Under the pieces are notes generated by a model. The model searched no databases. It was not told the origin of the DNA and saw only the letters and a list, made by a program, of their open reading frames with translations. From Eubacteriales bacterium (GTDB taxonomy: Bacteria; Bacillota; Clostridia; Lachnospirales; Lachnospiraceae): a stretch of DNA of 64,000 bases. This document shows, one piece after another, positions 1 to 64,000 of the stretch (positions are counted from its first letter, which is position 1; each line of letters begins with the position of its first letter). The position numbers and the translations under genes were made by a program. The stretch covers positions 1 to 64,000 of the forward strand of contig JAUNPK010000005.1 in NCBI GenBank assembly GCA_030536855.1, written 5' to 3'.

Positions 1-60
1 CACTTCATAAGGGTTCTCTTTTTTCTCCCAACTAACAATAAATTTACTCCATCAAACCAT

Positions 61-231
61 ATGAGTAAAGTTATTATTTGTGCAAATCAGAAAGGCGGAG
101 TTGGAAAAACAACGACTGCATTAAATTTAGGAGTTGGACTTGCCAGAGAGGGCAAGAAAGTATTGTTAATTGATATGGATCCACAGGGTTCTTTAACAGA
201 GGCATTAGGATATGATTACAGGAGATGCTGA
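61..231 (+). pseudogene. ParA N-terminal fragment
   Basis: A 56-codon reading frame starts at ATG 61 and encodes the N-terminal end of a ParA/Soj-type partition ATPase: the deviant Walker A motif (KGGVGKTTT, residues 11-19) and the [12 protein letters not shown] segment with its Walker A' aspartate. Family members are about 250-280 residues, so nearly all of the protein, including the DNA-binding and dimer regions, is missing. The frame breaks near 211-220, where sequence coding for a ParM C-terminus begins in another frame, and stops at 229-231. This is the scar of a deletion that joined two partition genes. A functional product is unlikely. Confidence 0.8.
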
Positions 232-490
232 TATTGACGAAGAATATCTTTCTATTATTCGTGCAGAAATCAAGGATTATGCAAAAAGAATATTTAGAAT
301 GATTGGGGAGCAAGGATATAATTTAAAAACAATTCCAATCACCTTTGTAGGTGGTGGAGCTGTGATGATGAAAATGTTTGGCGATTTGAATCAAAGAAAT
401 ATTAAATATATTGAAGATGTAAAATCAAATGCCAAGGGTTATGAGCACTTAGCAAGGGTGTACTTAAAAAGAATCAGACACACTGCTTAA
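212..490 (+). pseudogene. ParM/StbA actin-like partition protein, C-terminal fragment
   Basis: The frame encodes the last ~90 residues of an actin-like plasmid segregation ATPase of the ParM family: the ITFVGGGAVMM segment is the conserved phosphate-2/adenosine loop of the actin fold, followed by the C-terminal helix (NAKGYEHLARVYLKRIR). A full ParM is about 320-400 residues; subdomains I and II with the first ATP-binding loops are absent. It follows the ParA fragment directly in a different frame and precedes a ParR-like gene by 12 nt, as expected for parM-parR. It points to a lost plasmid or integrative element. Confidence 0.7.
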
Positions 491-502
491 GGAGGCGATG
501 GA

Positions 503-955
503 ATGGGAAGAAAATATCCTTATAAGACATATACGATTCGATTAAGAGAAAACAATCGACGAGAAAACGCAATCATGTCAGTAATAGAGGGTGTGAGCTT
601 AAATGAGGACAGATCTCTTAATCAGTTTTTGATAGATGCGGTTGAGTATTATTTAGCTAATATGGATGAATCTGGATATATCAATTCTACAGAAAATTCT
701 TCTAAAAACAGATATGTTCTGCAATGTGAGTTGGAAAGTGAATTAGCAGGTGTTCGTCGTGAAATGCAAGAGTTAAAGCAAGAAATTAGCATGGATGTAT
801 ATGAAAAGATGCTAAGCGTATTGCTTTCAAATGCAATGAATCCTACAAGCGTAATGGTGGATAATCAGCGTAATCTTGATAACCAAGATAACTTGGTAAG
901 TCATGTGGAAGAAGAGGATGATTCTCTGATTGAAGATGTGATGAAATGGAGTTGA
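503..955 (+). CDS. ParR-like small DNA-binding partner of ParM
   Basis: A 150-residue protein with a basic N-terminus (MGRKYPYKTYTIRL) and a predicted ribbon-helix-helix-like segment (residues ~9-50, containing SLNQFLIDAVEYYL), then a coiled-coil stretch (residues ~75-105) and an acidic tail (EEEDDSLIEDVMKW). Size, layout and position right behind a parM remnant match the adaptor (ParR) of type II partition systems, which binds a centromere-like site and the end of the ParM filament. An AAGGAGG ribosome-binding site lies at 489-495. With parM broken, the protein would be an orphan; it could also act as a simple repressor. Family assignment rests on context and architecture. Confidence 0.6.
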   Translation: MGRKYPYKTYTIRLRENNRRENAIMSVIEGVSLNEDRSLNQFLIDAVEYYLANMDESGYINSTENSSKNRYVLQCELESELAGVRREMQELKQEISMDVYEKMLSVLLSNAMNPTSVMVDNQRNLDNQDNLVSHVEEEDDSLIEDVMKWS

Positions 956-977
956 TTTTGATAATTAGAATTAAAGG

Positions 978-1010
978 CAGAAGTTCTTAAATAGAGCTTC
1001 TGTTTTTATT
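978..1010 (+). terminator. Rho-independent terminator after parR-like gene
   Basis: Arms CAGAAGTTCT and AGAGCTTCTG (one G-U pair) with a 5-nt loop are followed by a run of T. It lies 20 nt past the stop of the ParR-like gene. Confidence 0.75.
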
Positions 1011-1111
1011 TGTGTGGTAAAAGATAAGGGTGTTTGATATAATTAATAAATAAGATTTATAATTAGTTGGACAGCAACTAAATTCTAATTTAATCGCGCA
1101 AACTACCAATA

Positions 1112-1620
1112 TTGAATACAGATATTATTAGGAGAAGTTGTTCCAAGATAAGACTTAAAAAGGGCGAGGGCAGAACGCTTAAAGCAGGTGGAGCCTGGGT
1201 TTATAATAATGAAATTGACTGGATGTCAGAGGATGTGACTGACGGACATCTTGTTGAAGTGTTAGATTTTGATGATTATTTCATGGGAATAGGTTTTATA
1301 AACAGAAAGTCTAAGATAACGGTCAGGATGTTGTCGAGACATGAGAGGAATATTGACGATGCATTTATTGAGAAAAGAGTGAGAAATGCAGTAGAGTACA
1401 GGTATGATACAGTGGATACTTCTGCCTGCCGTCTGATATTTGGCGAGGCGGATTTTCTTCCGGGACTGGTGATAGATAAATATTCAGATGTAAGGCTGTA
1501 CATAAAAGATTAAGACAGGTTGAATTCAGGACACAGTCACCGGATCATCCTATATTGTGGGAAGCACAGGAAAGTTATTATCTTAAGTTCTTTATTTTCC
1601 AGGTGGTGGATGAGAAATAA
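1112..1620 (+). pseudogene. RlmI-like 23S rRNA cytosine methyltransferase, internally deleted
   Basis: The first frame (TTG 1112 to stop 1513) matches the N-terminal PUA and linker part of class I SAM-dependent rRNA large-subunit methyltransferases of the RlmI/COG1092 type (KIRLKKGEGRTLKAGGAWVY; FGEADFLPGLVIDKYSD). A second frame, 1507-1620, encodes a typical C-terminus of the same family (TQSPDHPILWEAQESYYLKF, then FIFQVV). About 230 middle residues, including the whole SAM-binding Rossmann fold, are gone, and the junction near 1490-1510 shifts frame. The original start may also be lost: the family begins at about the KIRLKKGEG segment. Catalytic activity can be excluded. That both ends survive shows a simple internal deletion. 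Confidence 0.85.
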
Positions 1621-1686
1621 GAGCTTTAAATAAAAACAATTAAATTGCGATTTAATAAAAAACAAATGATATGAAAAGGTGGTATA

Positions 1687-2985
1687 ATGTTTAGCAAGCA
1701 ATCATTACATGTGGCAATGCTTATGTGGGGGTGTATTTTTAATCTGATAGCGCTTCTATGTATGTATATGAGTAAGAATTTTGATAAAGAAAAGAGAAAA
1801 TGGCTTATGTTAATGCAGATGGATTGCGCTCTGTTGCTGTTTAACGACGCGCTTGCATGGGGGTTTAGGGGAGCAGCTGGTGCGACAGCCGGTGTTATGG
1901 TTCGCGTAAGTAATTTTCTTGTATTTATATTAACAGATTTTATTATCTTCATTTTCCATGGATATGTGAGTACTTATCTTTTTGAAGAAAAGAGTGAAGA
2001 GGAAAGACCTGGAAGACGGATTATGATTGGATATATAGCCGCTTTAGCTGCGGCTGCACTGGTTGTTGTCTCGCAGTTTACGGATTTGTATTATTATATT
2101 GATGCGGACAACTTTTATCATAGAAATCCGGGGTATATTGTTTCGTTTATTTTTCCGGTTATCGTAATGATAATTGATTTACAGATGATTATTCAGTACC
2201 GTAAGAATATAGACAATAAGATATTTGTATCCATTATTCTGTATATAATTCTTCCTTTTGTTATGACATTAGTGCAGATATTATACTATGGAATATCTCT
2301 TATTAATATTGCAATATGTATTTCTGCGATTCTTATGTTTATTATGGCTACGGCAGAACAGAATATGCGGCTTGCAAAGAAGGAAAATGAAGCGGCACAG
2401 CTTAAAATATCTCTTCTTATGTCGAGGATTGCGCCACATTTTATATATAATACACTGGCAACTATAAAAAGATTATGCGTGTCAGACCCGGAACTTGCAC
2501 AGCAGACAGTGTCAGAATTCTCCGGGTATCTGCGCTGCAATCTTGAGACGCTTACCGGAGAGCAGAGAATACCTTTTTCGAGAGAACTTGAATGTGTGAA
2601 ATATTATACATCTATTGAGAAGAGAAGATTTGGTGACAGGGTCAATGTAGAGTTTGAAATTAATGTAGAGGATTTTCTTATTCCCGGACTTACGCTTCAG
2701 CCTCTGGTCGAGAATGCAATTAAGCATGGAATCTGTAAGAAGGATGAAGGGGGAACAGTTAGGATAAGTACAGAGGAAAAAGACGGTATTGTATATATAA
2801 TTGTATCGGATGATGGTGTTGGATTTGATGTGGATAAGATTAATAATGATGAGAGTATCCATATTGGCATTAATAATGTAAGGCAGCGTCTGGAAGATAT
2901 ATGTAATGGCAAACTGGAAATACATAGTACAGCCGGCAGAGGAACAATGGTGGCAGTCACTTTGCCTAGAAAGGATAGAATATGA
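1687..2985 (+). CDS. LytS-type membrane sensor histidine kinase
   Basis: A 432-residue kinase with about seven hydrophobic segments in residues 1-230 and a cytoplasmic His_kinase/HATPase part. The phospho-acceptor is H251 in IAPHFIYNTLATIKRL, the form seen in PF06580 (LytS/YpdA) kinases. The N box is LVENAIKHG (N near 343) and the G1 box DDGVGFD (near 375-381), with a late GRGTMV G2 box. An AAAGGTGG site precedes ATG 1687. It overlaps the response-regulator gene by four bases (ATGA), so the two are translationally coupled. The signal sensed cannot be told. The large surface-protein gene directly downstream is the obvious candidate target. Confidence 0.9.
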   Translation: MFSKQSLHVAMLMWGCIFNLIALLCMYMSKNFDKEKRKWLMLMQMDCALLLFNDALAWGFRGAAGATAGVMVRVSNFLVFILTDFIIFIFHGYVSTYLFEEKSEEERPGRRIMIGYIAALAAAALVVVSQFTDLYYYIDADNFYHRNPGYIVSFIFPVIVMIIDLQMIIQYRKNIDNKIFVSIILYIILPFVMTLVQILYYGISLINIAICISAILMFIMATAEQNMRLAKKENEAAQLKISLLMSRIAPHFIYNTLATIKRLCVSDPELAQQTVSEFSGYLRCNLETLTGEQRIPFSRELECVKYYTSIEKRRFGDRVNVEFEINVEDFLIPGLTLQPLVENAIKHGICKKDEGGTVRISTEEKDGIVYIIVSDDGVGFDVDKINNDESIHIGINNVRQRLEDICNGKLEIHSTAGRGTMVAVTLPRKDRI

Positions 2986-3782
2986 ACATTGTAGCAGTCG
3001 ATGATGAGAAGTATGCGTTAGAGGGTCTTGTTGAGGCAATAGCAGAGGTAAAAAAAGATGCTTCGTTAGTATCATTTTCTAATTCTAAGGATGTTTTAGA
3101 GTATGCAAAAGATAATAAAATAGATGTGGCGTTTCTTGACATTGAATTAGGAAGCATGACCGGAATAGAGGTTGCAAAGAAATTAAAGATAATAAATCCG
3201 CATATTAATATTGTTTTTGTTACAGGTTATAACCAGTATATGCGTGATGCGATACATCTCAGAGCCAGCGGATATGTCGAAAAACCTGTGTCTAAGGAGG
3301 ATATTGCTGAGGAACTGGGTAATTTAAGGAATCCTCTGCCGGATAAAGAGAATGTGCTTGTGGCAAAATGCTTTGGCAATTTTGATGTTTTTGTTAATGG
3401 TGAGAGTCTTAAATTTGAAAGAAGTAAGACAAAAGAAATGCTGGCTTATCTAGTTGATAGAAGAGGAGCTGCTGTTACATCGGGAGAACTGTGTGCTGTA
3501 TTGTGGGAAAATGCAGATTCTGACCACAATACAGGTATATATCTCCAAAAGTTAAAGAAAGATTTAATTAATACTCTGAAAGACGCAGGAGTCGAGGACA
3601 CATTTAAGACATCATGGAATAAATATGCCGTTGACCCGGATAAAATATCCTGCGATTACTATGATTTTCTAAATAATATTCCTGAGGGAATACGTGCTTA
3701 CAATGGGGAATATATGTCACAATACAGTTGGGGTGAACCACAGAATGTATTGCTTTATGATATGGATAAGAAAATAGAATAA
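2982..3782 (+). CDS. Response regulator with SARP-type output domain
   Basis: A 266-residue regulator. Residues 1-118 form a receiver: acidic pair DDE near residue 7, phospho-acceptor D53 in AFLDIELG, and the conserved K in VEKPVS near 101. After a short linker, residues ~125-260 start with CFGNFDVFVNGESLKF and contain a winged-helix region (SGELCAVLWENADSDHNTG) followed by helices, as in the small SARP/BTAD-like regulators that pair with LytS-type kinases in Lachnospiraceae. It is the second gene of the pair with the kinase. The next gene encodes the giant surface protein 180 nt downstream with no clear terminator between, so direct control or co-transcription is possible. Confidence 0.85.
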   Translation: MNIVAVDDEKYALEGLVEAIAEVKKDASLVSFSNSKDVLEYAKDNKIDVAFLDIELGSMTGIEVAKKLKIINPHINIVFVTGYNQYMRDAIHLRASGYVEKPVSKEDIAEELGNLRNPLPDKENVLVAKCFGNFDVFVNGESLKFERSKTKEMLAYLVDRRGAAVTSGELCAVLWENADSDHNTGIYLQKLKKDLINTLKDAGVEDTFKTSWNKYAVDPDKISCDYYDFLNNIPEGIRAYNGEYMSQYSWGEPQNVLLYDMDKKIE

Positions 3783-3963
3783 ATAATTTTTCAGGCATCA
3801 TACACTTTGGTATATTTTTGTCATATTTTGGATGTTAAGATGGGAATAAGGAATGCGTGGTAATGGATATATATGGAGGAAGGAAGATTTGACAGGGAAA
3901 GCTGGCAGTCTTTTTTTCATTACACGAAATTTGATTATTATTACGTAAAAGAGGATGATGCTT

Positions 3964-6900
3964 ATGAGAACTATTGCGAAATTGAGATTAAGGAAAGTAG
4001 TAGCGGGGAGTTTAGCAATAATATTGGTCATTCTTGGCGTGTTTGGTTATGGGGTACCAGTATTGGCTAATGATGACAGCGGTGCTTATTCTGTAAGACA
4101 GAACAGCGCCGGTGAGCCTCTGACTCTGGGAAATCAGAGCAGAGATGCTGAATCGGGTGAGTATTTCTATCCGGATGCTGTTGTTGATAAGGATGCTGTG
4201 AGATCATTAATTATAGCATTCAAGAGTTCAGTATCAGAAGGAAGTAAAATTATTCTTCCTGAAAATACAGCCAATATCACATTGGGAAATGGTACTGATA
4301 CTTATAAGATTATCAATGTTGCCTCAGATACAACAAGTGAGGATGTACAGAATTATATAAGAAGTGTAAGATTTTCACTTGATGCTTCCGACGAAAGTGC
4401 AGATTTGATGATAATTGTTTCTGATGATGAGATTACCGGAACAGTTTATTATGACAGCAGTAACAGACATTTTTATCAGTTTGTGTCCGGAAGTGTTACA
4501 TGGAAAGAAGCAAGGGAGAAAGCTCTTAATATGAGCATTGGAGGAAGACCGGGTTACCTTGCTACAGTTACAAGCTCACATGAAGATGATTTTCTTGGAA
4601 CAGTTGGAAGTAACCAGCTTGGATGGCTTGGAGGAACACGTCTTGTAAGATCAGGAAGTACATTTGCTTATAGTTCACAGACAATAAGTGAAACAGCTGC
4701 CGGAACTAAGGGTATGTATCCTTGGTATTGGGCAGATGGTCCTGAGAAGAATACACAGTTTTTAGACCGTGCAGCAATGTCAAAAAAGAGCTATTCTTCT
4801 TATTCAGGTTTTTTTGCGGATTTTAATTTCGATATGGATGTTCTCGATGTGTATTCTAATAATATAGGTGGTGGCTATCAGAATTTTTATTTTAATAGCA
4901 ACAACTATCAATCATGTGAACCGGTTAATTCAGCAAACTTTACAAGCAGTTGTCTTATCAGATATAACCAGACAGGATCAGATTCTACCAGAAGCTGTTC
5001 ATGGATTGCACGTGCCTATAATGCAACAGGAAATGTATCTGGATATTATGTAGAGTATGGTGATAAGGTTACAGGTGATACTCATGAGAGCGGAGACCCT
5101 GATACAGTAATAGTAAGACTTAAACAGATGACTAATGTGGCAAAGCCATATCTTAGTATTGATTACATTAATGAAGAAATAATTGGCTTTGACAGTAGCT
5201 CAAGCTATAAGATTAAGGTCGGGGAGAGCGGAGAAGAAAGAATATTCTCTGATATGACATCACTTGTCATAAGCGGTGACTGGTTTGGAGAGAGCCTGTA
5301 TGTCAAAGCTTGTGGAGATGGCATATATACTGCTGATTCTGCAGTTACAGAAGTGGCAGTTCCTGAAAGACACTCTGCACCTGTGGGACTTCAGGGATAC
5401 AATAGAACCATATATAATGTAACCTCTGAAATGGAATACAGAAGAGCTGCCAATGCGTCTAGTGGCGCCGAGGCGGGCGAATGGAAGAAAATAACCGGGG
5501 ACAAGGTTCAGAAGCTCCTTGTCGGGGATTATGAGGTAAGATATTCTGCAACTTCATCTTATTTTAAATCAGAGCCGACAACAGTATATGTGGAGTATTA
5601 TGGAGCAGATGTTTCAATCACTACAAGCAGAAAAGTAGATGTGGCTTTAAGTGTAGGTATTACAGGAACAGCATATAACCAGTTTAAGGAAGACCTGACT
5701 AATGCAATTATTGCTAAAAGTCCGTCTTTTGATTTGAACAACCTTAATATAATGTCTGCTACCTCAGTTAATACCAGCGGGCAGAGTTCATTTAGCTGGA
5801 TGCAGTTTGACCACAGCTATTCACCATCAATATATAATAATAATACGTATATTGAAAATACTAATTCGGCAGCTACTCAGTCTGATAATGCATATAACAG
5901 TAAGGACTACCACATTGTCTCAGAGTCAAACGGAACAAAGCTTACATTCTATGGATACGGTTCAAGTGGATACTCTGATTTCATGCTCCTTGAAAATGAC
6001 CAGCAGACAAATAAGAAGTTCGAGTTTGCCATAAAAGAATATTATGCAGCGGATGCTTTATATGGTACAGGTTTCTTCTTTAACTGTAATATGAACAAGG
6101 GAAATTATTCAACAAATGCAGCTGCGTATAATAATAGTGCTCTTAAAATGAGCGGTTATCTTGCTGTTATTGAATATAATGGAAGTTCTGCTACAGGTTT
6201 CAGCGTATATCAGTTTGAGAATCTAAATCTCAGGAATTTTCATAATACAAGTACGAATAATGTGAACGATGCGTTGACAAGCTACAGTACATCTGTTACG
6301 AAAATTGGCTCGGCAAATATTAGCAGCAGCCATGATTTAAGAAAGTTTGTTATAGATGTATCTCCTAAAAAAGTTAAAATATATTATGCAGGATTTGATG
6401 ATGAAACACATGCCGTTACTAATATTACAAGTGAAAGTCAGGCTCAGAGCTTTAATACGTCTAGCAATGGATATAAGGCTTTTTCTAGTATGAAGTTCTC
6501 TAAGTCAGAGACAGATGTTACAGATACTAAGTATATTGGCGGCAATAGCAGTTATTTATTAATGCAGATTAATCTTCCCAGCACATATGGGGGAAGTGAT
6601 TTTGGCCCTATGACTAAATATGGTGCACATGGCTGTTCATCACTTACTAAGGTTGAGATGTCAGAGCTTTCTATGTCTATGGATGTAGTAAAGTCTCTTT
6701 CAGAGACTCTCCGTGAACCTAACTGGACAGATGGGGCAGATAAATTCCTTGTTAACCTGAATGAAGACCCGATTGAGGACTTTGATAATGTATCAGTTAC
6801 AGCGGAACTTTTAAACCGTCTTAAGAATGATGATATATATTACATCGGATGGTGTGGAAAGGACAACTCATCTAAGTCATATGATTTTCTTCAGAAGAAT

Positions 6901-9900
6901 GATTTGAAGGGTTCTGTAATAAGTGTGGATAGTTCTGACACAGCTACAGATTCTTCAGGGAAGAAGTTTTATATAGGAAACTATACTGCACAGATAAATG
7001 CCATAGCAGACTGCATTCTGGGAAGATATGCTAACAGTACTTCTACAGGAGATATAATGCTGCTATCTGATGTTATGTTTAACAAGAATATTGTTATTAA
7101 GAAAGCAGATTCATCTGATACAGCAGATTCAGAGTGGCCGGATGGAAAGTGGCGCATAGATTATTATAATAACTATAAGGCTAAGGATGATGACAGTGCA
7201 TATGTTCCTGAAACAACATGGATGTCAGACTTCCAGTGCGATTTTGACAAATGTGGTGTGTATAAGATTTATTATAACTATGAGGAAGGGGATGAGCCGG
7301 TAAAGGTTATCTCTATTCATGATGCGCCAATTGTCACAATAGATGCAGCCATTACAACAAGCAATTCAACAGGAACTGCTACACTTACGGCTCTTGTGGA
7401 TGATACTAATCAGGCAGCCGGAAAGTCATATACATATAAGTGGAGTTATAAGAATCTTGGTACTGCTTCAAGTCCGATATCGAATCCGGCAGCAGTTGAT
7501 GTAGGTACAGAGAGAACAGCAGGTATCAGTGATATGACAACAGGTGCAGTGTATATCGTTACCTTGGAGGTTACAGATGACCTGTTTGGTTACACTGTTA
7601 TTACCTCAAAGCAGATAACATATATAGCTTCAAGCCAGACGCAGAAAACACCTCCAACAGCATTCTTTTCACTGGAGCAGTCTAATATATTAATGAAGAG
7701 TGGACAGAGCGCAGAAGTTGTAATTACAGATTCGAGCTATGACCCGGCTGGAGCAGCTATTACAGGCAGAACATATAAGCTTTATAAGGTAACAGGTGGT
7801 GTTGCAGAGAAAACAGGTACAACCATAACAGTAACAAATGGCAAATATACTGTTCCTGCATCTACTGTAAGTGGAGAATATGCAATAGGTCTTGTGGTTA
7901 CAAGTGCTAATGGTACATCTTCTGAGATGAAGAGAAACTTTAATGTAGTGAACGATACAACTGCGCCTACAGTAGAGTTTTCTATCGGGAAAGGTACACT
8001 TACACTTGACAACAGTCAGACAACAATGACATTCAATGATGAAGGTGGAAGCGGATATAAAGGATATAAGTACTATGTATCTACATCCTCAGAGACACCA
8101 ACATCCGGACAGTGGTCTGTTATGAGTTTAGGCAACGAGAAGACAGTCACATTCCCTATGATGAATGGCTCATATTATGTACATTATCAGATAGAGGATA
8201 ATGCAGGAAATATAACTACTAATTATGAGGGACCATTTGTAAGAGACCAGATATTAAATACTCCTGATAACTTGGCATTTGCAGAGGGAGATTCACCTGT
8301 ACTTACATGGAATGGTGATGACAGAATTAATGATACAGATAAGGCTTCATATACTGTAACTATATACAAGAATGGAAAGGTATTTGATGAGATTAAGGGA
8401 CTCACTGATAATAAGTACATTGCTGCTAATATTGTAAGAGGCGGTGATGGTACATATTCATACACAGTCCAGACATTGAATTCCGGTAATGCGGATGCCT
8501 CGTCAGATACAGTAAAATATATTTCAGGTCAGATTTCAGATATGAGTCCTGAGCTTGTGTATGTTAAACCTCAGGAATCAGGGGTTAATGGTGGAAATCT
8601 TAATCTTGATGAAGGGGCAACACAGGACAAAATTGACGAGGTATTTCAGGGACATGCAACCCTTGTGAGTGACGCTCCATTAGAAATAATGCTTAATTCT
8701 GATATTAACCTGAAAGAAACACTTGTTATCAGCAACAATATCATTATTAATCTTAACGGACACACTATCAAGGGTCCTGATGGAACTAAGGAGTCTCCAG
8801 ATGGTAAACCGGCACTGGAAGTTGCTTCCGACAATGTAAAGATTATTCTCAGAGGAGAAGGAAAGGTTATCGGAGGAAACGGATATTCTGACAGTGAAGG
8901 TGGAAATGGAGGAGACGGTGGTTCAGGTATCACCTTTGGAGATACAGAAGGAGGTTCACTTGTAACCGGAGAAGATACAACAGTACAAGGCGGTGAAGGC
9001 GGTCAGAGTACTGAAGGAGTCGGAGGAGACGGTGGTTCCGGTGTAGAAGGAAATGATATAGATGCCACAATTGGCGGAGATTTATTAGGTGGTGACGGAG
9101 GAGACGGCGCTACTAAAGGAGGAGATGGCGGCTCAGGAATTGAGACGACCGGCGATTCTAATATTAAGGTCAAAGAAGACGCTGAGATTGGCGGTGGAAA
9201 TGGCGGAGATGGTTCAACAGGTGGAAACGGTGGCTCAGGTATTAATTCTGAGGGCGGTTCCGCAGAAATAGAGAGCGGTTCTAATATTAAGGGTGGAGCC
9301 GGCGGAGATGGTTCTACAGGTGATGGCGGAGCCGGTGGAAATGGTGTTGAAACTACAGATTCTGATGTTGACAACCGTGGTAATGTAAGCGGTGGAGATG
9401 GCGGTTCAAGTACCGGCGGTTCTGGTGGTAATGGTGGTAATGCCTATGACACAGAAGGTGGTAATGTCAATAACTATGACGGAGATACTACCGGTGGTAA
9501 TTCTGGAACAGACACAGGAGAAGGAAGCCAGAAGCCACAGGATGGACAGACTAATAATTCAACCGGAAAAGCCAACGGTGGAAGTATCAATATACCTGAT
9601 ATATCAGAAGATGCATCTGAAGAGGAGAAACAGGCATGGGCTGAGAATGTAAAGAATCAGCTTGATAATGCATTTGGCGAGAATAATGCAGGCTATGACC
9701 CTGAGAATAAGAAGATTATTCTCTATAATGATGTGCAGCTTGAGAATCCACTTGAGCCGGTTTCAGACCTTACAATTGATCTCAATGGACACACACTTAC
9801 GGGACCTGATGGTACAAGAGAGAATCCTGACGGACAGCCGGCAATAAAGATGCCGGATGGCAGTAATCTAAAAGTTGAAAACACTTCTGATAAAGAAGGT

Positions 9901-12900
9901 GGAATATATGGTGGTAACGGATATTCCGGACAGAAGACAGGTCAGGATGGCAACCCTGAGAATGGCGGAAACGGAGGAGATGCTATTCAATTCACCGGGG
10001 CAGGAACTGCTGATATTGGCGAGGATGTTAATATAAAAGGTGGTAACGGTGGAAACTCAAATGGAGCTGATGCCGGAGATGGTGGCTGTGCAATTAAAGG
10101 TTCAGATGTAGATACTACTATAAAAGGCAGTGCTATCGGTGGAAACGGCGGAAACGGCGGATTGACCGGTGGTAATGGTGGAACTGCAATAGACGCAGGT
10201 GATGGAACCGTTGACTTTGGCGAGGAATGTAAGCTTGCCGGAGGAAACGGAGGAAGTGGTGATACAGGAGGAAATGGCGGTAATGCATTAGATTATAGTA
10301 ATCCGGATGCCGATGTTTCTATACCTGAAAATGCTGACGTATCAGGTGGTAAAGGTGGTACATCAGTAAATGGAAATACTGCTAAAGATGGCGAATCATC
10401 TGACAACACATTTAAGCCGGCAGGTGGTGTTATATCTAATCCTGTTACCCAGGAGAATCTGGATACAGTATTTGGCCCAGGGGTTGCAGAATATGATGAA
10501 GACACTAATACAATTAAATTAAACAAAGATGTTGAGTTAGGCGACACGGTTGTTCTGGATAATGATATCAATATTGACCTTAACGGACATACGCTTAAAG
10601 GAACTGACGGAACAACAGAAAGTCCGGATGCAAAGCCTGCATTAAAGGTAAATGGTGATACAGAAGTCACTATAACGGATTCTTCAGAAGATGGAAATGG
10701 TCAGGTTATTGGCGGAAACGGAGCTGATGTATCAAGCGAGGATGCAGCCGGAAATGGTGCTCCAGCCGTAGATATATCAGGAAATGGAACAGTAAACATT
10801 GATAAGGATGTGAATATTATTGGCGGTAATGGTGGCGATAATACTACCGGACCAGCCGGTAACGGAGGCTCTGCGGTTAATGTTTCCCCAGGTTCAAGCC
10901 TGAATGCAGATGGAGATATAACAGGCGGAGATGGTGGATACAGCAGTAAAGGTAATGGCGGAAATGGCGGAAGTGCAGTCAGTGGTTCCGGCGCCGATAT
11001 TAATATCAATGGCAATGCAACAGGCGGAGATGGCGGCAACAGCAACAATGCTGAGGCAGAAGCCGGAAAGGGAGGTAATGTTGTTGATGGAGATCAAACA
11101 AGCCTTAATATGAATGGTGGAGCTATACCTGGTAATGGCGGAACTAATAAGAAAGACAGTGATAATCCGGGAGCAGGAGGAGCTGTATCTGACGTTACAC
11201 CTGTTACATATAATGTTGTAACTGAACTTGAGAGACTGAATTATTCTGGTAATGATACGGTTGAACTTAACACTACATTTGAAGCTCAATTAATATCAGT
11301 ATTAGGAAACAACAGATATGCAAGTCTTCCAGACTCAATTGAGATTAAGATAAATAATGTTGAAACAGTTGTTGAGGTTATAGACAGAGCATTTGAATCA
11401 GAGGAAACATTTGAATATGTTGTATACAGTAAAACAGACGGCAGTATATATATTCCTGCAGCTTATGTAAAAGGAAGTATTTATATCAAGGCAAATCTGG
11501 TTGTTGTTACATCATGTACAGTTTCTACAGAGGAAGAGTTAAAGGATGCAGCTGATGCAGCTGTTGGTATTGTTACATTAGGAGATGATATTAGTATTAC
11601 AGATGAAATCAGCATACAGAACAATACAACTGTGGATGCGGGTGAATATGATATTACAGTTGAAGAGGGCAGAAAGCTGTCTAATGCCGGAAAGATAACA
11701 GGTACAGGAGATATTAATAACAAGGGTACTGTTGAGAATACCGGAAAGCTTAATCCTACAGTAAGAAATGAAGGAATAGTAAAGAATAGCGGAAACGGAG
11801 ATGTTGCTGATCTTATTGACCTTGGAGGAACTGTTGATAATACTGCAACTGTAAATGCAAGACATATAGCTGTATGGTATATTGCTAATAACGGAACAGA
11901 TGATATTCACGAAGAACTTATATCAGAAGGCGAAGGTTACGATGTATGGGTTAATACATTTAAGAATGGAACCAGATATTTCGTTGAGTGGAATACCAGA
12001 GAAGATGGTACAGGTGATAAATACGACCGTAAACAGATTGTAGCCGACGAAAATGTGGAATATATCGTACTTTATGCTATATGGTCAGAGGAAGATGCGG
12101 GAGCTAAAATCGGGGATACATATTATAAGGATCTCAAAGAGGCACTCGAATGGTCAGAAGAAGGTGACACAGTTGAATTAGAGAAGGATAGTGATGTCAC
12201 TGAAAATATAACTATACCGGATAATGTCACCGTCGATACAAAGGGCAATAATATAAATATTGCTGAGGATGTTGTATTAACTGTTGATGGTAAGTTAGAT
12301 GTAACAGAGAATGGAACTGTAACAAATAATGGTGTAGTAGATATTTCTGAGAGCGGCAGCGTTGAAAACGAGAGTGGAAGCATATTTAACAATAAGGGAA
12401 ATGTTAATAACGACGGAACTTTCAATAACAACGAAGGAAGCACATTAAACAATGAGTCCGGAGCAGAAATAGGCGGAGGCCAGCCGATAAGCAATGGCGG
12501 AGACATCAATAATGACGGAAATATCAAGACAACAGTGAAAAACACAGAAGACGGAAAAGTTGATGCAGAAGTCACATGGACAGACAAGGATGGAAACGAG
12601 CACAGCGGTTCATTAAAGGATGTACTTGAATATCTCAAGGAAAATCCGGAAGAAGCATCAGGAGCAAAGGTAGAGCTCAATGAGGATGTGGAAGTGACAG
12701 AACCGTTAGAAGTACCATCAGGAGTAGAATTAAGTGTACCTGATGACAAGAAGCTTAGCATAGGCGAGAACGGAAAGTTAAGCGTCGATGAAGGAGCAGA
12801 GTTGTCTGTAGAAGAGGGCGGCTCAGTAGAGGTAAAACCGGAAGGAACACTTGACAACAACGGAACAGTCAGTGTAGAGGAAGGCGGAAGTCTTGACAAC

Positions 12901-13833
12901 AACGGAACAGTAAACAATAACGAAGGCGGAAAGCTGGAGAACAGCGGAACCCTGAATAATAACAGCGAACTTAATAATAATGGAAATATTGTTAATACTT
13001 CATCAGGTGTTATTGCAGGTAAGGGAGATGTTGATAACGACGGAATAATCGGCAATGACGGAGATATAGCAGTCAGTGGTACAGTAACAGGTACAGAAAA
13101 AATGTCTGGATCAGGAAGCGTTACTGTGAACATGGATACAATCGTTATATCAAAGGATAATGATACATCAATTGAAAGCACAGTTAATGCTAAAGTTGGA
13201 AAAGGTGAAATAACAATTATTGTTGAATCAGTTGATAAGGATAACAATAAGTCAGATAACATCATATACGATGTAAAGATTGGAAGTGCATATGATTTCA
13301 TTAAGTCTGCAATTGGAACAAAGGGATTAGAGTCGCTTAAAGAAAGTGATAATATTTACCTTAAGTTCACAGTGGTTAAAATAGCTGATAAGGTGGAAAA
13401 GGAACAGGAGACACCGATTAAGGAAGTTGTTGACAGCAATTCAAATGCTGACAGCAAAATGGTAATTGGTGAATATGTTGATATTTCATATGAGATTAAG
13501 ACTAATAATGGAACATGGGAAAAATTAACAGAATTAAATAATGAAATTGAGGTTACAATCCAGATTCCTGAAGATATCAAAGGAAAGAGTACATATTTCA
13601 TTATTAGAAATCATGATGGTGTATGTGACATTTTGGAGGATATCGATGATAATCCGGATACAATAACATTTAAGACTGACAGATTCTCAACATATGCAAT
13701 TGCCTATGATGAACCGGTTGAATCAGTTAAGACAGGCGATAACAATGGTGCAGCAATGGCTCTGTATATGATAATGATGCTGATGGCTGCCGGATGTGCA
13801 GTATATGCTGGAAGAAAGAAGTTTTCCAGATAA
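3964..13833 (+). CDS. Giant multi-domain surface protein (~3,290 aa)
   Basis: Residue numbers count from ATG 3964, which has an AGAGG site 10 nt upstream; in-frame ATGs at 3955 and 3958 lie too close to it. Residues 1-35 are a signal peptide (cleavage after VLA). Residues ~170-365 resemble a C-type-lectin-like fold (FYQF..W.EA opening, GYYVEYG ending). Residues ~1120-1500 hold PKD/Ig-like beta domains. Residues ~1546-2400 hold three glycine-rich modules, each opened by a DLNGHT-type segment and followed by GGNGGDGG tracts. Residues ~2633-2710 look like an InlB B-repeat, and 2720-3045 are Asn-rich NNGTVNN repeats that suggest a beta-helix. The end (KTGD at 3256-3259, hydrophobic segment, RKKFSR) resembles a sortase signal without the Leu-Pro. 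It is probably a wall-attached adhesin or carbohydrate binder; the ligand is unknown. No sortase gene is in the window. Confidence 0.85.
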   Translation: MRTIAKLRLRKVVAGSLAIILVILGVFGYGVPVLANDDSGAYSVRQNSAGEPLTLGNQSRDAESGEYFYPDAVVDKDAVRSLIIAFKSSVSEGSKIILPENTANITLGNGTDTYKIINVASDTTSEDVQNYIRSVRFSLDASDESADLMIIVSDDEITGTVYYDSSNRHFYQFVSGSVTWKEAREKALNMSIGGRPGYLATVTSSHEDDFLGTVGSNQLGWLGGTRLVRSGSTFAYSSQTISETAAGTKGMYPWYWADGPEKNTQFLDRAAMSKKSYSSYSGFFADFNFDMDVLDVYSNNIGGGYQNFYFNSNNYQSCEPVNSANFTSSCLIRYNQTGSDSTRSCSWIARAYNATGNVSGYYVEYGDKVTGDTHESGDPDTVIVRLKQMTNVAKPYLSIDYINEEIIGFDSSSSYKIKVGESGEERIFSDMTSLVISGDWFGESLYVKACGDGIYTADSAVTEVAVPERHSAPVGLQGYNRTIYNVTSEMEYRRAANASSGAEAGEWKKITGDKVQKLLVGDYEVRYSATSSYFKSEPTTVYVEYYGADVSITTSRKVDVALSVGITGTAYNQFKEDLTNAIIAKSPSFDLNNLNIMSATSVNTSGQSSFSWMQFDHSYSPSIYNNNTYIENTNSAATQSDNAYNSKDYHIVSESNGTKLTFYGYGSSGYSDFMLLENDQQTNKKFEFAIKEYYAADALYGTGFFFNCNMNKGNYSTNAAAYNNSALKMSGYLAVIEYNGSSATGFSVYQFENLNLRNFHNTSTNNVNDALTSYSTSVTKIGSANISSSHDLRKFVIDVSPKKVKIYYAGFDDETHAVTNITSESQAQSFNTSSNGYKAFSSMKFSKSETDVTDTKYIGGNSSYLLMQINLPSTYGGSDFGPMTKYGAHGCSSLTKVEMSELSMSMDVVKSLSETLREPNWTDGADKFLVNLNEDPIEDFDNVSVTAELLNRLKNDDIYYIGWCGKDNSSKSYDFLQKNDLKGSVISVDSSDTATDSSGKKFYIGNYTAQINAIADCILGRYANSTSTGDIMLLSDVMFNKNIVIKKADSSDTADSEWPDGKWRIDYYNNYKAKDDDSAYVPETTWMSDFQCDFDKCGVYKIYYNYEEGDEPVKVISIHDAPIVTIDAAITTSNSTGTATLTALVDDTNQAAGKSYTYKWSYKNLGTASSPISNPAAVDVGTERTAGISDMTTGAVYIVTLEVTDDLFGYTVITSKQITYIASSQTQKTPPTAFFSLEQSNILMKSGQSAEVVITDSSYDPAGAAITGRTYKLYKVTGGVAEKTGTTITVTNGKYTVPASTVSGEYAIGLVVTSANGTSSEMKRNFNVVNDTTAPTVEFSIGKGTLTLDNSQTTMTFNDEGGSGYKGYKYYVSTSSETPTSGQWSVMSLGNEKTVTFPMMNGSYYVHYQIEDNAGNITTNYEGPFVRDQILNTPDNLAFAEGDSPVLTWNGDDRINDTDKASYTVTIYKNGKVFDEIKGLTDNKYIAANIVRGGDGTYSYTVQTLNSGNADASSDTVKYISGQISDMSPELVYVKPQESGVNGGNLNLDEGATQDKIDEVFQGHATLVSDAPLEIMLNSDINLKETLVISNNIIINLNGHTIKGPDGTKESPDGKPALEVASDNVKIILRGEGKVIGGNGYSDSEGGNGGDGGSGITFGDTEGGSLVTGEDTTVQGGEGGQSTEGVGGDGGSGVEGNDIDATIGGDLLGGDGGDGATKGGDGGSGIETTGDSNIKVKEDAEIGGGNGGDGSTGGNGGSGINSEGGSAEIESGSNIKGGAGGDGSTGDGGAGGNGVETTDSDVDNRGNVSGGDGGSSTGGSGGNGGNAYDTEGGNVNNYDGDTTGGNSGTDTGEGSQKPQDGQTNNSTGKANGGSINIPDISEDASEEEKQAWAENVKNQLDNAFGENNAGYDPENKKIILYNDVQLENPLEPVSDLTIDLNGHTLTGPDGTRENPDGQPAIKMPDGSNLKVENTSDKEGGIYGGNGYSGQKTGQDGNPENGGNGGDAIQFTGAGTADIGEDVNIKGGNGGNSNGADAGDGGCAIKGSDVDTTIKGSAIGGNGGNGGLTGGNGGTAIDAGDGTVDFGEECKLAGGNGGSGDTGGNGGNALDYSNPDADVSIPENADVSGGKGGTSVNGNTAKDGESSDNTFKPAGGVISNPVTQENLDTVFGPGVAEYDEDTNTIKLNKDVELGDTVVLDNDINIDLNGHTLKGTDGTTESPDAKPALKVNGDTEVTITDSSEDGNGQVIGGNGADVSSEDAAGNGAPAVDISGNGTVNIDKDVNIIGGNGGDNTTGPAGNGGSAVNVSPGSSLNADGDITGGDGGYSSKGNGGNGGSAVSGSGADININGNATGGDGGNSNNAEAEAGKGGNVVDGDQTSLNMNGGAIPGNGGTNKKDSDNPGAGGAVSDVTPVTYNVVTELERLNYSGNDTVELNTTFEAQLISVLGNNRYASLPDSIEIKINNVETVVEVIDRAFESEETFEYVVYSKTDGSIYIPAAYVKGSIYIKANLVVVTSCTVSTEEELKDAADAAVGIVTLGDDISITDEISIQNNTTVDAGEYDITVEEGRKLSNAGKITGTGDINNKGTVENTGKLNPTVRNEGIVKNSGNGDVADLIDLGGTVDNTATVNARHIAVWYIANNGTDDIHEELISEGEGYDVWVNTFKNGTRYFVEWNTREDGTGDKYDRKQIVADENVEYIVLYAIWSEEDAGAKIGDTYYKDLKEALEWSEEGDTVELEKDSDVTENITIPDNVTVDTKGNNINIAEDVVLTVDGKLDVTENGTVTNNGVVDISESGSVENESGSIFNNKGNVNNDGTFNNNEGSTLNNESGAEIGGGQPISNGGDINNDGNIKTTVKNTEDGKVDAEVTWTDKDGNEHSGSLKDVLEYLKENPEEASGAKVELNEDVEVTEPLEVPSGVELSVPDDKKLSIGENGKLSVDEGAELSVEEGGSVEVKPEGTLDNNGTVSVEEGGSLDNNGTVNNNEGGKLENSGTLNNNSELNNNGNIVNTSSGVIAGKGDVDNDGIIGNDGDIAVSGTVTGTEKMSGSGSVTVNMDTIVISKDNDTSIESTVNAKVGKGEITIIVESVDKDNNKSDNIIYDVKIGSAYDFIKSAIGTKGLESLKESDNIYLKFTVVKIADKVEKEQETPIKEVVDSNSNADSKMVIGEYVDISYEIKTNNGTWEKLTELNNEIEVTIQIPEDIKGKSTYFIIRNHDGVCDILEDIDDNPDTITFKTDRFSTYAIAYDEPVESVKTGDNNGAAMALYMIMMLMAAGCAVYAGRKKFSR
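8600..11160 (+). repeat. Three glycine-rich coding modules in the giant surface protein
   Basis: Three successive modules begin near 8600, 9640 and 10440. Each opens with a segment of the form DLNGHT-(L/I)-(T/K)-G-(P/T)-DGT-(R/K/T)-E-(N/S)-PD, then a GGNG-rich region of 150-250 residues with GGDGGSG-type tracts. At DNA level they are GGTGGAAATGG-like tracts. The modules have diverged, so they are old duplications rather than recent copies. Confidence 0.8.
12340..13090 (+). repeat. Asn/Gly-rich short repeats in the giant surface protein
   Basis: The coding sequence holds many short units built on (D/N)NNGTV, NNEGG, LENSG and VEEGGS, roughly 8-14 residues apart. This pattern is typical of right-handed beta-helix or stalk regions. 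It lies between the InlB-like repeat and the C-terminal anchor region. Confidence 0.7.
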
Positions 13834-13855
13834 TTAACTTAATATGATGCAATAT

Positions 13856-13893
13856 AAAAAGCTCTGTCTACGCATATGTAGGCAGAGCTTTTT
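13856..13893. terminator. Bidirectional terminator, giant gene / PHP remnant
   Basis: Arms AAAAAGCTCTGTCTAC and GTAGGCAGAGCTTTTT around a 6-nt loop form a nearly perfect 16-bp hairpin with A and T runs on both sides. It sits between two convergent genes and can serve both. Confidence 0.9.
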
Positions 13894-13924
13894 AAAGTGG
13901 GTGCATCTGGCGGAATATTATTCT

Positions 13925-14665
13925 TTAAATGTTATTTCGGGCAGCCCGCATCTTGTCTAATATTTCATATGGGACGAAAAGATGTCCTTTTCCAGTTCCG
14001 AGCTGGATGTGCGGTTTATTTCTTCCATGATAGTCGGAACCTCCGGATATCAGGAGGTTCCGTTCGCGGGCAATCCGCCTTATATACAGTTCATCTCCCA
14101 TTTTGTATGTTGAATAGATGGCCTCAATGCCGTCCAGACCTGCCGAACATACATAATCAAGCAGCTTTGTCATCTGTGACTTGCCGAGATGATAAAGAAT
14201 TGGATGAGCAAGAATAGCTGTTCCTCCGGCTTTATGGATTCTGGTGATGGCATCCGCCAGGTCAACTTTAGTCCTTGGTACATAACATGGTTTTCCCGGA
14301 CTTAAGAATCTGTCAAAAGCTTCATTTCTGTCTCCTGTTATGCCCATTGCGACAAGTTTGTCAGCAAAATGTGCTCTCGTTATAACAGAATCGCCGTAAG
14401 TGCTAATCATATCTTCGTAAGTGATGTTTATGCCGATTTTCTTGAAACATTCACATACCTGTTTGTTTCTGTTGTCGCGGGACTCTAATTGTGTATTTAG
14501 AAATGAATTAAAATCCTTGTCGTTATAATCAATAAAAAGACCGACTAAGTGTATCTCAGTCTTGTCAAAATTAGTGCTTATCTCAACTCCAGGGATAACT
14601 TCCAATTCAATACCGGATTCATTTTTGCGGGCGCAGGCTGAAAGTGCTTCCCCGATTCCTTTAGT
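13925..14665 (-). pseudogene. PHP-domain phosphoesterase, 5'-truncated
   Basis: The minus-strand frame matches the C-terminal four fifths of a PHP-domain phosphoesterase: ELEVIPGVEISTNF, GTAILAHPILY and GGSDYHGRNKPHIQLG carry metal-ligand residues. The frame can be followed upstream to 14665 (TKGIGEALSACARKNES), the usual residues ~40-60 of the family. There homology ends abruptly, so the N-terminal HxHxxxSDG motif and the ALTDHDT segment are missing. A 227-residue frame from ATG 14605 remains open but would lack two metal-binding histidines. It is probably inactive and another deletion scar. Confidence 0.75.
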
Positions 14666-14763
14666 GTGGAAAGTATAACACAGATAATGACAGAGAGAAT
14701 GATGTCGGGAAATATATCGGTATCTATGACATCAGGATTAGATTTAAAAGTATAAGAGAATTG

Positions 14764-14800
14764 GGCAGTATTCTATGGTGTTGTAGATACTGCCTATTTT
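14764..14800 (+). terminator. Possible terminator before the LytTR operon
   Basis: GGCAGTA (14764-14770) and TACTGCC (14788-14794) form a 7-bp stem with a 17-nt loop, followed by TATTTT. Its upstream gene seems to have been lost with the PHP 5' end. Confidence 0.4.
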
Positions 14801-14803
14801 CAT

Positions 14804-14832
14804 TTCACAACATAAAAAGGTCGGTTCACAAC
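14804..14832 (+). promoter_or_regulatory. LytTR-type direct-repeat operator, copy 1
   Basis: Two TTCACAAC half-sites start 21 nt apart (14804 and 14825). Paired 8-10-nt direct repeats at ~21-nt spacing are the usual arrangement of LytTR-domain binding sites. The pair lies 33 nt upstream of a TATAAT -10 box and 71 nt before the start of a LytTR response-regulator gene, which fits autoregulation. A copy matching at 28 of 29 positions occurs at 17041. Confidence 0.7.
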
Positions 14833-14841
14833 ATCTTAGTA

Positions 14842-14870
14842 TCGAAAAGGGGTACAAGTTCCGATATAAT
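14842..14870 (+). promoter_or_regulatory. Promoter of the LytTR two-component operon
   Basis: A perfect TATAAT (14865-14870) is preceded at 17 nt by a poor -35 (TCGAAA). This is the pattern of an activator-dependent promoter and agrees with the LytTR half-sites just upstream. Confidence 0.55.
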
Positions 14871-14902
14871 AGCAGTATAAGAATTGCAAAGGGAGTGAGA
14901 AT

Positions 14903-15610
14903 GTGCGGATAGCGATATGCGATGATGAAAAGAACATTCGGGAGTTAATAGGGAATAAGGTGGCGAAGCAGTACCCGGAGGCAGATATTGTTTTCTTTCA
15001 GTCGGGGGAAGAACTGCTTTTATCAGATAAGCATGTAGATATTCTGTTTTTGGATATACAGATGTCCGGCAAAAGCGGTATGGAAACAGCCAGAGAACTT
15101 CGTAAGAAGAACAAAAGCGTGATACTTATTTTTGTGACTGCTGTAGAGGAGTATGTATTTCAAGCGTTTGATGTAGGTGCATTTAACTATATTGTGAAGC
15201 CGATTGATGATACAAAGTTTGTTGATGTACTTTGCAGAGCAGTTGATGAATGGCATTCACAGGATACGAATGTGAGGGAGCCGGAAGCAAATTATGTGAT
15301 GATCAATAATGGTGGGGTTCACACAAAGGTAATTATAGAAGATATTGTCTATGCAGAGGTGTTCAATCGTAAGGTGGTTATTCATAAGCTGGACGATGAA
15401 ATTGAGTATTATGGAAAAATGTCTGACCTTGAAGCAGTAGCAGGTGACAATTTTTTCAGACCGCACAGGGCATATCTTGTAAATTTTAAGTATGTGGAGA
15501 AATATGATGCCACCACCATTTATCTGGAAAAGGGAACTGCTCTTATGGCAAAGCAGAATTACCCGGACTTTGTAAAGAAATACATGAAGTACAATCAGAG
15601 GAAAGGGTAG
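14903..15610 (+). CDS. LytTR-family response regulator
   Basis: A 235-residue AgrA/LytR-type regulator. The receiver covers residues 1-120 (ICDDEKN near 4-10, phospho-acceptor D51 in LFLDIQMSG, K in YIVKPIDD), and the LytTR DNA-binding domain covers ~130-230 (VIIEDIVYAEVFNRKVVIH; FFRPHRAYLVNFKYVEKY). Translation most likely starts at GTG 14903 (MRIAICDDE) behind AAAGGGAG. It is followed directly by its GHKL sensor kinase. A 21-nt-spaced direct repeat stands in front of this gene, and a near-identical one precedes the gene cluster at 17175; both are likely its targets. The family often controls secreted peptides or surface functions. Confidence 0.9.
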   Translation: MRIAICDDEKNIRELIGNKVAKQYPEADIVFFQSGEELLLSDKHVDILFLDIQMSGKSGMETARELRKKNKSVILIFVTAVEEYVFQAFDVGAFNYIVKPIDDTKFVDVLCRAVDEWHSQDTNVREPEANYVMINNGGVHTKVIIEDIVYAEVFNRKVVIHKLDDEIEYYGKMSDLEAVAGDNFFRPHRAYLVNFKYVEKYDATTIYLEKGTALMAKQNYPDFVKKYMKYNQRKG

Positions 15611-15616
15611 TTGCTT

Positions 15617-16984
15617 ATGGAAAATATAGAAACTTATTGGGCAATAGCAAATAAAACAATAGCTATCATCAACATATTGATAGAAGGTTGGCTGGTTTAT
15701 CGGTTTGTAAAGCCATTTATAAATAGAAAATCATACTGCGTAGGAATTAGTTATTCATTGGCAATGCTTGTATTTTACCTTGTACCACAGGAGATGAATT
15801 ACCCGTATCTGTTGGGGATTTTTGTGGCTTGGATTACGATGTGTCTGACAGAGAGAAAAAAGATTAAGCAGAAAATCTTTTTAGCGATTTTCATGTACTT
15901 GATTCGTTGGATGGTTTATGGTGTGACATTGGTACTCAGGGATATTATGTTTGCTCTGTTTATTAACACACCATATATGCTTACGGAACCGATAAAACAA
16001 TTGATAGCATATATCGTTGTGGAGCTGATTTATTACAGTGTTGCCATAATTGTAATGTGGTTTGTAATTAAGCTGATTCATAAGGTGTATGTGAATAAAA
16101 AAGAGGATATATCAGGGAAAGAATTGATATTACTTTTTGCAACTCTTTTGACGGTAATGGTAGGATATTTTACATTTAATTTCTTTTCCAATGTGTATGT
16201 GGAAGATACGGGAAATTATGTGTGGAATGTTCATCCGGGATACACTTTTTTACGGGTGATATATCAGATTGTTTCTTTTGCTGCTATACTTATCGCAGTG
16301 ATTATATATCAGAGGATAAAGGAAAAACAGCGAGAGGAAAATGTGAATTTGCTATTGGTAGAGCAGATAGAAAACACGAAACAGCACATCAGTGAAGTAG
16401 AAAAGCTATACGGAGATATTCGGGCATTAAAGCATGATATGGGCAATCATATCACGGTATTAGAAAATCTATATTTAAAGAAAGAAACAACAGAGATTGA
16501 AAAGTATCTGGCAGAACTGAAATCGGCATGGAGTGAGAGTGTGGCAGAAATTAAGACCGGAAATCCTGTTACTGATGTGATCTTGACGCAGAAGCAGAAA
16601 GAAGCAGAGGAAAAAGGAATTGATTTCAGGTGTAAGTTTATGTATCCAACGGACACAGGTATCAATGCGTTTGATGTCAGCGTAATACTAAATAATGCCA
16701 TTACCAATGCGTTTGAAGGGATAAATGGTTGTAAGAATCCTTATGTTTCCATATCTGCCTATCGTAAGAAAAATGCGTATATGCTGGAGTTGACGAACTG
16801 TATCAGTAAAAGAGTAGAAATAGATGATGAAACCGGATTGCCGGAAACCACAAAGAAAGATAAGGGCAGTCATGGATTTGGACTTGCCAATATCCGTAAA
16901 GTGGCTCAGAAATATTATGGAGACATAGATATAAGTCAGGATGAAAATAGCTTTACATTGACGGTTATGTTAATGGTTGAATAA
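15617..16984 (+). CDS. AgrC-like GHKL sensor histidine kinase
   Basis: A 455-residue kinase with six or seven hydrophobic helices in residues 1-230, a coiled linker, then the phospho-acceptor H273 in LKHDMGNHITVLENLY. The GHKL ATPase follows (NNAITNAFEGI as N box; GSHGFGLANIRKVAQKY as G2 box). ATG 15617 is preferred, with GAAAGGG at 15600-15605; a TTG at 15611 is the other option. It begins just after the LytTR regulator gene and a terminator follows, so the two form a bicistronic operon. The membrane sensor half resembles peptide-sensing kinases of the AgrC class. No signal-peptide precursor gene is visible nearby. Confidence 0.9.
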   Translation: MENIETYWAIANKTIAIINILIEGWLVYRFVKPFINRKSYCVGISYSLAMLVFYLVPQEMNYPYLLGIFVAWITMCLTERKKIKQKIFLAIFMYLIRWMVYGVTLVLRDIMFALFINTPYMLTEPIKQLIAYIVVELIYYSVAIIVMWFVIKLIHKVYVNKKEDISGKELILLFATLLTVMVGYFTFNFFSNVYVEDTGNYVWNVHPGYTFLRVIYQIVSFAAILIAVIIYQRIKEKQREENVNLLLVEQIENTKQHISEVEKLYGDIRALKHDMGNHITVLENLYLKKETTEIEKYLAELKSAWSESVAEIKTGNPVTDVILTQKQKEAEEKGIDFRCKFMYPTDTGINAFDVSVILNNAITNAFEGINGCKNPYVSISAYRKKNAYMLELTNCISKRVEIDDETGLPETTKKDKGSHGFGLANIRKVAQKYYGDIDISQDENSFTLTVMLMVE

Positions 16985-16993
16985 GAAATAAGG

Positions 16994-17038
16994 GACACAA
17001 TTCTGTACGAATGGGTATGGATTGTGTCTTTTATTTTT
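16994..17038 (+). terminator. Terminator after the GHKL kinase
   Basis: GACACAAT (16994-17001) pairs with ATTGTGTC (17021-17028), followed by a T-rich run. It separates the two-component operon from the operator and cluster starting at 17041. Confidence 0.8.
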
Positions 17039-17040
17039 GG

Positions 17041-17069
17041 TTCACAACATAAAAAGGTCGTTTCACAAC
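17041..17069 (+). promoter_or_regulatory. LytTR-type direct-repeat operator, copy 2
   Basis: TTCACAAC half-sites at 17041 and 17062 are again 21 nt apart. The 29-nt block matches copy 1 (14804) at 28 of 29 positions, spacer included. It lies 106 nt before the first gene of the FlxA/FliD-like cluster, so the LytTR regulator probably controls that cluster. Confidence 0.7.
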
Positions 17070-17174
17070 AAGTCTATTTAGTATGAAGTTTTATATTCCG
17101 AAATAGGAAATAGCAGAAGTATCTGTGTATAGAGAAACGGATTTCTAATCAATATTTCAAGGAGGATGATGCGG

Positions 17175-18125
17175 ATGGCAGTAAAGGGAATCAGAAGTAA
17201 TTTCCTGTACCCGGTACAAAATGATTACAAGCCTGATTCAAAAACAGAGGACACTAAAAATGCTGTTTCCCAGACTGCGGTACAGAAGGAAGGAGTAAGT
17301 TACGAAAAGACAATACCGGATTCTGTATCAGCAGGACTTGAGTATATTCAAGGGTTGGAAAAGCAAATTAGTGGAACAAAGTTTTTTGTAGGCACAGTCA
17401 GTTATGGACAGACTTATGGCAATTCATCAAATGTTAATTTTGTTGTAAATCCTAAATTCTTAGGTAAGCTAGGAACGGATGAGGCGATAAAGAAACAATT
17501 TGAAGAAGATGTTAAGTTTTTAAATGATTTTTCTAGGAGATTTAGACAGCAGCAACTTGCCCAAGGACGAGAAATGATTAGTCAAGGGTGGTTCTGTGAT
17601 GAAAATGGTAATTGGGGTGGCTGGGGAGTCAGCAGACCTATAAAGCAAAGTACAGTATTACAGGATATGACAGATAATGCCGAGAAAATCCGGCAGGAGA
17701 AACTTGAGGAGCGAAAAAAAGTAGAAGCAGAGCTGAAAGAGCATTTTGGTGAGTGTTTCAAAGGATTTCATGTGAAATGGTCGGAGGAGGATGCAAAGGC
17801 GGAAGAAACAGAGGAATCGGAAATTGCGGAGGACGCTGAGAAAGAGAGCGAGACCATAGGTGGTAGTGTTGGTGTAAATGTCGGCAAGACTGCAAGAAAG
17901 ATTGCTGCGGCAAAGACTACAAGCCAGTTACAGGCGGTCATAGCTGAAATAAAAGGCGATATGCAGGAATTAAAAGCAGGCATTGAAAAAGGCTTGTGCG
18001 ATGAGTCGGAAATGGAAAAAGTAAATTCTTTAATGGCTCAGGCACAGAACCGGATGGGACAGGTGGAAGATAGAGAAGCAACACCGGAAGAAGAGAATAT
18101 GTTTGCAATGGCTTCACTTATGTAG
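17175..18125 (+). CDS. DUF6033-like protein of unknown function
   Basis: A 316-residue soluble protein without signal peptide or membrane segment. Residues 1-20 are a short lead-in (MAVKGIRSNFLYPVQNDY). Residues ~50-105 are a compact domain (SAGLEYIQGLEKQISGTKFF; GNSSNVNFVVNPKFL), and then come charged helices, an acidic region (AEETEESEIAEDAEKESE) and a C-terminal helical part. ATG 17175 lies 9 nt behind AAGGAGG; two earlier in-frame ATGs overlap that site. I recall the arrangement as the DUF6033 family found beside FlxA-like genes in Lachnospiraceae, from memory and unsearched. It is first in a three-gene operon behind a LytTR operator. Function unknown. Confidence 0.65.
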   Translation: MAVKGIRSNFLYPVQNDYKPDSKTEDTKNAVSQTAVQKEGVSYEKTIPDSVSAGLEYIQGLEKQISGTKFFVGTVSYGQTYGNSSNVNFVVNPKFLGKLGTDEAIKKQFEEDVKFLNDFSRRFRQQQLAQGREMISQGWFCDENGNWGGWGVSRPIKQSTVLQDMTDNAEKIRQEKLEERKKVEAELKEHFGECFKGFHVKWSEEDAKAEETEESEIAEDAEKESETIGGSVGVNVGKTARKIAAAKTTSQLQAVIAEIKGDMQELKAGIEKGLCDESEMEKVNSLMAQAQNRMGQVEDREATPEEENMFAMASLM

Positions 18126-18145
18126 ATAACAGGAGGTAATAGGAT

Positions 18146-18958
18146 ATGAGAATTAACGGTTTAAATGGAGCAAATACACCTGCGGGTGGAATGAATATGA
18201 CGAAGGCAACAGATTCTGTCAGCAAGAATATTCAGAACCAGATTGCTAATGCTCAGAAACAGTTGCAGGAGCTTTCTGACAATAAGGACATGAGCATTGA
18301 AGAAAAAATGAAGAAACAACAGGAAATACAGCAGCAGATTACGGATTTGAAAAATCAGTTAAGACAGCATCAGATTGAACAGAGGAAAGAACAGCAGGCA
18401 AAGAAATCTTCAATGGATGATATGCTTGGTGGCAGTAAGAAAACTGCTCCGAAAGCTGGAAAGCAAAGTACAGGTCTGTCACAGGCAAGTATGAAGGCTA
18501 TGATTTCTGCTGATTCCGCAATGGCTCAGGCACAGGTACAGGGCAGTGTTGCTACAAAGATGGAAGGCAGAGCCGGGGTGCTGGAGTCTGAAATCAAGTT
18601 GGATTCAGCTCGTGGTGATGATGTAGAGGCGAAGAAAGAGGAACTTGCAGAAGTAGAGCAGAAAGCTGTTCAAGCAGAATCAGCACAAATGAATACATTG
18701 GCTACTGCGAATAAGGAATTGGAAGAAGCTGCGAAAGCAGATCAGCAGACTGAAAAAGCAGATGATAAAGATAAGAAAACAGATAAGAAGGATGCTGTTG
18801 CTGGTGAAAAAGATGATAAGACTGTGGCAGGCACAGAAGAAACCGAGAATGTGGGCGCTGATGTTAAGAACGAAACAGTTAGTACGGATATAGCAGAGCC
18901 GGTAGAGGTATCTATACCGGAAACAGTTGCATATACCCATGTAGATGTGCGTTTATAG
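18146..18958 (+). CDS. FlxA-like helical protein
   Basis: A 270-residue hydrophilic protein. Residues ~20-90 form a coiled coil with Gln-rich heptads (NAQKQLQELSDNKDMSIEEK, then QQQITDLKNQLRQHQIEQRK) matching the FlxA-like family, named after an E. coli flagellar-regulon gene of unknown function. Residues ~110-190 contain alanine-rich helices, and ~195-250 are a Lys/Asp/Glu-rich linker. The last residues (ETVAYTHVDVRL) are conserved-looking. ATG 18146 follows AGGAGGT. It lies 20 nt after the DUF6033-like gene and 12 nt before the FliD-like gene. No flagellar structural genes are in the window, so a non-flagellar role, perhaps in secretion or surface structures, is possible. Confidence 0.7.
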   Translation: MRINGLNGANTPAGGMNMTKATDSVSKNIQNQIANAQKQLQELSDNKDMSIEEKMKKQQEIQQQITDLKNQLRQHQIEQRKEQQAKKSSMDDMLGGSKKTAPKAGKQSTGLSQASMKAMISADSAMAQAQVQGSVATKMEGRAGVLESEIKLDSARGDDVEAKKEELAEVEQKAVQAESAQMNTLATANKELEEAAKADQQTEKADDKDKKTDKKDAVAGEKDDKTVAGTEETENVGADVKNETVSTDIAEPVEVSIPETVAYTHVDVRL

Positions 18959-18970
18959 GAGGTGCTTACT

Positions 18971-19707
18971 ATGTCAGAGATAAATAGTTTTAGTGATTAT
19001 GCAAGCAAATATAACACCAATGTAGATTATGCCTATTTGTTTGGAGGTATGCAGACACCGTCAACAGGCAGTGCTTTTAATCTTTCTGACTATGCGGCGA
19101 TCAAAAATGGCAGTTATGGAAAATTGCTGAAGGCATATTATGCAAAGCAGGATGCAGAAAAGGCATCTTCCGGTGGAGATACTGTACAGAAATCTACACT
19201 TATGAAGTCAGGAGCGGATGCACTAAAGAAATCAGCAGATGCTTTAAATAATGATGAACTCTGGGAAAAGAAGAAAATCAAGAAAAAGGATGAAAAGACC
19301 GTGAAGATTATGATTGGGAAGCTATCACAAAGGCTGTGAAATCATTTGTAGAAGATTACAATGATGTTGTGGAACAGGCAGGTGATTCCAGTTCAAAAGA
19401 TGTTTTAAGAAATGCTGTGTGGATGACAGGAATTACTGAGTCTAATGAGAATATGCTTTCAAAAATCGGTGTTACTGTAGGAAAGGGAAATAAGTTGGAG
19501 CTGGACGAGGAAGCACTTAAAAAGGCAGACATCAGTTCATTCAAAACACTTTTTACCGGACATAATTCTTTTGCAGATAAAGTATCCATGAAAGCAAGCA
19601 GTATTTCCCATGCGGCGGCACGCTCAAGCGGAACTTATAAGAGTAATGGTACATATAACAATGCTTTATCGGAGCTTGTATCGAAGAAGGTAGATGAGGA
19701 AGTGTAG
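18971..19707 (+). pseudogene. FliD-C-like protein, interrupted by a frameshift
   Basis: Two overlapping frames form one gene. The first (ATG 18971, stop 19339) starts MSEINSFSDYASKYNTNVDY. The second continues from about 19303 as EDYDWEAITKAVKSFVEDYN to the stop at 19707. Its C-terminus (LRNAVWMTGITESNENML, then SKIGVTVGKGNKLELDEEAL and SSFKTLFTGHNSFADKV) resembles the C-terminal region of the flagellar cap protein FliD. One base missing near 19300-19303 explains the shift; programmed frameshifting or sequencing error cannot be excluded. RBS GGAGGT supports ATG 18971. It is the last gene of the operon under the second LytTR operator. Confidence 0.7.
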
Positions 19708-19797
19708 TGTTCTTGTAGATAGAGAGCCATTGTTGCTTCCACATTTTTCATGTCATCATTTGAGACATACAGAGGTCACAGAAGATTAAATAAAGTT

Positions 19798-19838
19798 AGG
19801 CTGGAATTCATAATTGGATTCTGGCCTTGTTTTATTTT
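19798..19838 (+). terminator. Terminator after the FliD-like gene
   Basis: AGGCTGGAATTC and GGATTCTGGCCT pair over 12 positions with three G-U pairs and a 6-nt loop, followed by TGTTTTATTTT. Confidence 0.75.
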
Positions 19839-19914
19839 GGATAAATATGTAACTATAAGTTGCATGGTATGCAAAAATCTGGATAAAAAATATACATTCT
19901 TTCAAAAAACTCCC

Positions 19915-19943
19915 TTGAAAAAGTTGTTAAAAGTAAATATACT
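19915..19943 (+). promoter_or_regulatory. Likely promoter of the first DUF4143 ATPase gene
   Basis: TTGAAA and TATACT are separated by 17 nt, giving a short leader before AAGGAG and ATG 19968. A CAAAAATCT element at 19872-19880 upstream is shared with the repeat pair in front of the second ATPase gene. Confidence 0.45.
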
Positions 19944-19967
19944 ATAATAAAAGGAGTTGATTTTGTT

Positions 19968-21287
19968 ATGTTGAAAAGAAAAATTGAACAGAAACTTATA
20001 GATTGGAAAAATGCTAAGGAGCATAAACCCTTGATTATCAAAGGTTGCAGACAATGTGGAAAGACTTTCTCTGTATTGGAATTTGCTAAGAATAATTACA
20101 AGAATGTTGTGTATTTAAATTTCTTTGAAAATCCGGACTATGCTTCAGTATTTTCAGGCTCACTAGAAATTGACAACATTATTATGATGCTTTCAGCATT
20201 GTTAGGAAAAGGTGCAGTATTTGAAGCGGGAGAAACCGTTCTTATTCTTGACGAGATCCAGGAGTGTCCGGAGGCAAGAACCGCACTTAAGTTTTTTCAA
20301 ATGGATGGTCGCTTTGATGTGATAGGTACCGGTTCATTGTTAGGGGTAAAGGGATATGGAAAAGAACCTAGATCTGTTCCGGTAGGATATGAGACAGTGA
20401 TCGATATGTATCCATTAGATTTTGAGGAATTTCTTTGGGCAAATGATATTGGAGAACCAATAATAAATATGTTAAGAAAGTGTCTGGAAGAGGCAAAACC
20501 TGTTCAGGAGGCGATTCATAACAAAATGAGGCAGCTTTTATTGCAATATACGGTTGTAGGTGGTATGCCTGATGTTGTACAAACCTTTGTTAATACGAAG
20601 CAAATGAATGATGTTCTTAGTATTCAGCGTGATATTATTCGATCATATGAGGACGATATGGTGAAATATGCTGAAAAAGCAGATAAATTCAGAATCAAAG
20701 AATGTTTTCAGTCTATTCCAAAGCAATTAAGTAAGGAGAATAAAAAGTTTCAATATGCTGTCATTAAAAAAGGTTCTACAGCATCAAAATACATGGGAAG
20801 TCTCCAATGGATAGAAGATGCAGGGATTATATCTAGGTGTTATAATTTATCTATTACCGAATTACCTTTGGATGGTAATGCAATAGAAGATGTTTTTAAG
20901 GTATACATGAAAGATTGTGGATTGTTTATCAGTATGCTGGAGGACGGCACACAGTATGATATTTTGCAGGGGAAACTGTATGGATATAAGGGGGCTATTT
21001 TTGAAAATTTAATAGCAGATATCTTTTCTAAAATGGGACGTAAATTATATTACTACCATAAAGATTCCGGTTTGGAAATCGACTTTGTTATGAGATATAA
21101 GGGTGAGTGTACGTTGGTAGAAGTAAAAGCAACAAATGGTAATACCAAGAGTACAAGAACGATTTTAAATCATCCGGAAAAGTATCATGTTAAAAGTGCG
21201 ATAAAATTAGGTGATTATAATGTGGGTAATGAGAATCAGATTCTTACATTGCCGTTGTATATGGCATTTTTGTTAGATAAGATGTGA
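19968..21287 (+). CDS. AAA_14/DUF4143 ATPase, copy 1
   Basis: A 439-residue cytosolic ATPase. Residues 1-150 form an AAA_14 P-loop domain (Walker A GCRQCGKT at 26-33; Walker B TVLILDEIQECPEAR near 85-98; sensor GTGSLLGVKG). The middle is helical, and the C-terminal DUF4143 half holds a PD-(D/E)XK-like core (SGLEIDFVMRYKGECTLVEV followed by K, near residues 365-385). Proteins of this type are common in gut Firmicutes and Bacteroidetes, often in several copies; their substrate is not established, and nuclease or toxin/defence roles have been suggested from the fold. AAGGAG precedes ATG 19968. It is first in an island with two more related ATPases and a fragment. Confidence 0.85.
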   Translation: MLKRKIEQKLIDWKNAKEHKPLIIKGCRQCGKTFSVLEFAKNNYKNVVYLNFFENPDYASVFSGSLEIDNIIMMLSALLGKGAVFEAGETVLILDEIQECPEARTALKFFQMDGRFDVIGTGSLLGVKGYGKEPRSVPVGYETVIDMYPLDFEEFLWANDIGEPIINMLRKCLEEAKPVQEAIHNKMRQLLLQYTVVGGMPDVVQTFVNTKQMNDVLSIQRDIIRSYEDDMVKYAEKADKFRIKECFQSIPKQLSKENKKFQYAVIKKGSTASKYMGSLQWIEDAGIISRCYNLSITELPLDGNAIEDVFKVYMKDCGLFISMLEDGTQYDILQGKLYGYKGAIFENLIADIFSKMGRKLYYYHKDSGLEIDFVMRYKGECTLVEVKATNGNTKSTRTILNHPEKYHVKSAIKLGDYNVGNENQILTLPLYMAFLLDKM

Positions 21288-21331
21288 TTGATGTGGGAGA
21301 AGTGGATTAGCAGATTTTTTTGTTTTTTTGT

Positions 21332-21410
21332 AAAAACGGGGCAAAAACTATGAATTAAAACCTGAAAAACGGGGCAAAATTCTATAAAAACAATTGCAAA
21401 AACGGGGCAA
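21332..21410 (+). repeat. Three 13-nt repeats at exact 33-nt period
   Basis: AAAAACGGGGCAA occurs at 21332, 21365 and 21398, each exactly 33 nt apart. The 20-nt spacers differ. The period equals 11 codons or about three helical turns. The block lies between ATPase copies 1 and 2. No further copy fits the 33-nt phase on either side. Confidence 0.85.
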
Positions 21411-21455
21411 TATTATAGATTATGCAAATATTATGCAAAGTTTGCAGAATGTATG

Positions 21456-21500
21456 GACCACTTTCAAGTGTAGACTTGGGAGTGGTCTTTTTGCTTTTGT
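21456..21500 (+). terminator. Terminator upstream of ATPase copy 2
   Basis: GACCACT (21456-21462) pairs with AGTGGTC (21481-21487), followed by a T-rich stretch. It ends transcription crossing the 33-nt repeats. Confidence 0.7.
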
Positions 21501-21506
21501 GGGTTA

Positions 21507-21605
21507 CAAAAATCTTCCCTAATTTGGAAAGATGCGTTGAGAAATACAAAAAAATATGATATTATAGGACTGAAAAATGTAACTAGTTGCAAAAATCTTC
21601 CCTAA
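21507..21605 (+). promoter_or_regulatory. Promoter bracketed by two identical 16-nt repeats
   Basis: CAAAAATCTTCCCTAA occurs at 21507-21522 and 21590-21605, 83 nt apart. Between them lies a good promoter, TTGAGA (21537-21542), 17-nt spacer, TATTAT (21560-21565). The second copy ends at the ribosome-binding site of ATPase copy 2. This looks like an operator pair, possibly for autorepression; that is inference. Confidence 0.6.
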
Positions 21606-21619
21606 AGGAGTGCATAGCT

Positions 21620-22915
21620 ATGGAGATAAAACGTGACTATTATTTGAACAAACTTATAAAAAGGCAAAATAATGGATTAGTAAAGGTCATAACAGGTATA
21701 AGAAGATGTGGTAAATCGTATTTGTTAAATACACTCTTTTATAATTATTTGATAGAGAGTGGTGTTGATAAAGAACATATTATCCGTTTTGCATTTGATT
21801 CCGCAGATGATATTCATCTTATAGGGGAGAGTCTGATTAGTGTTGAGAAAGAAAAAAGAGGCGTAAATCCGGAGTTGTTTATGGAGTATATTCGCTCTCA
21901 AACATCTGGTGAAGGGAAATATTATTTGCTCTTAGATGAGGTACAGTTACTTGATTGTTTTGAATCTGTTCTGAATGGGTACTTGCGTAAGGATAATATG
22001 GATGTATATGTCACCGGAAGTAATGCAAAGTTTTTGTCCAAAGATATTATCACTGAGTTTGCCGGACGTGGTGATGAAATTCATATGTATCCATTAAGTT
22101 TCGCGGAATTCATGTCTGTATATAAGGGTGATAAGTACGAAGGACTGTCAGAGTACATGCTTTATGGTGGAATACCGCTCGTAGTTCTACGAGAGGGAGC
22201 AAATGAAAAAGCAGCAGTATTGCAGAATCTGTTTGATGAAATCTATATTACAGATATTTTCAAGAGAAATAGAGTAAAGAATCAAGGGGAGCTAGAAGAT
22301 TTGCTGAATATTCTTTCTTCTGCGATAGGTTCGCTAACTAATCCGGAGAAATTAAAAAATACATTTAAGACGGTCAAAAAATCAAGTATTACAGCAAAGA
22401 CCATAAAAAAATATTTGGATTATTTTGAAGATTCTTTTTTGATAGAGTCTGCACAGAGATATGATATTAAAGGAAAGGCATATATCGAAACACCAAAGAA
22501 ATACTATTTTTCCGATTTAGGACTTCGTAATGCTCGAATAAATTTCCGACAGTTTGAGCAGACACATTCGATGGAAAATGTGATTTATAACGAGCTTCGC
22601 ATGCGTGGGTATAGTGTGGATGTAGGTGTGGTGCCTATTGCAGAGAAGGATAAAGATGGAAAAGTGGTTCGAAAAGCTTTGGAAGTAGATTTTGTTTGTA
22701 ATCTTGGATCTGCAAGATGTTATATTCAGTCGGCTTATTCGCTTCCTGATGAAGCAAAGAGAAATCAAGAGATACGGCCATTTAGGAAAATAGATGATTC
22801 TTTCAAGAAAATTGTGGTGACCAAAGATATAGTTCCAACACACTACGATGAGAACGGAATTTTAACAGTGAACATTTATGAGTTCTTGCTTAATCCGGGA
22901 AGTATTGAAGGCTAG
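21620..22915 (+). CDS. AAA_14/DUF4143 ATPase, copy 2
   Basis: A 431-residue ATPase of the same superfamily as its neighbours but a different subgroup. Walker A is GIRRCGKS (26-33), Walker B YLLLDEVQLLDCFE, and the sensor segment VTGSNAKFLSKDI is followed by the FAGRGDEIHMYPLSFAEF block typical of the group. The C-terminal DUF4143 part has ALEVDFVCNLGSARCYIQSA, with E, D and Q in place of the classical nuclease E-x-K. ATG 21620 (MEIKRDYYLNKL) is chosen because AAAGGAG stands 9 nt before it; the TTG at 21587 would lie inside the upstream repeat. Its promoter is bracketed by identical 16-nt repeats. Confidence 0.85.
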   Translation: MEIKRDYYLNKLIKRQNNGLVKVITGIRRCGKSYLLNTLFYNYLIESGVDKEHIIRFAFDSADDIHLIGESLISVEKEKRGVNPELFMEYIRSQTSGEGKYYLLLDEVQLLDCFESVLNGYLRKDNMDVYVTGSNAKFLSKDIITEFAGRGDEIHMYPLSFAEFMSVYKGDKYEGLSEYMLYGGIPLVVLREGANEKAAVLQNLFDEIYITDIFKRNRVKNQGELEDLLNILSSAIGSLTNPEKLKNTFKTVKKSSITAKTIKKYLDYFEDSFLIESAQRYDIKGKAYIETPKKYYFSDLGLRNARINFRQFEQTHSMENVIYNELRMRGYSVDVGVVPIAEKDKDGKVVRKALEVDFVCNLGSARCYIQSAYSLPDEAKRNQEIRPFRKIDDSFKKIVVTKDIVPTHYDENGILTVNIYEFLLNPGSIEG

Positions 22916-23084
22916 TGTCAATCACGCTTAAATTTTGTACATTTTTCACGCAAAAAAATGTACAGGTAATCCGTTCATGATTTTAAGTTCTGTTCCTGTG
23001 AATCCTGTGCAGTTGATGGAGGACATGTGTATTTACGCAGGTGTGGTAATCCACTTTTCTTGACTGCTACAAAGAAAAGAAAAT

Positions 23085-23165
23085 GAATGGGGATTTGAGA
23101 GAAAATAAGAACAATACGAACAGGGATTTGAGTGAAAATTAGATTTACATGAATGGGGATTTGAG
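23085..23165 (+). repeat. Three 15-nt repeats at exact 33-nt period before ATPase copy 3
   Basis: GAATGGGGATTTGAG (23085), GAACAGGGATTTGAG (23118) and GAATGGGGATTTGAG (23151) are 33 nt apart; units 1 and 2 also resemble each other in their 18-nt tails. The phase is coding-compatible: an upstream frame from ATG 23083 reads MNGDLRENKNNTNRDLSEN and stops at 23142. The third copy ends 31 nt before ATG 23197. Confidence 0.85.
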
Positions 23166-23196
23166 TTATACTTCTGGTAGAAAGTTGGAGTTATAC

Positions 23197-24537
23197 ATGG
23201 ATAAGCCGGTTTTTAAAAGAAAAATATATGACGAAATACTTGAGTGGAAAGAGAATAGAAGTGATAAATACGCTCTTTTGATAAAGGGTGCAAGACGAGT
23301 TGGAAAATCAACTATTGCAGAGGAATTTGCAAAAAAGGAGTTTAGATCATATATTATAATTGATTTTGCTCATACCAGTAAGGAAATTATTGATTTATTT
23401 GATGATACGCATGACTTAAACTTTTTCTTTTTGCAATTACAGCAGTTAACGGGAACTAGATTGTATGAGAATGAGTCTGTAATCATTTTTGATGAAGTTC
23501 AGTTGCTTCAAAAGGCTAGACAGGCAATTAAATATCTCGTTGCGGATGGAAGATATAAGTATATTGAAACGGGTTCTTTATTATCCATAAAAAAGAATAC
23601 AAAGGATATTTTAATCCCTAGCGAAGAACACAAAATATCAATGTTCCCTATGGATTTTGAGGAATTTTTGTGGGCAATAGGAGATGAGATATCAGCTGAA
23701 ACAATTAAGCATCTCTTAAAGAATAAAAAGCCTGCAGGGAATGCAATGCATAGAAACTTGATGCGTATATTTAGATTGTACATGCTTATTGGTGGAATGC
23801 CACAAGCCATAGAAACATATATAGAGAAAAACAATTTGCAATTGGTTGATGAAGCTAAAAGAGAGATTGTAGATTTGTATGAAGAGGATTTTGTGAAGAT
23901 AGATGGAACTGGTCTTGCAGGTGATATTTATGATGCAATACCTGTTAATCTTAGTGGCAATGCATCAAGATACATTTTGTCGAGTGCAAGAGAGGGGATT
24001 CGTTCTCAGCAGGTAAGAGAGTTGATTCCGGATATGCTCAGTTCGTATACTGTAAATATTGCATATCATGCTAATAATCCTGGCGTAGGAATGGCATTAG
24101 AAAAGGATGCAGGACGGTATAAATTGTTTACTTCTGATGTAGGTCTATTTATCACATTAGCATTTAAGGATAAAAACTACACGGAGAATATTATTTATAA
24201 TAAGTTACTTTCGGATAAGTTGGATGCAAACTTAGGATACGTATATGAAAATGTAGTGGCTCAGATGCTAATAGCTAAAGGTAATAATTTGTTTTATTAC
24301 ACGATGGAAAGTGAAACCTCAAATCATTTGTATGAGATTAATTTTTTGACTTCGGTTGGGAATAAGATATGTCCACTCGAGGTGAAATCAGGCAGCTATA
24401 GAACGCATAAATCACTTGATGCATTTTGCGACAAGTTTAGTAATCGTATACGTTACAAATATGTTGTTCATACAAAGGATTACAAATGGGAAAACGGAAT
24501 TCATTATATTCCAGTGTATATGGTGCCGTTTTTATAA
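23197..24537 (+). CDS. AAA_14/DUF4143 ATPase, copy 3
   Basis: A 446-residue ATPase close in layout to copy 1: Walker A GARRVGKS (31-38), Walker B SVIIFDEVQLLQKARQ, sensor ETGSLLSIKK, the FPMDFEEFLWAIGDE block, and a C-terminal PD-(D/E)XK-like core (YEINFLTSVGNKICPLEVKS), here with the E-x-K kept. ATG 23197 has GGAG 6 nt upstream and gives the family-like start MDKPVFKRKIYDE; the ATG at 23149 lies in the 33-nt repeat. It is the last complete ATPase of the island, followed by a C-terminal fragment of another. Confidence 0.85.
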   Translation: MDKPVFKRKIYDEILEWKENRSDKYALLIKGARRVGKSTIAEEFAKKEFRSYIIIDFAHTSKEIIDLFDDTHDLNFFFLQLQQLTGTRLYENESVIIFDEVQLLQKARQAIKYLVADGRYKYIETGSLLSIKKNTKDILIPSEEHKISMFPMDFEEFLWAIGDEISAETIKHLLKNKKPAGNAMHRNLMRIFRLYMLIGGMPQAIETYIEKNNLQLVDEAKREIVDLYEEDFVKIDGTGLAGDIYDAIPVNLSGNASRYILSSAREGIRSQQVRELIPDMLSSYTVNIAYHANNPGVGMALEKDAGRYKLFTSDVGLFITLAFKDKNYTENIIYNKLLSDKLDANLGYVYENVVAQMLIAKGNNLFYYTMESETSNHLYEINFLTSVGNKICPLEVKSGSYRTHKSLDAFCDKFSNRIRYKYVVHTKDYKWENGIHYIPVYMVPFL

Positions 24538-24567
24538 AGGAATTAGCTGCAAATATACACTAAGTAT

Positions 24568-24651
24568 GTGATAGCCAGAACCAGGCATGATGAATACCAG
24601 TATGAGGGAATCAAGGTTATTGATATTGCGGATTGGTTGTTGGATAAATAA
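24568..24651 (+). pseudogene. C-terminal remnant of a fourth DUF4143-type ATPase
   Basis: The frame ends with RTRHDEYQYEGIKVIDIADW and a short LLDK tail. This looks like the last strand and helix of DUF4143 ATPases (compare the end of copy 2, with YDENGILTVNIYEFLL). Nothing upstream continues it, so it is a short leftover. It suggests that the ATPase array has expanded and contracted. Confidence 0.5.
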
Positions 24652-24750
24652 TGCTATTAGCCAAAAATGATAAATATAAAAGTATACCTGCACGAATGGA
24701 GAGGTAATTGTTTTAAACTACACCTATAATTAAGAAAAAGGATATCCGAG

Positions 24751-26103
24751 ATGCAACAGACTAAGAAAATTGATATGACAACAGGTCCAATTATGAAAAA
24801 GGTTCTCCTTTTTGCGATACCCATCATAATTGGAAATATTTTACAACAATTATATACAACTGTTGATACTCTTGTAATTGGGAACTTCTGCGGCGACACT
24901 TCACTGGCAGCCGTGGGAACAAGCTCACAGCCTGTAGAGGTGTTATTGTGTGTGTTTCTTGGCATAGGAACAGGTGTGTCAATTTTAATATCCCAGTATA
25001 TCGGTGCCGGAGATATAGAAAAAATGCGTAAGGTTTCTGATACTGCTATTTTCTTTGTTTATGTATGCGGCATTCCGTTATGTGTTATTGGTTTTTTTGC
25101 AACACCATTTATATTAAAATTTATGGGTGTTCCGGCTGAAACCTGGGATGCAGCAGTAAGTTATACAAGAATAGTATTCTTGGGCTCTCTTGGAAATATC
25201 GGTTATAACATGAATGCCGGTCTCTTAAGAGGTTTAGGAGACAGCAGGGCCTCATTATCTTTTCTTATCGTGTCCTGCATGGTCAATATTACTCTTGACC
25301 TCACACTGGTGGCAGGATTTGGTATGGATGTGGGCGGAGCTGCGGTTTCCACTGTCATTGCCATGTATGTTTCCTGGTTTGTAAGTATCTGGTATATAAG
25401 AAAATATTTTCCTGAACTGGGCTTCACAATACTTCCCAAAAGATGTGACAGGGAAGAATTTAAAAATATAATTATGCTTGGACTTCCTATTGGTCTTAAT
25501 AACTCTTTATACTCACTTGGACATCTGTGTATGCAGATTTTCGTAAATGACCAGGGCCCTGCATTTATGGCTGGTGCAAGTGCAGCTAAAGGTGTTACCG
25601 GTTTAACTAATATCGCCATAACGGCGCTTTCTTCTGCAGCCACAACATTTTCAGGGCAAAATTTTGGTGCAAAGAACTTTGACCGCTTAAGGAAGGGTTA
25701 TATTGCCATACCCGTTATTTCCGGGATTATTACACTGGCATTTGGTCTTATCGTAGTTTCCTCCAGGTTTAGCATCCTTAAACTGTTTACAAAAGATCCG
25801 GAGGTACTTATGTACGCCGGAAGATATGTTCAGGTCTTACTTTTATCACAATGGCTATATGCAATATTTAACGGAATTATCTGCATAGTAAACGGAGTTG
25901 GCCTTATAAAATATACCACGATAATAAATATCCTTATGTTGTGGGCTGTGCGTATTCCAAGCGCCTACATCATTTCAAAATTCTTCGACGGAACATATAT
26001 AATGCTTTGTTTCCCAATAAGTTTTTGCTTTGGAATGATTATGATGGTTGGATATTACATTTTTTCAAAGAAATGGAAAGAGATAATAAGAACGGGACTG
26101 TAG
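24751..26103 (+). CDS. MATE-family efflux transporter
   Basis: A 450-residue membrane protein with twelve predicted helices. The N-terminus (MTTGPIMKKVLLFAIPIIIG then NILQQLYTTVDTLVIGNF) is the standard start of clostridial MATE transporters, and both six-helix halves are present (second half opens FKNIIMLGLPIGLNNSLYSLG). These proteins export cationic drugs or metabolites using Na+ or H+ gradients. The gene is free-standing and ends at a shared bidirectional terminator. Substrate cannot be read from sequence. Confidence 0.9.
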   Translation: MQQTKKIDMTTGPIMKKVLLFAIPIIIGNILQQLYTTVDTLVIGNFCGDTSLAAVGTSSQPVEVLLCVFLGIGTGVSILISQYIGAGDIEKMRKVSDTAIFFVYVCGIPLCVIGFFATPFILKFMGVPAETWDAAVSYTRIVFLGSLGNIGYNMNAGLLRGLGDSRASLSFLIVSCMVNITLDLTLVAGFGMDVGGAAVSTVIAMYVSWFVSIWYIRKYFPELGFTILPKRCDREEFKNIIMLGLPIGLNNSLYSLGHLCMQIFVNDQGPAFMAGASAAKGVTGLTNIAITALSSAATTFSGQNFGAKNFDRLRKGYIAIPVISGIITLAFGLIVVSSRFSILKLFTKDPEVLMYAGRYVQVLLLSQWLYAIFNGIICIVNGVGLIKYTTIINILMLWAVRIPSAYIISKFFDGTYIMLCFPISFCFGMIMMVGYYIFSKKWKEIIRTGL

Positions 26104-26125
26104 TGTTTAGGGTCCGTCATGATAA

Positions 26126-26155
26126 AAGGGGCTGTTTTTTACAGCCCCTTCGTTG
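26126..26155. terminator. Bidirectional terminator between MATE and trpB2
   Basis: AAGGGGCTGT (26126-26135) and ACAGCCCCTT (26141-26150) form a perfect 10-bp hairpin between convergent genes. Confidence 0.85.
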
Positions 26156-26162
26156 TTATTAT

Positions 26163-27533
26163 TTAGTTAATCTTAGGAAGTGTACCGGTTGATTTTGCCA
26201 GCTCTTCGTCGGTAGGGATGTAGTCTGACATAGTTTTGTCGTTAAATGCCTGATATGCATACATATCAAAGTAACCTGTTCCTGTAAGACCAAATACGAT
26301 ATTTTTAGCTTCGCCTGTTTCTTTACACTTTAAAGCCTCGTCTATGGCAACCTTGATTGCATGGCTGCTCTCAGGAGCAGGGAGAATACCCTCGATTCTT
26401 GCAAATGTTTCAGCTGCTTCAAATATAGCTGTCTGTTCAACACTTCTTGCTTCAATTAAGCCCTGGTCATAAAGCTCTGAGACAACAGAACTCATACCAT
26501 GATATCTTAAGCCACCTGCGTGGTTGGCTGATGGGATAAATCCGCTGCCGAGAGTATACATTTTGGCAAGAGGACATACCTTTCCTGTATCACAGAAATC
26601 ATAAGCATATACGCCTCGTGTAAGACTTGGGCATGATGCAGGTTCTACAGCGATAATCTTGTAATCGGCTTCACCCCGCAACATCTGTCCCGCAAATGGA
26701 GAAATAAGACCTCCAAGGTTAGAACCGCCTCCGGCACATCCGATAATTGTATCAGCTTTAATGCCGTACTTATCTAATGCAGCCTTTGTCTCAAGACCGA
26801 TAACTGACTGGTGGAGAAGTACCTGGGATAACACAGAACCTAATACATAGCGGTAGCCTTCCTGTGTTGTAGCAGCTTCAACAGCTTCTGATATAGCGCA
26901 TCCAAGGCTTCCGGTTGTTCCCGGGAATTCCTCGTTAATCTTTCTTCCGATGTTAGTATTCATAGAAGGAGAAGGAGTAACCTGTGCGCCGTAAGTACGC
27001 ATAACCTCACGTCTGAAAGGTTTCTGTTCGTAAGAACATTTTACCATATAAACCTGACAGTCCAGTCCAAAGTAAGAACAGGCCATAGAGAGGGCTGTTC
27101 CCCACTGTCCGGCACCTGTCTCTGTAGTAACGCCTTTTAAGCCCTGTTTTTTAGCATAATAAGCCTGTGCAATTGCGGAATTTAACTTGTGACTTCCTGA
27201 GGTATTATTACCCTCGAATTTGTAATAAATATGAGCAGGTGTCTGGAGCTTTTTCTCAAGACAGTAAGCTCTTACCAATGGTGATGGACGGTACATTTTG
27301 TAAAAATCGCAAATTTCTTCCGGAATATCAAAATATGGAGTGGTATCATCCAATTCCTGAGCCACAAGTTCTTCACAGAATACATGAGAGAGTTCGTCGG
27401 CACTTACAGGTTGTAATGTTCCCGGATTAAGCAACGGAGCAGGCTTTTTTTTCATATCTGCACGCACGTTGTACCATTGTTTAGGCATTTCCTGTTCTTC
27501 AAGATAAATTTTGTAAGGAATTGAGTTTGACAT
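26163..27533 (-). CDS. trpB2: TrpB2-type tryptophan synthase beta chain
   Basis: A 456-residue PLP enzyme of the TrpB2 group, which makes tryptophan from indole and serine without needing a TrpA partner in the same operon. The PLP lysine is K116 in NTSGSHKLNSA; the phosphate-binding loop is GCAGGGSNLGG and the conserved ETGAGQWG segment precedes the catalytic region. The long N-terminus (EQEMPKQWYNVRADM) separates TrpB2 from TrpB1. It is a single gene with no other trp genes nearby, so a role in indole salvage is likely. A tryptophan-type T-box leader with its own promoter stands upstream. Confidence 0.93.
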   Translation of the reverse strand: MSNSIPYKIYLEEQEMPKQWYNVRADMKKKPAPLLNPGTLQPVSADELSHVFCEELVAQELDDTTPYFDIPEEICDFYKMYRPSPLVRAYCLEKKLQTPAHIYYKFEGNNTSGSHKLNSAIAQAYYAKKQGLKGVTTETGAGQWGTALSMACSYFGLDCQVYMVKCSYEQKPFRREVMRTYGAQVTPSPSMNTNIGRKINEEFPGTTGSLGCAISEAVEAATTQEGYRYVLGSVLSQVLLHQSVIGLETKAALDKYGIKADTIIGCAGGGSNLGGLISPFAGQMLRGEADYKIIAVEPASCPSLTRGVYAYDFCDTGKVCPLAKMYTLGSGFIPSANHAGGLRYHGMSSVVSELYDQGLIEARSVEQTAIFEAAETFARIEGILPAPESSHAIKVAIDEALKCKETGEAKNIVFGLTGTGYFDMYAYQAFNDKTMSDYIPTDEELAKSTGTLPKIN

Positions 27534-27604
27534 ATAAATTTCCTCTCTTTCTTTAAATTAAATGTGAGATAAGTGTTTGTGATGAAGCAATAATTGCGGG
27601 GGGT

Positions 27605-27886
27605 GCAAATAAAAAAATCCCGTCATATCTTTCGATAGGACAGGAGTATAATCTCTGCGGTGCCACCTAACTTCATTCTCTTAGAATGCTCTCATTTATG
27701 TACTGACATACATATTCTGCTATAACGTGCAGTCACGTCGCACCTACTTGCAACAGCTTTCAGATTGCCCTCACAGGTCCATTCACCAATTTGACCAATA
27801 CCGCAATTCCAGCATCTGCGGCTCTCTGTAAATGTCGTAAAAGGCTACTACTCCTGCTCAAAGGTTTGGACAGCTTATTTAACTAC
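27605..27886 (-). promoter_or_regulatory. T-box riboswitch (tryptophan) upstream of trpB2
   Basis: Read on the minus strand: an AGCAGGAGTAG stem I bulge region, a specifier region GAATGGACC with TGG (complement of 27779-27781), the T-box core AGGTGGCACCGCA (complement of 27656-27668) and a terminator whose arms pair at 27618-27629 and 27634-27645 before seven U residues. The UGGC of the T-box bulge would pair with GCCA of tRNA-Trp (discriminator G). Uncharged tRNA-Trp should favour antitermination and expression of trpB2. Confidence 0.9.
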
Positions 27887-27892
27887 GATGTC

Positions 27893-27921
27893 AATATAAC
27901 TCTCTGTAAAATTATTGTCAA
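27893..27921 (-). promoter_or_regulatory. Promoter of the T-box/trpB2 transcript
   Basis: On the minus strand TTGACA (27916-27921) and TATATT (27893-27898) are 17 nt apart, placing the start near 27886, just before the T-box stem I. Confidence 0.85.
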
Positions 27922-27933
27922 GAATTTCTGGTA

Positions 27934-27959
27934 CTTATTGTGAACTCTTATTGTGAACT
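27934..27959. repeat. Tandem 13-nt direct repeat upstream of the trpB2 promoter
   Basis: CTTATTGTGAACT occurs twice without a gap, 12 nt upstream of the -35 box of the minus-strand promoter. It could be a regulator site or a slippage duplication. Confidence 0.7.
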
Positions 27960-28029
27960 ATAATTTATAAATATGACTAAAATATTAATCCTTTATTGAT
28001 ATTTTTATAAAATGGGCTAATATATTAGC

Positions 28030-28152
28030 ATGATTGACTTAGAACAGAAACCATGGAATGAAATAAATATGGAAGTTTTTTACCATGACAGACACGTTGG
28101 TACCATGGCATTATATCAGAACCGGCTGGCAGCTTTTGAACAAGGGAGGTAG
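28030..28152 (+). pseudogene. HipA-like N-terminal fragment
   Basis: A 40-codon frame contains EVFYHDRHVGTMALYQNRLA then AFEQGR, which resembles the start of HipA-family kinases (a strand with a VGTL segment followed by AFEY). The remaining ~350 residues are absent, and the frame runs into the ribosome-binding site of the HD-domain gene. It is probably a deletion remnant of a toxin-antitoxin kinase; the match is short, so the identification is tentative. Confidence 0.4.
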
Positions 28153-28155
28153 TAT

Positions 28156-28653
28156 ATGTTAAATGAACAGTTGATTTTAAAAATGATAGAGTTTGACAAA
28201 GGTGATCCCAAAAGGATTCAGCATTTTACCAAAGTATATGAGTATGCCCACATAATCGGTAAATTAGAGGGATTAGATGATAAGACTCAGAAAATACTCG
28301 ATATGGCATCAATTCTCCACGACATAGGCATTCATCCCGGGGAAGAAAAGTACGGACGGTGTGATGGCAAAATCCAAGAACAGGAAGGACCTTCCTATGC
28401 AAGAAAAATGCTGGAAGGGTTTTCTGAGGTAACAGAAGAGGAAACAGACAGAGTATGCTATCTCATTGGACATCATCATACATATACTGATGTGGACGGG
28501 TTGGATTACCGTATTTTACTGGAAGCGGATTTTCTGGTGAATGCATATGAAGATGATTTAAGCCCTGAAGCTATATGTACATTCAGGGAGAAGGTGTTTA
28601 GGACGAAGACCGGAACACAGATGCTTAATGTTATGTATAATTTAGAGGGTTAG
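28156..28653 (+). CDS. HD-domain phosphohydrolase
   Basis: A 165-residue protein that is one HD domain: H in RIQHFTKVYEYA (residue ~23), the HD pair in ASILHDIGIHPG (near 55), GHHHTYTDVDG (near 112) and a final D in LLEADFLVNA. These are the metal ligands of the HD superfamily, which hydrolyses phosphoesters such as nucleotides. A GGGAGG site lies 7 nt before ATG 28156. It is a single-domain protein with no regulatory partner visible, so its substrate is unknown. The HipA-like fragment directly before it is a deletion scar and probably says nothing about its role. Confidence 0.85.
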   Translation: MLNEQLILKMIEFDKGDPKRIQHFTKVYEYAHIIGKLEGLDDKTQKILDMASILHDIGIHPGEEKYGRCDGKIQEQEGPSYARKMLEGFSEVTEEETDRVCYLIGHHHTYTDVDGLDYRILLEADFLVNAYEDDLSPEAICTFREKVFRTKTGTQMLNVMYNLEG

Positions 28654-28687
28654 CAAAATGATGGCAAAAATAGGAAACGAATAATTA

Positions 28688-28797
28688 TTGACAGAGATAA
28701 ATTTCATGTGATATATTATCATTCTAGTTGACGGCGACTAACATTATAAATGCTGGTTGCCGCATTTTCTTTGAGTGCAAGTTAGCACAGACTAACA
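28688..28797 (+). promoter_or_regulatory. Promoter with two copies of a palindrome-like operator
   Basis: TTGACA (28688-28693) and TATATT (28712-28717) are 18 nt apart. Downstream lie GTTGACGGCGACTAACA (28727-28743) and GTTAGCACAGACTAACA (28781-28797); the second contains a perfect GTTAG-6-CTAAC inverted repeat. Such sites are typical of MarR- or TetR-type repressors. The gene they once controlled, an ABC exporter, is now broken. Confidence 0.55.
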
Positions 28798-28800
28798 CCA

Positions 28801-29172
28801 TTGGTGAAGGTTATCGCTAAATTACATCTAAAAAAACTTTTATCAAAATATTGGGGGCAATATACAGCCTTAGGTGACACATTTTTGGAAAATCTTCAGG
28901 GACTCACTACTCTTAAAATCTATCAGGCTGACCATTTCAAGCAGGAGGAGATGAATGCCCAGGCGGAAAAGTTCCGTAAAATCACCATGAAAGTGCTGAC
29001 TATGCAGTTAAATTCAGGATATGCAGTGCTGTATAAATCCACAGAGAATAGAAAGAATATAACAGTGGGAGTTAATGCAGGACATGGAACTCAGGGAGGC
29101 TCTTCGGTAAAGACGCTTGATAAAGTGGCTTTCGGAAAGGAATTAAAAAAGTATGGTTCTGTCAAATTATGA
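28801..29172 (+). pseudogene. Chimera of ABC-exporter and amidase fragments
   Basis: A 123-codon open frame joins unrelated pieces. Codons ~5-70 (KLLSKYWGQYTALGDTFLEN followed by LQGLTTLKIYQAD) match the transmembrane part of CydC/CydD-like ABC exporters just before the ATPase domain. Codons ~85-105 (TVGVNAGHGTQGGSSVKTL) match the start of the catalytic domain of Lachnospiraceae N-acetylmuramoyl-L-alanine amidases. The last 17 codons fit neither. The product has no intact domain. It documents another deletion fusion in the accessory region. Confidence 0.65.
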
Positions 29173-30448
29173 GCTGATATGGCTCTTTTTTATATATTCA
29201 TTTTTGGGTTGGATATTAGAGACGGTTGCAGCAGCTTTTAAGCAAAAAAGGTTCGTTAACAAGGGTATGGTGAATCTGCCGTTTTGTATAATTTATGGCG
29301 CAGGAGCGGTGTTTATTACTATATTTGGCAAAGGATTGAACGCGATATGGCTGTATATAGGCTCAATCATTCTCATAATCGTATTCAAATGGATTGCCGG
29401 TAATCTTATTGAAAAAATATATCACGAAAAATGGTGGGATTATTCAGACAGACCATTAAACATTGACGGATATGTTTCAATTACGGATTCTGCACTTCTT
29501 GCTGTTCTTGTTGTGGCTATGATGAAATGGGGAAATCCGTTACTTGCAAAGGCTTTTCGCATCATACCACGGATGCTTGGGGGAATTATAATCTGGACGC
29601 TTGTGATTCTTATGCTGATTGATATAACTGCAACTGTTATTGCTGTTTGCGGAAAAGAACATAAAGCTAAACAATTGATTAAAATTGAACATGGATTTAC
29701 TGATTTCACAACTCTGCTGGGAGAAAAAATATATTCCCATATTGAGAAAAGATTGAAAAGGGCGTACCCTGATGCAAAAAAAACAGATGCTGTGAAAACA
29801 GAAAATGGGGTTTTTGCATCGGGCTGCTGCTTTTACAAATTGGTATGGCTTTTTCTTATAGGTTCATTTCTGGGAGATATTACAGAAACCATATTTTGCC
29901 GTGTTACCATGGGGGTATGGATGAGCAGAAGCAGTGTAGTCTGGGGAGATTTCAGTATTGTATGGGGACTTGCTATTGTAATGGCCACAATTTTATTACA
30001 CAGATATCGCAATAAGCCTTTCTACACGCTGTTTTTTGCAGGTACATTTTTAGGAGGAGCCTATGAGTATATATGCAGCGTATTTACAGAGATTGCATTT
30101 GGAAAGGTGTTCTGGGATTACAGTCATCTTCCCTTTAACTTAGGTGGACGTATTAATCTGTTGTTTTGCTTCTTCTGGGGTATTGCTGCGGTTGTGTGGA
30201 TTAAAGTGATATATCCGAAGCTGTCTTTACTCATAGAGAAAATTCCGGTAAAAGCAGGTAAAATCCTTTCCTGGGTGCTGATTATCTTTATGTGTTGCAA
30301 TATGGCTGTGTCAAGTCTGGCACTTATCAGAAGTACACAAAGGAAGAATGATATACCGGCAGAACAGGGGTGGCAAAGGATTATGGATGAGAGATTTGAT
30401 GATGAAAGAATAATGCAGATATATCCAAATGCTACAAATACTTACTAG
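29153..30448 (+). CDS. ABC_trans_CmpB (PF06541) membrane protein, tandem two-domain
   Basis: A 431-residue membrane protein made of two related halves. Each half starts with a WLFxIxSFLG-(W/D)-I-x-ET segment (residues ~10-25 and ~227-243) and has a W/F-WDYS-x-x-P-(L/F)-N-(I/L)-x-G motif (near 97 and 322). This is the putative ABC-transporter type IV/CmpB family, whose function is not established. A soluble stretch near residues 175-220 separates the halves. The start at ATG 29153 overlaps the end of the upstream chimera; no strong RBS is visible, so expression may suffer from the deletion next door. Confidence 0.8.
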   Translation: MVLSNYELIWLFFIYSFLGWILETVAAAFKQKRFVNKGMVNLPFCIIYGAGAVFITIFGKGLNAIWLYIGSIILIIVFKWIAGNLIEKIYHEKWWDYSDRPLNIDGYVSITDSALLAVLVVAMMKWGNPLLAKAFRIIPRMLGGIIIWTLVILMLIDITATVIAVCGKEHKAKQLIKIEHGFTDFTTLLGEKIYSHIEKRLKRAYPDAKKTDAVKTENGVFASGCCFYKLVWLFLIGSFLGDITETIFCRVTMGVWMSRSSVVWGDFSIVWGLAIVMATILLHRYRNKPFYTLFFAGTFLGGAYEYICSVFTEIAFGKVFWDYSHLPFNLGGRINLLFCFFWGIAAVVWIKVIYPKLSLLIEKIPVKAGKILSWVLIIFMCCNMAVSSLALIRSTQRKNDIPAEQGWQRIMDERFDDERIMQIYPNATNTY

Positions 30449-30536
30449 TAAAATGTGAATTAAAAACCAACAGAATGCGTAAACTATAGACATACTCATT
30501 GTATACTGAAAGCTTAAGTCTAGAGGATGGAATGAA

Positions 30537-31424
30537 ATGAAGATGTCTTGGACAAAAAATATATTGTTGGATTTATTGTATGATATTGCAGGTTCATTAT
30601 TCTATGCTGTTGGTGTTTACACATTTGCAAAAACAGCAGATTTTGCTCCGGGAGGCTTAACGGGCCTTGCTCTTATTATGAATCATTTGTGGGGATTTCC
30701 CATAGGTATAACTTCTATTGCCTTGAATATACCGTTTATTGTTTTCGCCGTGGGTATATTAGGCAGGAGTTTTATAATAAAAACTTTAAAATCAATGTGT
30801 TTCTGCACTATATTTCTGGATGTAATATTTCCTCATTTTCCTGTGTATTCAGGCTCACGGTTTCTGTCGGCCTTATACTCAGGAATTTTTCTTGGAATAG
30901 GGCTTGCGCTGTTTTATATGCGGGGCTCATCCTCCGGGGGGACAGATTTTATTACCATGTCTGTTAAAAAGCTTCATCCTCATTTTTCCATAGGGGTGGT
31001 TACCCTGATAACTGATCTTGTTATTATTCTTTTGGGATGGCCGGTATTCGGCGATGTGGATGCTGTTCTTTATGGTATTACTTCTACACTTTTATGCTCT
31101 CTGGTAATTGATAAAACTATTTACGGTATGGGCTCGGGAACACTTTTAATTATCATTACGGATCAAGGAGAAAAGGTGGCTGAGGAAATTAACCGGATTA
31201 TAGGCAGAGGTTCCACAGAGTTGAAAGGAAGGGGAACCTATACCGATGAACCAAGGGATGTAATCCTATGTGCCTGTTCAAAATCACAGACGTATATGAT
31301 TCGCACTCTGGTGCAGGAAATCGACCGGTCCTCCTTTGTAATGATAACCGAAACCAGCGAAGTGTTCGGTGAAGGATTTTATAATTCTTCCTTTAAAACT
31401 ATTGATACAAGAAAGAAGAAATAA
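30537..31424 (+). CDS. YitT-family membrane protein (DUF161/DUF2179)
   Basis: A 295-residue protein with five to six helices in residues 1-190, including the family signature SSSGGTDFITMSVKKLHPHFSIG near 123-145. It ends in a cytosolic DUF2179 domain (residues ~210-285; RGSTELKGRGTYTDEPRDVI). The family is widespread in Firmicutes, and its transported substrate is not firmly known. AGAGG precedes ATG 30537. It stands alone between the CmpB-like gene and the hemerythrin gene. Confidence 0.9.
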   Translation: MKMSWTKNILLDLLYDIAGSLFYAVGVYTFAKTADFAPGGLTGLALIMNHLWGFPIGITSIALNIPFIVFAVGILGRSFIIKTLKSMCFCTIFLDVIFPHFPVYSGSRFLSALYSGIFLGIGLALFYMRGSSSGGTDFITMSVKKLHPHFSIGVVTLITDLVIILLGWPVFGDVDAVLYGITSTLLCSLVIDKTIYGMGSGTLLIIITDQGEKVAEEINRIIGRGSTELKGRGTYTDEPRDVILCACSKSQTYMIRTLVQEIDRSSFVMITETSEVFGEGFYNSSFKTIDTRKKK

Positions 31425-31526
31425 TAGTGCAAAATTTATCAATATATGATATTATTTAATATAGTTATTGTTCTTAGGAATTAAATAATAATCGTGTACT
31501 AAATATATGATAAAGGAGATACCATT

Positions 31527-31949
31527 ATGGAAATTATTTTTGACGACAGTTTAATTACAGGAAATGAGACAATTGATAATCAGCATAAAGAGCTGATTGG
31601 AAAAATCAGTGCCTTTGTTTCTGCATGTGAAGAAGGAAATGGAAAGGTTAAGGCTGTCAAGATGCTGGACTACCTTGAAGAATACACGGAATTTCATTTT
31701 AATGCTGAGGAAGAACTTCAGAAGCAGGTTGGATATCCGGAATTGCCAAAACATCATGAAAAGCATGAGGAATTCAAGAAAACAATTAAGGAGCTATATG
31801 AATACCTTGATGAAAATGAAGGCCCGGATGACAAGTTTATGGAAGTCGTTAAGACCAATGTGGTTAACTGGCTGTTCAATCATATTAAAGCATTTGACAG
31901 ATCGGTAGCAGAGTATATCAATATGGTTGATAATCCTGACAGAGTCTAA
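31527..31949 (+). CDS. Bacteriohemerythrin
   Basis: A 140-residue four-helix protein with the di-iron ligand pattern of hemerythrins: NQHKELI (H ~21), HFNAEEE (H ~57, E ~61), HHEKHEEF (H ~76 and ~80), and NHIKAFDRS (H ~117, D ~121). It binds O2 reversibly in relatives and may sense or buffer oxygen in an anaerobe. AAAGGAG precedes ATG 31527. A terminator follows, so it is monocistronic. Confidence 0.93.
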   Translation: MEIIFDDSLITGNETIDNQHKELIGKISAFVSACEEGNGKVKAVKMLDYLEEYTEFHFNAEEELQKQVGYPELPKHHEKHEEFKKTIKELYEYLDENEGPDDKFMEVVKTNVVNWLFNHIKAFDRSVAEYINMVDNPDRV

Positions 31950-31991
31950 TGGTCATCATGGAAGTATGAGATAGTAAAATATAAATATACG

Positions 31992-32041
31992 GACACTGTT
32001 CAAAGAATCTTCTATAGGGTTTTGGAATGGTGTCTTTTTTT
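31992..32041 (+). terminator. Terminator after hemerythrin
   Basis: GACACTGTTC pairs with GGAATGGTGTC (G-U pairs and one bulge), then seven T. The 104-nt repeat element starts right behind it. Confidence 0.7.
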
Positions 32042-32042
32042 A

Positions 32043-32146
32043 TACGGATATTTGTGATGCAGGCACCACAAATAGTTCTTATCCCGGAGCCGAATCTGAC
32101 ATTTGCCCTGCGGTTACTCCATTATCAAAGCGCCTGCGGAATGGGG
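32043..32146 (+). ncRNA. 104-nt structured intergenic element, copy A
   Basis: The segment aligns without gaps over 104 nt to 47685-47788 (roughly three quarters identical by eye). TATTTGTG (32049-32056) and CACAAATA (32067-32074) form a hairpin whose loop (ATGCAGGCAC) can pair with GCGCCTGCGG at 32130-32139, giving an H-type pseudoknot. The element ends with the purine-rich ribosome-binding region of the OLD nuclease gene, 5 nt before its ATG. It may be a cis-regulatory leader or a small mobile repeat; no known RNA family was recognised. Confidence 0.6.
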
Positions 32147-32151
32147 AATAT

Positions 32152-34009
32152 CATGAGAATAACATATTTGCATATTAAGAATTTTAAATCTATAAAAGAT
32201 TTAGAAATCAAGGACATTGAGGATGTTCTTATTCTTGTAGGAAGAAATAACGCAGGAAAAAGTATTGTTCTTGATGCCATAAGGGCTTTGTCCGGTGATT
32301 ATGAAATATCATCTATGGATTTTAATGATTGTGAAAGAAACATAAGTATATCCGTTAAACTGGATATTGATGAAAAGGATTTAAGGCAGTTTTGCGAGAA
32401 GGGACTTGTGAGTTCATTCAAGCATTTTAATCTTTGGCTTAAGGACTTTGAGAGTAAACTTCCTTCCTATGCAGAGGGAACATTACAGTTTGAGTATGTA
32501 TATAGCAGAGACGGAAAAGAAAAGTATAGAGACGGATATAAGAAGAATAATATTTACATAAAGTCAGTAATGCCAAGGATATATTATGTGGATCACTTAA
32601 GAAGGGGCTCATCAATTCAGGATGACCTTATTATGCTGCAAGGAGGCTCCGATTATAGTGACCTTAAGGAAAATGTGTGTATGTTTGATAAGCACAGAGT
32701 TTGTAACCAGTGCTTTAACTGCATCGGTATGATTAATAAAAAAAGACCGGAACAGCTATCCTTGCTGGAGACGGCAAGATTGATGCAGTTTAAGCTTTTT
32801 AATATCAACCTTGCCAATTTCGAGGAAAAGCTTAATGAAAATTTTGCCCATAACGGAGGTAACGGAGAAAAGATACATTATAAGATAACCTTTGATGCGG
32901 ATAAGCTTATGCATATTGACACAGTGGTTAAATATTCCTCAAGAAATGTTGAAGGAGAGCTGGAGAGTCTTTCGGATGGTCTTAACAGTATATATACACT
33001 TTCCCTCCTTGAAACCTATGCAGAGTATGGAAGCCAGGTTCCCTATATTATATTGGTGGAGGACCCGGAAATATTTCTCCATCCCCGTCTGCAGAAGGTT
33101 GCCAGCGAAATTCTTTACAAACTGTCAAGAAAGAATCAGGTAATATTCTCCACTCATGCCCCTCAGATGCTTTTTAATTTTACCACTAAGCAGATTAAGC
33201 AGGTTGTGGTGGATAAGGATAACAACACTGTGATAAATCCTGAGACAGATATAGATGATATTCTGGATGATTTAGGATATGCAGCCAATGACCTTATGAA
33301 CGTGAGTTTTGTGTTTATAGTTGAAGGAAAGCAGGATAGAAGCAGGCTGCCTCTGCTTTTGGAAAAATATTATTCCGAGATATATGATGACAAGGGAAAT
33401 TTAAAAAGAATCGCCATAATTGCCACCAACAGTTGTACCAACATAAAAACTTACGCCAATTTGAAATATATTAATACTTTGTATTTAAAGGATCAATTTC
33501 TTATGATAAGGGACGGAGACGGAAAGGACGCTGAAAAATTAAAGGCGCAGCTGACAAATTACTACAAGGAGCGCTCTAAACAGGATTATGGTAATCTGCC
33601 AAGGGTTACAGACAGAAATGTATTAATATTGAAATATTATTCTTTTGAAAATTATTTTCTTGACCCAAAGGTAATGACAGAAATCGGAGTGGTGAAAAGT
33701 GAAGATGAATTTTACAATATCCTGTATGATAAGTATAATGAGTATCTGTACCGACTCACCAGTACCAGAAAAATGCTTGAAAAATTAAATATATCTATAA
33801 ATTCTAAGGAAGATATCATAAATAATATGGAGAATTTCAGAATCTATGTGAGAGGACATAATTTATATGATATATTTTACGGAAGATATAAAGGGGAGAA
33901 AGAAAATGAGGTGTTAAGGGCATATATCAACGCAGCACCTAAAGAGAATTTTAAGGATATATTTATGGCAATAGATAAATTTGTGTTTTTTAATAACAGA
34001 AAGAATTAG
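32152..34009 (+). CDS. OLD-family ATP-dependent nuclease (AAA + TOPRIM)
   Basis: A 618-residue protein from ATG 32152 (MRITYLHIKNFKSIKDLEIK), chosen because this is the usual family start; an ATG at 32057 falls inside the repeat element. Walker A is GRNNAGKS (30-37), the signature-like SLSDGLNSIYTLSLLE and Walker B YIILVEDPEIFLHPRLQ follow near 265-310, then H in FSTHAPQM. Residues ~380-520 form a TOPRIM domain (VFIVEGKQDRSRLP; RDGDGKD). An insertion near residues 175-190 carries closely spaced cysteines (CMFDKHRVCNQCFNC) that may bind zinc and is unusual. OLD nucleases act in DNA repair or phage defence. It stands alone here. Confidence 0.85.
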
Positions 34010-34204
34010 AAAATACGATATATGAAAAGAGGAAATACGGGAGTTGTTTTGTGTTAAATCTTAAGGTTCATCTGACGATAAAGTAAAAAGAATTGTGATT
34101 TTTGGAATATTTCTGAGGTTACGGATATATACTTAATTTATGCACGATTAAGGCATTTTTACATTATTACGTTATGATGAAAATGTAAAGAATGGAGAAT
34201 ATAT

Positions 34205-35272
34205 ATGGCAAAATCAAATAATAAAAAAATGAGATTAAAGCCCCTACCTGTTGCTATAATGGTAATTCTTGCTGTGGTTATTATAGTTGCTTTCATAGTA
34301 GCAGAAATACATAATTCACAAAAAGAGGAGGATTCAAAAAAAGCAAATGTCAGCCTCAGTGAAAAGGAACTTGTGGCAAAGGGAGAAGTTAATGTTAATA
34401 TTCAGAATGATGCAGTAAAGACGGAAGTGGAAATATTATTTGAGGACAGCGCAGTTCCTGTTGGAACTTCATTTAAGATTATGGCTATAGTCACTCCTTC
34501 GGATACAGATAAAGCCATTGTGTGGACAAGCAGTAATTCGGATATTGTTGAGGTAAGCAGTGATGGAGTAATAAATGTTAAAGGCATTGGAACTGCAGCA
34601 ATCACAGCTACAGTGGGAGATGTGGCAGACGCAATTGCTATAGAGGGAATCGCTTCCGTCACATCAGGCTCCGGTAATGGCTATTCCGTATACACGGGTT
34701 CATCAGTAAATTCTGCAGGAAACACTGCATCAGGAATCTCATCCTCAGGAGAAAGCGGAGACAGTTACAACGGCAGCACTTCCGGAAATCAGTCTTCAGG
34801 GAATACAGGCAGCAGTGGTGCAGATTCCGCTTCCGGTGGAGGAACAGGTAGCAGTGGTGCGGATTCTACTTCCGGTGGAGGAACAGGCAACAGTGGTGCA
34901 GGCTCATCCTCAGGAGGCAACTCTTCAGATACATCCAAGGGACTTACAAGTTCAGAGATATCAGGGGTATTGACAGAACAGGGATTTACGCCAAATGTTT
35001 CCAATGTGTATGTTTATAACGATAACGGAACATATTGCGGAGAGATAGTAATCCAACCAAATGTCACTATTATTTATATAAAGCAGAGAAGTTCAGGGTT
35101 TGATTCAAAGATACAAAGTGTTCTTAAGGAACTTCTTCCCACAGAATATAACCAGGTATGGAATAATTACCTGTCAGCTACAACAGATAGGACATTTACC
35201 GTGGAGAACAGAAAGGTAAGACTTGTTACTGCAGGAAAGGGCGGACATTCTCAAATTGTCATATACAATTAA
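34205..35272 (+). CDS. Membrane-anchored protein with Ig-like (BIG_2) domain
   Basis: A 355-residue protein. Residues 1-11 are basic, and ~12-36 are a single N-terminal membrane helix (signal anchor). Residues ~75-150 are a bacterial Ig-like group 2 domain (PVGTSFKIMAIVTPSDTDKA and SSDGVINVKGIGTAAITATV). Residues ~155-245 are a Ser/Gly-rich linker with three imperfect copies of GSSGADSxSGGGT, and ~250-355 a C-terminal domain of unknown type (NVYVYNDNGTYCGEIVIQPN). GGAG precedes ATG 34205. The domain layout suggests an exported cell-wall or surface protein; its binding target is unknown. Confidence 0.8.
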   Translation: MAKSNNKKMRLKPLPVAIMVILAVVIIVAFIVAEIHNSQKEEDSKKANVSLSEKELVAKGEVNVNIQNDAVKTEVEILFEDSAVPVGTSFKIMAIVTPSDTDKAIVWTSSNSDIVEVSSDGVINVKGIGTAAITATVGDVADAIAIEGIASVTSGSGNGYSVYTGSSVNSAGNTASGISSSGESGDSYNGSTSGNQSSGNTGSSGADSASGGGTGSSGADSTSGGGTGNSGAGSSSGGNSSDTSKGLTSSEISGVLTEQGFTPNVSNVYVYNDNGTYCGEIVIQPNVTIIYIKQRSSGFDSKIQSVLKELLPTEYNQVWNNYLSATTDRTFTVENRKVRLVTAGKGGHSQIVIYN

Positions 35273-35364
35273 TGAAAAATGTGTTATATTTAATTAAATA
35301 TGTCGTATTGTTGCAGTGTTCTGTATCAATATGAAATCATTTGAAGATAACGAGGTGAAATTAA

Positions 35365-35763
35365 TTGCTTAATGAAAATAAGGTCAAAATGATGACAAAA
35401 ATGGCCATATATGAAAAAAATGAAGGAAAGAGAATGATAAGAACAGCCAAATATTTTAAAGGCGATTTTATAGCATTTGGTGTTCTTAAAACTCTTATAG
35501 CAACTACATTTGCGTTCTTTATTGTTGTGGTTATGTATGCATTATGTAATGCAGAGGGACTGGTTCAGGATATTAATTCAATGGATTATGTGGCACTGGG
35601 GCGTAAGGTTGCGTTATATTATGTACTTATGGTTGCAGTATTTGCAGTGATATCCGGATTTGTTTACAATTTCCAATATGAGAAATCCCGTAAAGGGTTG
35701 AAGAGGTATTTCTCAAGACTCAATAAGCTCGAGAGATTTTATAACGGACAGAAAAAGAATTAA
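35365..35763 (+). CDS. Small two-helix membrane protein
   Basis: A 132-residue protein with a basic N-terminus and two hydrophobic helices (residues ~36-60 and ~90-112), ending in a Lys/Arg-rich tail. TTG 35365 is taken as start because GAGGTG stands 9 nt before it; ATG 35389 is an alternative. It is 17 nt upstream of another membrane-protein gene and close to cdaA-cdaR, which may mean co-expression. No family was recognised. Confidence 0.75.
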   Translation: MLNENKVKMMTKMAIYEKNEGKRMIRTAKYFKGDFIAFGVLKTLIATTFAFFIVVVMYALCNAEGLVQDINSMDYVALGRKVALYYVLMVAVFAVISGFVYNFQYEKSRKGLKRYFSRLNKLERFYNGQKKN

Positions 35764-35780
35764 TTCATTTGGAGGATATG

Positions 35781-36800
35781 ATGGCATTTTTATTAGAATT
35801 AAAAGAAAAAATTAGAAAAGTATATAATAAGTACGATACATATATTGTACCGGCAATGAAATTTATCATAGCCTTCGTTTCATTTATGATGATAAATGGA
35901 AGTATTGGTTATATGGCAAAGCTCAAGAATCCATTAATTGCATTGTTACTTTCAGTATTATGCGCATTTTTACCTAACGGAGCTACCATTGTTTTCCTTT
36001 CATTGTTTATGTTGGTACATCTTTACAAGATTTCAGCAGAATTTGCACTTATTGCAGCGTGTGTAGTATTGCTTATGTATTTGCTTTATTTCAGATTCAC
36101 ACCTAAGTCAAGCTATCTGTTGATTATTACTGTAATGGCATGCTGGCTTAAGATACCATATGTTCTTCCTGTAGCAGTGGGACTTTGCTCATCAGCTCTT
36201 GCTGCAATTCCGGTTGGATTTGGCGTTATAATATACTATATAATTAAGACAGCAAGCGCTTATGAAACAGCTATCGCCAATCAGTCTCTTACAGAGAGTA
36301 TGCAGCAGGTATCATATCTGGTAGGAAGCCTTATTAAGGATAAACAGATGATAGTAGTTATGGTTGCTCTTGTGGTAACTGTTGTGGCGGTATACTGCAT
36401 TAGAAGATTAAAAGTAGATTATTCATGGACTTATGCAATTATTGCAGGAAGTTTGCTTGAATTTCTTATACTTATAATTGGAAACGTGGCATTTAAGGCA
36501 AAACTCAATATTGTACTTGTGATTATAGGAGTACTTCTTGGTGGAATTGTTGGTTATGTATGTAACATATTATTCTTTGCAGTAGATTTCAAAAGAACAG
36601 AGTATGTTCAGTATGAAGATGATGAATATTATTACTATGTTAAGGCAGTTCCTAAGATTAACGTTACAGGTGAGGATGTAAGAGTTAAGCAGATTAACGC
36701 CAGAAAGACAAGAAAGACATCAGATATTGACGAGGTAAGAAGAACCAGAGCTTCGGCACCTCAGGATGATGACGATGATATGATTTTCTATGACAGATAA
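35781..36800 (+). CDS. Polytopic membrane protein of unknown function
   Basis: A 339-residue protein with a short basic cytosolic start, about eight hydrophobic helices (residues ~25-290) and a charged, acidic cytosolic tail (EYVQYEDDEYYYYVKAVPKI; RTRASAPQDDDDDM). GGAGG at 35771-35775 favours ATG 35781; ATG 35778 and TTG 35769 are possible. It follows the two-helix protein by 17 nt and precedes cdaA by about 90 nt. The location suggests an envelope role, but nothing identifies the substrate or partner. Confidence 0.75.
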   Translation: MAFLLELKEKIRKVYNKYDTYIVPAMKFIIAFVSFMMINGSIGYMAKLKNPLIALLLSVLCAFLPNGATIVFLSLFMLVHLYKISAEFALIAACVVLLMYLLYFRFTPKSSYLLIITVMACWLKIPYVLPVAVGLCSSALAAIPVGFGVIIYYIIKTASAYETAIANQSLTESMQQVSYLVGSLIKDKQMIVVMVALVVTVVAVYCIRRLKVDYSWTYAIIAGSLLEFLILIIGNVAFKAKLNIVLVIIGVLLGGIVGYVCNILFFAVDFKRTEYVQYEDDEYYYYVKAVPKINVTGEDVRVKQINARKTRKTSDIDEVRRTRASAPQDDDDDMIFYDR

Positions 36801-36806
36801 TTTAAG

Positions 36807-36844
36807 TTTAAGTCAGCTTATTGTATAAATGTAGCTGGCTTAAA
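36807..36844 (+). terminator. Stem-loop between membrane-protein gene and cdaA
   Basis: TTTAAGTCAGCT and AGCTGGCTTAAA form a 12-bp stem with one G-U pair and a 14-nt loop. There is no clear U tract, so it may be an attenuator or RNA-stability element rather than a strong terminator. Confidence 0.45.
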
Positions 36845-36893
36845 TATTATATAAACATTTTAAGGGATTAATTAGGGTAAAAGAGGTGAGCAG

Positions 36894-37769
36894 GTGAATA
36901 CAACAGTACAGAACTTTTTTTCAAAACTGTATATTCCAAATATATCATGGACTGATATTATTGAAATTATAATTATTGCTGTTGTCCTCTATAACGTACT
37001 TTTGTGGATTAAGAATAATAAGGCATGGGCAATATTAAAAGGTATCATTGTTATTATACTTTTTGCCCTTGTAGCATATGTGCTTAATCTTAAAACCATA
37101 CTGTGGATTGCAGGTAAGACTATCAGCGTAGGTATTATTGCTCTCGTAATTATATTCCAGCCGGAACTCAGACGTGCATTGGAACAGTTAGGAAGAAAGA
37201 AATTTAATATTGGTATCCTTACATTGATAGATCCAAGAGATAGGGATAAGGAAGAACGCTTTAGTGTAAAGACCGCAGATGAAATAGTTGATGCCTGCTT
37301 TGCAATGGGTGCAGTGAAAACAGGTGCTCTTATTGTTATTGAACAGGATATGCTTCTGGATGATTATGAGAAGACCGGAATTGCTGTAGATGCTATTGTC
37401 ACAAGTCAATTGCTTATTAATATTTTTGAGCATAATACACCTCTTCATGATGGTGCTGTGATTATAAGGGGTAACAGGGTAGTGGCAGCCACCTGTTATC
37501 TTCCTCTTACGGATAATGTCAACTTAAGCAAAGCTTTAGGAACAAGACACAGAGCCGGAGTTGGTATCAGTGAAATGACAGACAGTATGACAATTATTGT
37601 ATCTGAGGAAACGGGAAAAGTATCAGTTGCAGTAGGTGGAGAACTGATACATGATATTGATGCGGATTCATTAAAGAATAAACTTGAATATATCAGAAAG
37701 AAAACAATTGATGTTAAGTCATTCAAGATATGGAGAGGCAGGTTGAAACATGAAAGAAAAGATATTTAA
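36894..37769 (+). CDS. cdaA: Diadenylate cyclase CdaA
   Basis: A 291-residue membrane enzyme that makes cyclic di-AMP from two ATP. Residues ~20-90 contain three helices, followed by the DAC domain with HDGAVIIRG (D near 186) and GTRHRAGVG (near 216-224), the catalytic DGA and RHR motifs, both intact. The start is GTG 36894 behind AGAGGTG. It overlaps cdaR by 20 nt. In most Firmicutes the operon is cdaA-cdaR-glmM; here the third place is taken by an HPr-like gene and a phospho-sugar mutase. Cyclic di-AMP controls potassium and osmolyte balance and wall homeostasis. Confidence 0.95.
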   Translation: MNTTVQNFFSKLYIPNISWTDIIEIIIIAVVLYNVLLWIKNNKAWAILKGIIVIILFALVAYVLNLKTILWIAGKTISVGIIALVIIFQPELRRALEQLGRKKFNIGILTLIDPRDRDKEERFSVKTADEIVDACFAMGAVKTGALIVIEQDMLLDDYEKTGIAVDAIVTSQLLINIFEHNTPLHDGAVIIRGNRVVAATCYLPLTDNVNLSKALGTRHRAGVGISEMTDSMTIIVSEETGKVSVAVGGELIHDIDADSLKNKLEYIRKKTIDVKSFKIWRGRLKHERKDI

Positions 37770-39048
37770 AAATTTCGGCCTGAAGATAGCTTCTGCAGCA
37801 TTTGCAGTAATCTTGTGGACGATAATTGTTAATATTTATGATCCAAATACCACATATACTTTCAGCAATATTACTGTGCAGCTTATTAATACAGAAAGTT
37901 TGACGGACAAGAACTATACTTATGAAGTTGCAGAGGGGGAAAAGATTTCTGTAACTGTCAGCGGACCTAAGAGTATTGTTACAGATCTAAAGACTAGCGA
38001 TATTGTGGCAGTGGCAGATTTAAGTAAGGTTACAGCATTTGCCGATTATGTGGATATTCAGGTTCACGTTGAGAGAGACGGCCAGATACTAAGTAATGTT
38101 GATGCAACTCCAAGAACATCAGCGCTTAAACTAAATATCGAGAACAGGGATACAAAAACATTTGGTATAGACGTTAATACAATTGGAAATACAGCTTCCG
38201 GGTACGCAGTAACCGGAACTAATTCGTCTCCAACTTATATAAAGGTTACGGGACCAACTTCCGTTCTTGGAAATGTGGCCTATGTTAAGGCTGAGGTAGA
38301 TGTCAGCGGGGCAAGAGAAAATGTTGTCACTCAGGCTGAACTTAAATTATACGATTCCGATAACAACGAGATAAATGATGATTCATTGGGAATGACATCA
38401 TACACCGCAGATGTAACAGTATTTGTAGGCAGAACAAAAACAGTTACCATATCCGTAGAGCCAAGCGGAAGTGTTGCTGATGGATATGTACTTGACAAAA
38501 TGGAATTAAGCCAGACTTCTGCCATAATTACAGGTTCTGAGGATACTCTTAATAAAATTAATAATATTGTTATTCAGGGAAGCACTGTTAATGTAGCCGG
38601 ACTCACATCAGACAGGACTTATTATGTGAATCTAAGCAATTATGTTCCGGAAGAAATCAGAATACTTTCGGATAAACAAATTAATGTTGTTGCAAAGGTT
38701 AATGCAAGCTCGGGGAAAAACATAAAAATTAATACTTCATCTGTTCAGATTTCAGATATTCCAAGCGGATATACAGCTTCGGTTATATCTAAAGATATAA
38801 ATGTTTCGTTGGTAGGTTCGGAAAATTCATTGAAAAATATCAGTGCCGGTGACATAAAGATGACGGTGAAACTTACCGGGCTTACAGAGGGAACGAAGAC
38901 TGTGAATATTGAATTTACAGTACCTGATAATTGCAAAGTTACGGGTACTTACACCGCAGATGTGGTAATTGTAAAGAACATAGGGGGTACAGCATCTACG
39001 GAAACAACAGAGACTACAAAGGAGCAGGAAACAACAAAGGCTAATTAG
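37750..39048 (+). CDS. cdaR: CdaR (YbbR-domain regulator of CdaA)
   Basis: A 432-residue protein with an N-terminal membrane helix (residues ~7-30) and an extracytoplasmic part of four YbbR-type beta domains (about residues 45-400; repeated TVSGPKSIV, KVTGPTSVLGNV, ITGSEDTLNKI and LVGSENSLKNI segments), ending in a Thr/Glu-rich tail. In relatives CdaR binds CdaA and modulates c-di-AMP synthesis. Its 20-nt overlap with cdaA supports coupling. Confidence 0.93.
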   Translation: MKEKIFKNFGLKIASAAFAVILWTIIVNIYDPNTTYTFSNITVQLINTESLTDKNYTYEVAEGEKISVTVSGPKSIVTDLKTSDIVAVADLSKVTAFADYVDIQVHVERDGQILSNVDATPRTSALKLNIENRDTKTFGIDVNTIGNTASGYAVTGTNSSPTYIKVTGPTSVLGNVAYVKAEVDVSGARENVVTQAELKLYDSDNNEINDDSLGMTSYTADVTVFVGRTKTVTISVEPSGSVADGYVLDKMELSQTSAIITGSEDTLNKINNIVIQGSTVNVAGLTSDRTYYVNLSNYVPEEIRILSDKQINVVAKVNASSGKNIKINTSSVQISDIPSGYTASVISKDINVSLVGSENSLKNISAGDIKMTVKLTGLTEGTKTVNIEFTVPDNCKVTGTYTADVVIVKNIGGTASTETTETTKEQETTKAN

Positions 39049-39062
39049 AAACGGAGATTATT

Positions 39063-39329
39063 ATGGTTAGTGAAAATATATTAATAAGCAGTCAACTTGG
39101 AATACATTTAAGACCTGCCGGAGCAATGAGCGATGCCGCAATAAAGTACAATTCTCATATTACATTTGAATATGGAGATGGAAAGACGGCTAATGCAAAA
39201 AGTGTTATTTCTATTCTGGCATCAGGGGTTAAATGTGGAGAAGAAATAAAACTGATAGCTGATGGGGAGGATGAGCAGGAGGCTCTTAAAGCGGTTTCTG
39301 AATCTTTCAGACAGGCATTAGAGGATTGA
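39063..39329 (+). CDS. HPr-family phosphocarrier protein
   Basis: An 88-residue protein with the HPr fold pattern. H15 lies in GIHLRPAG, corresponding to the PEP-dependent phosphorylation site, with R17 and P18 conserved. S47 in NAKSVISIL corresponds to the regulatory Ser46 of HPr. The surrounding residues (GIHLRPAG rather than GLHARPAT) differ from the main PTS HPr, so it may be a second, regulatory HPr like Crh, although it keeps the histidine. It is 14 nt after cdaR. Confidence 0.85.
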   Translation: MVSENILISSQLGIHLRPAGAMSDAAIKYNSHITFEYGDGKTANAKSVISILASGVKCGEEIKLIADGEDEQEALKAVSESFRQALED

Positions 39330-39419
39330 TTTAAGACATTGTATGTTCTATAATCAATATAGAGTAGTTAGTGAACATGCATATGCATGGATAATTTAAA
39401 TAAGAAAGAGGTAAATAGT

Positions 39420-41147
39420 ATGGGTTATATGGAAACTTATAAGTCATGGTGCGACAATGAGTATTTTGATGAGGCAACAAGAGCTGAACTTAAGTCTATC
39501 GAAGGTGACGAGAAAGAAATAGAGGATAGATTTTACAGAGATCTTGAATTTGGAACCGGTGGTTTAAGAGGTGTTATTGGTAACGGTACCAACAGAATGA
39601 ACATTTATACAGTAAGAAAGGCTACACAGGGACTTGCCAACTTTATTATTAAGGAAGGGGCAGCAGATAGAGGTGTTGCTATTGCTTACGATTCAAGAAG
39701 AATGTCACCGGAATTTGCAGACGAGGCTGCGCTTTGTCTTAATGCAAATGGAATCAAAGCTTTTATATTCCCTTCATTAAGACCTACACCGGAGTTGTCT
39801 TTCGCACTTAGAGAATTACATTGTATAGCAGGTATTGTTGTAACAGCAAGTCACAATCCACCTGAATACAATGGTTACAAGGTATATTGGGAAGATGGTG
39901 CACAGATTACAGCACCTAAGGATTCTCAGATAATATCTGAAGTTAAGGCTGTTATAGATTACAATACAGTTAAGACAATGGATAAGAATGAGGCTCTGGC
40001 ATGTGGATTATATAATGTCATCGGATATGAGATGGATGATAATTATATGAAAGCAATGGCTAAGATGTGCATTAACAGAGATGTTATCAAGCAGGTTGCA
40101 GATGATATCAAGATTGTATATACACCATTTAATGGTACAGGTAATATACCGGTAAGAAGAGTGTTAAAGGAATTAGGATTTAAACATGTATATGTGGTTC
40201 CTGAACAGGAAAAACCGGATCCAAACTTTACAACACTTGATTATCCAAACCCTGAGGATCCTAAAGCATTTACATATGCCCTTAAGTTAGCAAAAGAGGT
40301 GGACGCTGACATAGTTCTTGCAACAGATCCGGACGCTGACAGACTTGGTATATATGCTAAAGATACAAAGTCAGGAGAGTATAAGTCATTTACAGGTAAT
40401 ATGTCTGCTATGGTTATTGCAGAATATCTTCTTTCACAACGTAAAGAAAAAGGCCTTCTTCATGACAACGGTGCGTTGGTTACAACGATAGTATCTACAA
40501 ATATGGCTAAGGCTGTTGCTGATGATTACAATTTAAAGTTTATAGAAGTTCTTACAGGATTTAAGTTCATTGGAGAACAGATTAAGTTATTTGAACAGAA
40601 TAATACATATGAGTATGAATTTGGTTTTGAGGAAAGCTATGGATGTCTCGTTGGTACTCATGCAAGAGACAAGGACGCTCCTGTAGCAGTTATGGCTCTT
40701 TGTGAGGCTGCTGCATATTATAAATCAAAGGGAATTACACTTTGGGATCAGATGATTAACATTTTTGAAAAGTACGGCTACTATAAAGAAGGTCAGGTTG
40801 CAATTACAATGAAGGGTGCTGAAGGTGCCGGAAAGATTGCAAAGATGATGGATGATTTAAGAGCTAATACTCCTGCTAATTTTGGAGACTGGAAGGTACT
40901 TGAGGCAAGAGATTACAAGAAGGATGAGTGTGTTGATATGGTAACAGGTGAAAAGAGAAGCACAGGCCTTCCTTCATCTAACGTACTTTACTATGCTCTT
41001 TCAGATGATGCATGGTGCTGTGCAAGACCTTCAGGTACAGAGCCTAAGATTAAGTTCTATATGGGCGTTAAAGGTACAAGCCTTGAAGATGCAGAAGCAA
41101 AGGAAGAGGCACTTAAGAAAGCTGTTATGGATATTGTTGGAGAATAA
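39420..41147 (+). CDS. pgcA: Phosphoglucomutase/phosphomannomutase family enzyme
   Basis: A 575-residue alpha-D-phosphohexomutase. Phosphoserine S144 lies in TASHNPPEYNGYK, the metal-binding loop is DPDADRLG, the sugar-binding loop GFEESYG, and the phosphate-binding loop RPSGTEPK near the C-terminus; all four active-site elements are present. ATG 39420 (MGYMETYKSWCD) has GAGGT upstream and is preferred over 39387. The length and N-terminal region match bacterial PgcA, which interconverts glucose 1- and 6-phosphate for glycolipid and wall precursors, more than GlmM (about 450 residues). Confidence 0.9.
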   Translation: MGYMETYKSWCDNEYFDEATRAELKSIEGDEKEIEDRFYRDLEFGTGGLRGVIGNGTNRMNIYTVRKATQGLANFIIKEGAADRGVAIAYDSRRMSPEFADEAALCLNANGIKAFIFPSLRPTPELSFALRELHCIAGIVVTASHNPPEYNGYKVYWEDGAQITAPKDSQIISEVKAVIDYNTVKTMDKNEALACGLYNVIGYEMDDNYMKAMAKMCINRDVIKQVADDIKIVYTPFNGTGNIPVRRVLKELGFKHVYVVPEQEKPDPNFTTLDYPNPEDPKAFTYALKLAKEVDADIVLATDPDADRLGIYAKDTKSGEYKSFTGNMSAMVIAEYLLSQRKEKGLLHDNGALVTTIVSTNMAKAVADDYNLKFIEVLTGFKFIGEQIKLFEQNNTYEYEFGFEESYGCLVGTHARDKDAPVAVMALCEAAAYYKSKGITLWDQMINIFEKYGYYKEGQVAITMKGAEGAGKIAKMMDDLRANTPANFGDWKVLEARDYKKDECVDMVTGEKRSTGLPSSNVLYYALSDDAWCCARPSGTEPKIKFYMGVKGTSLEDAEAKEEALKKAVMDIVGE

Positions 41148-41187
41148 AACAATAACTTCAAAGTTTCTTAACAAGTAAAACACAATA

Positions 41188-41244
41188 TGAACACATTTCG
41201 TTATTATACTGACAAATGTCAGAAACGGAATGTGTTCATTTTTT
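41188..41244 (+). terminator. Terminator after pgcA
   Basis: TGAACACATTTCGTT (41188-41202) pairs with AACGGAATGTGTTCA (41224-41238) over 15 bp, then six T. Confidence 0.9.
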
Positions 41245-41296
41245 GCAAAAGAGATATACATTCCGTAGATTATAGGATGAAGAAGGAGTGTTAATT

Positions 41297-42694
41297 ATGA
41301 ATGACGAAAACAAGTCTGAATTTGAATATAATTCACCATTAGGAAGTAATTCAAATTATAATAACAATATACAGTCAGATGAAAGTACTTCAGAAAATAC
41401 AACTTACAGGTATGCAGGGGACCCATATCAGGGAACGCCTTTTAAGTCTAAAAAATCAAAAGAAAAGAAAAAGCCAGGCATATTTAAGAAAGCTATCTGC
41501 ATAGCAGGTGCAGCTATACTGTTTGGAACTCTTGCAGGTTCTACAATGGTGGGAGTAACTTATCTTGGAAACAAATATGTCAATAAGACGGAAAAACAGG
41601 AAACATATGACATATCTACTGTTGCAGGTAATATTGAAACTATCTCAAATGAAATGATAAATGCTACAGGGGATACTGATCTTACAGCGTATTCCGCAAT
41701 GAATGTTCAGACAGTTGCAAAGGCATCACTTCCGGCTATGGTTGAACTTAACGGAACAACAACAGTTACCGGCGCACCTTCATATTATTACGGAAGAATT
41801 CAGTCATATGAGGCCTCAACAAGCGGAACCGGCATTATTGTTGGTAAGAGCGACACAGAATTATTAATAGTTACTAATGCACATGTAATTGAGGAAGTGT
41901 CGAATCTTAAATGTGTGTTTGTAGATGGTTCCAGCGTAGATGCAACAGTAAAAGGATCAAAGTCAGATCAGGATATTGCTGTAGTTGCGGTAACATTGTC
42001 CAATATATCTTCAGATACACTTAGCAAGATAGCAATAGCGGAACTTGCAGATTCAGATAATATTGCAGTTGGACAGCAGGTTGTAGCTATAGGTAATGCC
42101 TTGGGCGAAGGACAGTCAGTAACTACAGGCATTGTTAGTGCCTTAAACAGATCTATAACAGTAAATAATGTAACATTTAACGGCCTTATAATGACAGATG
42201 CGGCTATTAATTCAGGTAACAGCGGTGGCGCATTGCTTGATGCCTCAGGTAAGGTTATAGCAATTAATTTTGCAAAGACATCTGAGGATGGGGTAGAAGG
42301 TATGGCTTATTCTATTCCGGTATCTAACGTTAAAGATATTATTAATTCTTTAATGAGTAAGCAGACAAGAACAAAGGTAAACGCTGATGAAGCATCATAC
42401 CTTGGTATTGCAGGCATGGACATTACAAGTGCATATACCAGCACATACGGATATCCTCAGGGAATAATGATTCGTACTGTTCAGAGTGGTTCTGCTGCAG
42501 ATAATGCGGGGCTTGTGCCATACGATATAATAGTGGGATTTGATGATCAGACTGTCTTGACAATGTCTTCTCTTACTTCCCTCTTGCAATATTATGCCGC
42601 AGGTGAGACAATTACCATAGACTACTACCATCTTGAAGGTAGTGAGTATATACTGAAGAGCGCGCAGGTCACTCTTGGAAAGAAGGCCTCATAA
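41297..42694 (+). CDS. htrA: HtrA/DegP-like serine protease with PDZ domain
   Basis: A 465-residue S1C protease. Residues 1-65 are cytosolic and hydrophilic, and ~68-92 a membrane helix, so the protease faces outside. The catalytic triad is H196 (TNAHVIEE), D226 (SDQDIAVV) and S309 (NSGNSGGALLD). A PDZ domain covers ~370-460 (GIMIRTVQSGSAADNAGLVP). GAAGGAG precedes ATG 41297. It probably degrades misfolded exported proteins. It is followed by clpX 18 nt downstream, so envelope and cytosolic quality control may be co-transcribed. Confidence 0.92.
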   Translation: MNDENKSEFEYNSPLGSNSNYNNNIQSDESTSENTTYRYAGDPYQGTPFKSKKSKEKKKPGIFKKAICIAGAAILFGTLAGSTMVGVTYLGNKYVNKTEKQETYDISTVAGNIETISNEMINATGDTDLTAYSAMNVQTVAKASLPAMVELNGTTTVTGAPSYYYGRIQSYEASTSGTGIIVGKSDTELLIVTNAHVIEEVSNLKCVFVDGSSVDATVKGSKSDQDIAVVAVTLSNISSDTLSKIAIAELADSDNIAVGQQVVAIGNALGEGQSVTTGIVSALNRSITVNNVTFNGLIMTDAAINSGNSGGALLDASGKVIAINFAKTSEDGVEGMAYSIPVSNVKDIINSLMSKQTRTKVNADEASYLGIAGMDITSAYTSTYGYPQGIMIRTVQSGSAADNAGLVPYDIIVGFDDQTVLTMSSLTSLLQYYAAGETITIDYYHLEGSEYILKSAQVTLGKKAS

Positions 42695-42712
42695 CGCAGA
42701 AATGGGGTAGAA

Positions 42713-44176
42713 ATGAGTAATAAAGATAATACAGACATTACAGATACAAATAATATGGATAATTTTGAAGATACCAAAACCTCAGCATCACAGAATAATA
42801 AGACAGATGAGTACGAGAAGGTGTGCTATATCTGCAGAAGATCAGAATCTAAAGCGGGTAAGATGATTGGTATGCCGGGAAATATATATGTGTGTCCGGA
42901 TTGTATGCAGAAAACCTTTGATTCCATAAATAATTCCAATATAGACTATGATGATCTTATGAATAATATGTCTAATATGGGCGGAATGTTTAACGGATTT
43001 AATATGATGGGTGCAAACATACCTAACAAGCAGAAAGTTAAGAAGAAGAAAACGGAAGAAGAAAAGATAAAAGACCGTATTGATCTTAGAAATATTCCGG
43101 CACCTCATGAGATTAAGCATATGCTGGATGAATATGTAATCGGTCAGGATTATGCTAAAAAGATAATGTCTGTTGCCGTGTATAACCATTATAAACGTGT
43201 TGCAACAAACACTATGGACGAAATTGAGATAGAAAAGTCTAATATGTTGATGATAGGTCCAACAGGAAGCGGAAAGACATATCTTGTTAAGACTCTTGCA
43301 AAATTGCTTCAGGTACCGTTGGCGATAACTGATGCAACTTCTCTTACGGAGGCAGGATATATTGGTGATGATATTGAAAGCGTAGTTTCCAAGTTATTGC
43401 AGGCAGCAGATAATGATGTTGAAAAAGCAGAAAAGGGAATCATATTTATAGATGAGATAGATAAGATTGCTAAAAAGAAAGAAACTCGAAGCAGAGATGT
43501 AAGCGGAGAATCTGTACAGCAGGGTATGTTAAAACTTCTTGAAGGAAGTGATGTAGAGGTTCCTGTAGGAGCTACAAGCAAAAACGCCATGGTTCCACAG
43601 GTTACGGTGAACACAAGAAACATACTTTTTATTTGTGGTGGAGCTTTTCCGGATCTTGAAGATATAATTAAATCCAGACTTAATAAGCAATCTTCTATAG
43701 GCTTCAATGCAGATCTTAAAGATAAATACGATAATGACAAGGATATATTATCCAAAGTGGAAGTAGAGGACCTAAGAGAGTTTGGTATGATTCCGGAATT
43801 TCTGGGAAGACTCCCGATTATATTTACTCTTTCAGGACTTGATAAGAATATGCTTGTTAAGATTATGAAAGAGCCAAAGAATGCAATTCTTAAGCAGTAT
43901 CAGAAGCTTCTTGAATTAGATGAGGTTAAGCTGGAATTTGATGATGAAGCTCTTGAAGCGATTGCAGAGAAAGCTATAAAGAAGGATACGGGAGCAAGAG
44001 CACTCCGTTCTATAATTGAAGAATTTATGATGGATATCATGTTTGAAATTCCAAAGGACAGCAATATCGGAAAGGTAGTTATAACAGGAGATTACATCAA
44101 TAAAAAGGGTGGACCGTTAATTTCCATGCGTGGTCAGGAACTGCTTCCTATGCAAAGAGAAGCACAGTGTAATTAA
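42713..44176 (+). CDS. clpX: ClpX, ATP-dependent unfoldase of the Clp protease
   Basis: A 487-residue AAA+ unfoldase. An N-terminal Ser/Asn-rich extension is followed by a C4 zinc-binding domain (CYIC near 42-45, CPDC near 61-64), then an extra-long linker rich in Asn, Met and Lys. Walker A is GPTGSGKT (182-189), Walker B GIIFIDEID (near 243-251), and the ClpP-binding loop has I329-G330-F331. It is longer than the usual ~415-430 residues because of the extension and linker. It sits between htrA and a subtilase rather than beside clpP or lon, so it may be a second ClpX or the main copy moved away from clpP; that needs the full genome. Confidence 0.92.
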   Translation: MSNKDNTDITDTNNMDNFEDTKTSASQNNKTDEYEKVCYICRRSESKAGKMIGMPGNIYVCPDCMQKTFDSINNSNIDYDDLMNNMSNMGGMFNGFNMMGANIPNKQKVKKKKTEEEKIKDRIDLRNIPAPHEIKHMLDEYVIGQDYAKKIMSVAVYNHYKRVATNTMDEIEIEKSNMLMIGPTGSGKTYLVKTLAKLLQVPLAITDATSLTEAGYIGDDIESVVSKLLQAADNDVEKAEKGIIFIDEIDKIAKKKETRSRDVSGESVQQGMLKLLEGSDVEVPVGATSKNAMVPQVTVNTRNILFICGGAFPDLEDIIKSRLNKQSSIGFNADLKDKYDNDKDILSKVEVEDLREFGMIPEFLGRLPIIFTLSGLDKNMLVKIMKEPKNAILKQYQKLLELDEVKLEFDDEALEAIAEKAIKKDTGARALRSIIEEFMMDIMFEIPKDSNIGKVVITGDYINKKGGPLISMRGQELLPMQREAQCN

Positions 44177-44212
44177 TATTATACGTACATAACAGATAAC
44201 AATTATACATAT

Positions 44213-44247
44213 AATGTCCTTAAATGTAATGTTTAAGGACATTTTTT
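44213..44247 (+). terminator. Terminator-like hairpin covering the RBS of the subtilase gene
   Basis: AATGTCCTTAA (44213-44223) and TTAAGGACATT (44233-44243) form a perfect 11-bp hairpin followed by TTTT and then ATG 44248. The 3' arm holds the AAGGA that serves as the only visible ribosome-binding site. It may end clpX transcription and also limit translation of the downstream gene. Confidence 0.6.
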
Positions 44248-45948
44248 ATGCCATCATGTACGGAAAATATAACCCGTGAAGGAAGATATGATTACATAAT
44301 AGAGAACAGACCTGAGTATTATGAAAGTATTAATATGAATCCCAATTTATGCGTACAAATGGCTGATAACCGTTGGCTTATAGTTCACAGTGTTCTTCCA
44401 TATTCTGATCTAAATTTAAGTGCGCTGGGATATTCTACGATTCCTAAGTTGTATGAGGTTATGGATACGTCCAGCATCGAAGCTACCAAGGCAACAGCTG
44501 TTACAGACATGCCGTATCTTAACGCCAGAGGACAAGAGGTCCTTATAGGAATTATTGATACAGGTATTGATTATCTTAAAGAAAATTTTATGGATAGTGG
44601 CGGAAACACAAGGATTGAGGCTATATGGGATCAGTCAGCAGATTATTATGATAGTGAACAGCCTGTACTTTATGGAAGAGTATATAACAGAGAAATTATA
44701 AATGAGGCAATCCGAGCGAAGAGAAATGGAGGGAATCCCTACGATATAGTTTCTTCCAGGGATGAATCGGGACATGGTACGTTTCTTGCAGGTGTAGCAG
44801 CATCTTCTAAATTGAAAGATTATACAGGTGTAGCTCCTGAATCAGATTTAGTTATAGTAAAGTTGAAAGGGGCAAAACAATATCTTAAGGATTATTATCT
44901 TGTGAAGGATGATGCCATGGTTTTTCAGGAAAATGACATCATGATGGGAGTGAGATTTATATCGGATTACGCTGACAGCCATAACAAGCCTCTTGTACTA
45001 TTGTTGGGGTTGGGAACATGGCTGGGTTCAAGAACGGGAAACAGTCCTTTAGCAGATATGCTGGAAACTCTCACCAAAAAGAAAAACACAGCAGTGGTAG
45101 TGCCGGTTGGAAATGCTGCCGTTGATAAGACACATTTTAGCGGATATGCAGGAGCAGAAGATGAATATAAAGAGATAGAGGTTAATGTGACACAGAGAGG
45201 AAAAGGGTTTACCATGGAAGTATGGGCAAGAAGCCTTGATGTGTTGTCCGTATCCATAATATCACCCACAGGTGAAGAAATACCTCGTGTTCCTGCAAGA
45301 TTGGGAGTCAGTAATGAATTCTATTTTTTGCTGGAGGATACCACTGTTACGGTTGATTACCAGGTCACAGAAGCTGTATCCGGTTTGGAAGTTGTTTTCA
45401 TAAGATTTATAAGTCCTGCTGAGGGGATATGGCGGGTAAGATTATACAGCCTTACCAATCTTCCCGGATTTTTTAACAGTTATCTAACATCCAGAAACGT
45501 ATGTGATACAGAGATTTATTTTCTTAATTCAGACCCTGATACCACACTTACAGAGCCTTCCTGTGCCACAAGAGTGATAAGTATAGGAGCCTATAATCAT
45601 TTGACAGGAGGGAGTGATGTTAACAGCAGCAGGGGATATACGGCGGATGACAAAATTAAACCTGAAATGGTGGCTCCGGGAGTGAATGTATATGGTGTGG
45701 GTGGAGTTGCCGGATATACCAGAATGTCAGGCACAAGTGTTGCGGCAGCCCATGTTGCAGGAGCCTGTGCTTTATTTTTAAGCTGGGGTGTAACTAATAA
45801 CAGACAGTCCCTAATTGGGAACAGTGAAATAAAAGCTTATCTCATAAGAGGAGCTGACAGAAGACCTAATATGGAGTATCCCAATAGAATTTACGGATAC
45901 GGAACTCTTAATATTGCCAACGCATTTGACCAGATGAGAATAAGTTGA
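44248..45948 (+). CDS. S8-family subtilisin-like peptidase
   Basis: A 566-residue subtilase of the clostridial CspABC-like group, with the triad intact: D104 in IGIIDTGIDY, H176 in SGHGTFLAG, S497 in SGTSVAAAHVAG, and the oxyanion N in VVPVGNAAV. A ~150-residue jelly-roll-like insertion lies between the oxyanion and serine parts, typical of Csp proteases. No signal peptide is seen, so it may act in the cytosol, spore or mother cell; Csp proteases process germination proteins in clostridia, but this is analogy only. Its ribosome-binding site lies in a hairpin. Confidence 0.88.
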   Translation: MPSCTENITREGRYDYIIENRPEYYESINMNPNLCVQMADNRWLIVHSVLPYSDLNLSALGYSTIPKLYEVMDTSSIEATKATAVTDMPYLNARGQEVLIGIIDTGIDYLKENFMDSGGNTRIEAIWDQSADYYDSEQPVLYGRVYNREIINEAIRAKRNGGNPYDIVSSRDESGHGTFLAGVAASSKLKDYTGVAPESDLVIVKLKGAKQYLKDYYLVKDDAMVFQENDIMMGVRFISDYADSHNKPLVLLLGLGTWLGSRTGNSPLADMLETLTKKKNTAVVVPVGNAAVDKTHFSGYAGAEDEYKEIEVNVTQRGKGFTMEVWARSLDVLSVSIISPTGEEIPRVPARLGVSNEFYFLLEDTTVTVDYQVTEAVSGLEVVFIRFISPAEGIWRVRLYSLTNLPGFFNSYLTSRNVCDTEIYFLNSDPDTTLTEPSCATRVISIGAYNHLTGGSDVNSSRGYTADDKIKPEMVAPGVNVYGVGGVAGYTRMSGTSVAAAHVAGACALFLSWGVTNNRQSLIGNSEIKAYLIRGADRRPNMEYPNRIYGYGTLNIANAFDQMRIS

Positions 45949-46007
45949 AAACTCCCTTATAATATGCTAAATTGTTAATAATTGATTAATAATCTGAGGT
46001 ATGATAA

Positions 46008-46814
46008 ATGAAGTATAAAGCACTTGCATTAGATTTGGATGGAACACTCACGGATCATAATAAAAACCTTCCGGAAAAGAATAAAGAAGCAATATGGAAG
46101 GCTATTGATAAAGGAGTGAGTATAATTCTTGCATCCGGACGTCCTCTGTTTGGTGTTACACCTATAGCAGATATGCTGAAATTGAAGGAAAAAGGAGGCT
46201 ATATTCTGGCTTATAATGGTGGGAACATTGTGGATTGTTCTAATGGAGAACTTCTGGTAAGCTTCTGGCTTCCATCTTTGTGTATAAAGGATATATGTTC
46301 ATTGGCAAAGGAAAACGGAGTCCATGCAGTGACATATGCAGATACACAGATTGTTGCGGAAAGTGATGATGATGAATATGTGCTTAAAGAGGCAAAATGC
46401 AATAACACCACAGTTATGAAAGTAGAAGATTTATTTTCTTTCGTGGATTATCCCGTGGCGAAGTTTCTTGTTGTGGGAGAGCATGAGAAGCTCCTACCTG
46501 TAAGAAAGGCCCTGCTTGAAAAATACAGTGGGGTAATAGATGCATTTTTTTCAGAAGACTACTTCCTTGAGATTGTACCTGCAGGGGTTGCAAAGGATGA
46601 GGCTCTGAAAGTGCTTCTTGAAAGAATTGGATATACTACAGATGAACTTATAGCCTGCGGTGATGGTATGAATGATATACCTATGCTTAAGATTTCAGGA
46701 CTTTCTTGTGTTATGCAGAACGCATATCCTGAAGTTAAGAAGTATGCTGATTACATAGCACCATCCAATGATGAAGCAGGGGTGGCTCATGTAATAGAAA
46801 AATTTATTATATAA
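46008..46814 (+). CDS. Cof-type HAD-IIB phosphatase
   Basis: A 268-residue HAD phosphatase. Motif I is ALDLDGTLTDHN (D9 and D11), motif II ILASGRP, motif III the K of VAKDEALK, and motif IV ACGDGMNDIPML. A C2B-type cap (residues ~85-190) makes it a Cof/YidA-like sugar- or nucleotide-phosphate phosphatase. It is a single gene; substrate unknown. Confidence 0.92.
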   Translation: MKYKALALDLDGTLTDHNKNLPEKNKEAIWKAIDKGVSIILASGRPLFGVTPIADMLKLKEKGGYILAYNGGNIVDCSNGELLVSFWLPSLCIKDICSLAKENGVHAVTYADTQIVAESDDDEYVLKEAKCNNTTVMKVEDLFSFVDYPVAKFLVVGEHEKLLPVRKALLEKYSGVIDAFFSEDYFLEIVPAGVAKDEALKVLLERIGYTTDELIACGDGMNDIPMLKISGLSCVMQNAYPEVKKYADYIAPSNDEAGVAHVIEKFII

Positions 46815-46877
46815 CGGAAAGTTCTCAATAATAGACACTTATGGCGAGTGTAGGGAATGTAAGAGAATGGAGACGAA

Positions 46878-47651
46878 ATGGAAAACAATAATTCACAAAA
46901 TGATGATTTGGAAATAGATTTAGGTAAGATATTTTCATTATTATGGGATAGGATTCTTATAATAATAGTAACAGGAGTGTTGTTTGCAGCAGCGGCTTTC
47001 CTGGGGTCAAAATTTTTTATAACACCTCAATATCAATCCCAGACTAAACTGTACGTGTTAAACAGAGCTAATGACGGAACTACAACCTTAACGGACATTC
47101 AGATATCTACACAGCTTACTAAAGATTATCAGATTCTGGTAACAAGTACCCCGGTAATGCAGCAGGTAATTAAAAATCTTAAGCTGGATATGACTCCATC
47201 TGATTTGGCATCTACAATAAGTGTGAGTACACCATCTGATACAAGAGTGCTACAGATTTCGGTAACCAACCCAGACCCTTACAGGGCAAAGGAAATCGTT
47301 GATGAACTTGCAAAGGTTTCAGGGGAAAGAATCTGCAGTATTATGAAAATTGAACAGGTAAATGTTATTGAGGAAGGATCTGTTGCAATTTCTCCTATAT
47401 CATCAAAGACGAAAAAGAATACTGTCATGGGAGGCGTTGCTGGAATAATTCTTGCTTGCGTGGTTGTAATAATAAAATCGTTACTTGATGATACACTTAA
47501 AACCACGGAAGATGTTGAAAAGTATCTTGAGCTGAGTACTCTGTCGGTTATTCCGCTATGTGATGAGATGGATGATGGAAGAGGAAAGAACAGAAAGAAA
47601 TCAGGTTCTAAGAAAAAGAGCAAAGAATCATCAAAGAAACATGGAGCATAG
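46878..47651 (+). CDS. CpsC/YveK-type chain-length regulator (Wzz domain)
   Basis: A 257-residue membrane protein with a Wzz domain: a helix near residues 27-50, an external part (residues 55-175), and a second helix near 180-202 followed by a Lys/Ser-rich cytosolic tail. In Firmicutes this protein is the membrane activator of a separate tyrosine autokinase, and the kinase gene follows 140 nt downstream. It controls the polymer length and export of capsule or exopolysaccharide. GGAG precedes ATG 46878. Confidence 0.9.
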   Translation: MENNNSQNDDLEIDLGKIFSLLWDRILIIIVTGVLFAAAAFLGSKFFITPQYQSQTKLYVLNRANDGTTTLTDIQISTQLTKDYQILVTSTPVMQQVIKNLKLDMTPSDLASTISVSTPSDTRVLQISVTNPDPYRAKEIVDELAKVSGERICSIMKIEQVNVIEEGSVAISPISSKTKKNTVMGGVAGIILACVVVIIKSLLDDTLKTTEDVEKYLELSTLSVIPLCDEMDDGRGKNRKKSGSKKKSKESSKKHGA

Positions 47652-47687
47652 TATGAAAAATCACGCTGATGCGCTGATTTTTCATAC
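47652..47687 (+). terminator. Strong hairpin after the Wzz gene
   Basis: GTATGAAAAATCA and TGATTTTTCATAC form a perfect 13-bp stem with an inner CGC/GCG pair. It overlaps the start of the 104-nt element. There is no U tract beyond the arm itself; it may act as an attenuator between cpsC and cpsD. Confidence 0.55.
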
Positions 47688-47788
47688 GGCTATTTGTGCC
47701 GCAGGCACCACAAATAGCATTTATCGCAGAGTCAAATCTGATATTTGACTCGCGATTCCTTTGGCACTAAAGTGCCTGCGGAATGGAG
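47685..47788 (+). ncRNA. 104-nt structured intergenic element, copy B
   Basis: This is the ungapped partner of 32043-32146. CTATTTGTG (47690-47698) and CACAAATAG (47709-47717) form a hairpin; its 10-nt loop CCGCAGGCAC is perfectly complementary to GTGCCTGCGG at 47772-47781. A middle hairpin GAGTCAAAT/ATTTGACTC lies between. The element ends at the ribosome-binding site (GGAG) of cpsD. The loop pairing is kept in copy A with changed bases. Confidence 0.65.
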
Positions 47789-47794
47789 ATTAGT

Positions 47795-48490
47795 ATGCAG
47801 ACGATTAATATAGAGAGATTACGAAAGCTTGATTACAGAGCTAATGAAGCTTATAAGAATTTAAGAACAAATATACAGTTGTGTGGCTCTGATGTTAAAG
47901 TTATTATGCTCACAAGCACAACACCCGGCGAGGGAAAGTCCAGCGTATCATTTAATCTGGCAGTTTCTTTGGCAGAAGCGGGGAAAAAGGTTATATTTAT
48001 AGATGCTGATTTAAGAAAGTCGGTGCTTATAGGACGTTACAAGATTAATAAGTCTGTAAAAGGGTTAACACATTTTCTGTCGGGAATTAACAAATTTGAA
48101 GAAGTAATGTATGCAACGAATGTTGAAAACCTCAACGTGGTATTTTCAGGACCGGTTCCTCCTAATCCTACGGAGCTTCTGGGCAATAAGGTATTCAAAA
48201 CATTGATTAAAGTGTTACGGGATTTATATGATTATATTATTATAGATACGCCGCCTATCGGAAGTGTAATAGACAGTGCAATAGTGGCTCAGGAATGTGA
48301 CGGTGTAGCTTATGTGGTTGCTTCTAATTCTGTAAGCTACAAATATGCGCGTAAGGGATTGGAACAGTTGAAAAAAACCGGGTGCAAATTGCTGGGGGTT
48401 GTTCTTAACAAAGTAGATATGAATGACAATAAATATTACGGAAAGTATTATGGAAAATATTACGGCAAATATGGAGACAATGTAGATTAA
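47795..48490 (+). CDS. CpsD/CapB-type tyrosine-protein kinase
   Basis: A 231-residue BY-kinase. Walker A is STTPGEGKSS near 45-54, Walker A' VIFIDADLRKS, Walker B YIIIDTPPIGSV. The C-terminus has three tandem YYGK units ending in YGKYGDNVD, a tyrosine cluster for autophosphorylation. ATG 47795 (MQTINIERLR) is chosen since GGAG lies 6 nt before; ATG 47783 would overlap that site. With the Wzz protein it forms a split kinase that controls polysaccharide assembly. No CpsB-type phosphatase is present locally. Confidence 0.9.
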   Translation: MQTINIERLRKLDYRANEAYKNLRTNIQLCGSDVKVIMLTSTTPGEGKSSVSFNLAVSLAEAGKKVIFIDADLRKSVLIGRYKINKSVKGLTHFLSGINKFEEVMYATNVENLNVVFSGPVPPNPTELLGNKVFKTLIKVLRDLYDYIIIDTPPIGSVIDSAIVAQECDGVAYVVASNSVSYKYARKGLEQLKKTGCKLLGVVLNKVDMNDNKYYGKYYGKYYGKYGDNVD

Positions 48491-48495
48491 TGAAA

Positions 48496-48568
48496 GGGGT
48501 CAGACCCCATAAAATTTTTATAAACTATTTGGAGAAAAGTTTATAAAAATTTTATGGGGTCTGACCCC
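48496..48568. repeat. Perfect 30-bp inverted repeat (REP/terminator-like)
   Basis: Two 30-nt arms (48496-48525 and 48539-48568) are exact reverse complements with a 13-nt loop. Each arm starts or ends in the nested palindrome GGGGTC-A-GACCCC. It lies between convergent cpsD and LCP genes and can serve as a bidirectional terminator. The GGGGTCAGACCCC core is known from REP-type repeats in many bacteria. Confidence 0.8.
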
Positions 48569-48580
48569 CCTTTATTTGTA

Positions 48581-50404
48581 TCAGTTATTCTTTTTGGTAG
48601 CTGTAGTAGCTGAGGATGTAGCAGCTGTAGTGGCCGGCTGTGTTTGAGCCTGAGTCGGTGCTTGAGTCGGTGCCTGAGTCGGTGTTGTTGAATTCGAGTT
48701 CGTAGTTCCTGAACTTGAATTTGTGGAACCTGAACCTGTTGAGCCTGAGGAATTGGTTGGGTCAGTTGTTGTTGGTTTTGCTGAACTTTCCGGTACTGAA
48801 ATCAATTGGTAAGGGTTTGCACAATTATTAGTCTTTTCCTCAACAAATTCATCTACATCAAAGATTTCTCCTGCTTCAATTTTATTAATCATTTCTTTTG
48901 CAGTATCTATAGATAATTTATACGGAACGACTACCGATGCATATCCGGCGTCAGTAATCTGGCAATATCTGTATGGGCCACCAGTCTGGCTATCACATGT
49001 ATAAGTATGAATGTTCCATGCCCTGCTATTGGAAAGCTGTCCTTTAACAAGAGATGTAATAGAAGCTGTCGGCATATTAGTTAACATCATATTTCCAACA
49101 GAATCAAGCAGTGAACTGTATCTTGTGAGTATTGCAGGTGATGTAATTTTATCTATAACTCCTGAAAGAGCAGCCATCTGGTTCTCGCCTCGCTGCAGGT
49201 CTCCTCTGGCAGAAAAAGCTTTTCTTTCACGGCAGAAGGCAAGTGCCTTTTCACCGTTACATTCATTAGGTCCTACTACAAAATGGTATGTGGTATCCAT
49301 AGCCTCCCAGCCGTTTTCAAAATCAACAGAAGAGTAAATGGTAATACCTCCAAGGGCATCAATAATGTCAACACATCCGGAGAAGTTAATCTTGACATAA
49401 TAGTCAATTTTAACATCGTACAGACTTTCCAAAGTACTTATAGACGCTTCTATACCATAATTTCCTGCATGGGTTAATTTGTCATAACCTGTTTTTCCAT
49501 TAATATTCATAGGAACATAAGAATCTCTAGGCGTTGAAACCATAAGAATTTGTCTTGTGACAGGATTAATGATACAGAGAATATTAACATCACTATGACC
49601 ATTTGACTTGATAGTTCCCTCTTCATCGTTTCCGGAAATATATATTACAAATGGTTCTTTATTTACTTGTTTGTCGGACTCTGATAACTCAATGGTACGG
49701 GTTAACTCTACGGTTCCGACAATTTTGGTTTTTTCTTCCAGATCTTCGTGCTGTTCTTTTAATGTATCATACATTGAATCATTGATAATCATTACTTTGA
49801 TTTCAGTATTATCATAAAGAGCACTGATTAAGGATTCCCAATCCTGATATTCTTTGGATTTAATATTAACGCTATAGTCAAAATTGATTTTGTGAATGGC
49901 TTCAACACATTCATTACCTCCATTGACAGTGTTGTATCCATATACATAATTGTAGGTATCACTTAATTTGGAAGCTTTATCTGATTCTAAAACAATTATA
50001 TCGATTATATCGGTCTTGGTGGTTGAGTTGGTCACCTTATCCAATGTAGAGCCGACTTTTGCTGTGAATAAAAATGTGTAAAGCAAAATAAACGATAAGA
50101 ATAAAGATATTATCTTTCCTAAAATGTTGGTTTTTGCAAATTGGGTTGTAAAGCAAAAAAGTGCGGCTAAAACCAAAACAATATCAAGTGCTATTGCATA
50201 TTTGAGCGGTAATATATCAAGTTTGTATAATTTTAAGAGAGCCATAACGGTGAGTATAATCTGTGCAATTACCAGAATAATACCAATTACGGCTGACCAT
50301 GCTCTGAATTTTTTCTTTTTCTCCTTCTTTGAAAGAGTTTTAGATGATGCAAAAAGATACTGCATATCATCAAGAGTGTCTTTAAAGAAGTTTTTGACCT
50401 TCAT
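48581..50404 (-). CDS. LCP-family (LytR-CpsA-Psr) glycopolymer transferase
   Basis: A 607-residue protein. Three membrane helices lie in residues ~35-120, an extracytoplasmic accessory part follows (~125-260), then the LCP domain (~265-440) with STPRDSYVPM, KLTHAGNYG and RERKAFSARGDLQRGENQMA, which contain the arginines and aspartates that bind the pyrophosphate lipid carrier. The last ~70 residues are a Ser/Thr/Gln/Ala-rich low-complexity tail. LCP enzymes attach wall teichoic acid or capsule polymers to peptidoglycan, fitting the convergent cpsC-cpsD genes. AAGGAG precedes its ATG. Confidence 0.92.
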   Translation of the reverse strand: MKVKNFFKDTLDDMQYLFASSKTLSKKEKKKKFRAWSAVIGIILVIAQIILTVMALLKLYKLDILPLKYAIALDIVLVLAALFCFTTQFAKTNILGKIISLFLSFILLYTFLFTAKVGSTLDKVTNSTTKTDIIDIIVLESDKASKLSDTYNYVYGYNTVNGGNECVEAIHKINFDYSVNIKSKEYQDWESLISALYDNTEIKVMIINDSMYDTLKEQHEDLEEKTKIVGTVELTRTIELSESDKQVNKEPFVIYISGNDEEGTIKSNGHSDVNILCIINPVTRQILMVSTPRDSYVPMNINGKTGYDKLTHAGNYGIEASISTLESLYDVKIDYYVKINFSGCVDIIDALGGITIYSSVDFENGWEAMDTTYHFVVGPNECNGEKALAFCRERKAFSARGDLQRGENQMAALSGVIDKITSPAILTRYSSLLDSVGNMMLTNMPTASITSLVKGQLSNSRAWNIHTYTCDSQTGGPYRYCQITDAGYASVVVPYKLSIDTAKEMINKIEAGEIFDVDEFVEEKTNNCANPYQLISVPESSAKPTTTDPTNSSGSTGSGSTNSSSGTTNSNSTTPTQAPTQAPTQAQTQPATTAATSSATTATKKNN

Positions 50405-50633
50405 AAAACTATCTCCTTGTCATTTTATAGAATTCACTTTTGGACTTGTTAGTCATTGGTACATTTTAGCATAGAGGTGCAAATAAATAAAGAAAATTAA
50501 TTATAAAGAAAAACTAAAATTGAACTCACTTAATATTATTAAGTAAATGCCCACTAAATCAAGGGGAAATAATTAATTTTTATTTAAAATATTATGAATA
50601 GCATTATTTTGTTATGCAAAACATACAAAAAAC

Positions 50634-50662
50634 TTGCATATCTTAAGCCTCTTTTATATAAT
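50634..50662 (+). promoter_or_regulatory. Promoter of gdhA
   Basis: TTGCAT and TATAAT are separated by 17 nt, giving a leader of about 60 nt before ATG 50731. The rest of the 326-nt divergent region between the LCP and gdhA genes is AT-rich, and I see no other feature in it. Confidence 0.75.
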
Positions 50663-50727
50663 ATCCCGTAGATAAAGTACGGAAACGTACGAAACAAATC
50701 AAATTAATTTTAAAGGAGAACATGTAG

Positions 50728-52065
<1,338 letters not shown>

Positions 52066-52107
52066 TCTGCGATTAACAACTAAGCGCGAATTTCTAAGAT
52101 AAAGATT

Positions 52108-52161
52108 ATATGGAGAAGTCCTGGAAATGTTGAATTCCCGGGGCTTTTCTTTATGTGTTGA
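52108..52161 (+). terminator. gdhA terminator (duplicated block, copy 1)
   Basis: AGTCCTGG (52117-52124) and CCGGGGCT (52138-52145) pair with two G-U pairs, followed by TTTTCTTT. This 54-nt block recurs at 56623-56676 with one difference. Confidence 0.85.
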
Positions 52162-52227
52162 AAGACATGCGAATTGTCAGAATCTTCATAAATAGAAGAT
52201 AATTTACGTTATTTTGAGACCGTTATA

Positions 52228-52599
52228 TTGTTAGGCAAAAAAGGTATTCTGGTTGCGATGGTTGCCATTAGTATTCTCATTTTACCATTTATGTACATAT
52301 TAAGTATTTTGATAAAAGTCAATGAAGTATTCAACATTGGTGCGATTATGTCAATTTATACACTGGTTTTTCTGTGGATAATTTATATTCTGTATTATCG
52401 ACTCAAGGAACGAAAACTGTTGGCAACAGGAATCACATTTTTATTTGCAATTCCGTTCACACTTTTGATAAATATTACATTATCAAAATTAATTGAAGAA
52501 CCTGTGATTGATGTTTGGGATATATTATCTGTATTTATCCTGTTGATAGTGTCAGTTGCTTTTATAATTGGAGATTATGCACGAAAAAAGGTTTTGTAA
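52228..52599 (+). CDS. Small polytopic membrane protein
   Basis: A 123-residue protein with four hydrophobic helices (about residues 5-28, 37-57, 64-85 and 95-117) and short charged loops. TTG 52228 is the likely start, although no strong ribosome-binding site is visible. It overlaps the following regulator gene and is the first gene of the island between the gdhA 3'-end copies. No family was recognised. It might serve as a membrane component of the adjacent system, or be an unrelated passenger. Confidence 0.55.
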   Translation: MLGKKGILVAMVAISILILPFMYILSILIKVNEVFNIGAIMSIYTLVFLWIIYILYYRLKERKLLATGITFLFAIPFTLLINITLSKLIEEPVIDVWDILSVFILLIVSVAFIIGDYARKKVL

Positions 52600-53103
52600 G
52601 ATAAGCCATTTTCTGAGTCACTTGAAAATTCAAGATTCAGAAGATAAACGTTATTTGAAAAATGTTAGCGTGAGGTACATATATGGGAAAATGTTAATAC
52701 TGACATTTGAAGACAGCGAGGAAGATATACTAAACCACATAGTTTCTTATGTCAGTGCAGGAGCGAAGGTATTTCAGGTGGTAGAAAATGCAAGAACAGG
52801 ATTAAGATTTGATGGATTGGAAATAGATGTTGCAAATCGTTTGGTAAGAAAGCAGAAACAGGAAATAGATTTGACCTTTACCGAGTTTGAAATTTTGCAT
52901 TTATTAGCAAGAAATCCGGGCAGAGTGTTTAGCAAAGAGCAGATATATAATAGTGTTTGGAAAGAACCATATTTCGGTGATTACAACATTGTTATGAGTC
53001 ATATCCGCAACATACGGGAAAAGATAAAGGTAACCCTAGCAAGCCAATTTACATTCAGACAGTATGGGGAGTCGGCTATAAATTTAATAACAAACTAAAA
53101 TGA
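52580..53103 (+). pseudogene. Winged-helix regulator, frameshifted near its C-terminus
   Basis: The frame from ATG 52580 encodes ~80 N-terminal residues without a receiver's phospho-site, then an OmpR/PhoB-type winged helix (FDGLEIDVANRLV; LTFTEFEILHLLARNPGRVF then SKEQIYNSVW). The open frame ends at 53098 with an unrelated tail. The +1 frame from about 53033 gives the expected family end, NPSKPIYIQTVWGVGYKFNN, stopping at 53103. One base is thus lost or gained near 53030. Without that wing the protein probably cannot bind DNA normally. It may once have regulated the island, but a terminator separates it from rloA. Confidence 0.75.
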
Positions 53104-53139
53104 GCAGGTATTGCAGAGTGTTTGTAATATCTGCTTTTT
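53104..53139 (+). terminator. Terminator after the winged-helix gene
   Basis: GCAGGTATTGCA and TGTAATATCTGC pair over 12 positions with G-U pairs, then five T. Confidence 0.75.
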
Positions 53140-53293
53140 ATATGGCTGATAATAATGGTTTACAGGTTTTATTCCGTTATAGTAGTAAAATCAATATAAA
53201 ATACATTGAAATGAGAAAAATACGAATATATATGTTGATTTTATGCAAAAACTGTATATACTAGAAAGTAGAAAAGAAGGTGAGGTAGCAATC

Positions 53294-54556
53294 ATGTTAA
53301 TTCAATTTAATTTTAAAAATTTCAAATCATTTAGAGATGAGGCTAGTTTGGACTTGTCCGCAGCGAAGATGACAGAGTTCTCGGATAGAGTAGTGACTGT
53401 TGGTAGTGAGAAGATTCTGCCGGTTGCTGCCATTTATGGAGCAAACGCAAGCGGGAAGTCTAATATATATAATGCTTTTGAATATATGTCTGATTATGTT
53501 GTTGATTCTTTTAAGTATGGCGATGAAGAGGAAAAGTTTGAGGAATACAGACCTACTCCGTTCTTATTCGACTCCACATCTGCCAGTGCAGAATCCAGCT
53601 TTGAAGTTTATTTCACCTTGCCAAGCGACAAGGCAGAGAGAACATATAATTATGGTTTCTGCATTAACAAAGAAGGTGTAACGGAGGAATGGCTCAACTC
53701 TAAGGCAAAGACTGCCAGAAAGTACAGTACCGTATTTTACCGTGGGACTTCCGATGACGAGTTGGATTTATCCGGATTCCCGAAGAGCAGTAGGGATAAT
53801 ATCCAGGTTGCTCTTGAAAAGCAGGTGCTCATTATATCTTTGGGAGCGAAGTTGAAAGTCGGTAAGTGTAAGGCAATCAGAGATTGGTTCCTGGCAAATG
53901 AATTTGCTGATTTTGGCGATCCTTTCACAAACTTCTTCATGTCCCGCAGATTGCCAAAGGGATTTGTAGAAAACAAGGATGTTCAGCAGAAGGTGGTAGA
54001 ATATTTTGCATCTTTTGACGAGCATATCAAGGACTTTAGGATTGAAAAGGTTCCTCACGATGGAGAAACAAAAGAGGATACCTATAAAATTAATGCTCTT
54101 CATAAAATGATTGATTCGGATGGTATGGCAGAAATCCCTTTAGGAATGGAGTCTGCCGGAACATTGAAAATGTTTGCATTATATCCGGAATTACAAGAAG
54201 TATTGGAAAAGGGAAGCGTATTCTTTATTGATGAATTAAATGCCCGTCTTCATCCGTTGCTTGTAAGAAACTTTTTGCTTACATTCTTAAATCCGGAAAT
54301 CAATGTAGGTCATGCACAGCTTGTATTTACAACTCATGACACATGGCAGTTGTCTAATCAGCTGTTACGTCGTGATGAAATATGGTTTGTGGAAAAGGAT
54401 GATAGAGGCGTTTCTACACTGTATTCATTGGCTGATTTTGTGGATGAGGATGGTTCCCGTATCCGTAAGGACGAAAGCTATGAGAAGAATTATTTGATAG
54501 GAAAGTATGGTGCAATCCCTACCTTAAAGAGTATTGATATATTTAAGGAGGATTGA
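53294..54556 (+). CDS. rloA: RloA/AbiLi-type AAA ATPase
   Basis: A 420-residue ABC-type ATPase. Residues 1-60 contain FNFKNFKSFRDEASLDL and Walker A GANASGKS (49-56). The C-terminal part has the signature-like LGMESAGTLKMFAL, Walker B VFFIDELNARLHPLLVRNFL and the H of VFTTHDTWQL. This is the ATPase of RloAB/AbiL, which is linked to abortive phage infection in other bacteria. ATG 53294 lies behind GGTGAGG; TTG/ATG starts further up lack a site. It is translated in one operon with rloB, whose ATG begins 2 nt after its stop. Confidence 0.9.
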   Translation: MLIQFNFKNFKSFRDEASLDLSAAKMTEFSDRVVTVGSEKILPVAAIYGANASGKSNIYNAFEYMSDYVVDSFKYGDEEEKFEEYRPTPFLFDSTSASAESSFEVYFTLPSDKAERTYNYGFCINKEGVTEEWLNSKAKTARKYSTVFYRGTSDDELDLSGFPKSSRDNIQVALEKQVLIISLGAKLKVGKCKAIRDWFLANEFADFGDPFTNFFMSRRLPKGFVENKDVQQKVVEYFASFDEHIKDFRIEKVPHDGETKEDTYKINALHKMIDSDGMAEIPLGMESAGTLKMFALYPELQEVLEKGSVFFIDELNARLHPLLVRNFLLTFLNPEINVGHAQLVFTTHDTWQLSNQLLRRDEIWFVEKDDRGVSTLYSLADFVDEDGSRIRKDESYEKNYLIGKYGAIPTLKSIDIFKED

Positions 54557-54558
54557 GT

Positions 54559-55200
54559 ATGGCGAAAAAGGATAGAACAGGTAACCGAAAATCGCGAGAG
54601 CAGAGAAAACAATTCAAAGTGCCGGAATTAGGTTACTATCTGATTGTTACCGATACAGAAGCTACAGAGCGTTGTTACTTTACAGGACTCCATCAGGCTT
54701 TGCCGGAGGATGTTAGAAATAAGCTGGTTATTAAGGTTGTGGAGACAAAGACACGTACCATGATTGATAAATGTCTGGAACTCACAGCTTATGATGCACA
54801 GTATCGTATCCCGTGGATTGTATTTGACAGAGATCAGGTGCTTGGGTTTGACGAGATTATTGCAGAAGCAGTGAGTAAAGGAATACAGGTGGGCTGGTCC
54901 AATCCATGCTTTGAAATATGGATGTATGCCTACTTCGGTGCCATGCCGGCAATCCAAGATTCTTGGACTTGCTGCTCGGATTTTGGACGAGTATTTGAAA
55001 CCAAAATTGGGCAGAAGTATTCCAAAGCTGATGAGCAGATGTACGGAAAACTCTGTAAATCCGGTGATGAAGAAAAGGCAATTCAGCTTGCACAACAGAA
55101 GCTGGAACAGTGTATTAGAGAAGGTAAAACAAAACCATCAGAGATGTGTCCGTGTACGACGGTGCATGAGCTGGTGGGTGAGATTAAAAGAAAAATATAG
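54559..55200 (+). CDS. rloB: RloB/AbiLii-type TOPRIM-like effector
   Basis: A 213-residue protein matching the RloB family: basic start (MAKKDRTGNRKSREQRKQ), a TOPRIM-like core with IVTDTEATERCYF (E near 36-39) and PWIVFDRDQVLGFDE (D near 93-95), and the NPCFEIWMYAYFG segment conserved in the family. Partner of RloA in abortive-infection systems, probably a nuclease; activity is inferred from the fold. AAGGAGG stands 8 nt before ATG 54559. A metallo-beta-lactamase-fold gene follows after 11 nt. Confidence 0.9.
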   Translation: MAKKDRTGNRKSREQRKQFKVPELGYYLIVTDTEATERCYFTGLHQALPEDVRNKLVIKVVETKTRTMIDKCLELTAYDAQYRIPWIVFDRDQVLGFDEIIAEAVSKGIQVGWSNPCFEIWMYAYFGAMPAIQDSWTCCSDFGRVFETKIGQKYSKADEQMYGKLCKSGDEEKAIQLAQQKLEQCIREGKTKPSEMCPCTTVHELVGEIKRKI

Positions 55201-55211
55201 GGGGAATGGTT

Positions 55212-56333
55212 ATGATGATTAGAAGTTTTTTACCTGTTGGGCAGGGAGCATTTTATTGTGAGCAATTTGGGGGATTTGCTGAAACAGAACGGGTAAATAT
55301 TATTTATGACTGTGGGTCTTCAACAAATGTAAAATTGGTCGAGGAACAAATAAAAAATAATTTTGAAAAAAATGAGATTATTCATGCAGTATTTATTTCA
55401 CATTTAGATAATGATCATATTAATGGAATCCCTTTTTTGTTAAAGTATTGTAAGGTTAAAAAAATATTTTTCCCGTTATTAACAGAGTCAAATGCAAAGT
55501 ATATAAAATTATATAATTTAATCAAAAATAATGAAAAAGAATCATTTGCGTCTTCTTTTGTGGACAATCCCTATGAAGCATTCAATCAATTAAACATAGA
55601 ATATAGTCCAAGATTATATCAAATCAGTGAAAATGAGCAAGGAGATAATAGAATTGATGCAATAACAATCTCCTCGGGAGAGAATGTTGCCGATATTATT
55701 TTTGAAAATACTATTAGCAATTACGACATATACAGGAAATGGGTATATATTCCTCACAATTTTAGGCAAACAGATAGGATTAAGCAGCTGCAAGATGAAT
55801 TATATAAGTTGTTTGGGAAGAATATGAACAACGAGGATATACAGGTGATTTGGGAAAATGGAACAGAGATAGTACGTGAAAATATAAAAAATTCCTATAA
55901 AGCAGTAAAGGGATCTTTTAACACAAATTCAATGATCTTATATTCTGGTATGAAGGAACGATGCTATGGGCAAAGTGTAGTTAAATCTATTTGTTATAGG
56001 TGTTGCTGTAATTGTAATCCAAAAAATGTCGGATGCCTGTATATGGGGGATTATGATGCTTCTGGAAAATACAAGTGGAAGGAATTGATTAATGCATATG
56101 CTACATATTGGAATAATATAGGCTGTGTCCAAATTCCTCATCACGGTTCAAAACATAACTATAATAAAGAACTAGCAAAGTTAGATGCTTATTATATTAT
56201 ATCAGCGGGAATGAATAATAGCTATCAGCATCCACATAGTTTGGTAATCAAAGACTTGTTATTTAATGGGAATTTTCCATACATTATAACGGAAAATAAG
56301 TCCAGTGAACTTCATTTGGTAATAGACATATAG
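55212..56333 (+). CDS. Metallo-beta-lactamase-fold hydrolase linked to RloAB
   Basis: A 373-residue MBL-fold protein. H-L-D-N-D-H (near 63-68) is the HxxxDH zinc motif. YMGDYDASGKYK and QIPHHGSKHNYN supply the later ligands and the HHGS block seen in ComEC-like MBL hydrolases. A Cys cluster (CYRCCCNCNPKNVGC near 258-272) is unusual and may bind an extra metal. ATG 55212 (ATG 55206 and 55215 possible) follows rloB by 11 nt, so the three genes form one operon. RloAB is usually described as a two-gene system; this third gene may be a true component, perhaps a nuclease or nucleotide hydrolase, or a passenger. Confidence 0.85.
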   Translation: MMIRSFLPVGQGAFYCEQFGGFAETERVNIIYDCGSSTNVKLVEEQIKNNFEKNEIIHAVFISHLDNDHINGIPFLLKYCKVKKIFFPLLTESNAKYIKLYNLIKNNEKESFASSFVDNPYEAFNQLNIEYSPRLYQISENEQGDNRIDAITISSGENVADIIFENTISNYDIYRKWVYIPHNFRQTDRIKQLQDELYKLFGKNMNNEDIQVIWENGTEIVRENIKNSYKAVKGSFNTNSMILYSGMKERCYGQSVVKSICYRCCCNCNPKNVGCLYMGDYDASGKYKWKELINAYATYWNNIGCVQIPHHGSKHNYNKELAKLDAYYIISAGMNNSYQHPHSLVIKDLLFNGNFPYIITENKSSELHLVIDI

Positions 56334-56458
56334 CGAGTTTTATATAGTGAGTTGTTCAAAATATTCATTAATCGAATTTATCCGACAATTACTCTATACA
56401 CGTGATATACAACTGACCTCAAAACCCCGGTAAATCTGCGGATACCTCAGAAGCTGCC

Positions 56459-56482
56459 ATGTTAGCTCAGGGTGTATGCTAA
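56459..56482 (+). pseudogene. Duplicated 3' end of gdhA
   Basis: Twenty-four nucleotides matching the last codons of gdhA (MLAQGVC and stop) at 22 positions, in a frame that is not continued upstream by gdhA sequence (it reads NPGKSADTSEAA). It marks the right border of the RloAB island. Confidence 0.8.
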
Positions 56483-56485
56483 CTT

Positions 56486-56612
56486 ATAGCGAGGAAGTAA
56501 ACCAAGCACGAACGAAGTGAGTATTTGGTTTTAACCGAGCGTATATCGCCAAAAACATAAAGCACGAAGTGCGATGGTCGCGTAGCGAACAGTTTTGGGC
56601 GATTCGTTTACT
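56486..56612. repeat. Structured intergenic repeat-like element
   Basis: Nested inverted repeats: AGTAAAC (56496) with GTTTACT (56606), AAACCAA (56499) with TTGGTTT (56525), ATCGCCAAAAAC (56545) with GTTTTGGGCGAT (56592), and small hairpins GCAC-GAA-GTGC and CGC-GTA-GCG. It is inserted between the duplicated gdhA tail and the duplicated terminator and is absent from the original gdhA locus. Confidence 0.6.
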
Positions 56613-56622
56613 ATAATAAATG

Positions 56623-56676
56623 ATATGGAGAAGTCCTGGAAATGATGAATTCCCGGGGCTTTTCTTTATGTGTTGA
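56623..56676 (+). terminator. Duplicated gdhA terminator (copy 2)
   Basis: Identical at 53 of 54 positions to 52108-52161, with the same stem (56632-56639 and 56653-56660) and T run. Confidence 0.85.
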
Positions 56677-56899
56677 TGAAGGATATTGAGTTTATACTCT
56701 TTGTGGAAATATTGTAATTTTGCAGCTAATTATTGCGGTATTACGAAAATGATGTTACAATACTTCACGTCACAAAATAGGAGATTGCAAAACGCATTTC
56801 TAACGTGGGTACAAAGTTGTACATACCACGCAATCACATATATGGTACTAATCAGTTTCGTAATTTCCCATATGTTATAAAACAAAAAGGAGAACACTA

Positions 56900-57526
56900 A
56901 TGAAAAAATTTTTAGCAATTACATTAACTGTCCTCACATTTGCAGCATTTGCAGGATGTGGAAAAAATGATGATGTTGCAGTTTCAGGAGATTCAGTGAC
57001 ATTGCCTTCAACAGTGGCAAGCACAACAAAGGAAGCAGCAACTCAGGCAACAAAGGCAAGCAGTTCGGCACCAACGATTTCTGCACCATTATCATCATCA
57101 GAGGGAACAGTTGTATCCGGTATTTACTGTTCATTAACAATCCCTTCTACATGGGATAAGGGTACATCTTCATATTCACAGGTTGATATTATTATTGCAG
57201 AAAAACAGGTCAGCAACGGATTTAACACCAATATCAACGTTGTTGTTGAGTCAACATCATTAGGAGCTGATGCATATCTTGCTGCGGCAAAAAATAGCCT
57301 TTCCAATGCAGGATATACTGTGGGAGCTACAGGCTCATGTACAATAAACAATACATACTGCACAACATTAGAATATACTGCATCAGCAAATGGAATTTTG
57401 ATAAATGGAACACAGTATTACTACGCAACAGGTAGCAAGGTATATGTTATTACTTATAGTGGAACGACTCCTGTTTCTCAAAATGCAGTAGCAAAATCTA
57501 TTATTGCAAGCTTTAAGCCACTGTAA
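56900..57526 (+). CDS. Putative lipoprotein
   Basis: A 208-residue exported protein. The signal peptide ends in a lipobox-like FAAFAGC (Cys at residue 20). A Ser/Thr/Ala-rich linker covers ~25-75, and a compact C-terminal domain ~76-208 (YCSLTIPSTWDKGTSSYSQV; TYCTTLEYTASANGILINGT) resembles small PsbP/DUF1795-like folds by length and layout, but no firm family was assigned. AAAAGGAG precedes ATG 56900. It is a single gene. Membrane-bound outside the cell; function unknown. Confidence 0.75.
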   Translation: MKKFLAITLTVLTFAAFAGCGKNDDVAVSGDSVTLPSTVASTTKEAATQATKASSSAPTISAPLSSSEGTVVSGIYCSLTIPSTWDKGTSSYSQVDIIIAEKQVSNGFNTNINVVVESTSLGADAYLAAAKNSLSNAGYTVGATGSCTINNTYCTTLEYTASANGILINGTQYYYATGSKVYVITYSGTTPVSQNAVAKSIIASFKPL

Positions 57527-57817
57527 TTATCCGGGACTTATGGGTGGGGCTGCCACACTAAGAAGTATTATGCTTGTAAATATCCATATAATCTGTACAA
57601 GAAGGTATAAAGTTATTTATAATATCTCTTGCGGAGACTTTGAGGATATTCAAGCAAATAATCTTAGGGTGACAGCTCTTTTTTCTTATTAACTGTTGAT
57701 ATTAACGGTTGATATGTAATTGCAAGAGATTAATAATATATCTTACAAAGGGCATGGAATGTAACTGTAATCCTGTCGGATTAAGAAGATGACAGTTGGC
57801 ATATGGAGGATTAATAC

Positions 57818-59347
57818 ATGGCAAATCTGTTTGATGGTATAAAATTAATGTCGGATGATGAAATAAGAATTCAGATATCTTATTTTGAGACGGTAAATAT
57901 TACCAATGCAGCGAAAGAAACAGGATATCGTGTTATTTCAGAACTTGCAGATATAGCTAATTCACTTGCAGAAGTATTCAGTGCAAAGGCACCTTTTGAA
58001 TATCAGGTTAAAAAGGTGTCGGACATGCTTTCCGATAATATAATTAAGTTAAAGACCATATCCAGGGATGAACTGGATATAATGCTTAAAAACAAAATAA
58101 ATGAAGTTATCAGGTCTGTAACAGGAGAAATTATCACAGAGGAGGACAGCTTTGAAAAGACAGCCTATGCCATGGTAAATGTAGCAGCATCAGGGTATGG
58201 AATTAATAAATATATGACAACATCTCATAAAATTGAAGAAATACGCATACATTATAACAATGCATTTATAAAGAATCTCCAGAGCAATATTCAGAAAATG
58301 ACGGAGGAGGATTTAAAAAAAGATGCTCTTATAATGGATAAAAATCTTGGGATGGCAGGAATTGACACAAAGAGGATGGTTCAGAAAAGTCTGATGCCTG
58401 TTACCTTCAACGGTATGGGGGTGCTTAAGCTGCTTAAAAAACAGAAGAATACAGCAAAACTGGAGATGGCAATTCATCTGCTTGGAATAGACGCTTTTAA
58501 TTACCAGAATGCGGAAATAAAAACCATGTATCAGGTGTTAAAAAATCTTGGTAGCATCAGAAGTCTTGTATTGTCCAGATTAATATGGTTTGCAGCCAAT
58601 AAGTACGGAAAAAAGTTCTATGTTGATACTAAACTTTTGCCATCATATATTCCTGAAGAATTAAAGGAAGAAGAGGAAGCACAGGAAAAGGTGTACCGCT
58701 CCTTGCTGGAACAGATGGATGATGTAGAGAAAGTTGTATTAAAATGCCAGAAGGAAATAGAATTAAAAAAGAATGCATTGGAAGAGGTAAGGGTAAAATT
58801 TGAGAATGAGTCGGAAAAATTTGACGAAGTTTCAAAAAGATTTTCAGATTTAGAGGAGAAAAAGGACGATTATATAAATAACCGTCGTTCTGAGAATGAG
58901 ACAAAAAGTTACTATAATCAGGTTAATACCGTTAAAGCGGAGCTTGACAGAGTTACTGAAAGCTACAAAAGGCGTAAGGACAAGCTGTATGAACTGGCTG
59001 GAGATCTTGCTAATCTTAATTCCAAGTTGGAAATTGAAAAAAACAGACAAACAGCTGTTGAGTCCAATGGAATCTTACAAATAGAAGAACGCTCATCTGC
59101 CCTAAAGAAAAAATGGATGCCTTATTATTATAAATTCAAATTTGATGAGGATATATTTACTAAGGCTGTTAAAATATTTACCCTTAATGAATTGATGTAT
59201 ATAGAAGAAAAACTTAAGGAACTACATGAGAGTACAGACATGGGTATTTATCTGAAGGATAACCGGTACATATATGCTTATATTGGGGGCAGAAGGCCTG
59301 CTGTCATAACATACGTGGATGGGATTTTTACGGATATATCGAAATAG
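57818..59347 (+). CDS. Coiled-coil protein of unknown function
   Basis: A 509-residue soluble protein. Residues 1-285 are helical without known motifs (an N-terminal helix bundle with KRMVQKSLMPVTFNGMGVLK near 189). Residues ~287-420 form a long coiled coil rich in Glu and Lys. Residues ~425-509 are a small C-terminal domain (KKKWMPYYYKFKFDEDIFTK; YAYIGGRRPAVITYVDG). GGAGG precedes ATG 57818, and folC begins 18 nt after its stop, so they are probably co-transcribed. It may have a structural or scaffold role; not identified. Confidence 0.8.
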   Translation: MANLFDGIKLMSDDEIRIQISYFETVNITNAAKETGYRVISELADIANSLAEVFSAKAPFEYQVKKVSDMLSDNIIKLKTISRDELDIMLKNKINEVIRSVTGEIITEEDSFEKTAYAMVNVAASGYGINKYMTTSHKIEEIRIHYNNAFIKNLQSNIQKMTEEDLKKDALIMDKNLGMAGIDTKRMVQKSLMPVTFNGMGVLKLLKKQKNTAKLEMAIHLLGIDAFNYQNAEIKTMYQVLKNLGSIRSLVLSRLIWFAANKYGKKFYVDTKLLPSYIPEELKEEEEAQEKVYRSLLEQMDDVEKVVLKCQKEIELKKNALEEVRVKFENESEKFDEVSKRFSDLEEKKDDYINNRRSENETKSYYNQVNTVKAELDRVTESYKRRKDKLYELAGDLANLNSKLEIEKNRQTAVESNGILQIEERSSALKKKWMPYYYKFKFDEDIFTKAVKIFTLNELMYIEEKLKELHESTDMGIYLKDNRYIYAYIGGRRPAVITYVDGIFTDISK

Positions 59348-59365
59348 GAAGTGATGGAGTGTGGA

Positions 59366-60655
59366 ATGAGATACGAAGAAATTGAAGAATACATGGAATC
59401 ATTGAGCCAGTATTCAAAAGGGACAGGCGTTGAGAGGGGAGAAAAACTGCTTTCGCTGCTTGGTAATCCGGAGGAAAATTATAAGGTGATTCATGTTGCC
59501 GGGACTAATGGTAAGGGCTCTGTGTGTTCATATATTAGTTCTATAATTGAAAAAAACGGACATAGCGTTGGACTTTTCACATCACCACATCTTATTGATA
59601 TCAGAGAAAGAATACAAATTAACAGATGTATGATATCAAAACAGGATTTTGAAGAATGCTTTAATGAAGTGTTATCTGCTGTCAAAGAAGACGGCAACAT
59701 TGAACCTGCTTATTTCGATTATTTTTTTGCAGTTGCACTTGTTTATTTTGCGAAGAAGAAAGTGGAGTATGTGGTATTGGAAACAGGTCTGGGAGGGAAA
59801 TATGATGCCACCAATTCGGTGAGAAGACCTGTCTGTACGGTAATAACCACCATAGGTCTTGAACATACTGCCATTCTGGGAGAAAGCGTGGAGGAGGTAG
59901 CGTCTCAGAAAGCGGGGATAATTAAGGAACATATTCCTGTTGTATATAGCGGCATGAATCCATTGGCAGCCAATGTGATAGAACATACTGCGAAAGACAA
60001 GGATTCTCCGGCTGTTTCTGTATCCCGGGACGACTATGAAATAACCAAAAATTCACAGGGCTGTATTGATTTTTTGGTACATAATGATTATTATATTAAT
60101 GATTGTTTCAGGATAGAGACAGAGGGGCTTTATCAGGCAGAAAATGCGGCTATAGCACTTACCGCATGCAAAGTCATGGAATCTGAGGGAATAATAGAAT
60201 TGAATCCTGTTCTTACCCGAAAGGGACTCATTGAAAACAGATGGGCAGGTCGTATGGAGAAGATAACCCATAATATTTACGTTGACGGAGCACATAATCC
60301 TCAGGGGATTGAGTTATTTGTGGAGTCTGTCAGAAGTATATGCCGTAACAAAAGTAAAAAAGCGACACTTTTATTCTCGGTGGTGAGTGATAAGAATTTT
60401 GAAGATATGATAAGGTGTTTATGCGGTTGCGAATGTTTTTATAAATTTGCAGTAACCGTCACCGGAGGAGCAAGAAAGCTGAGCGGTGATTGTATAAGAG
60501 AGACTTTTTTAAGGTATACGGACAAGCCTGTATTGATATACCATGAGGTTGGGAAAGCTATGGAGGATCTTGATGACGAGGAACTTCTTATGTGTGCCGG
60601 TTCCCTTTATCTTGTTGCGGATATCAAAAGGGCAGTGATGAAAAATGGAGGATAA
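59366..60655 (+). CDS. folC: Folylpolyglutamate synthase / dihydrofolate synthase
   Basis: A 429-residue Mur-ligase-family enzyme that adds glutamate to folates. The ATP site is VIHVAGTNGKGSVCSYIS (near 44-61), SPHLIDIRERI is the family motif near 77-87, TTIGLEHTAILG matches the metal-binding region, and VDGAHNPQGIELF lies in the C-terminal domain. ATG 59366 (MRYEEIEEYMESL) is preferred since GGAG lies 6 nt upstream. It is followed after 1 nt by a 48-codon gene and belongs to an apparent operon with the coiled-coil and zinc-ribbon genes. Confidence 0.93.
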   Translation: MRYEEIEEYMESLSQYSKGTGVERGEKLLSLLGNPEENYKVIHVAGTNGKGSVCSYISSIIEKNGHSVGLFTSPHLIDIRERIQINRCMISKQDFEECFNEVLSAVKEDGNIEPAYFDYFFAVALVYFAKKKVEYVVLETGLGGKYDATNSVRRPVCTVITTIGLEHTAILGESVEEVASQKAGIIKEHIPVVYSGMNPLAANVIEHTAKDKDSPAVSVSRDDYEITKNSQGCIDFLVHNDYYINDCFRIETEGLYQAENAAIALTACKVMESEGIIELNPVLTRKGLIENRWAGRMEKITHNIYVDGAHNPQGIELFVESVRSICRNKSKKATLLFSVVSDKNFEDMIRCLCGCECFYKFAVTVTGGARKLSGDCIRETFLRYTDKPVLIYHEVGKAMEDLDDEELLMCAGSLYLVADIKRAVMKNGG

Positions 60656-60656
60656 T

Positions 60657-60803
60657 ATGATAGATTTTGATGAAGAGATACAAAAATTTCAGCCTAGCCT
60701 TGAGGTTGAGGATGCAGAGGATGCAATTTATAACAATGATGTACCTGATATAACAGATTTAATTAATAAGATTATTGATGGGGGAAATGGTACAGAAAAG
60801 TAG
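60657..60803 (+). CDS. Small acidic protein (48 aa) behind folC
   Basis: The 48-codon frame from ATG 60657 starts MIDFDEEIQKFQPSLEVEDA, is acidic and helical, and ends GGNGTEK. GGAGG lies 5 nt upstream of the ATG, and the start sits 1 nt after the folC stop, as expected for translational coupling. The next gene begins 45 nt later. No known family was recognised; it could be an adaptor for FolC or for the following zinc-ribbon protein. Confidence 0.6.
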   Translation: MIDFDEEIQKFQPSLEVEDAEDAIYNNDVPDITDLINKIIDGGNGTEK

Positions 60804-60848
60804 TTGTGAAGTAGAATTGTTTCTTTGCTCACAATATGGAGGATAGCT

Positions 60849-62243
60849 ATGAAATGTTTTAAATGTGGCAGTATGCTGTCAGAAAACAATATATGCGCTA
60901 AATGCGGCACGGATGTTTCTATATACAAAAAAACAGCAAAGGCATCGGATGCCTATTATAACAGGGGGCTGGAAAAGGCAAGAGTAAGGGATCTCTCCGG
61001 TGCTGCTGACAGTTTAAAAATCAGCCTTATGATTAATAAATATAATATCAATGCAAGAAATCTTCTTGGCCTTATATACTGTGAGATGGGGGACGTGGTT
61101 GAAGCTCTGAGCCAATGGGTGATGAGCAAGAATCTTGCGCCGGATGATAACGTGGCAGGTTCCTATATTAAGAAGATACAGTCTAACCAGACTAAGTTTG
61201 AGGCGGTTACAGGTGCTATTAAGAAGTACAATATTTCTCTTAAATATGCAAAAGAGGGCAACATTGACATGGCTGTTATTCAGCTTAAGAAAATTGTTGC
61301 ATCCAATCCGCACCTTGTTAAAGCTCATTTGCTTCTTGCGCTTTTGTATATCAGGAATAAGGAATATAACCGTGCCAGAAAGCTTCTCAACGCAGTCCTA
61401 AGGATTGACAGAAACAACACTGTTGCCCAGAAGTACATGGCAGAGATTAATGACAGTCTTTCTATTAGTGATAAGGATGTTTCGGGTTCATTTCTTCCTA
61501 AAAGAAAAATAAAAGAAGTTGAGAAAAAGCCTCTTAGCGGAAATGATGTAATACTTCCAAGATCCTCATATAAAGAACCGGACAATGGTGTTATTACAAT
61601 TGTAAATGTTCTTGTGGGTGTTGTTATTGGAGCAGCTCTGATATGGTTCCTTATTACCCCTTCCAGATATAAAGGTCTTACAGAGGATTACAACAGAACT
61701 ATTGCAGAGTATAGCGAGCAGCTTTCATCCGGAAATGTGGAACTTAATTCATTAAGCAATGAGTTAAATGAGGTAAAAGCTGCAAAAGAATCTCTTGAGA
61801 CCCAGCTGAAGCAGGTTAACGGAACTGAGGGAAGTAATAAATATCTCATAAGTGTTATTGAAGCTGCTAACAATTATATTGCAGCTAAGCCTGTGGAGGC
61901 AGCACAAAGTCTTCTTGATGTAGATGTCAGTGCGTTGCCTTCAGACGGTGCCAAGGCACTTTATAATACAATTGCAACAGCTACAATGACTACGGCAGCT
62001 GCAGATTTTTACAACAAGGGTTATACGGAATATCAGCGTTTAAGTTATGATACTGCGGCGGATTATTTCGTTAAGTCCTTTAAGTGCGACAGCACCAATG
62101 TTAATGCAGCATATTATGCCGCTAAGTGCTATGTTGCTCTTGCGCAGACTGAAAATGCAAAAAAATACTATAATTACATCGTGACAGACTTTAAGACAAG
62201 CGGTTATTACAGAGAAGCTAATGAGTATGTGAGTTCACATTAA
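60849..62243 (+). CDS. Zinc-ribbon, TPR and coiled-coil membrane protein
   Basis: A 464-residue protein. Residues 3-21 are a zinc ribbon (CFKCG, then CAKCG), followed by TPR-like helices over ~35-205 (YYNRGLEKARVRDLSGAADS; HLVKAHLLLALLYIRNKEYN), a single membrane helix near 258-280, a coiled coil near 285-330, and outer TPR-like repeats to the end (YYAAKCYVALAQTENAKKYY). So the zinc ribbon and first repeats face the cytosol. GGAGG precedes ATG 60849. It probably scaffolds an envelope complex; the partner is unknown. A terminator follows. Confidence 0.85.
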   Translation: MKCFKCGSMLSENNICAKCGTDVSIYKKTAKASDAYYNRGLEKARVRDLSGAADSLKISLMINKYNINARNLLGLIYCEMGDVVEALSQWVMSKNLAPDDNVAGSYIKKIQSNQTKFEAVTGAIKKYNISLKYAKEGNIDMAVIQLKKIVASNPHLVKAHLLLALLYIRNKEYNRARKLLNAVLRIDRNNTVAQKYMAEINDSLSISDKDVSGSFLPKRKIKEVEKKPLSGNDVILPRSSYKEPDNGVITIVNVLVGVVIGAALIWFLITPSRYKGLTEDYNRTIAEYSEQLSSGNVELNSLSNELNEVKAAKESLETQLKQVNGTEGSNKYLISVIEAANNYIAAKPVEAAQSLLDVDVSALPSDGAKALYNTIATATMTTAAADFYNKGYTEYQRLSYDTAADYFVKSFKCDSTNVNAAYYAAKCYVALAQTENAKKYYNYIVTDFKTSGYYREANEYVSSH

Positions 62244-62259
62244 TTGATGTACTTTAGAT

Positions 62260-62294
62260 GAGCCTGGTGGAGAATATCCACCGGGCTCTTTTTG
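62260..62294 (+). terminator. Terminator before the spoIIA operon
   Basis: GAGCCTGGTGGA and TCCACCGGGCTC pair over 12 positions with one G-U, 5-nt loop, then TTTTTG. Confidence 0.88.
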
Positions 62295-62374
62295 TTGGGG
62301 CAAGGCCCCGTTTGCAGATGAATAATATAATTAAGCCCGTAACATTTGAGGGAATTGAGAAAATGGAGGTTAAT

Positions 62375-62773
62375 ATGGATAGTGCTGTGATTATGTCAGA
62401 TACAGACAAAGAAGAGAAAATTCATACTGATTACATATATATGGTGAGTAACAACGTGTTGGTTATCAGCATGAATGCAGAGCTTGATCATCACCTTGCT
62501 GATGAAATGAGAGATGTTATTGATGAGATTATAAATAAAAGAGGAGTTACAAGAATAGTTATTGATTTTTCAAAAGTAGATTTTATGGACAGTGCAGGAA
62601 TTGGTCTTATTATGGGCAGATATAAGAAAATAAGGGATATAGGAGATATTTCCGTTGTAGGGGTAAATGAAAGCATAAAAAGAATTCTCCTGATATCGGG
62701 GCTACATAAGATTGTGGCTATGTATGATAATGTTATGGATGCATTAAAATATTGCAATAGGAGGGAGATATAA
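62375..62773 (+). CDS. spoIIAA: SpoIIAA, anti-sigma F factor antagonist
   Basis: A 132-residue STAS protein. The phosphorylated serine lies in DFMDSAGIGLIMGRY (near residue 75), as in SpoIIAA/RsbV. ATG 62375 is taken as the start since GGAGG stands 5 nt before it; the upstream open frame to 62258 runs through a terminator. The dephosphorylated form frees sigma F from SpoIIAB. It is the first gene of the spoIIAA-spoIIAB-sigF operon, and one nucleotide separates it from spoIIAB. Confidence 0.93.
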   Translation: MDSAVIMSDTDKEEKIHTDYIYMVSNNVLVISMNAELDHHLADEMRDVIDEIINKRGVTRIVIDFSKVDFMDSAGIGLIMGRYKKIRDIGDISVVGVNESIKRILLISGLHKIVAMYDNVMDALKYCNRREI

Positions 62774-62774
62774 G

Positions 62775-63206
62775 ATGCCGGAGAATAATGTTGAATTGAT
62801 ATTTGATGCTATATCAGAGAATGAAAGTTTTGCCAGAATGGCAGCATCAGCATTTATAACCAGACTGGACCCAACTCTGGAGGAAATGTCAGATGTTAAG
62901 ACAGCGGTGTCAGAAGCGGTTACAAACTGTATTGTTCATGGATATGAGGGGAAAGAGGGAAAGATTAACATGAAGCTGTCCCTGAAAGATAATGAAGTTA
63001 CAATTGTTATACACGATGACGGAGTTGGAATAGAAAATATAAGAAAAGCAATGGAACCTTTATACACAACAAAACCTGAAATGGAGAGGTCCGGAATGGG
63101 ATTTTCTTTTATGGAGGCTTTTATGGATGACCTTTTGGTCAAATCAGACAGAAATAAAGGTACTACCGTAATAATGAAAAAAGTGATAGGAGCGGAAAAT
63201 ATATAA
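62775..63206 (+). CDS. spoIIAB: SpoIIAB, anti-sigma F factor and kinase
   Basis: A 143-residue GHKL kinase: AVSEAVTNCIVHGYEG is the N box (near 44-59), HDDGVGIENI the G1 box, and MERSGMGFSFMEAFMD the G2 region. It holds sigma F inactive and phosphorylates SpoIIAA. GGAGGGA precedes ATG 62775; the sigF ATG follows 1 nt after its stop. Confidence 0.95.
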   Translation: MPENNVELIFDAISENESFARMAASAFITRLDPTLEEMSDVKTAVSEAVTNCIVHGYEGKEGKINMKLSLKDNEVTIVIHDDGVGIENIRKAMEPLYTTKPEMERSGMGFSFMEAFMDDLLVKSDRNKGTTVIMKKVIGAENI

Positions 63207-63207
63207 A

Positions 63208-63942
63208 ATGAGTGATGTTTCTTTCGATACTACGAAAGAATTAATCATCAGAGCACATGAAGGAGATAAGCAGTCAAAGGAAAAACTGGTATTAGACAAC
63301 AGTGGACTTGTCTGGAGTATTGCTAATAGATTTTTGGGAAGAGGAGCGGAACAGGAAGATTTATTTCAGATAGGCTGTATAGGATTGATTAAAGCTATCG
63401 ATAATTTTGACTTGGAATATGATGTAAAATTTTCAACTTATGCGGTTCCAATGATAACAGGGGAAATAAAAAGATTTCTCAGAGACGACGGAATAATCAA
63501 GGTGAGTCGTACTATTAAAGAAAATGCCTATAAATGTGTGAAAGCACAGGAGAGTCTCAAGTTAAAACTTAACAGAGAGCCTACCATTGAAGAAATTTCC
63601 GAAGAAACAGGATTGGATGTATGTGACATTGCCATGACCATAGGGGCAAGTGAACATGTTGAATCAATATATAAAACCGTATATGTAAATGATGAAAGTG
63701 AGGTCTGCCTCATAGACCGGATTGAGGATAAAGTGGATCATCACGAAAAAGCGGTTGATAATATGGTAGTTAACGAATTAATGGAGGAGTTAACAGACAG
63801 AGAAAAGAAACTAATAAAAATGAGATATTTTGATGAATGTACCCAATCCCAGGTAGCTGAGATTTTAGGTATTTCTCAGGTTCAGGTATCAAGACTTGAA
63901 AAGAAAATTTTAAAAAATATGAGAGAACATCTTGCGGAATAA
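63208..63942 (+). CDS. sigF: Sporulation sigma factor SigF
   Basis: A 244-residue sigma-70 family factor for the forespore. Region 2 contains GAEQEDLFQIGCIGLIKAID and FDLEYDVKFSTYAVPMITGE (near 48-90), region 3 GIIKVSRTIKENAYK, and region 4 the helix-turn-helix TQSQVAEILGISQVQVSRLE (near 211-230). All regions are present. It is the third gene of the operon and shows that the organism belongs to an endospore-forming lineage. A GGAG-like site near the end of the window (63984-63988) suggests that another gene starts just beyond it. Confidence 0.95.
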   Translation: MSDVSFDTTKELIIRAHEGDKQSKEKLVLDNSGLVWSIANRFLGRGAEQEDLFQIGCIGLIKAIDNFDLEYDVKFSTYAVPMITGEIKRFLRDDGIIKVSRTIKENAYKCVKAQESLKLKLNREPTIEEISEETGLDVCDIAMTIGASEHVESIYKTVYVNDESEVCLIDRIEDKVDHHEKAVDNMVVNELMEELTDREKKLIKMRYFDECTQSQVAEILGISQVQVSRLEKKILKNMREHLAE

Positions 63943-64000
63943 TTAAACTGAATAATTAATCTGCTATAGGAAATACTTAGAATGTAAGGAGTGTTCCTGA

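Follow-up and report, generated by a model that had tools for sequence, protein, structure and literature searches.

Conserved paired LytTR-type sites suggest a sensor-controlled regulon of accessory flagellum-associated proteins in Lachnospiraceae

Introduction

What does a LytTR two-component system control when it stands beside genes for flagellar-protein-like products in a window (the whole 64,000-nt stretch of DNA analysed here) where the flagellum itself appears to be missing? An earlier note on this DNA described a repeated 29-nt block before the regulator gene and before an operon, proposed that both belong to one regulon, and suggested an undescribed surface or secreted structure. Full-text searches of open-licence PMC papers find no mention of DUF6033 or 'FlxA-like', and among such papers on LytTR, flagella and Lachnospiraceae, the titles and abstract openings point to none on such an arrangement. 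Since flagellins from related commensals have a stimulatory effect on human gut cells (PMC3720852), signal-controlled flagellar add-ons could matter for gut ecology.

Materials and Methods

Loci were gathered with the FlxA-like profile, and the best 80 of 241 relatives were used, including one (L140) whose gene map has no FlxA-like ORF. A site was counted when paired TTCACAAC half-sites occurred with at most two mismatches, in loci with an upstream regulator score of at least 330 or a kinase score of at least 300; near-identical loci were kept in. The promoter, cysteine, C-terminal tail and regulator/kinase-position counts are based on 59 non-redundant entries, window included, from the same best 80 of 241.

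Table 1. Coordinates of the regulatory elements and genes in the window
Feature	Position	Strand	Basis
Paired LytTR-type site, copy 1	14804..14832	+	Precedes regulator gene; sequence match
CCGATATAAT, putative -10 of regulator promoter	14861..14870	+	Inferred from conserved position and flagellin promoters
LytTR response regulator, GTG start	14903..15610	+	Pfam Response_reg and LytTR; alignment with 10 relatives
AgrC-type GHKL sensor kinase, 7 hydrophobic segments	15611..16984	+	Pfam HATPase_c_5; hydropathy
Paired LytTR-type site, copy 2	17041..17069	+	Precedes operon; sequence match
Putative sigma-28-like operon promoter: weak -35 TTTAG, 16 nt, -10 CCGAAAT	17077..17104	+	Inference
DUF6033-like protein, 319 aa	17166..18125	+	PF19498 1.7e-6; 8 relatives 64-94% identical
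FlxA-like protein, 270 aa, no Cys, C-terminus YTHVDVRL	18146..18958	+	PF14282 2.5e-17; alignment
FliD_C-like gene, interrupted	18962..19707	+	Two overlapping ORFs, 18962-19339 and 19336-19707, in different frames; FliD_C 4.5e-7

Results

The receiver and DNA-binding domains of the regulator both exceed their curated cut-offs (Response_reg, 2.2e-18, 66.9 versus 30.2 bits; LytTR, 7.2e-15, 55.4 versus 22.6 bits), which identifies it as a LytTR response regulator. Its partner combines a GHKL ATPase domain (PF14501, 1.1e-23, 83.6 bits) with a multi-pass sensor region. Among the listed ORFs, with a minimum of 60 aa, no linked peptide precursor gene for this AgrC-like kinase is evident.

Both copies of the block have the form TTCACAAC-N13-TTCACAAC, and our recount bears out the half-site starts 21 nt apart and the 28 of 29 identical positions reported earlier. 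A LytTR regulator is expected to have direct repeats spaced by 11-13 bp ahead of its target promoter and of its own; both copies are so placed, with 13 bp between the repeats. The exact pair occurs in the 2.4-Mb genome only at 14804 and 17041; two more pairs with two mismatches look like chance, because a reversed control pattern gives eight at that threshold. By itself, TTCACAAC is found at 7 places in the window versus 2.37 expected, and 1 of 100 shuffles reaches that count; the signal therefore lies in the pair, and single half-sites were dropped as a regulon marker.

The earlier note named a block absent or unconserved in relatives carrying the same cluster as a refutation of its reading; a search of other Lachnospiraceae finds the block at the same two places in many, and the reading passes this check. 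Among the scorable loci of the best 80 of 241 relatives, the paired site precedes the regulator in 34/49 and lies after the kinase and before the operon in 39/55, compared with 0/49 and 0/55 for four scrambled motifs; at the two-mismatch threshold, it is missing from 15/49 regulator and 16/55 operon positions. Of 43 non-redundant loci (from the best 80 of 241), 34 carry the regulator and kinase genes upstream of FlxA-like. Two loci, L087 and L088, have three sites rather than two. Across 299 family genomes, the exact pair is found in seven, five of them in the same gene context, which rules out the block as a general repeat; the reversed pattern gives 2 matches in 2 genomes. The remaining two exact pairs (G048, inside a kinase-like gene, and G355) look like chance, and neither genome is in the FlhA-positive list. 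The conserved paired sites at both places thus give good support to the prediction that a single LytTR regulon, conserved and apparently autoregulatory, includes both.

The site also keeps a nearly constant distance to a sigma-28-like -10 element. In the non-redundant loci (from the best 80 of 241), NCGA lies 27-28 nt after the site in 28/28 operon promoters (27 nt in 2/28) and 27-29 nt after it in 21/24 regulator promoters. At offsets 24-32, [CA]CGA is found in 24/28 operon promoters versus a shuffle mean of 2.04 (maximum 6, 200 shuffles), and in 20/24 regulator promoters versus a mean of 1.59 (maximum 5). Within this same sample, 48 of the 49 NCGA-bearing promoters match CCGATAT at 5-7 of 7 positions, as a sigma-28 -10 (MCGATA-like) should.

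The two promoters differ in their remaining features (all counts from the best 80 of 241). The operon -35 scores 3.50 for sigma-28 versus 2.36 when shuffled, and no better than shuffled for sigma-70 (2.57 versus 2.65); a -35 TAAA at the flagellin spacing gives 4-5 of 5 matches in 14/28 operon and 0/21 regulator promoters. The full TATAAT (6/6) is present in 15/21 regulator promoters, which makes sigma-70 a fit at least as good for them, and the window's own CCGATATAAT fits both sigma-70 (TATAAT) and sigma-28 (CCGATAT); among operon promoters, TATAAT is matched at 5/6 in 4/28 and at 6/6 in none. Flagellin promoters of the same group read TAAAG/TTAAG-N15-CCGATAT-like in 16/19, a pattern that agrees with published Lachnospiraceae sigma-28 promoters (PMC3720852). 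Scored with a matrix built from 15 of these 16, the cluster promoters (from the best 80 of 241) have medians of 5.7 (operon) and 2.7 (regulator), far below the flagellins at 16.9-20.9, and 16/28 operon and 11/24 regulator promoters exceed the 95th percentile of shuffles. A sigma-28-like match also lies upstream of the DUF6033 match in 19/30 loci, with a same-loci background of 0.12 per 500 bp; the 500 bp begin where the family match starts rather than at the gene start, and L034, one of the 30 loci, lies in this cluster type but is outside the 19.

The earlier claim that the window has no flagellar structural gene holds for its Pfam-scanned ORFs: none was found in 41 of the 44 of at least 150 aa (three antisense ORFs left out), and the only shorter ones scanned were the two FliD_C-like parts. 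It does not extend to the genome, and the reading of a cluster without a flagellum is ruled out, as FlhA, FliA, FliD and flagellins are encoded on other contigs. FlhA is present in 34/34 genomes with FlxA-like, 106/107 with FliD_C-like and 36/36 with DUF6033 matches, compared with a base rate of 155/299; among the FliD_C-like matches listed, most lie away from FlxA-like loci. A Cas9 control, a small sample, gives 6/10 FlhA-positive genomes. The presence of FlxA-like is patchy (34/299 genomes), and some of the 34 are incomplete matches, one example spanning just positions 106-262. Comparison between genomes thus shows that wiring and promoter geometry are conserved, and that the families are nearly confined to flagellated genomes.

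The operon's Pfam families are those described earlier: the DUF6033 match is partial (PF19498, 38-160 of 205, 28.5 bits versus a cut-off of 25) and the FlxA-like match is strong (PF14282, 63.3 versus 26.3 bits), but the FliD_C-like gene is split into two frames, its two ORFs being parts of one gene of about 250 aa in relatives. This gene is also broken, differently, in L091, L098, L103, L134 and L155, and at least 39 loci (from the best 80 of 241) have a single FliD_C-like ORF, 220 aa or longer. The source genome has an intact orphan FliD_C-like paralogue at G000:C54, and relatives carry extra paralogues of the operon proteins. Part of FliD_C is common to 33/36 members of the small FliD_C-like family, which weakly matches the B-type HAP2 structure 5fhy (E 0.022); its profile has no significant match to the source genome's own FliD (hhalign probability 9.9). 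A FliD cap unites FliD_N and FliD_C in one chain; here only part of FliD_C is found, and the genome's sole FliD_N match is on contig C20. The DUF6033 and FlxA-like profiles have 0 matches among solved structures.

Cysteine is rare in two of the families (all from the best 80 of 241): 49/62 FlxA-like and 18/24 FliD_C-like proteins are Cys-free versus 6/214 other size-matched ORFs, and no protein of either family has a strongly hydrophobic 19-residue segment; the cluster's DUF6033-like family keeps its cysteines (0/7 Cys-free). These traits are only suggestive of flagellar type III export substrates. A C-terminal tail of the form hydrophobic-Asp-hydrophobic-x-hydrophobic is common to FlxA-like and DUF6033 proteins and also ends a 104-aa protein encoded beside fliA and fapA in the source genome. 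It is absent from this cluster's DUF6033-like (0/8) and FliD_C-like (0/33) families (from the best 80 of 241). The source genome's flagellins, FlgK and FliD have no such tail, and we therefore dropped it as a universal export tag; the one exception is a flagellin_N protein (FlgL-like) whose ending, LDFLG, passes a loose tail pattern.

Discussion

We propose that an AgrC/LytTR-type system and sigma-28 probably co-activate accessory flagellum-associated proteins, which are perhaps exported. The AgrC-like kinase would phosphorylate the LytTR regulator, which would bind the paired TTCACAAC half-sites before its own gene, with positive autoregulation, and before the operon. Because a constant 28 nt separates the site from the sigma-28-like -10 downstream, which is paired with a poor -35, the operon may act as an AND gate that opens only with both an active flagellar sigma factor and a triggered sensor. 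Its products would be accessory proteins, most likely soluble and Cys-poor, that leave through the flagellar apparatus or dock to it. Binding, activation, the use of sigma-28 and export are what we infer from sequence comparison.

Both promoters could instead be ordinary, LytTR-activated sigma-70 promoters, with CCGA as an extended -10 feature and a flagellar link only via the products. We regard this as possible though the less probable account: the full TATAAT of most sampled regulator promoters favours it, as do the S. mutans LytTR repeats, placed 4-11 bp upstream of -35 sequences and often 10 bp in other species (PMC6193735), but the operon promoters are without TATAAT and their -35 is closer to that of sigma-28. 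A slightly smaller chance goes to the same regulon producing cytoplasmic flagellum modulators (brake, placement or assembly factors) that are never exported. The lack of a strongly hydrophobic segment or signal peptide-like stretch would suit them, as would a tail found on the small protein encoded beside fapA and fliA rather than on flagellins, FlgK and FliD, whereas Cys depletion and the FliD_C similarity lean to exported axial-type proteins.

Another reading, which is improbable, takes the locus as an accessory cassette that is decaying or turning over fast and does little at present in this strain. The differing disruptions of the FliD_C-like gene, the patchy presence of FlxA-like and the intact orphan paralogue would all be expected of such a cassette; yet sites, spacing, kinase and regulator are kept across distant relatives, single long FliD_C-like ORFs are common in the sampled loci, and misassembly of metagenome bins may account for some of the breaks. 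The earlier suggestion of a surface or secreted structure independent of flagella has in its favour that the scanned window ORFs include no flagellar structural gene, but it is very improbable, because flagellar genes lie elsewhere in this genome and the families hardly ever occur where FlhA is missing.

Co-activation of flagellum-associated proteins would assign three uncharacterised families of flagellated Lachnospiraceae (FlxA-like, DUF6033 and small FliD_C-like) a definite role that can be tested. It also points to promoters built for joint action of a LytTR activator and the flagellar sigma factor. Far more tentatively, a cell-density-type LytTR system might be a second key atop sigma-28 in motile gut Lachnospiraceae, deploying flagellum-exported or flagellum-docked families, many of them tail-marked, as an undescribed, signal-gated flagellar accessory secretome; we doubt that this wider picture holds in full.

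Agr/Vir/Blp-type systems, such as AgrAC of S. aureus (for AgrA, PMC3754575) and VirRS of C. perfringens, pair a multi-pass GHKL kinase with a LytTR regulator and have paired direct repeats, with a site before their own gene. The present system resembles them in all these respects; it differs in that no linked peptide gene is recognised among ORFs of at least 60 aa, and in that its predicted output is flagellum-associated proteins behind sigma-28-like promoters. The FliD_C-like protein shares part of FliD_C with the FliD (HAP2) filament cap, but has about 250 aa and no FliD_N, a full FliD being encoded elsewhere (L203:8738-10870). The likeness to E. coli FlxA is one of family name and of promoter, given as TAAAG-N15-CCGATAGT in a published table; the FlxA-like gene here differs in that it goes with a LytTR system and shares its operon with DUF6033-like and FliD_C-like genes. 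The LytTR Regulatory Systems of S. mutans likewise combine positive autoregulation with direct repeats that are spaced by 11-13 bp and lie just before the -35, but pair the LytTR protein with a membrane inhibitor, where we find a kinase (PMC6193735). In C. difficile agr (PMC3754575), a LytTR regulator is also tied to flagellar genes, and its loss lowers their transcripts; most of the flagellar regulon is affected there, whereas here the predicted targets are two promoters of accessory genes.

Paired sites and their conservation

Both block copies in front of the LytTR regulator and the operon read TTCACAAC-N13-TTCACAAC and agree at 28/29 positions. The repeat described in an earlier note is borne out: these are the sole exact pairs in the window's genome (2,395,757 bases, 54 contigs, 99% complete, grouped with Lachnospiraceae), and allowing up to 2 mismatches adds 2 pairs, compared with 8 for the reversed control pattern. 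The operon, 3' of the second copy, runs from a DUF6033-like gene through a FlxA-like gene to a pair of overlapping ORFs, of which the latter carries the FliD_C match. Exact pairs occur in 7/299 family genomes and stand beside this gene set in five of them (the window's own genome, G000, and G013, G165, G214 and G285).

We then consider 80 loci (1.18 Mb), the best 80 of 241 relatives in a scan of named genomes from which the window's genome itself, or one very close to it, may be missing. The closest among the matches listed is a water-buffalo rectum metagenome bin locus, its FlxA-like protein 95% identical. Across these best 80 of 241, pairs with up to 2 mismatches precede the regulator in 34/49 scorable loci (13 exact) and lie between kinase and operon in 39/55 (19 exact), with 14 other such sites elsewhere in the same DNA. 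For the reversed motif and three permuted ones, both counts were zero (0/49 and 0/55) at every tolerance from 0 to 2 mismatches, with a single match elsewhere in total. The spacer is kept too, the operon consensus being roughly TTCACAAC-A-n-AAAAAGG-n-CG-n-TTCACAAC. Among non-redundant loci of the window and the same best 80, the FlxA-like gene is preceded on its own strand by regulator and kinase in 34/43 with enough upstream DNA and followed by a FliD_C-like gene in 27/53; 20/59 have a DUF6033-type gene no more than 4 kb away. Two loci contain a third exact copy of the block, followed in L087 by an additional operon whose small proteins are unassigned and in part bear the C-terminal tail described below. 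The earlier proposal of a single regulon gains support from these counts, and judged by sequence the paired sites and LytTR regulator very probably form one conserved, autoregulated regulon.

In the window, the FliD_C-like gene is missing a short stretch and is out of frame. It is broken differently in five fetched loci (L091, L098, L103, L134 and L155; in L103 by an in-frame stop), and in L127 the match is limited to the first 54 residues. Because the gene is broken there, the operon may work only in part in the window strain. An intact orphan paralogue stands alone on another contig, among neighbours that are not flagellar-looking.

Locations of features (window positions unless prefixed; G000, the window's own genome; C, contig; L, fetched locus)
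Feature	Location	Remark
Second two-component pair	1687-3782	His_kinase + Response_reg; ~11 kb upstream of cluster
3,292-aa protein	3955-13833	Adjoins cluster; Gly-rich repeats, C-terminal hydrophobic stretch; no Pfam match; probably a surface protein
First block copy	14804-14832
LytTR response regulator	14903-15610	Between block copies
GHKL kinase	15611-16984	Between block copies, after regulator
Second block copy	17041-17069
AAA_14/DUF4143 ATPase genes	19968-24537	Three in a row, downstream of cluster
AAA_21 and RloB genes	53243-55200	Adjoining; akin to a restriction-linked defence pair
FlhA	G000:C16:4454-6409
FliA	G000:C16:14824-15486	262 bits, cut-off 189.6
Orphan FliD_C-like paralogue	L199:8133-8891 (G000:C54)	Intact
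Third exact block	L087:16636-16664; L088:10678-10706
Paralogous module	L068:347-7422 (G285:C1)	Kinase-like, DUF6033-type and weakly FliD_C-like genes; own exact paired site; LytTR-type regulator distant
104-aa protein	L084:17250-17564	Directly after fliA and fapA on flagellar contig of G000; tail DFDVKI; no Pfam or NCBIfam match

Promoter geometry

In 28 non-redundant operon promoters, NCGA sits exactly 28 nt after the second half-site in 26 and 27 nt after it in 2; in regulator promoters it lies at 27-29 nt in 21/24. At offsets 24-32, [CA]CGA is found in 24/28 operon promoters (shuffle mean 2.04, largest of 200 shuffles 6) and 20/24 regulator promoters (mean 1.59, largest 5). In the same group, the flagellin promoter pattern is TAAAG/TTAAG-N15-CCGATAT (at least 4/5 and 6/7 matches in 16/19 loci), and a Eubacterium/Roseburia paper, as excerpted, gives the sigma-28 consensus as TAAA-N16-17-MCGATAa in Butyrivibrio and TAAA-N15-CCGATAT in general (PMC3720852).

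The fit to sigma-28 and sigma-70 differs by promoter. Operon promoters are without TATAAT, and their -35 regions favor sigma-28 (3.50 matches of 5, shuffles 2.36) over sigma-70, which is at chance level (2.57 of 6, shuffles 2.65). Regulator promoters bear CCGATATAAT-like elements compatible with either factor; 15/21 contain the full TATAAT, and their -35 regions lean slightly to sigma-70 (3.10 vs shuffle 2.59; sigma-28, 2.52 vs 2.23). Full sigma-28 scores fall far below those of flagellins (medians 5.7 for operon and 2.7 for regulator promoters, flagellins 16.9-20.9), exceeding the shuffle 95th percentile in 16/28 and 11/24, respectively. We read these low scores as activator dependence, but they are also where the case for sigma-28 is weakest. 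On promoter sequence, the operon probably uses sigma-28.

Probable association with the flagellum

The cluster had been described as being without a flagellum. This holds for the window, where a Pfam scan (41/44 ORFs of at least 150 aa) found no flagellar family outside the cluster, but not for the genome, which encodes FlhA and FliA on C16, FlgK and a FliD with both FliD_N and FliD_C on C20, and four flagellin_N matches (of the matches listed, C20 carries two and C1 one).

FlhA is present in 155/299 family genomes. It accompanies FlxA-like genes (E <=1e-10) in 34/34 genomes (hypergeometric 2.8e-11) and FliD_C-like genes in 106/107 (4.2e-41; exception G299), in a draw of one genome per genus save one genus, which limits shared ancestry without removing it. 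The Cas9 control, a small sample, gave 6/10. DUF6033 occurs in 36/116 relatives, all 36 with FlhA (base rate 85/116), 17 of the 36 belonging to the window's own genus. A sigma-28-like match (at least 6/7 and 4/5) lies upstream of DUF6033 in 19/30 loci, including the genome's second DUF6033 gene (L083); the background is 0.12 per 500 bp. It is highly likely that the operon products are associated with the flagellum.

Cysteine is absent from 49/62 FlxA-like and 18/24 FliD_C-like proteins, compared with 6/214 size-matched other ORFs, and from 6/15 DUF6033-type and 0/7 window-type DUF6033-like proteins; none of these four families has a 19-residue segment above 1.6 (Kyte-Doolittle). The FliD_C-like family is without FliD_N, matches PF07195 in 33/36 members, and weakly matches a solved HAP2 structure (E 0.022). 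A C-terminal pentapeptide, hydrophobic-Asp-hydrophobic-x-hydrophobic, ends 56/61 FlxA-like proteins, 13/17 DUF6033-type proteins and the genome's second DUF6033 protein. It is found in 19/576 unassigned ORFs, most of which, by reading of the list, are additional small proteins of this sort, and in 0/55 regulators, 0/52 kinases, 0/33 FliD_C-like and 0/8 window-type DUF6033-like proteins. The genome's flagellins, FlgK and FliD are without it; a flagellin_N protein ending LDFLG, which looks like FlgL, fits the loose pattern. Tentatively, the products could be exported.

Proposed mechanism and known systems

Most likely, the sensor kinase would signal to the LytTR regulator, which would act at the paired sites, positively autoregulate its own gene and, together with sigma-28, co-activate the operon's accessory flagellum-associated proteins. 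By titles and abstract openings, the regulon content, promoter design and tail appear undescribed in open-licence papers. The regulator and kinase are of an already known kind. As excerpted, papers on the S. mutans LytTR Regulatory Systems (LRS) offer precedent for the site spacing and autoregulation (PMC6193735), and on C. difficile agr for LytTR control over flagellar genes (PMC3754575).
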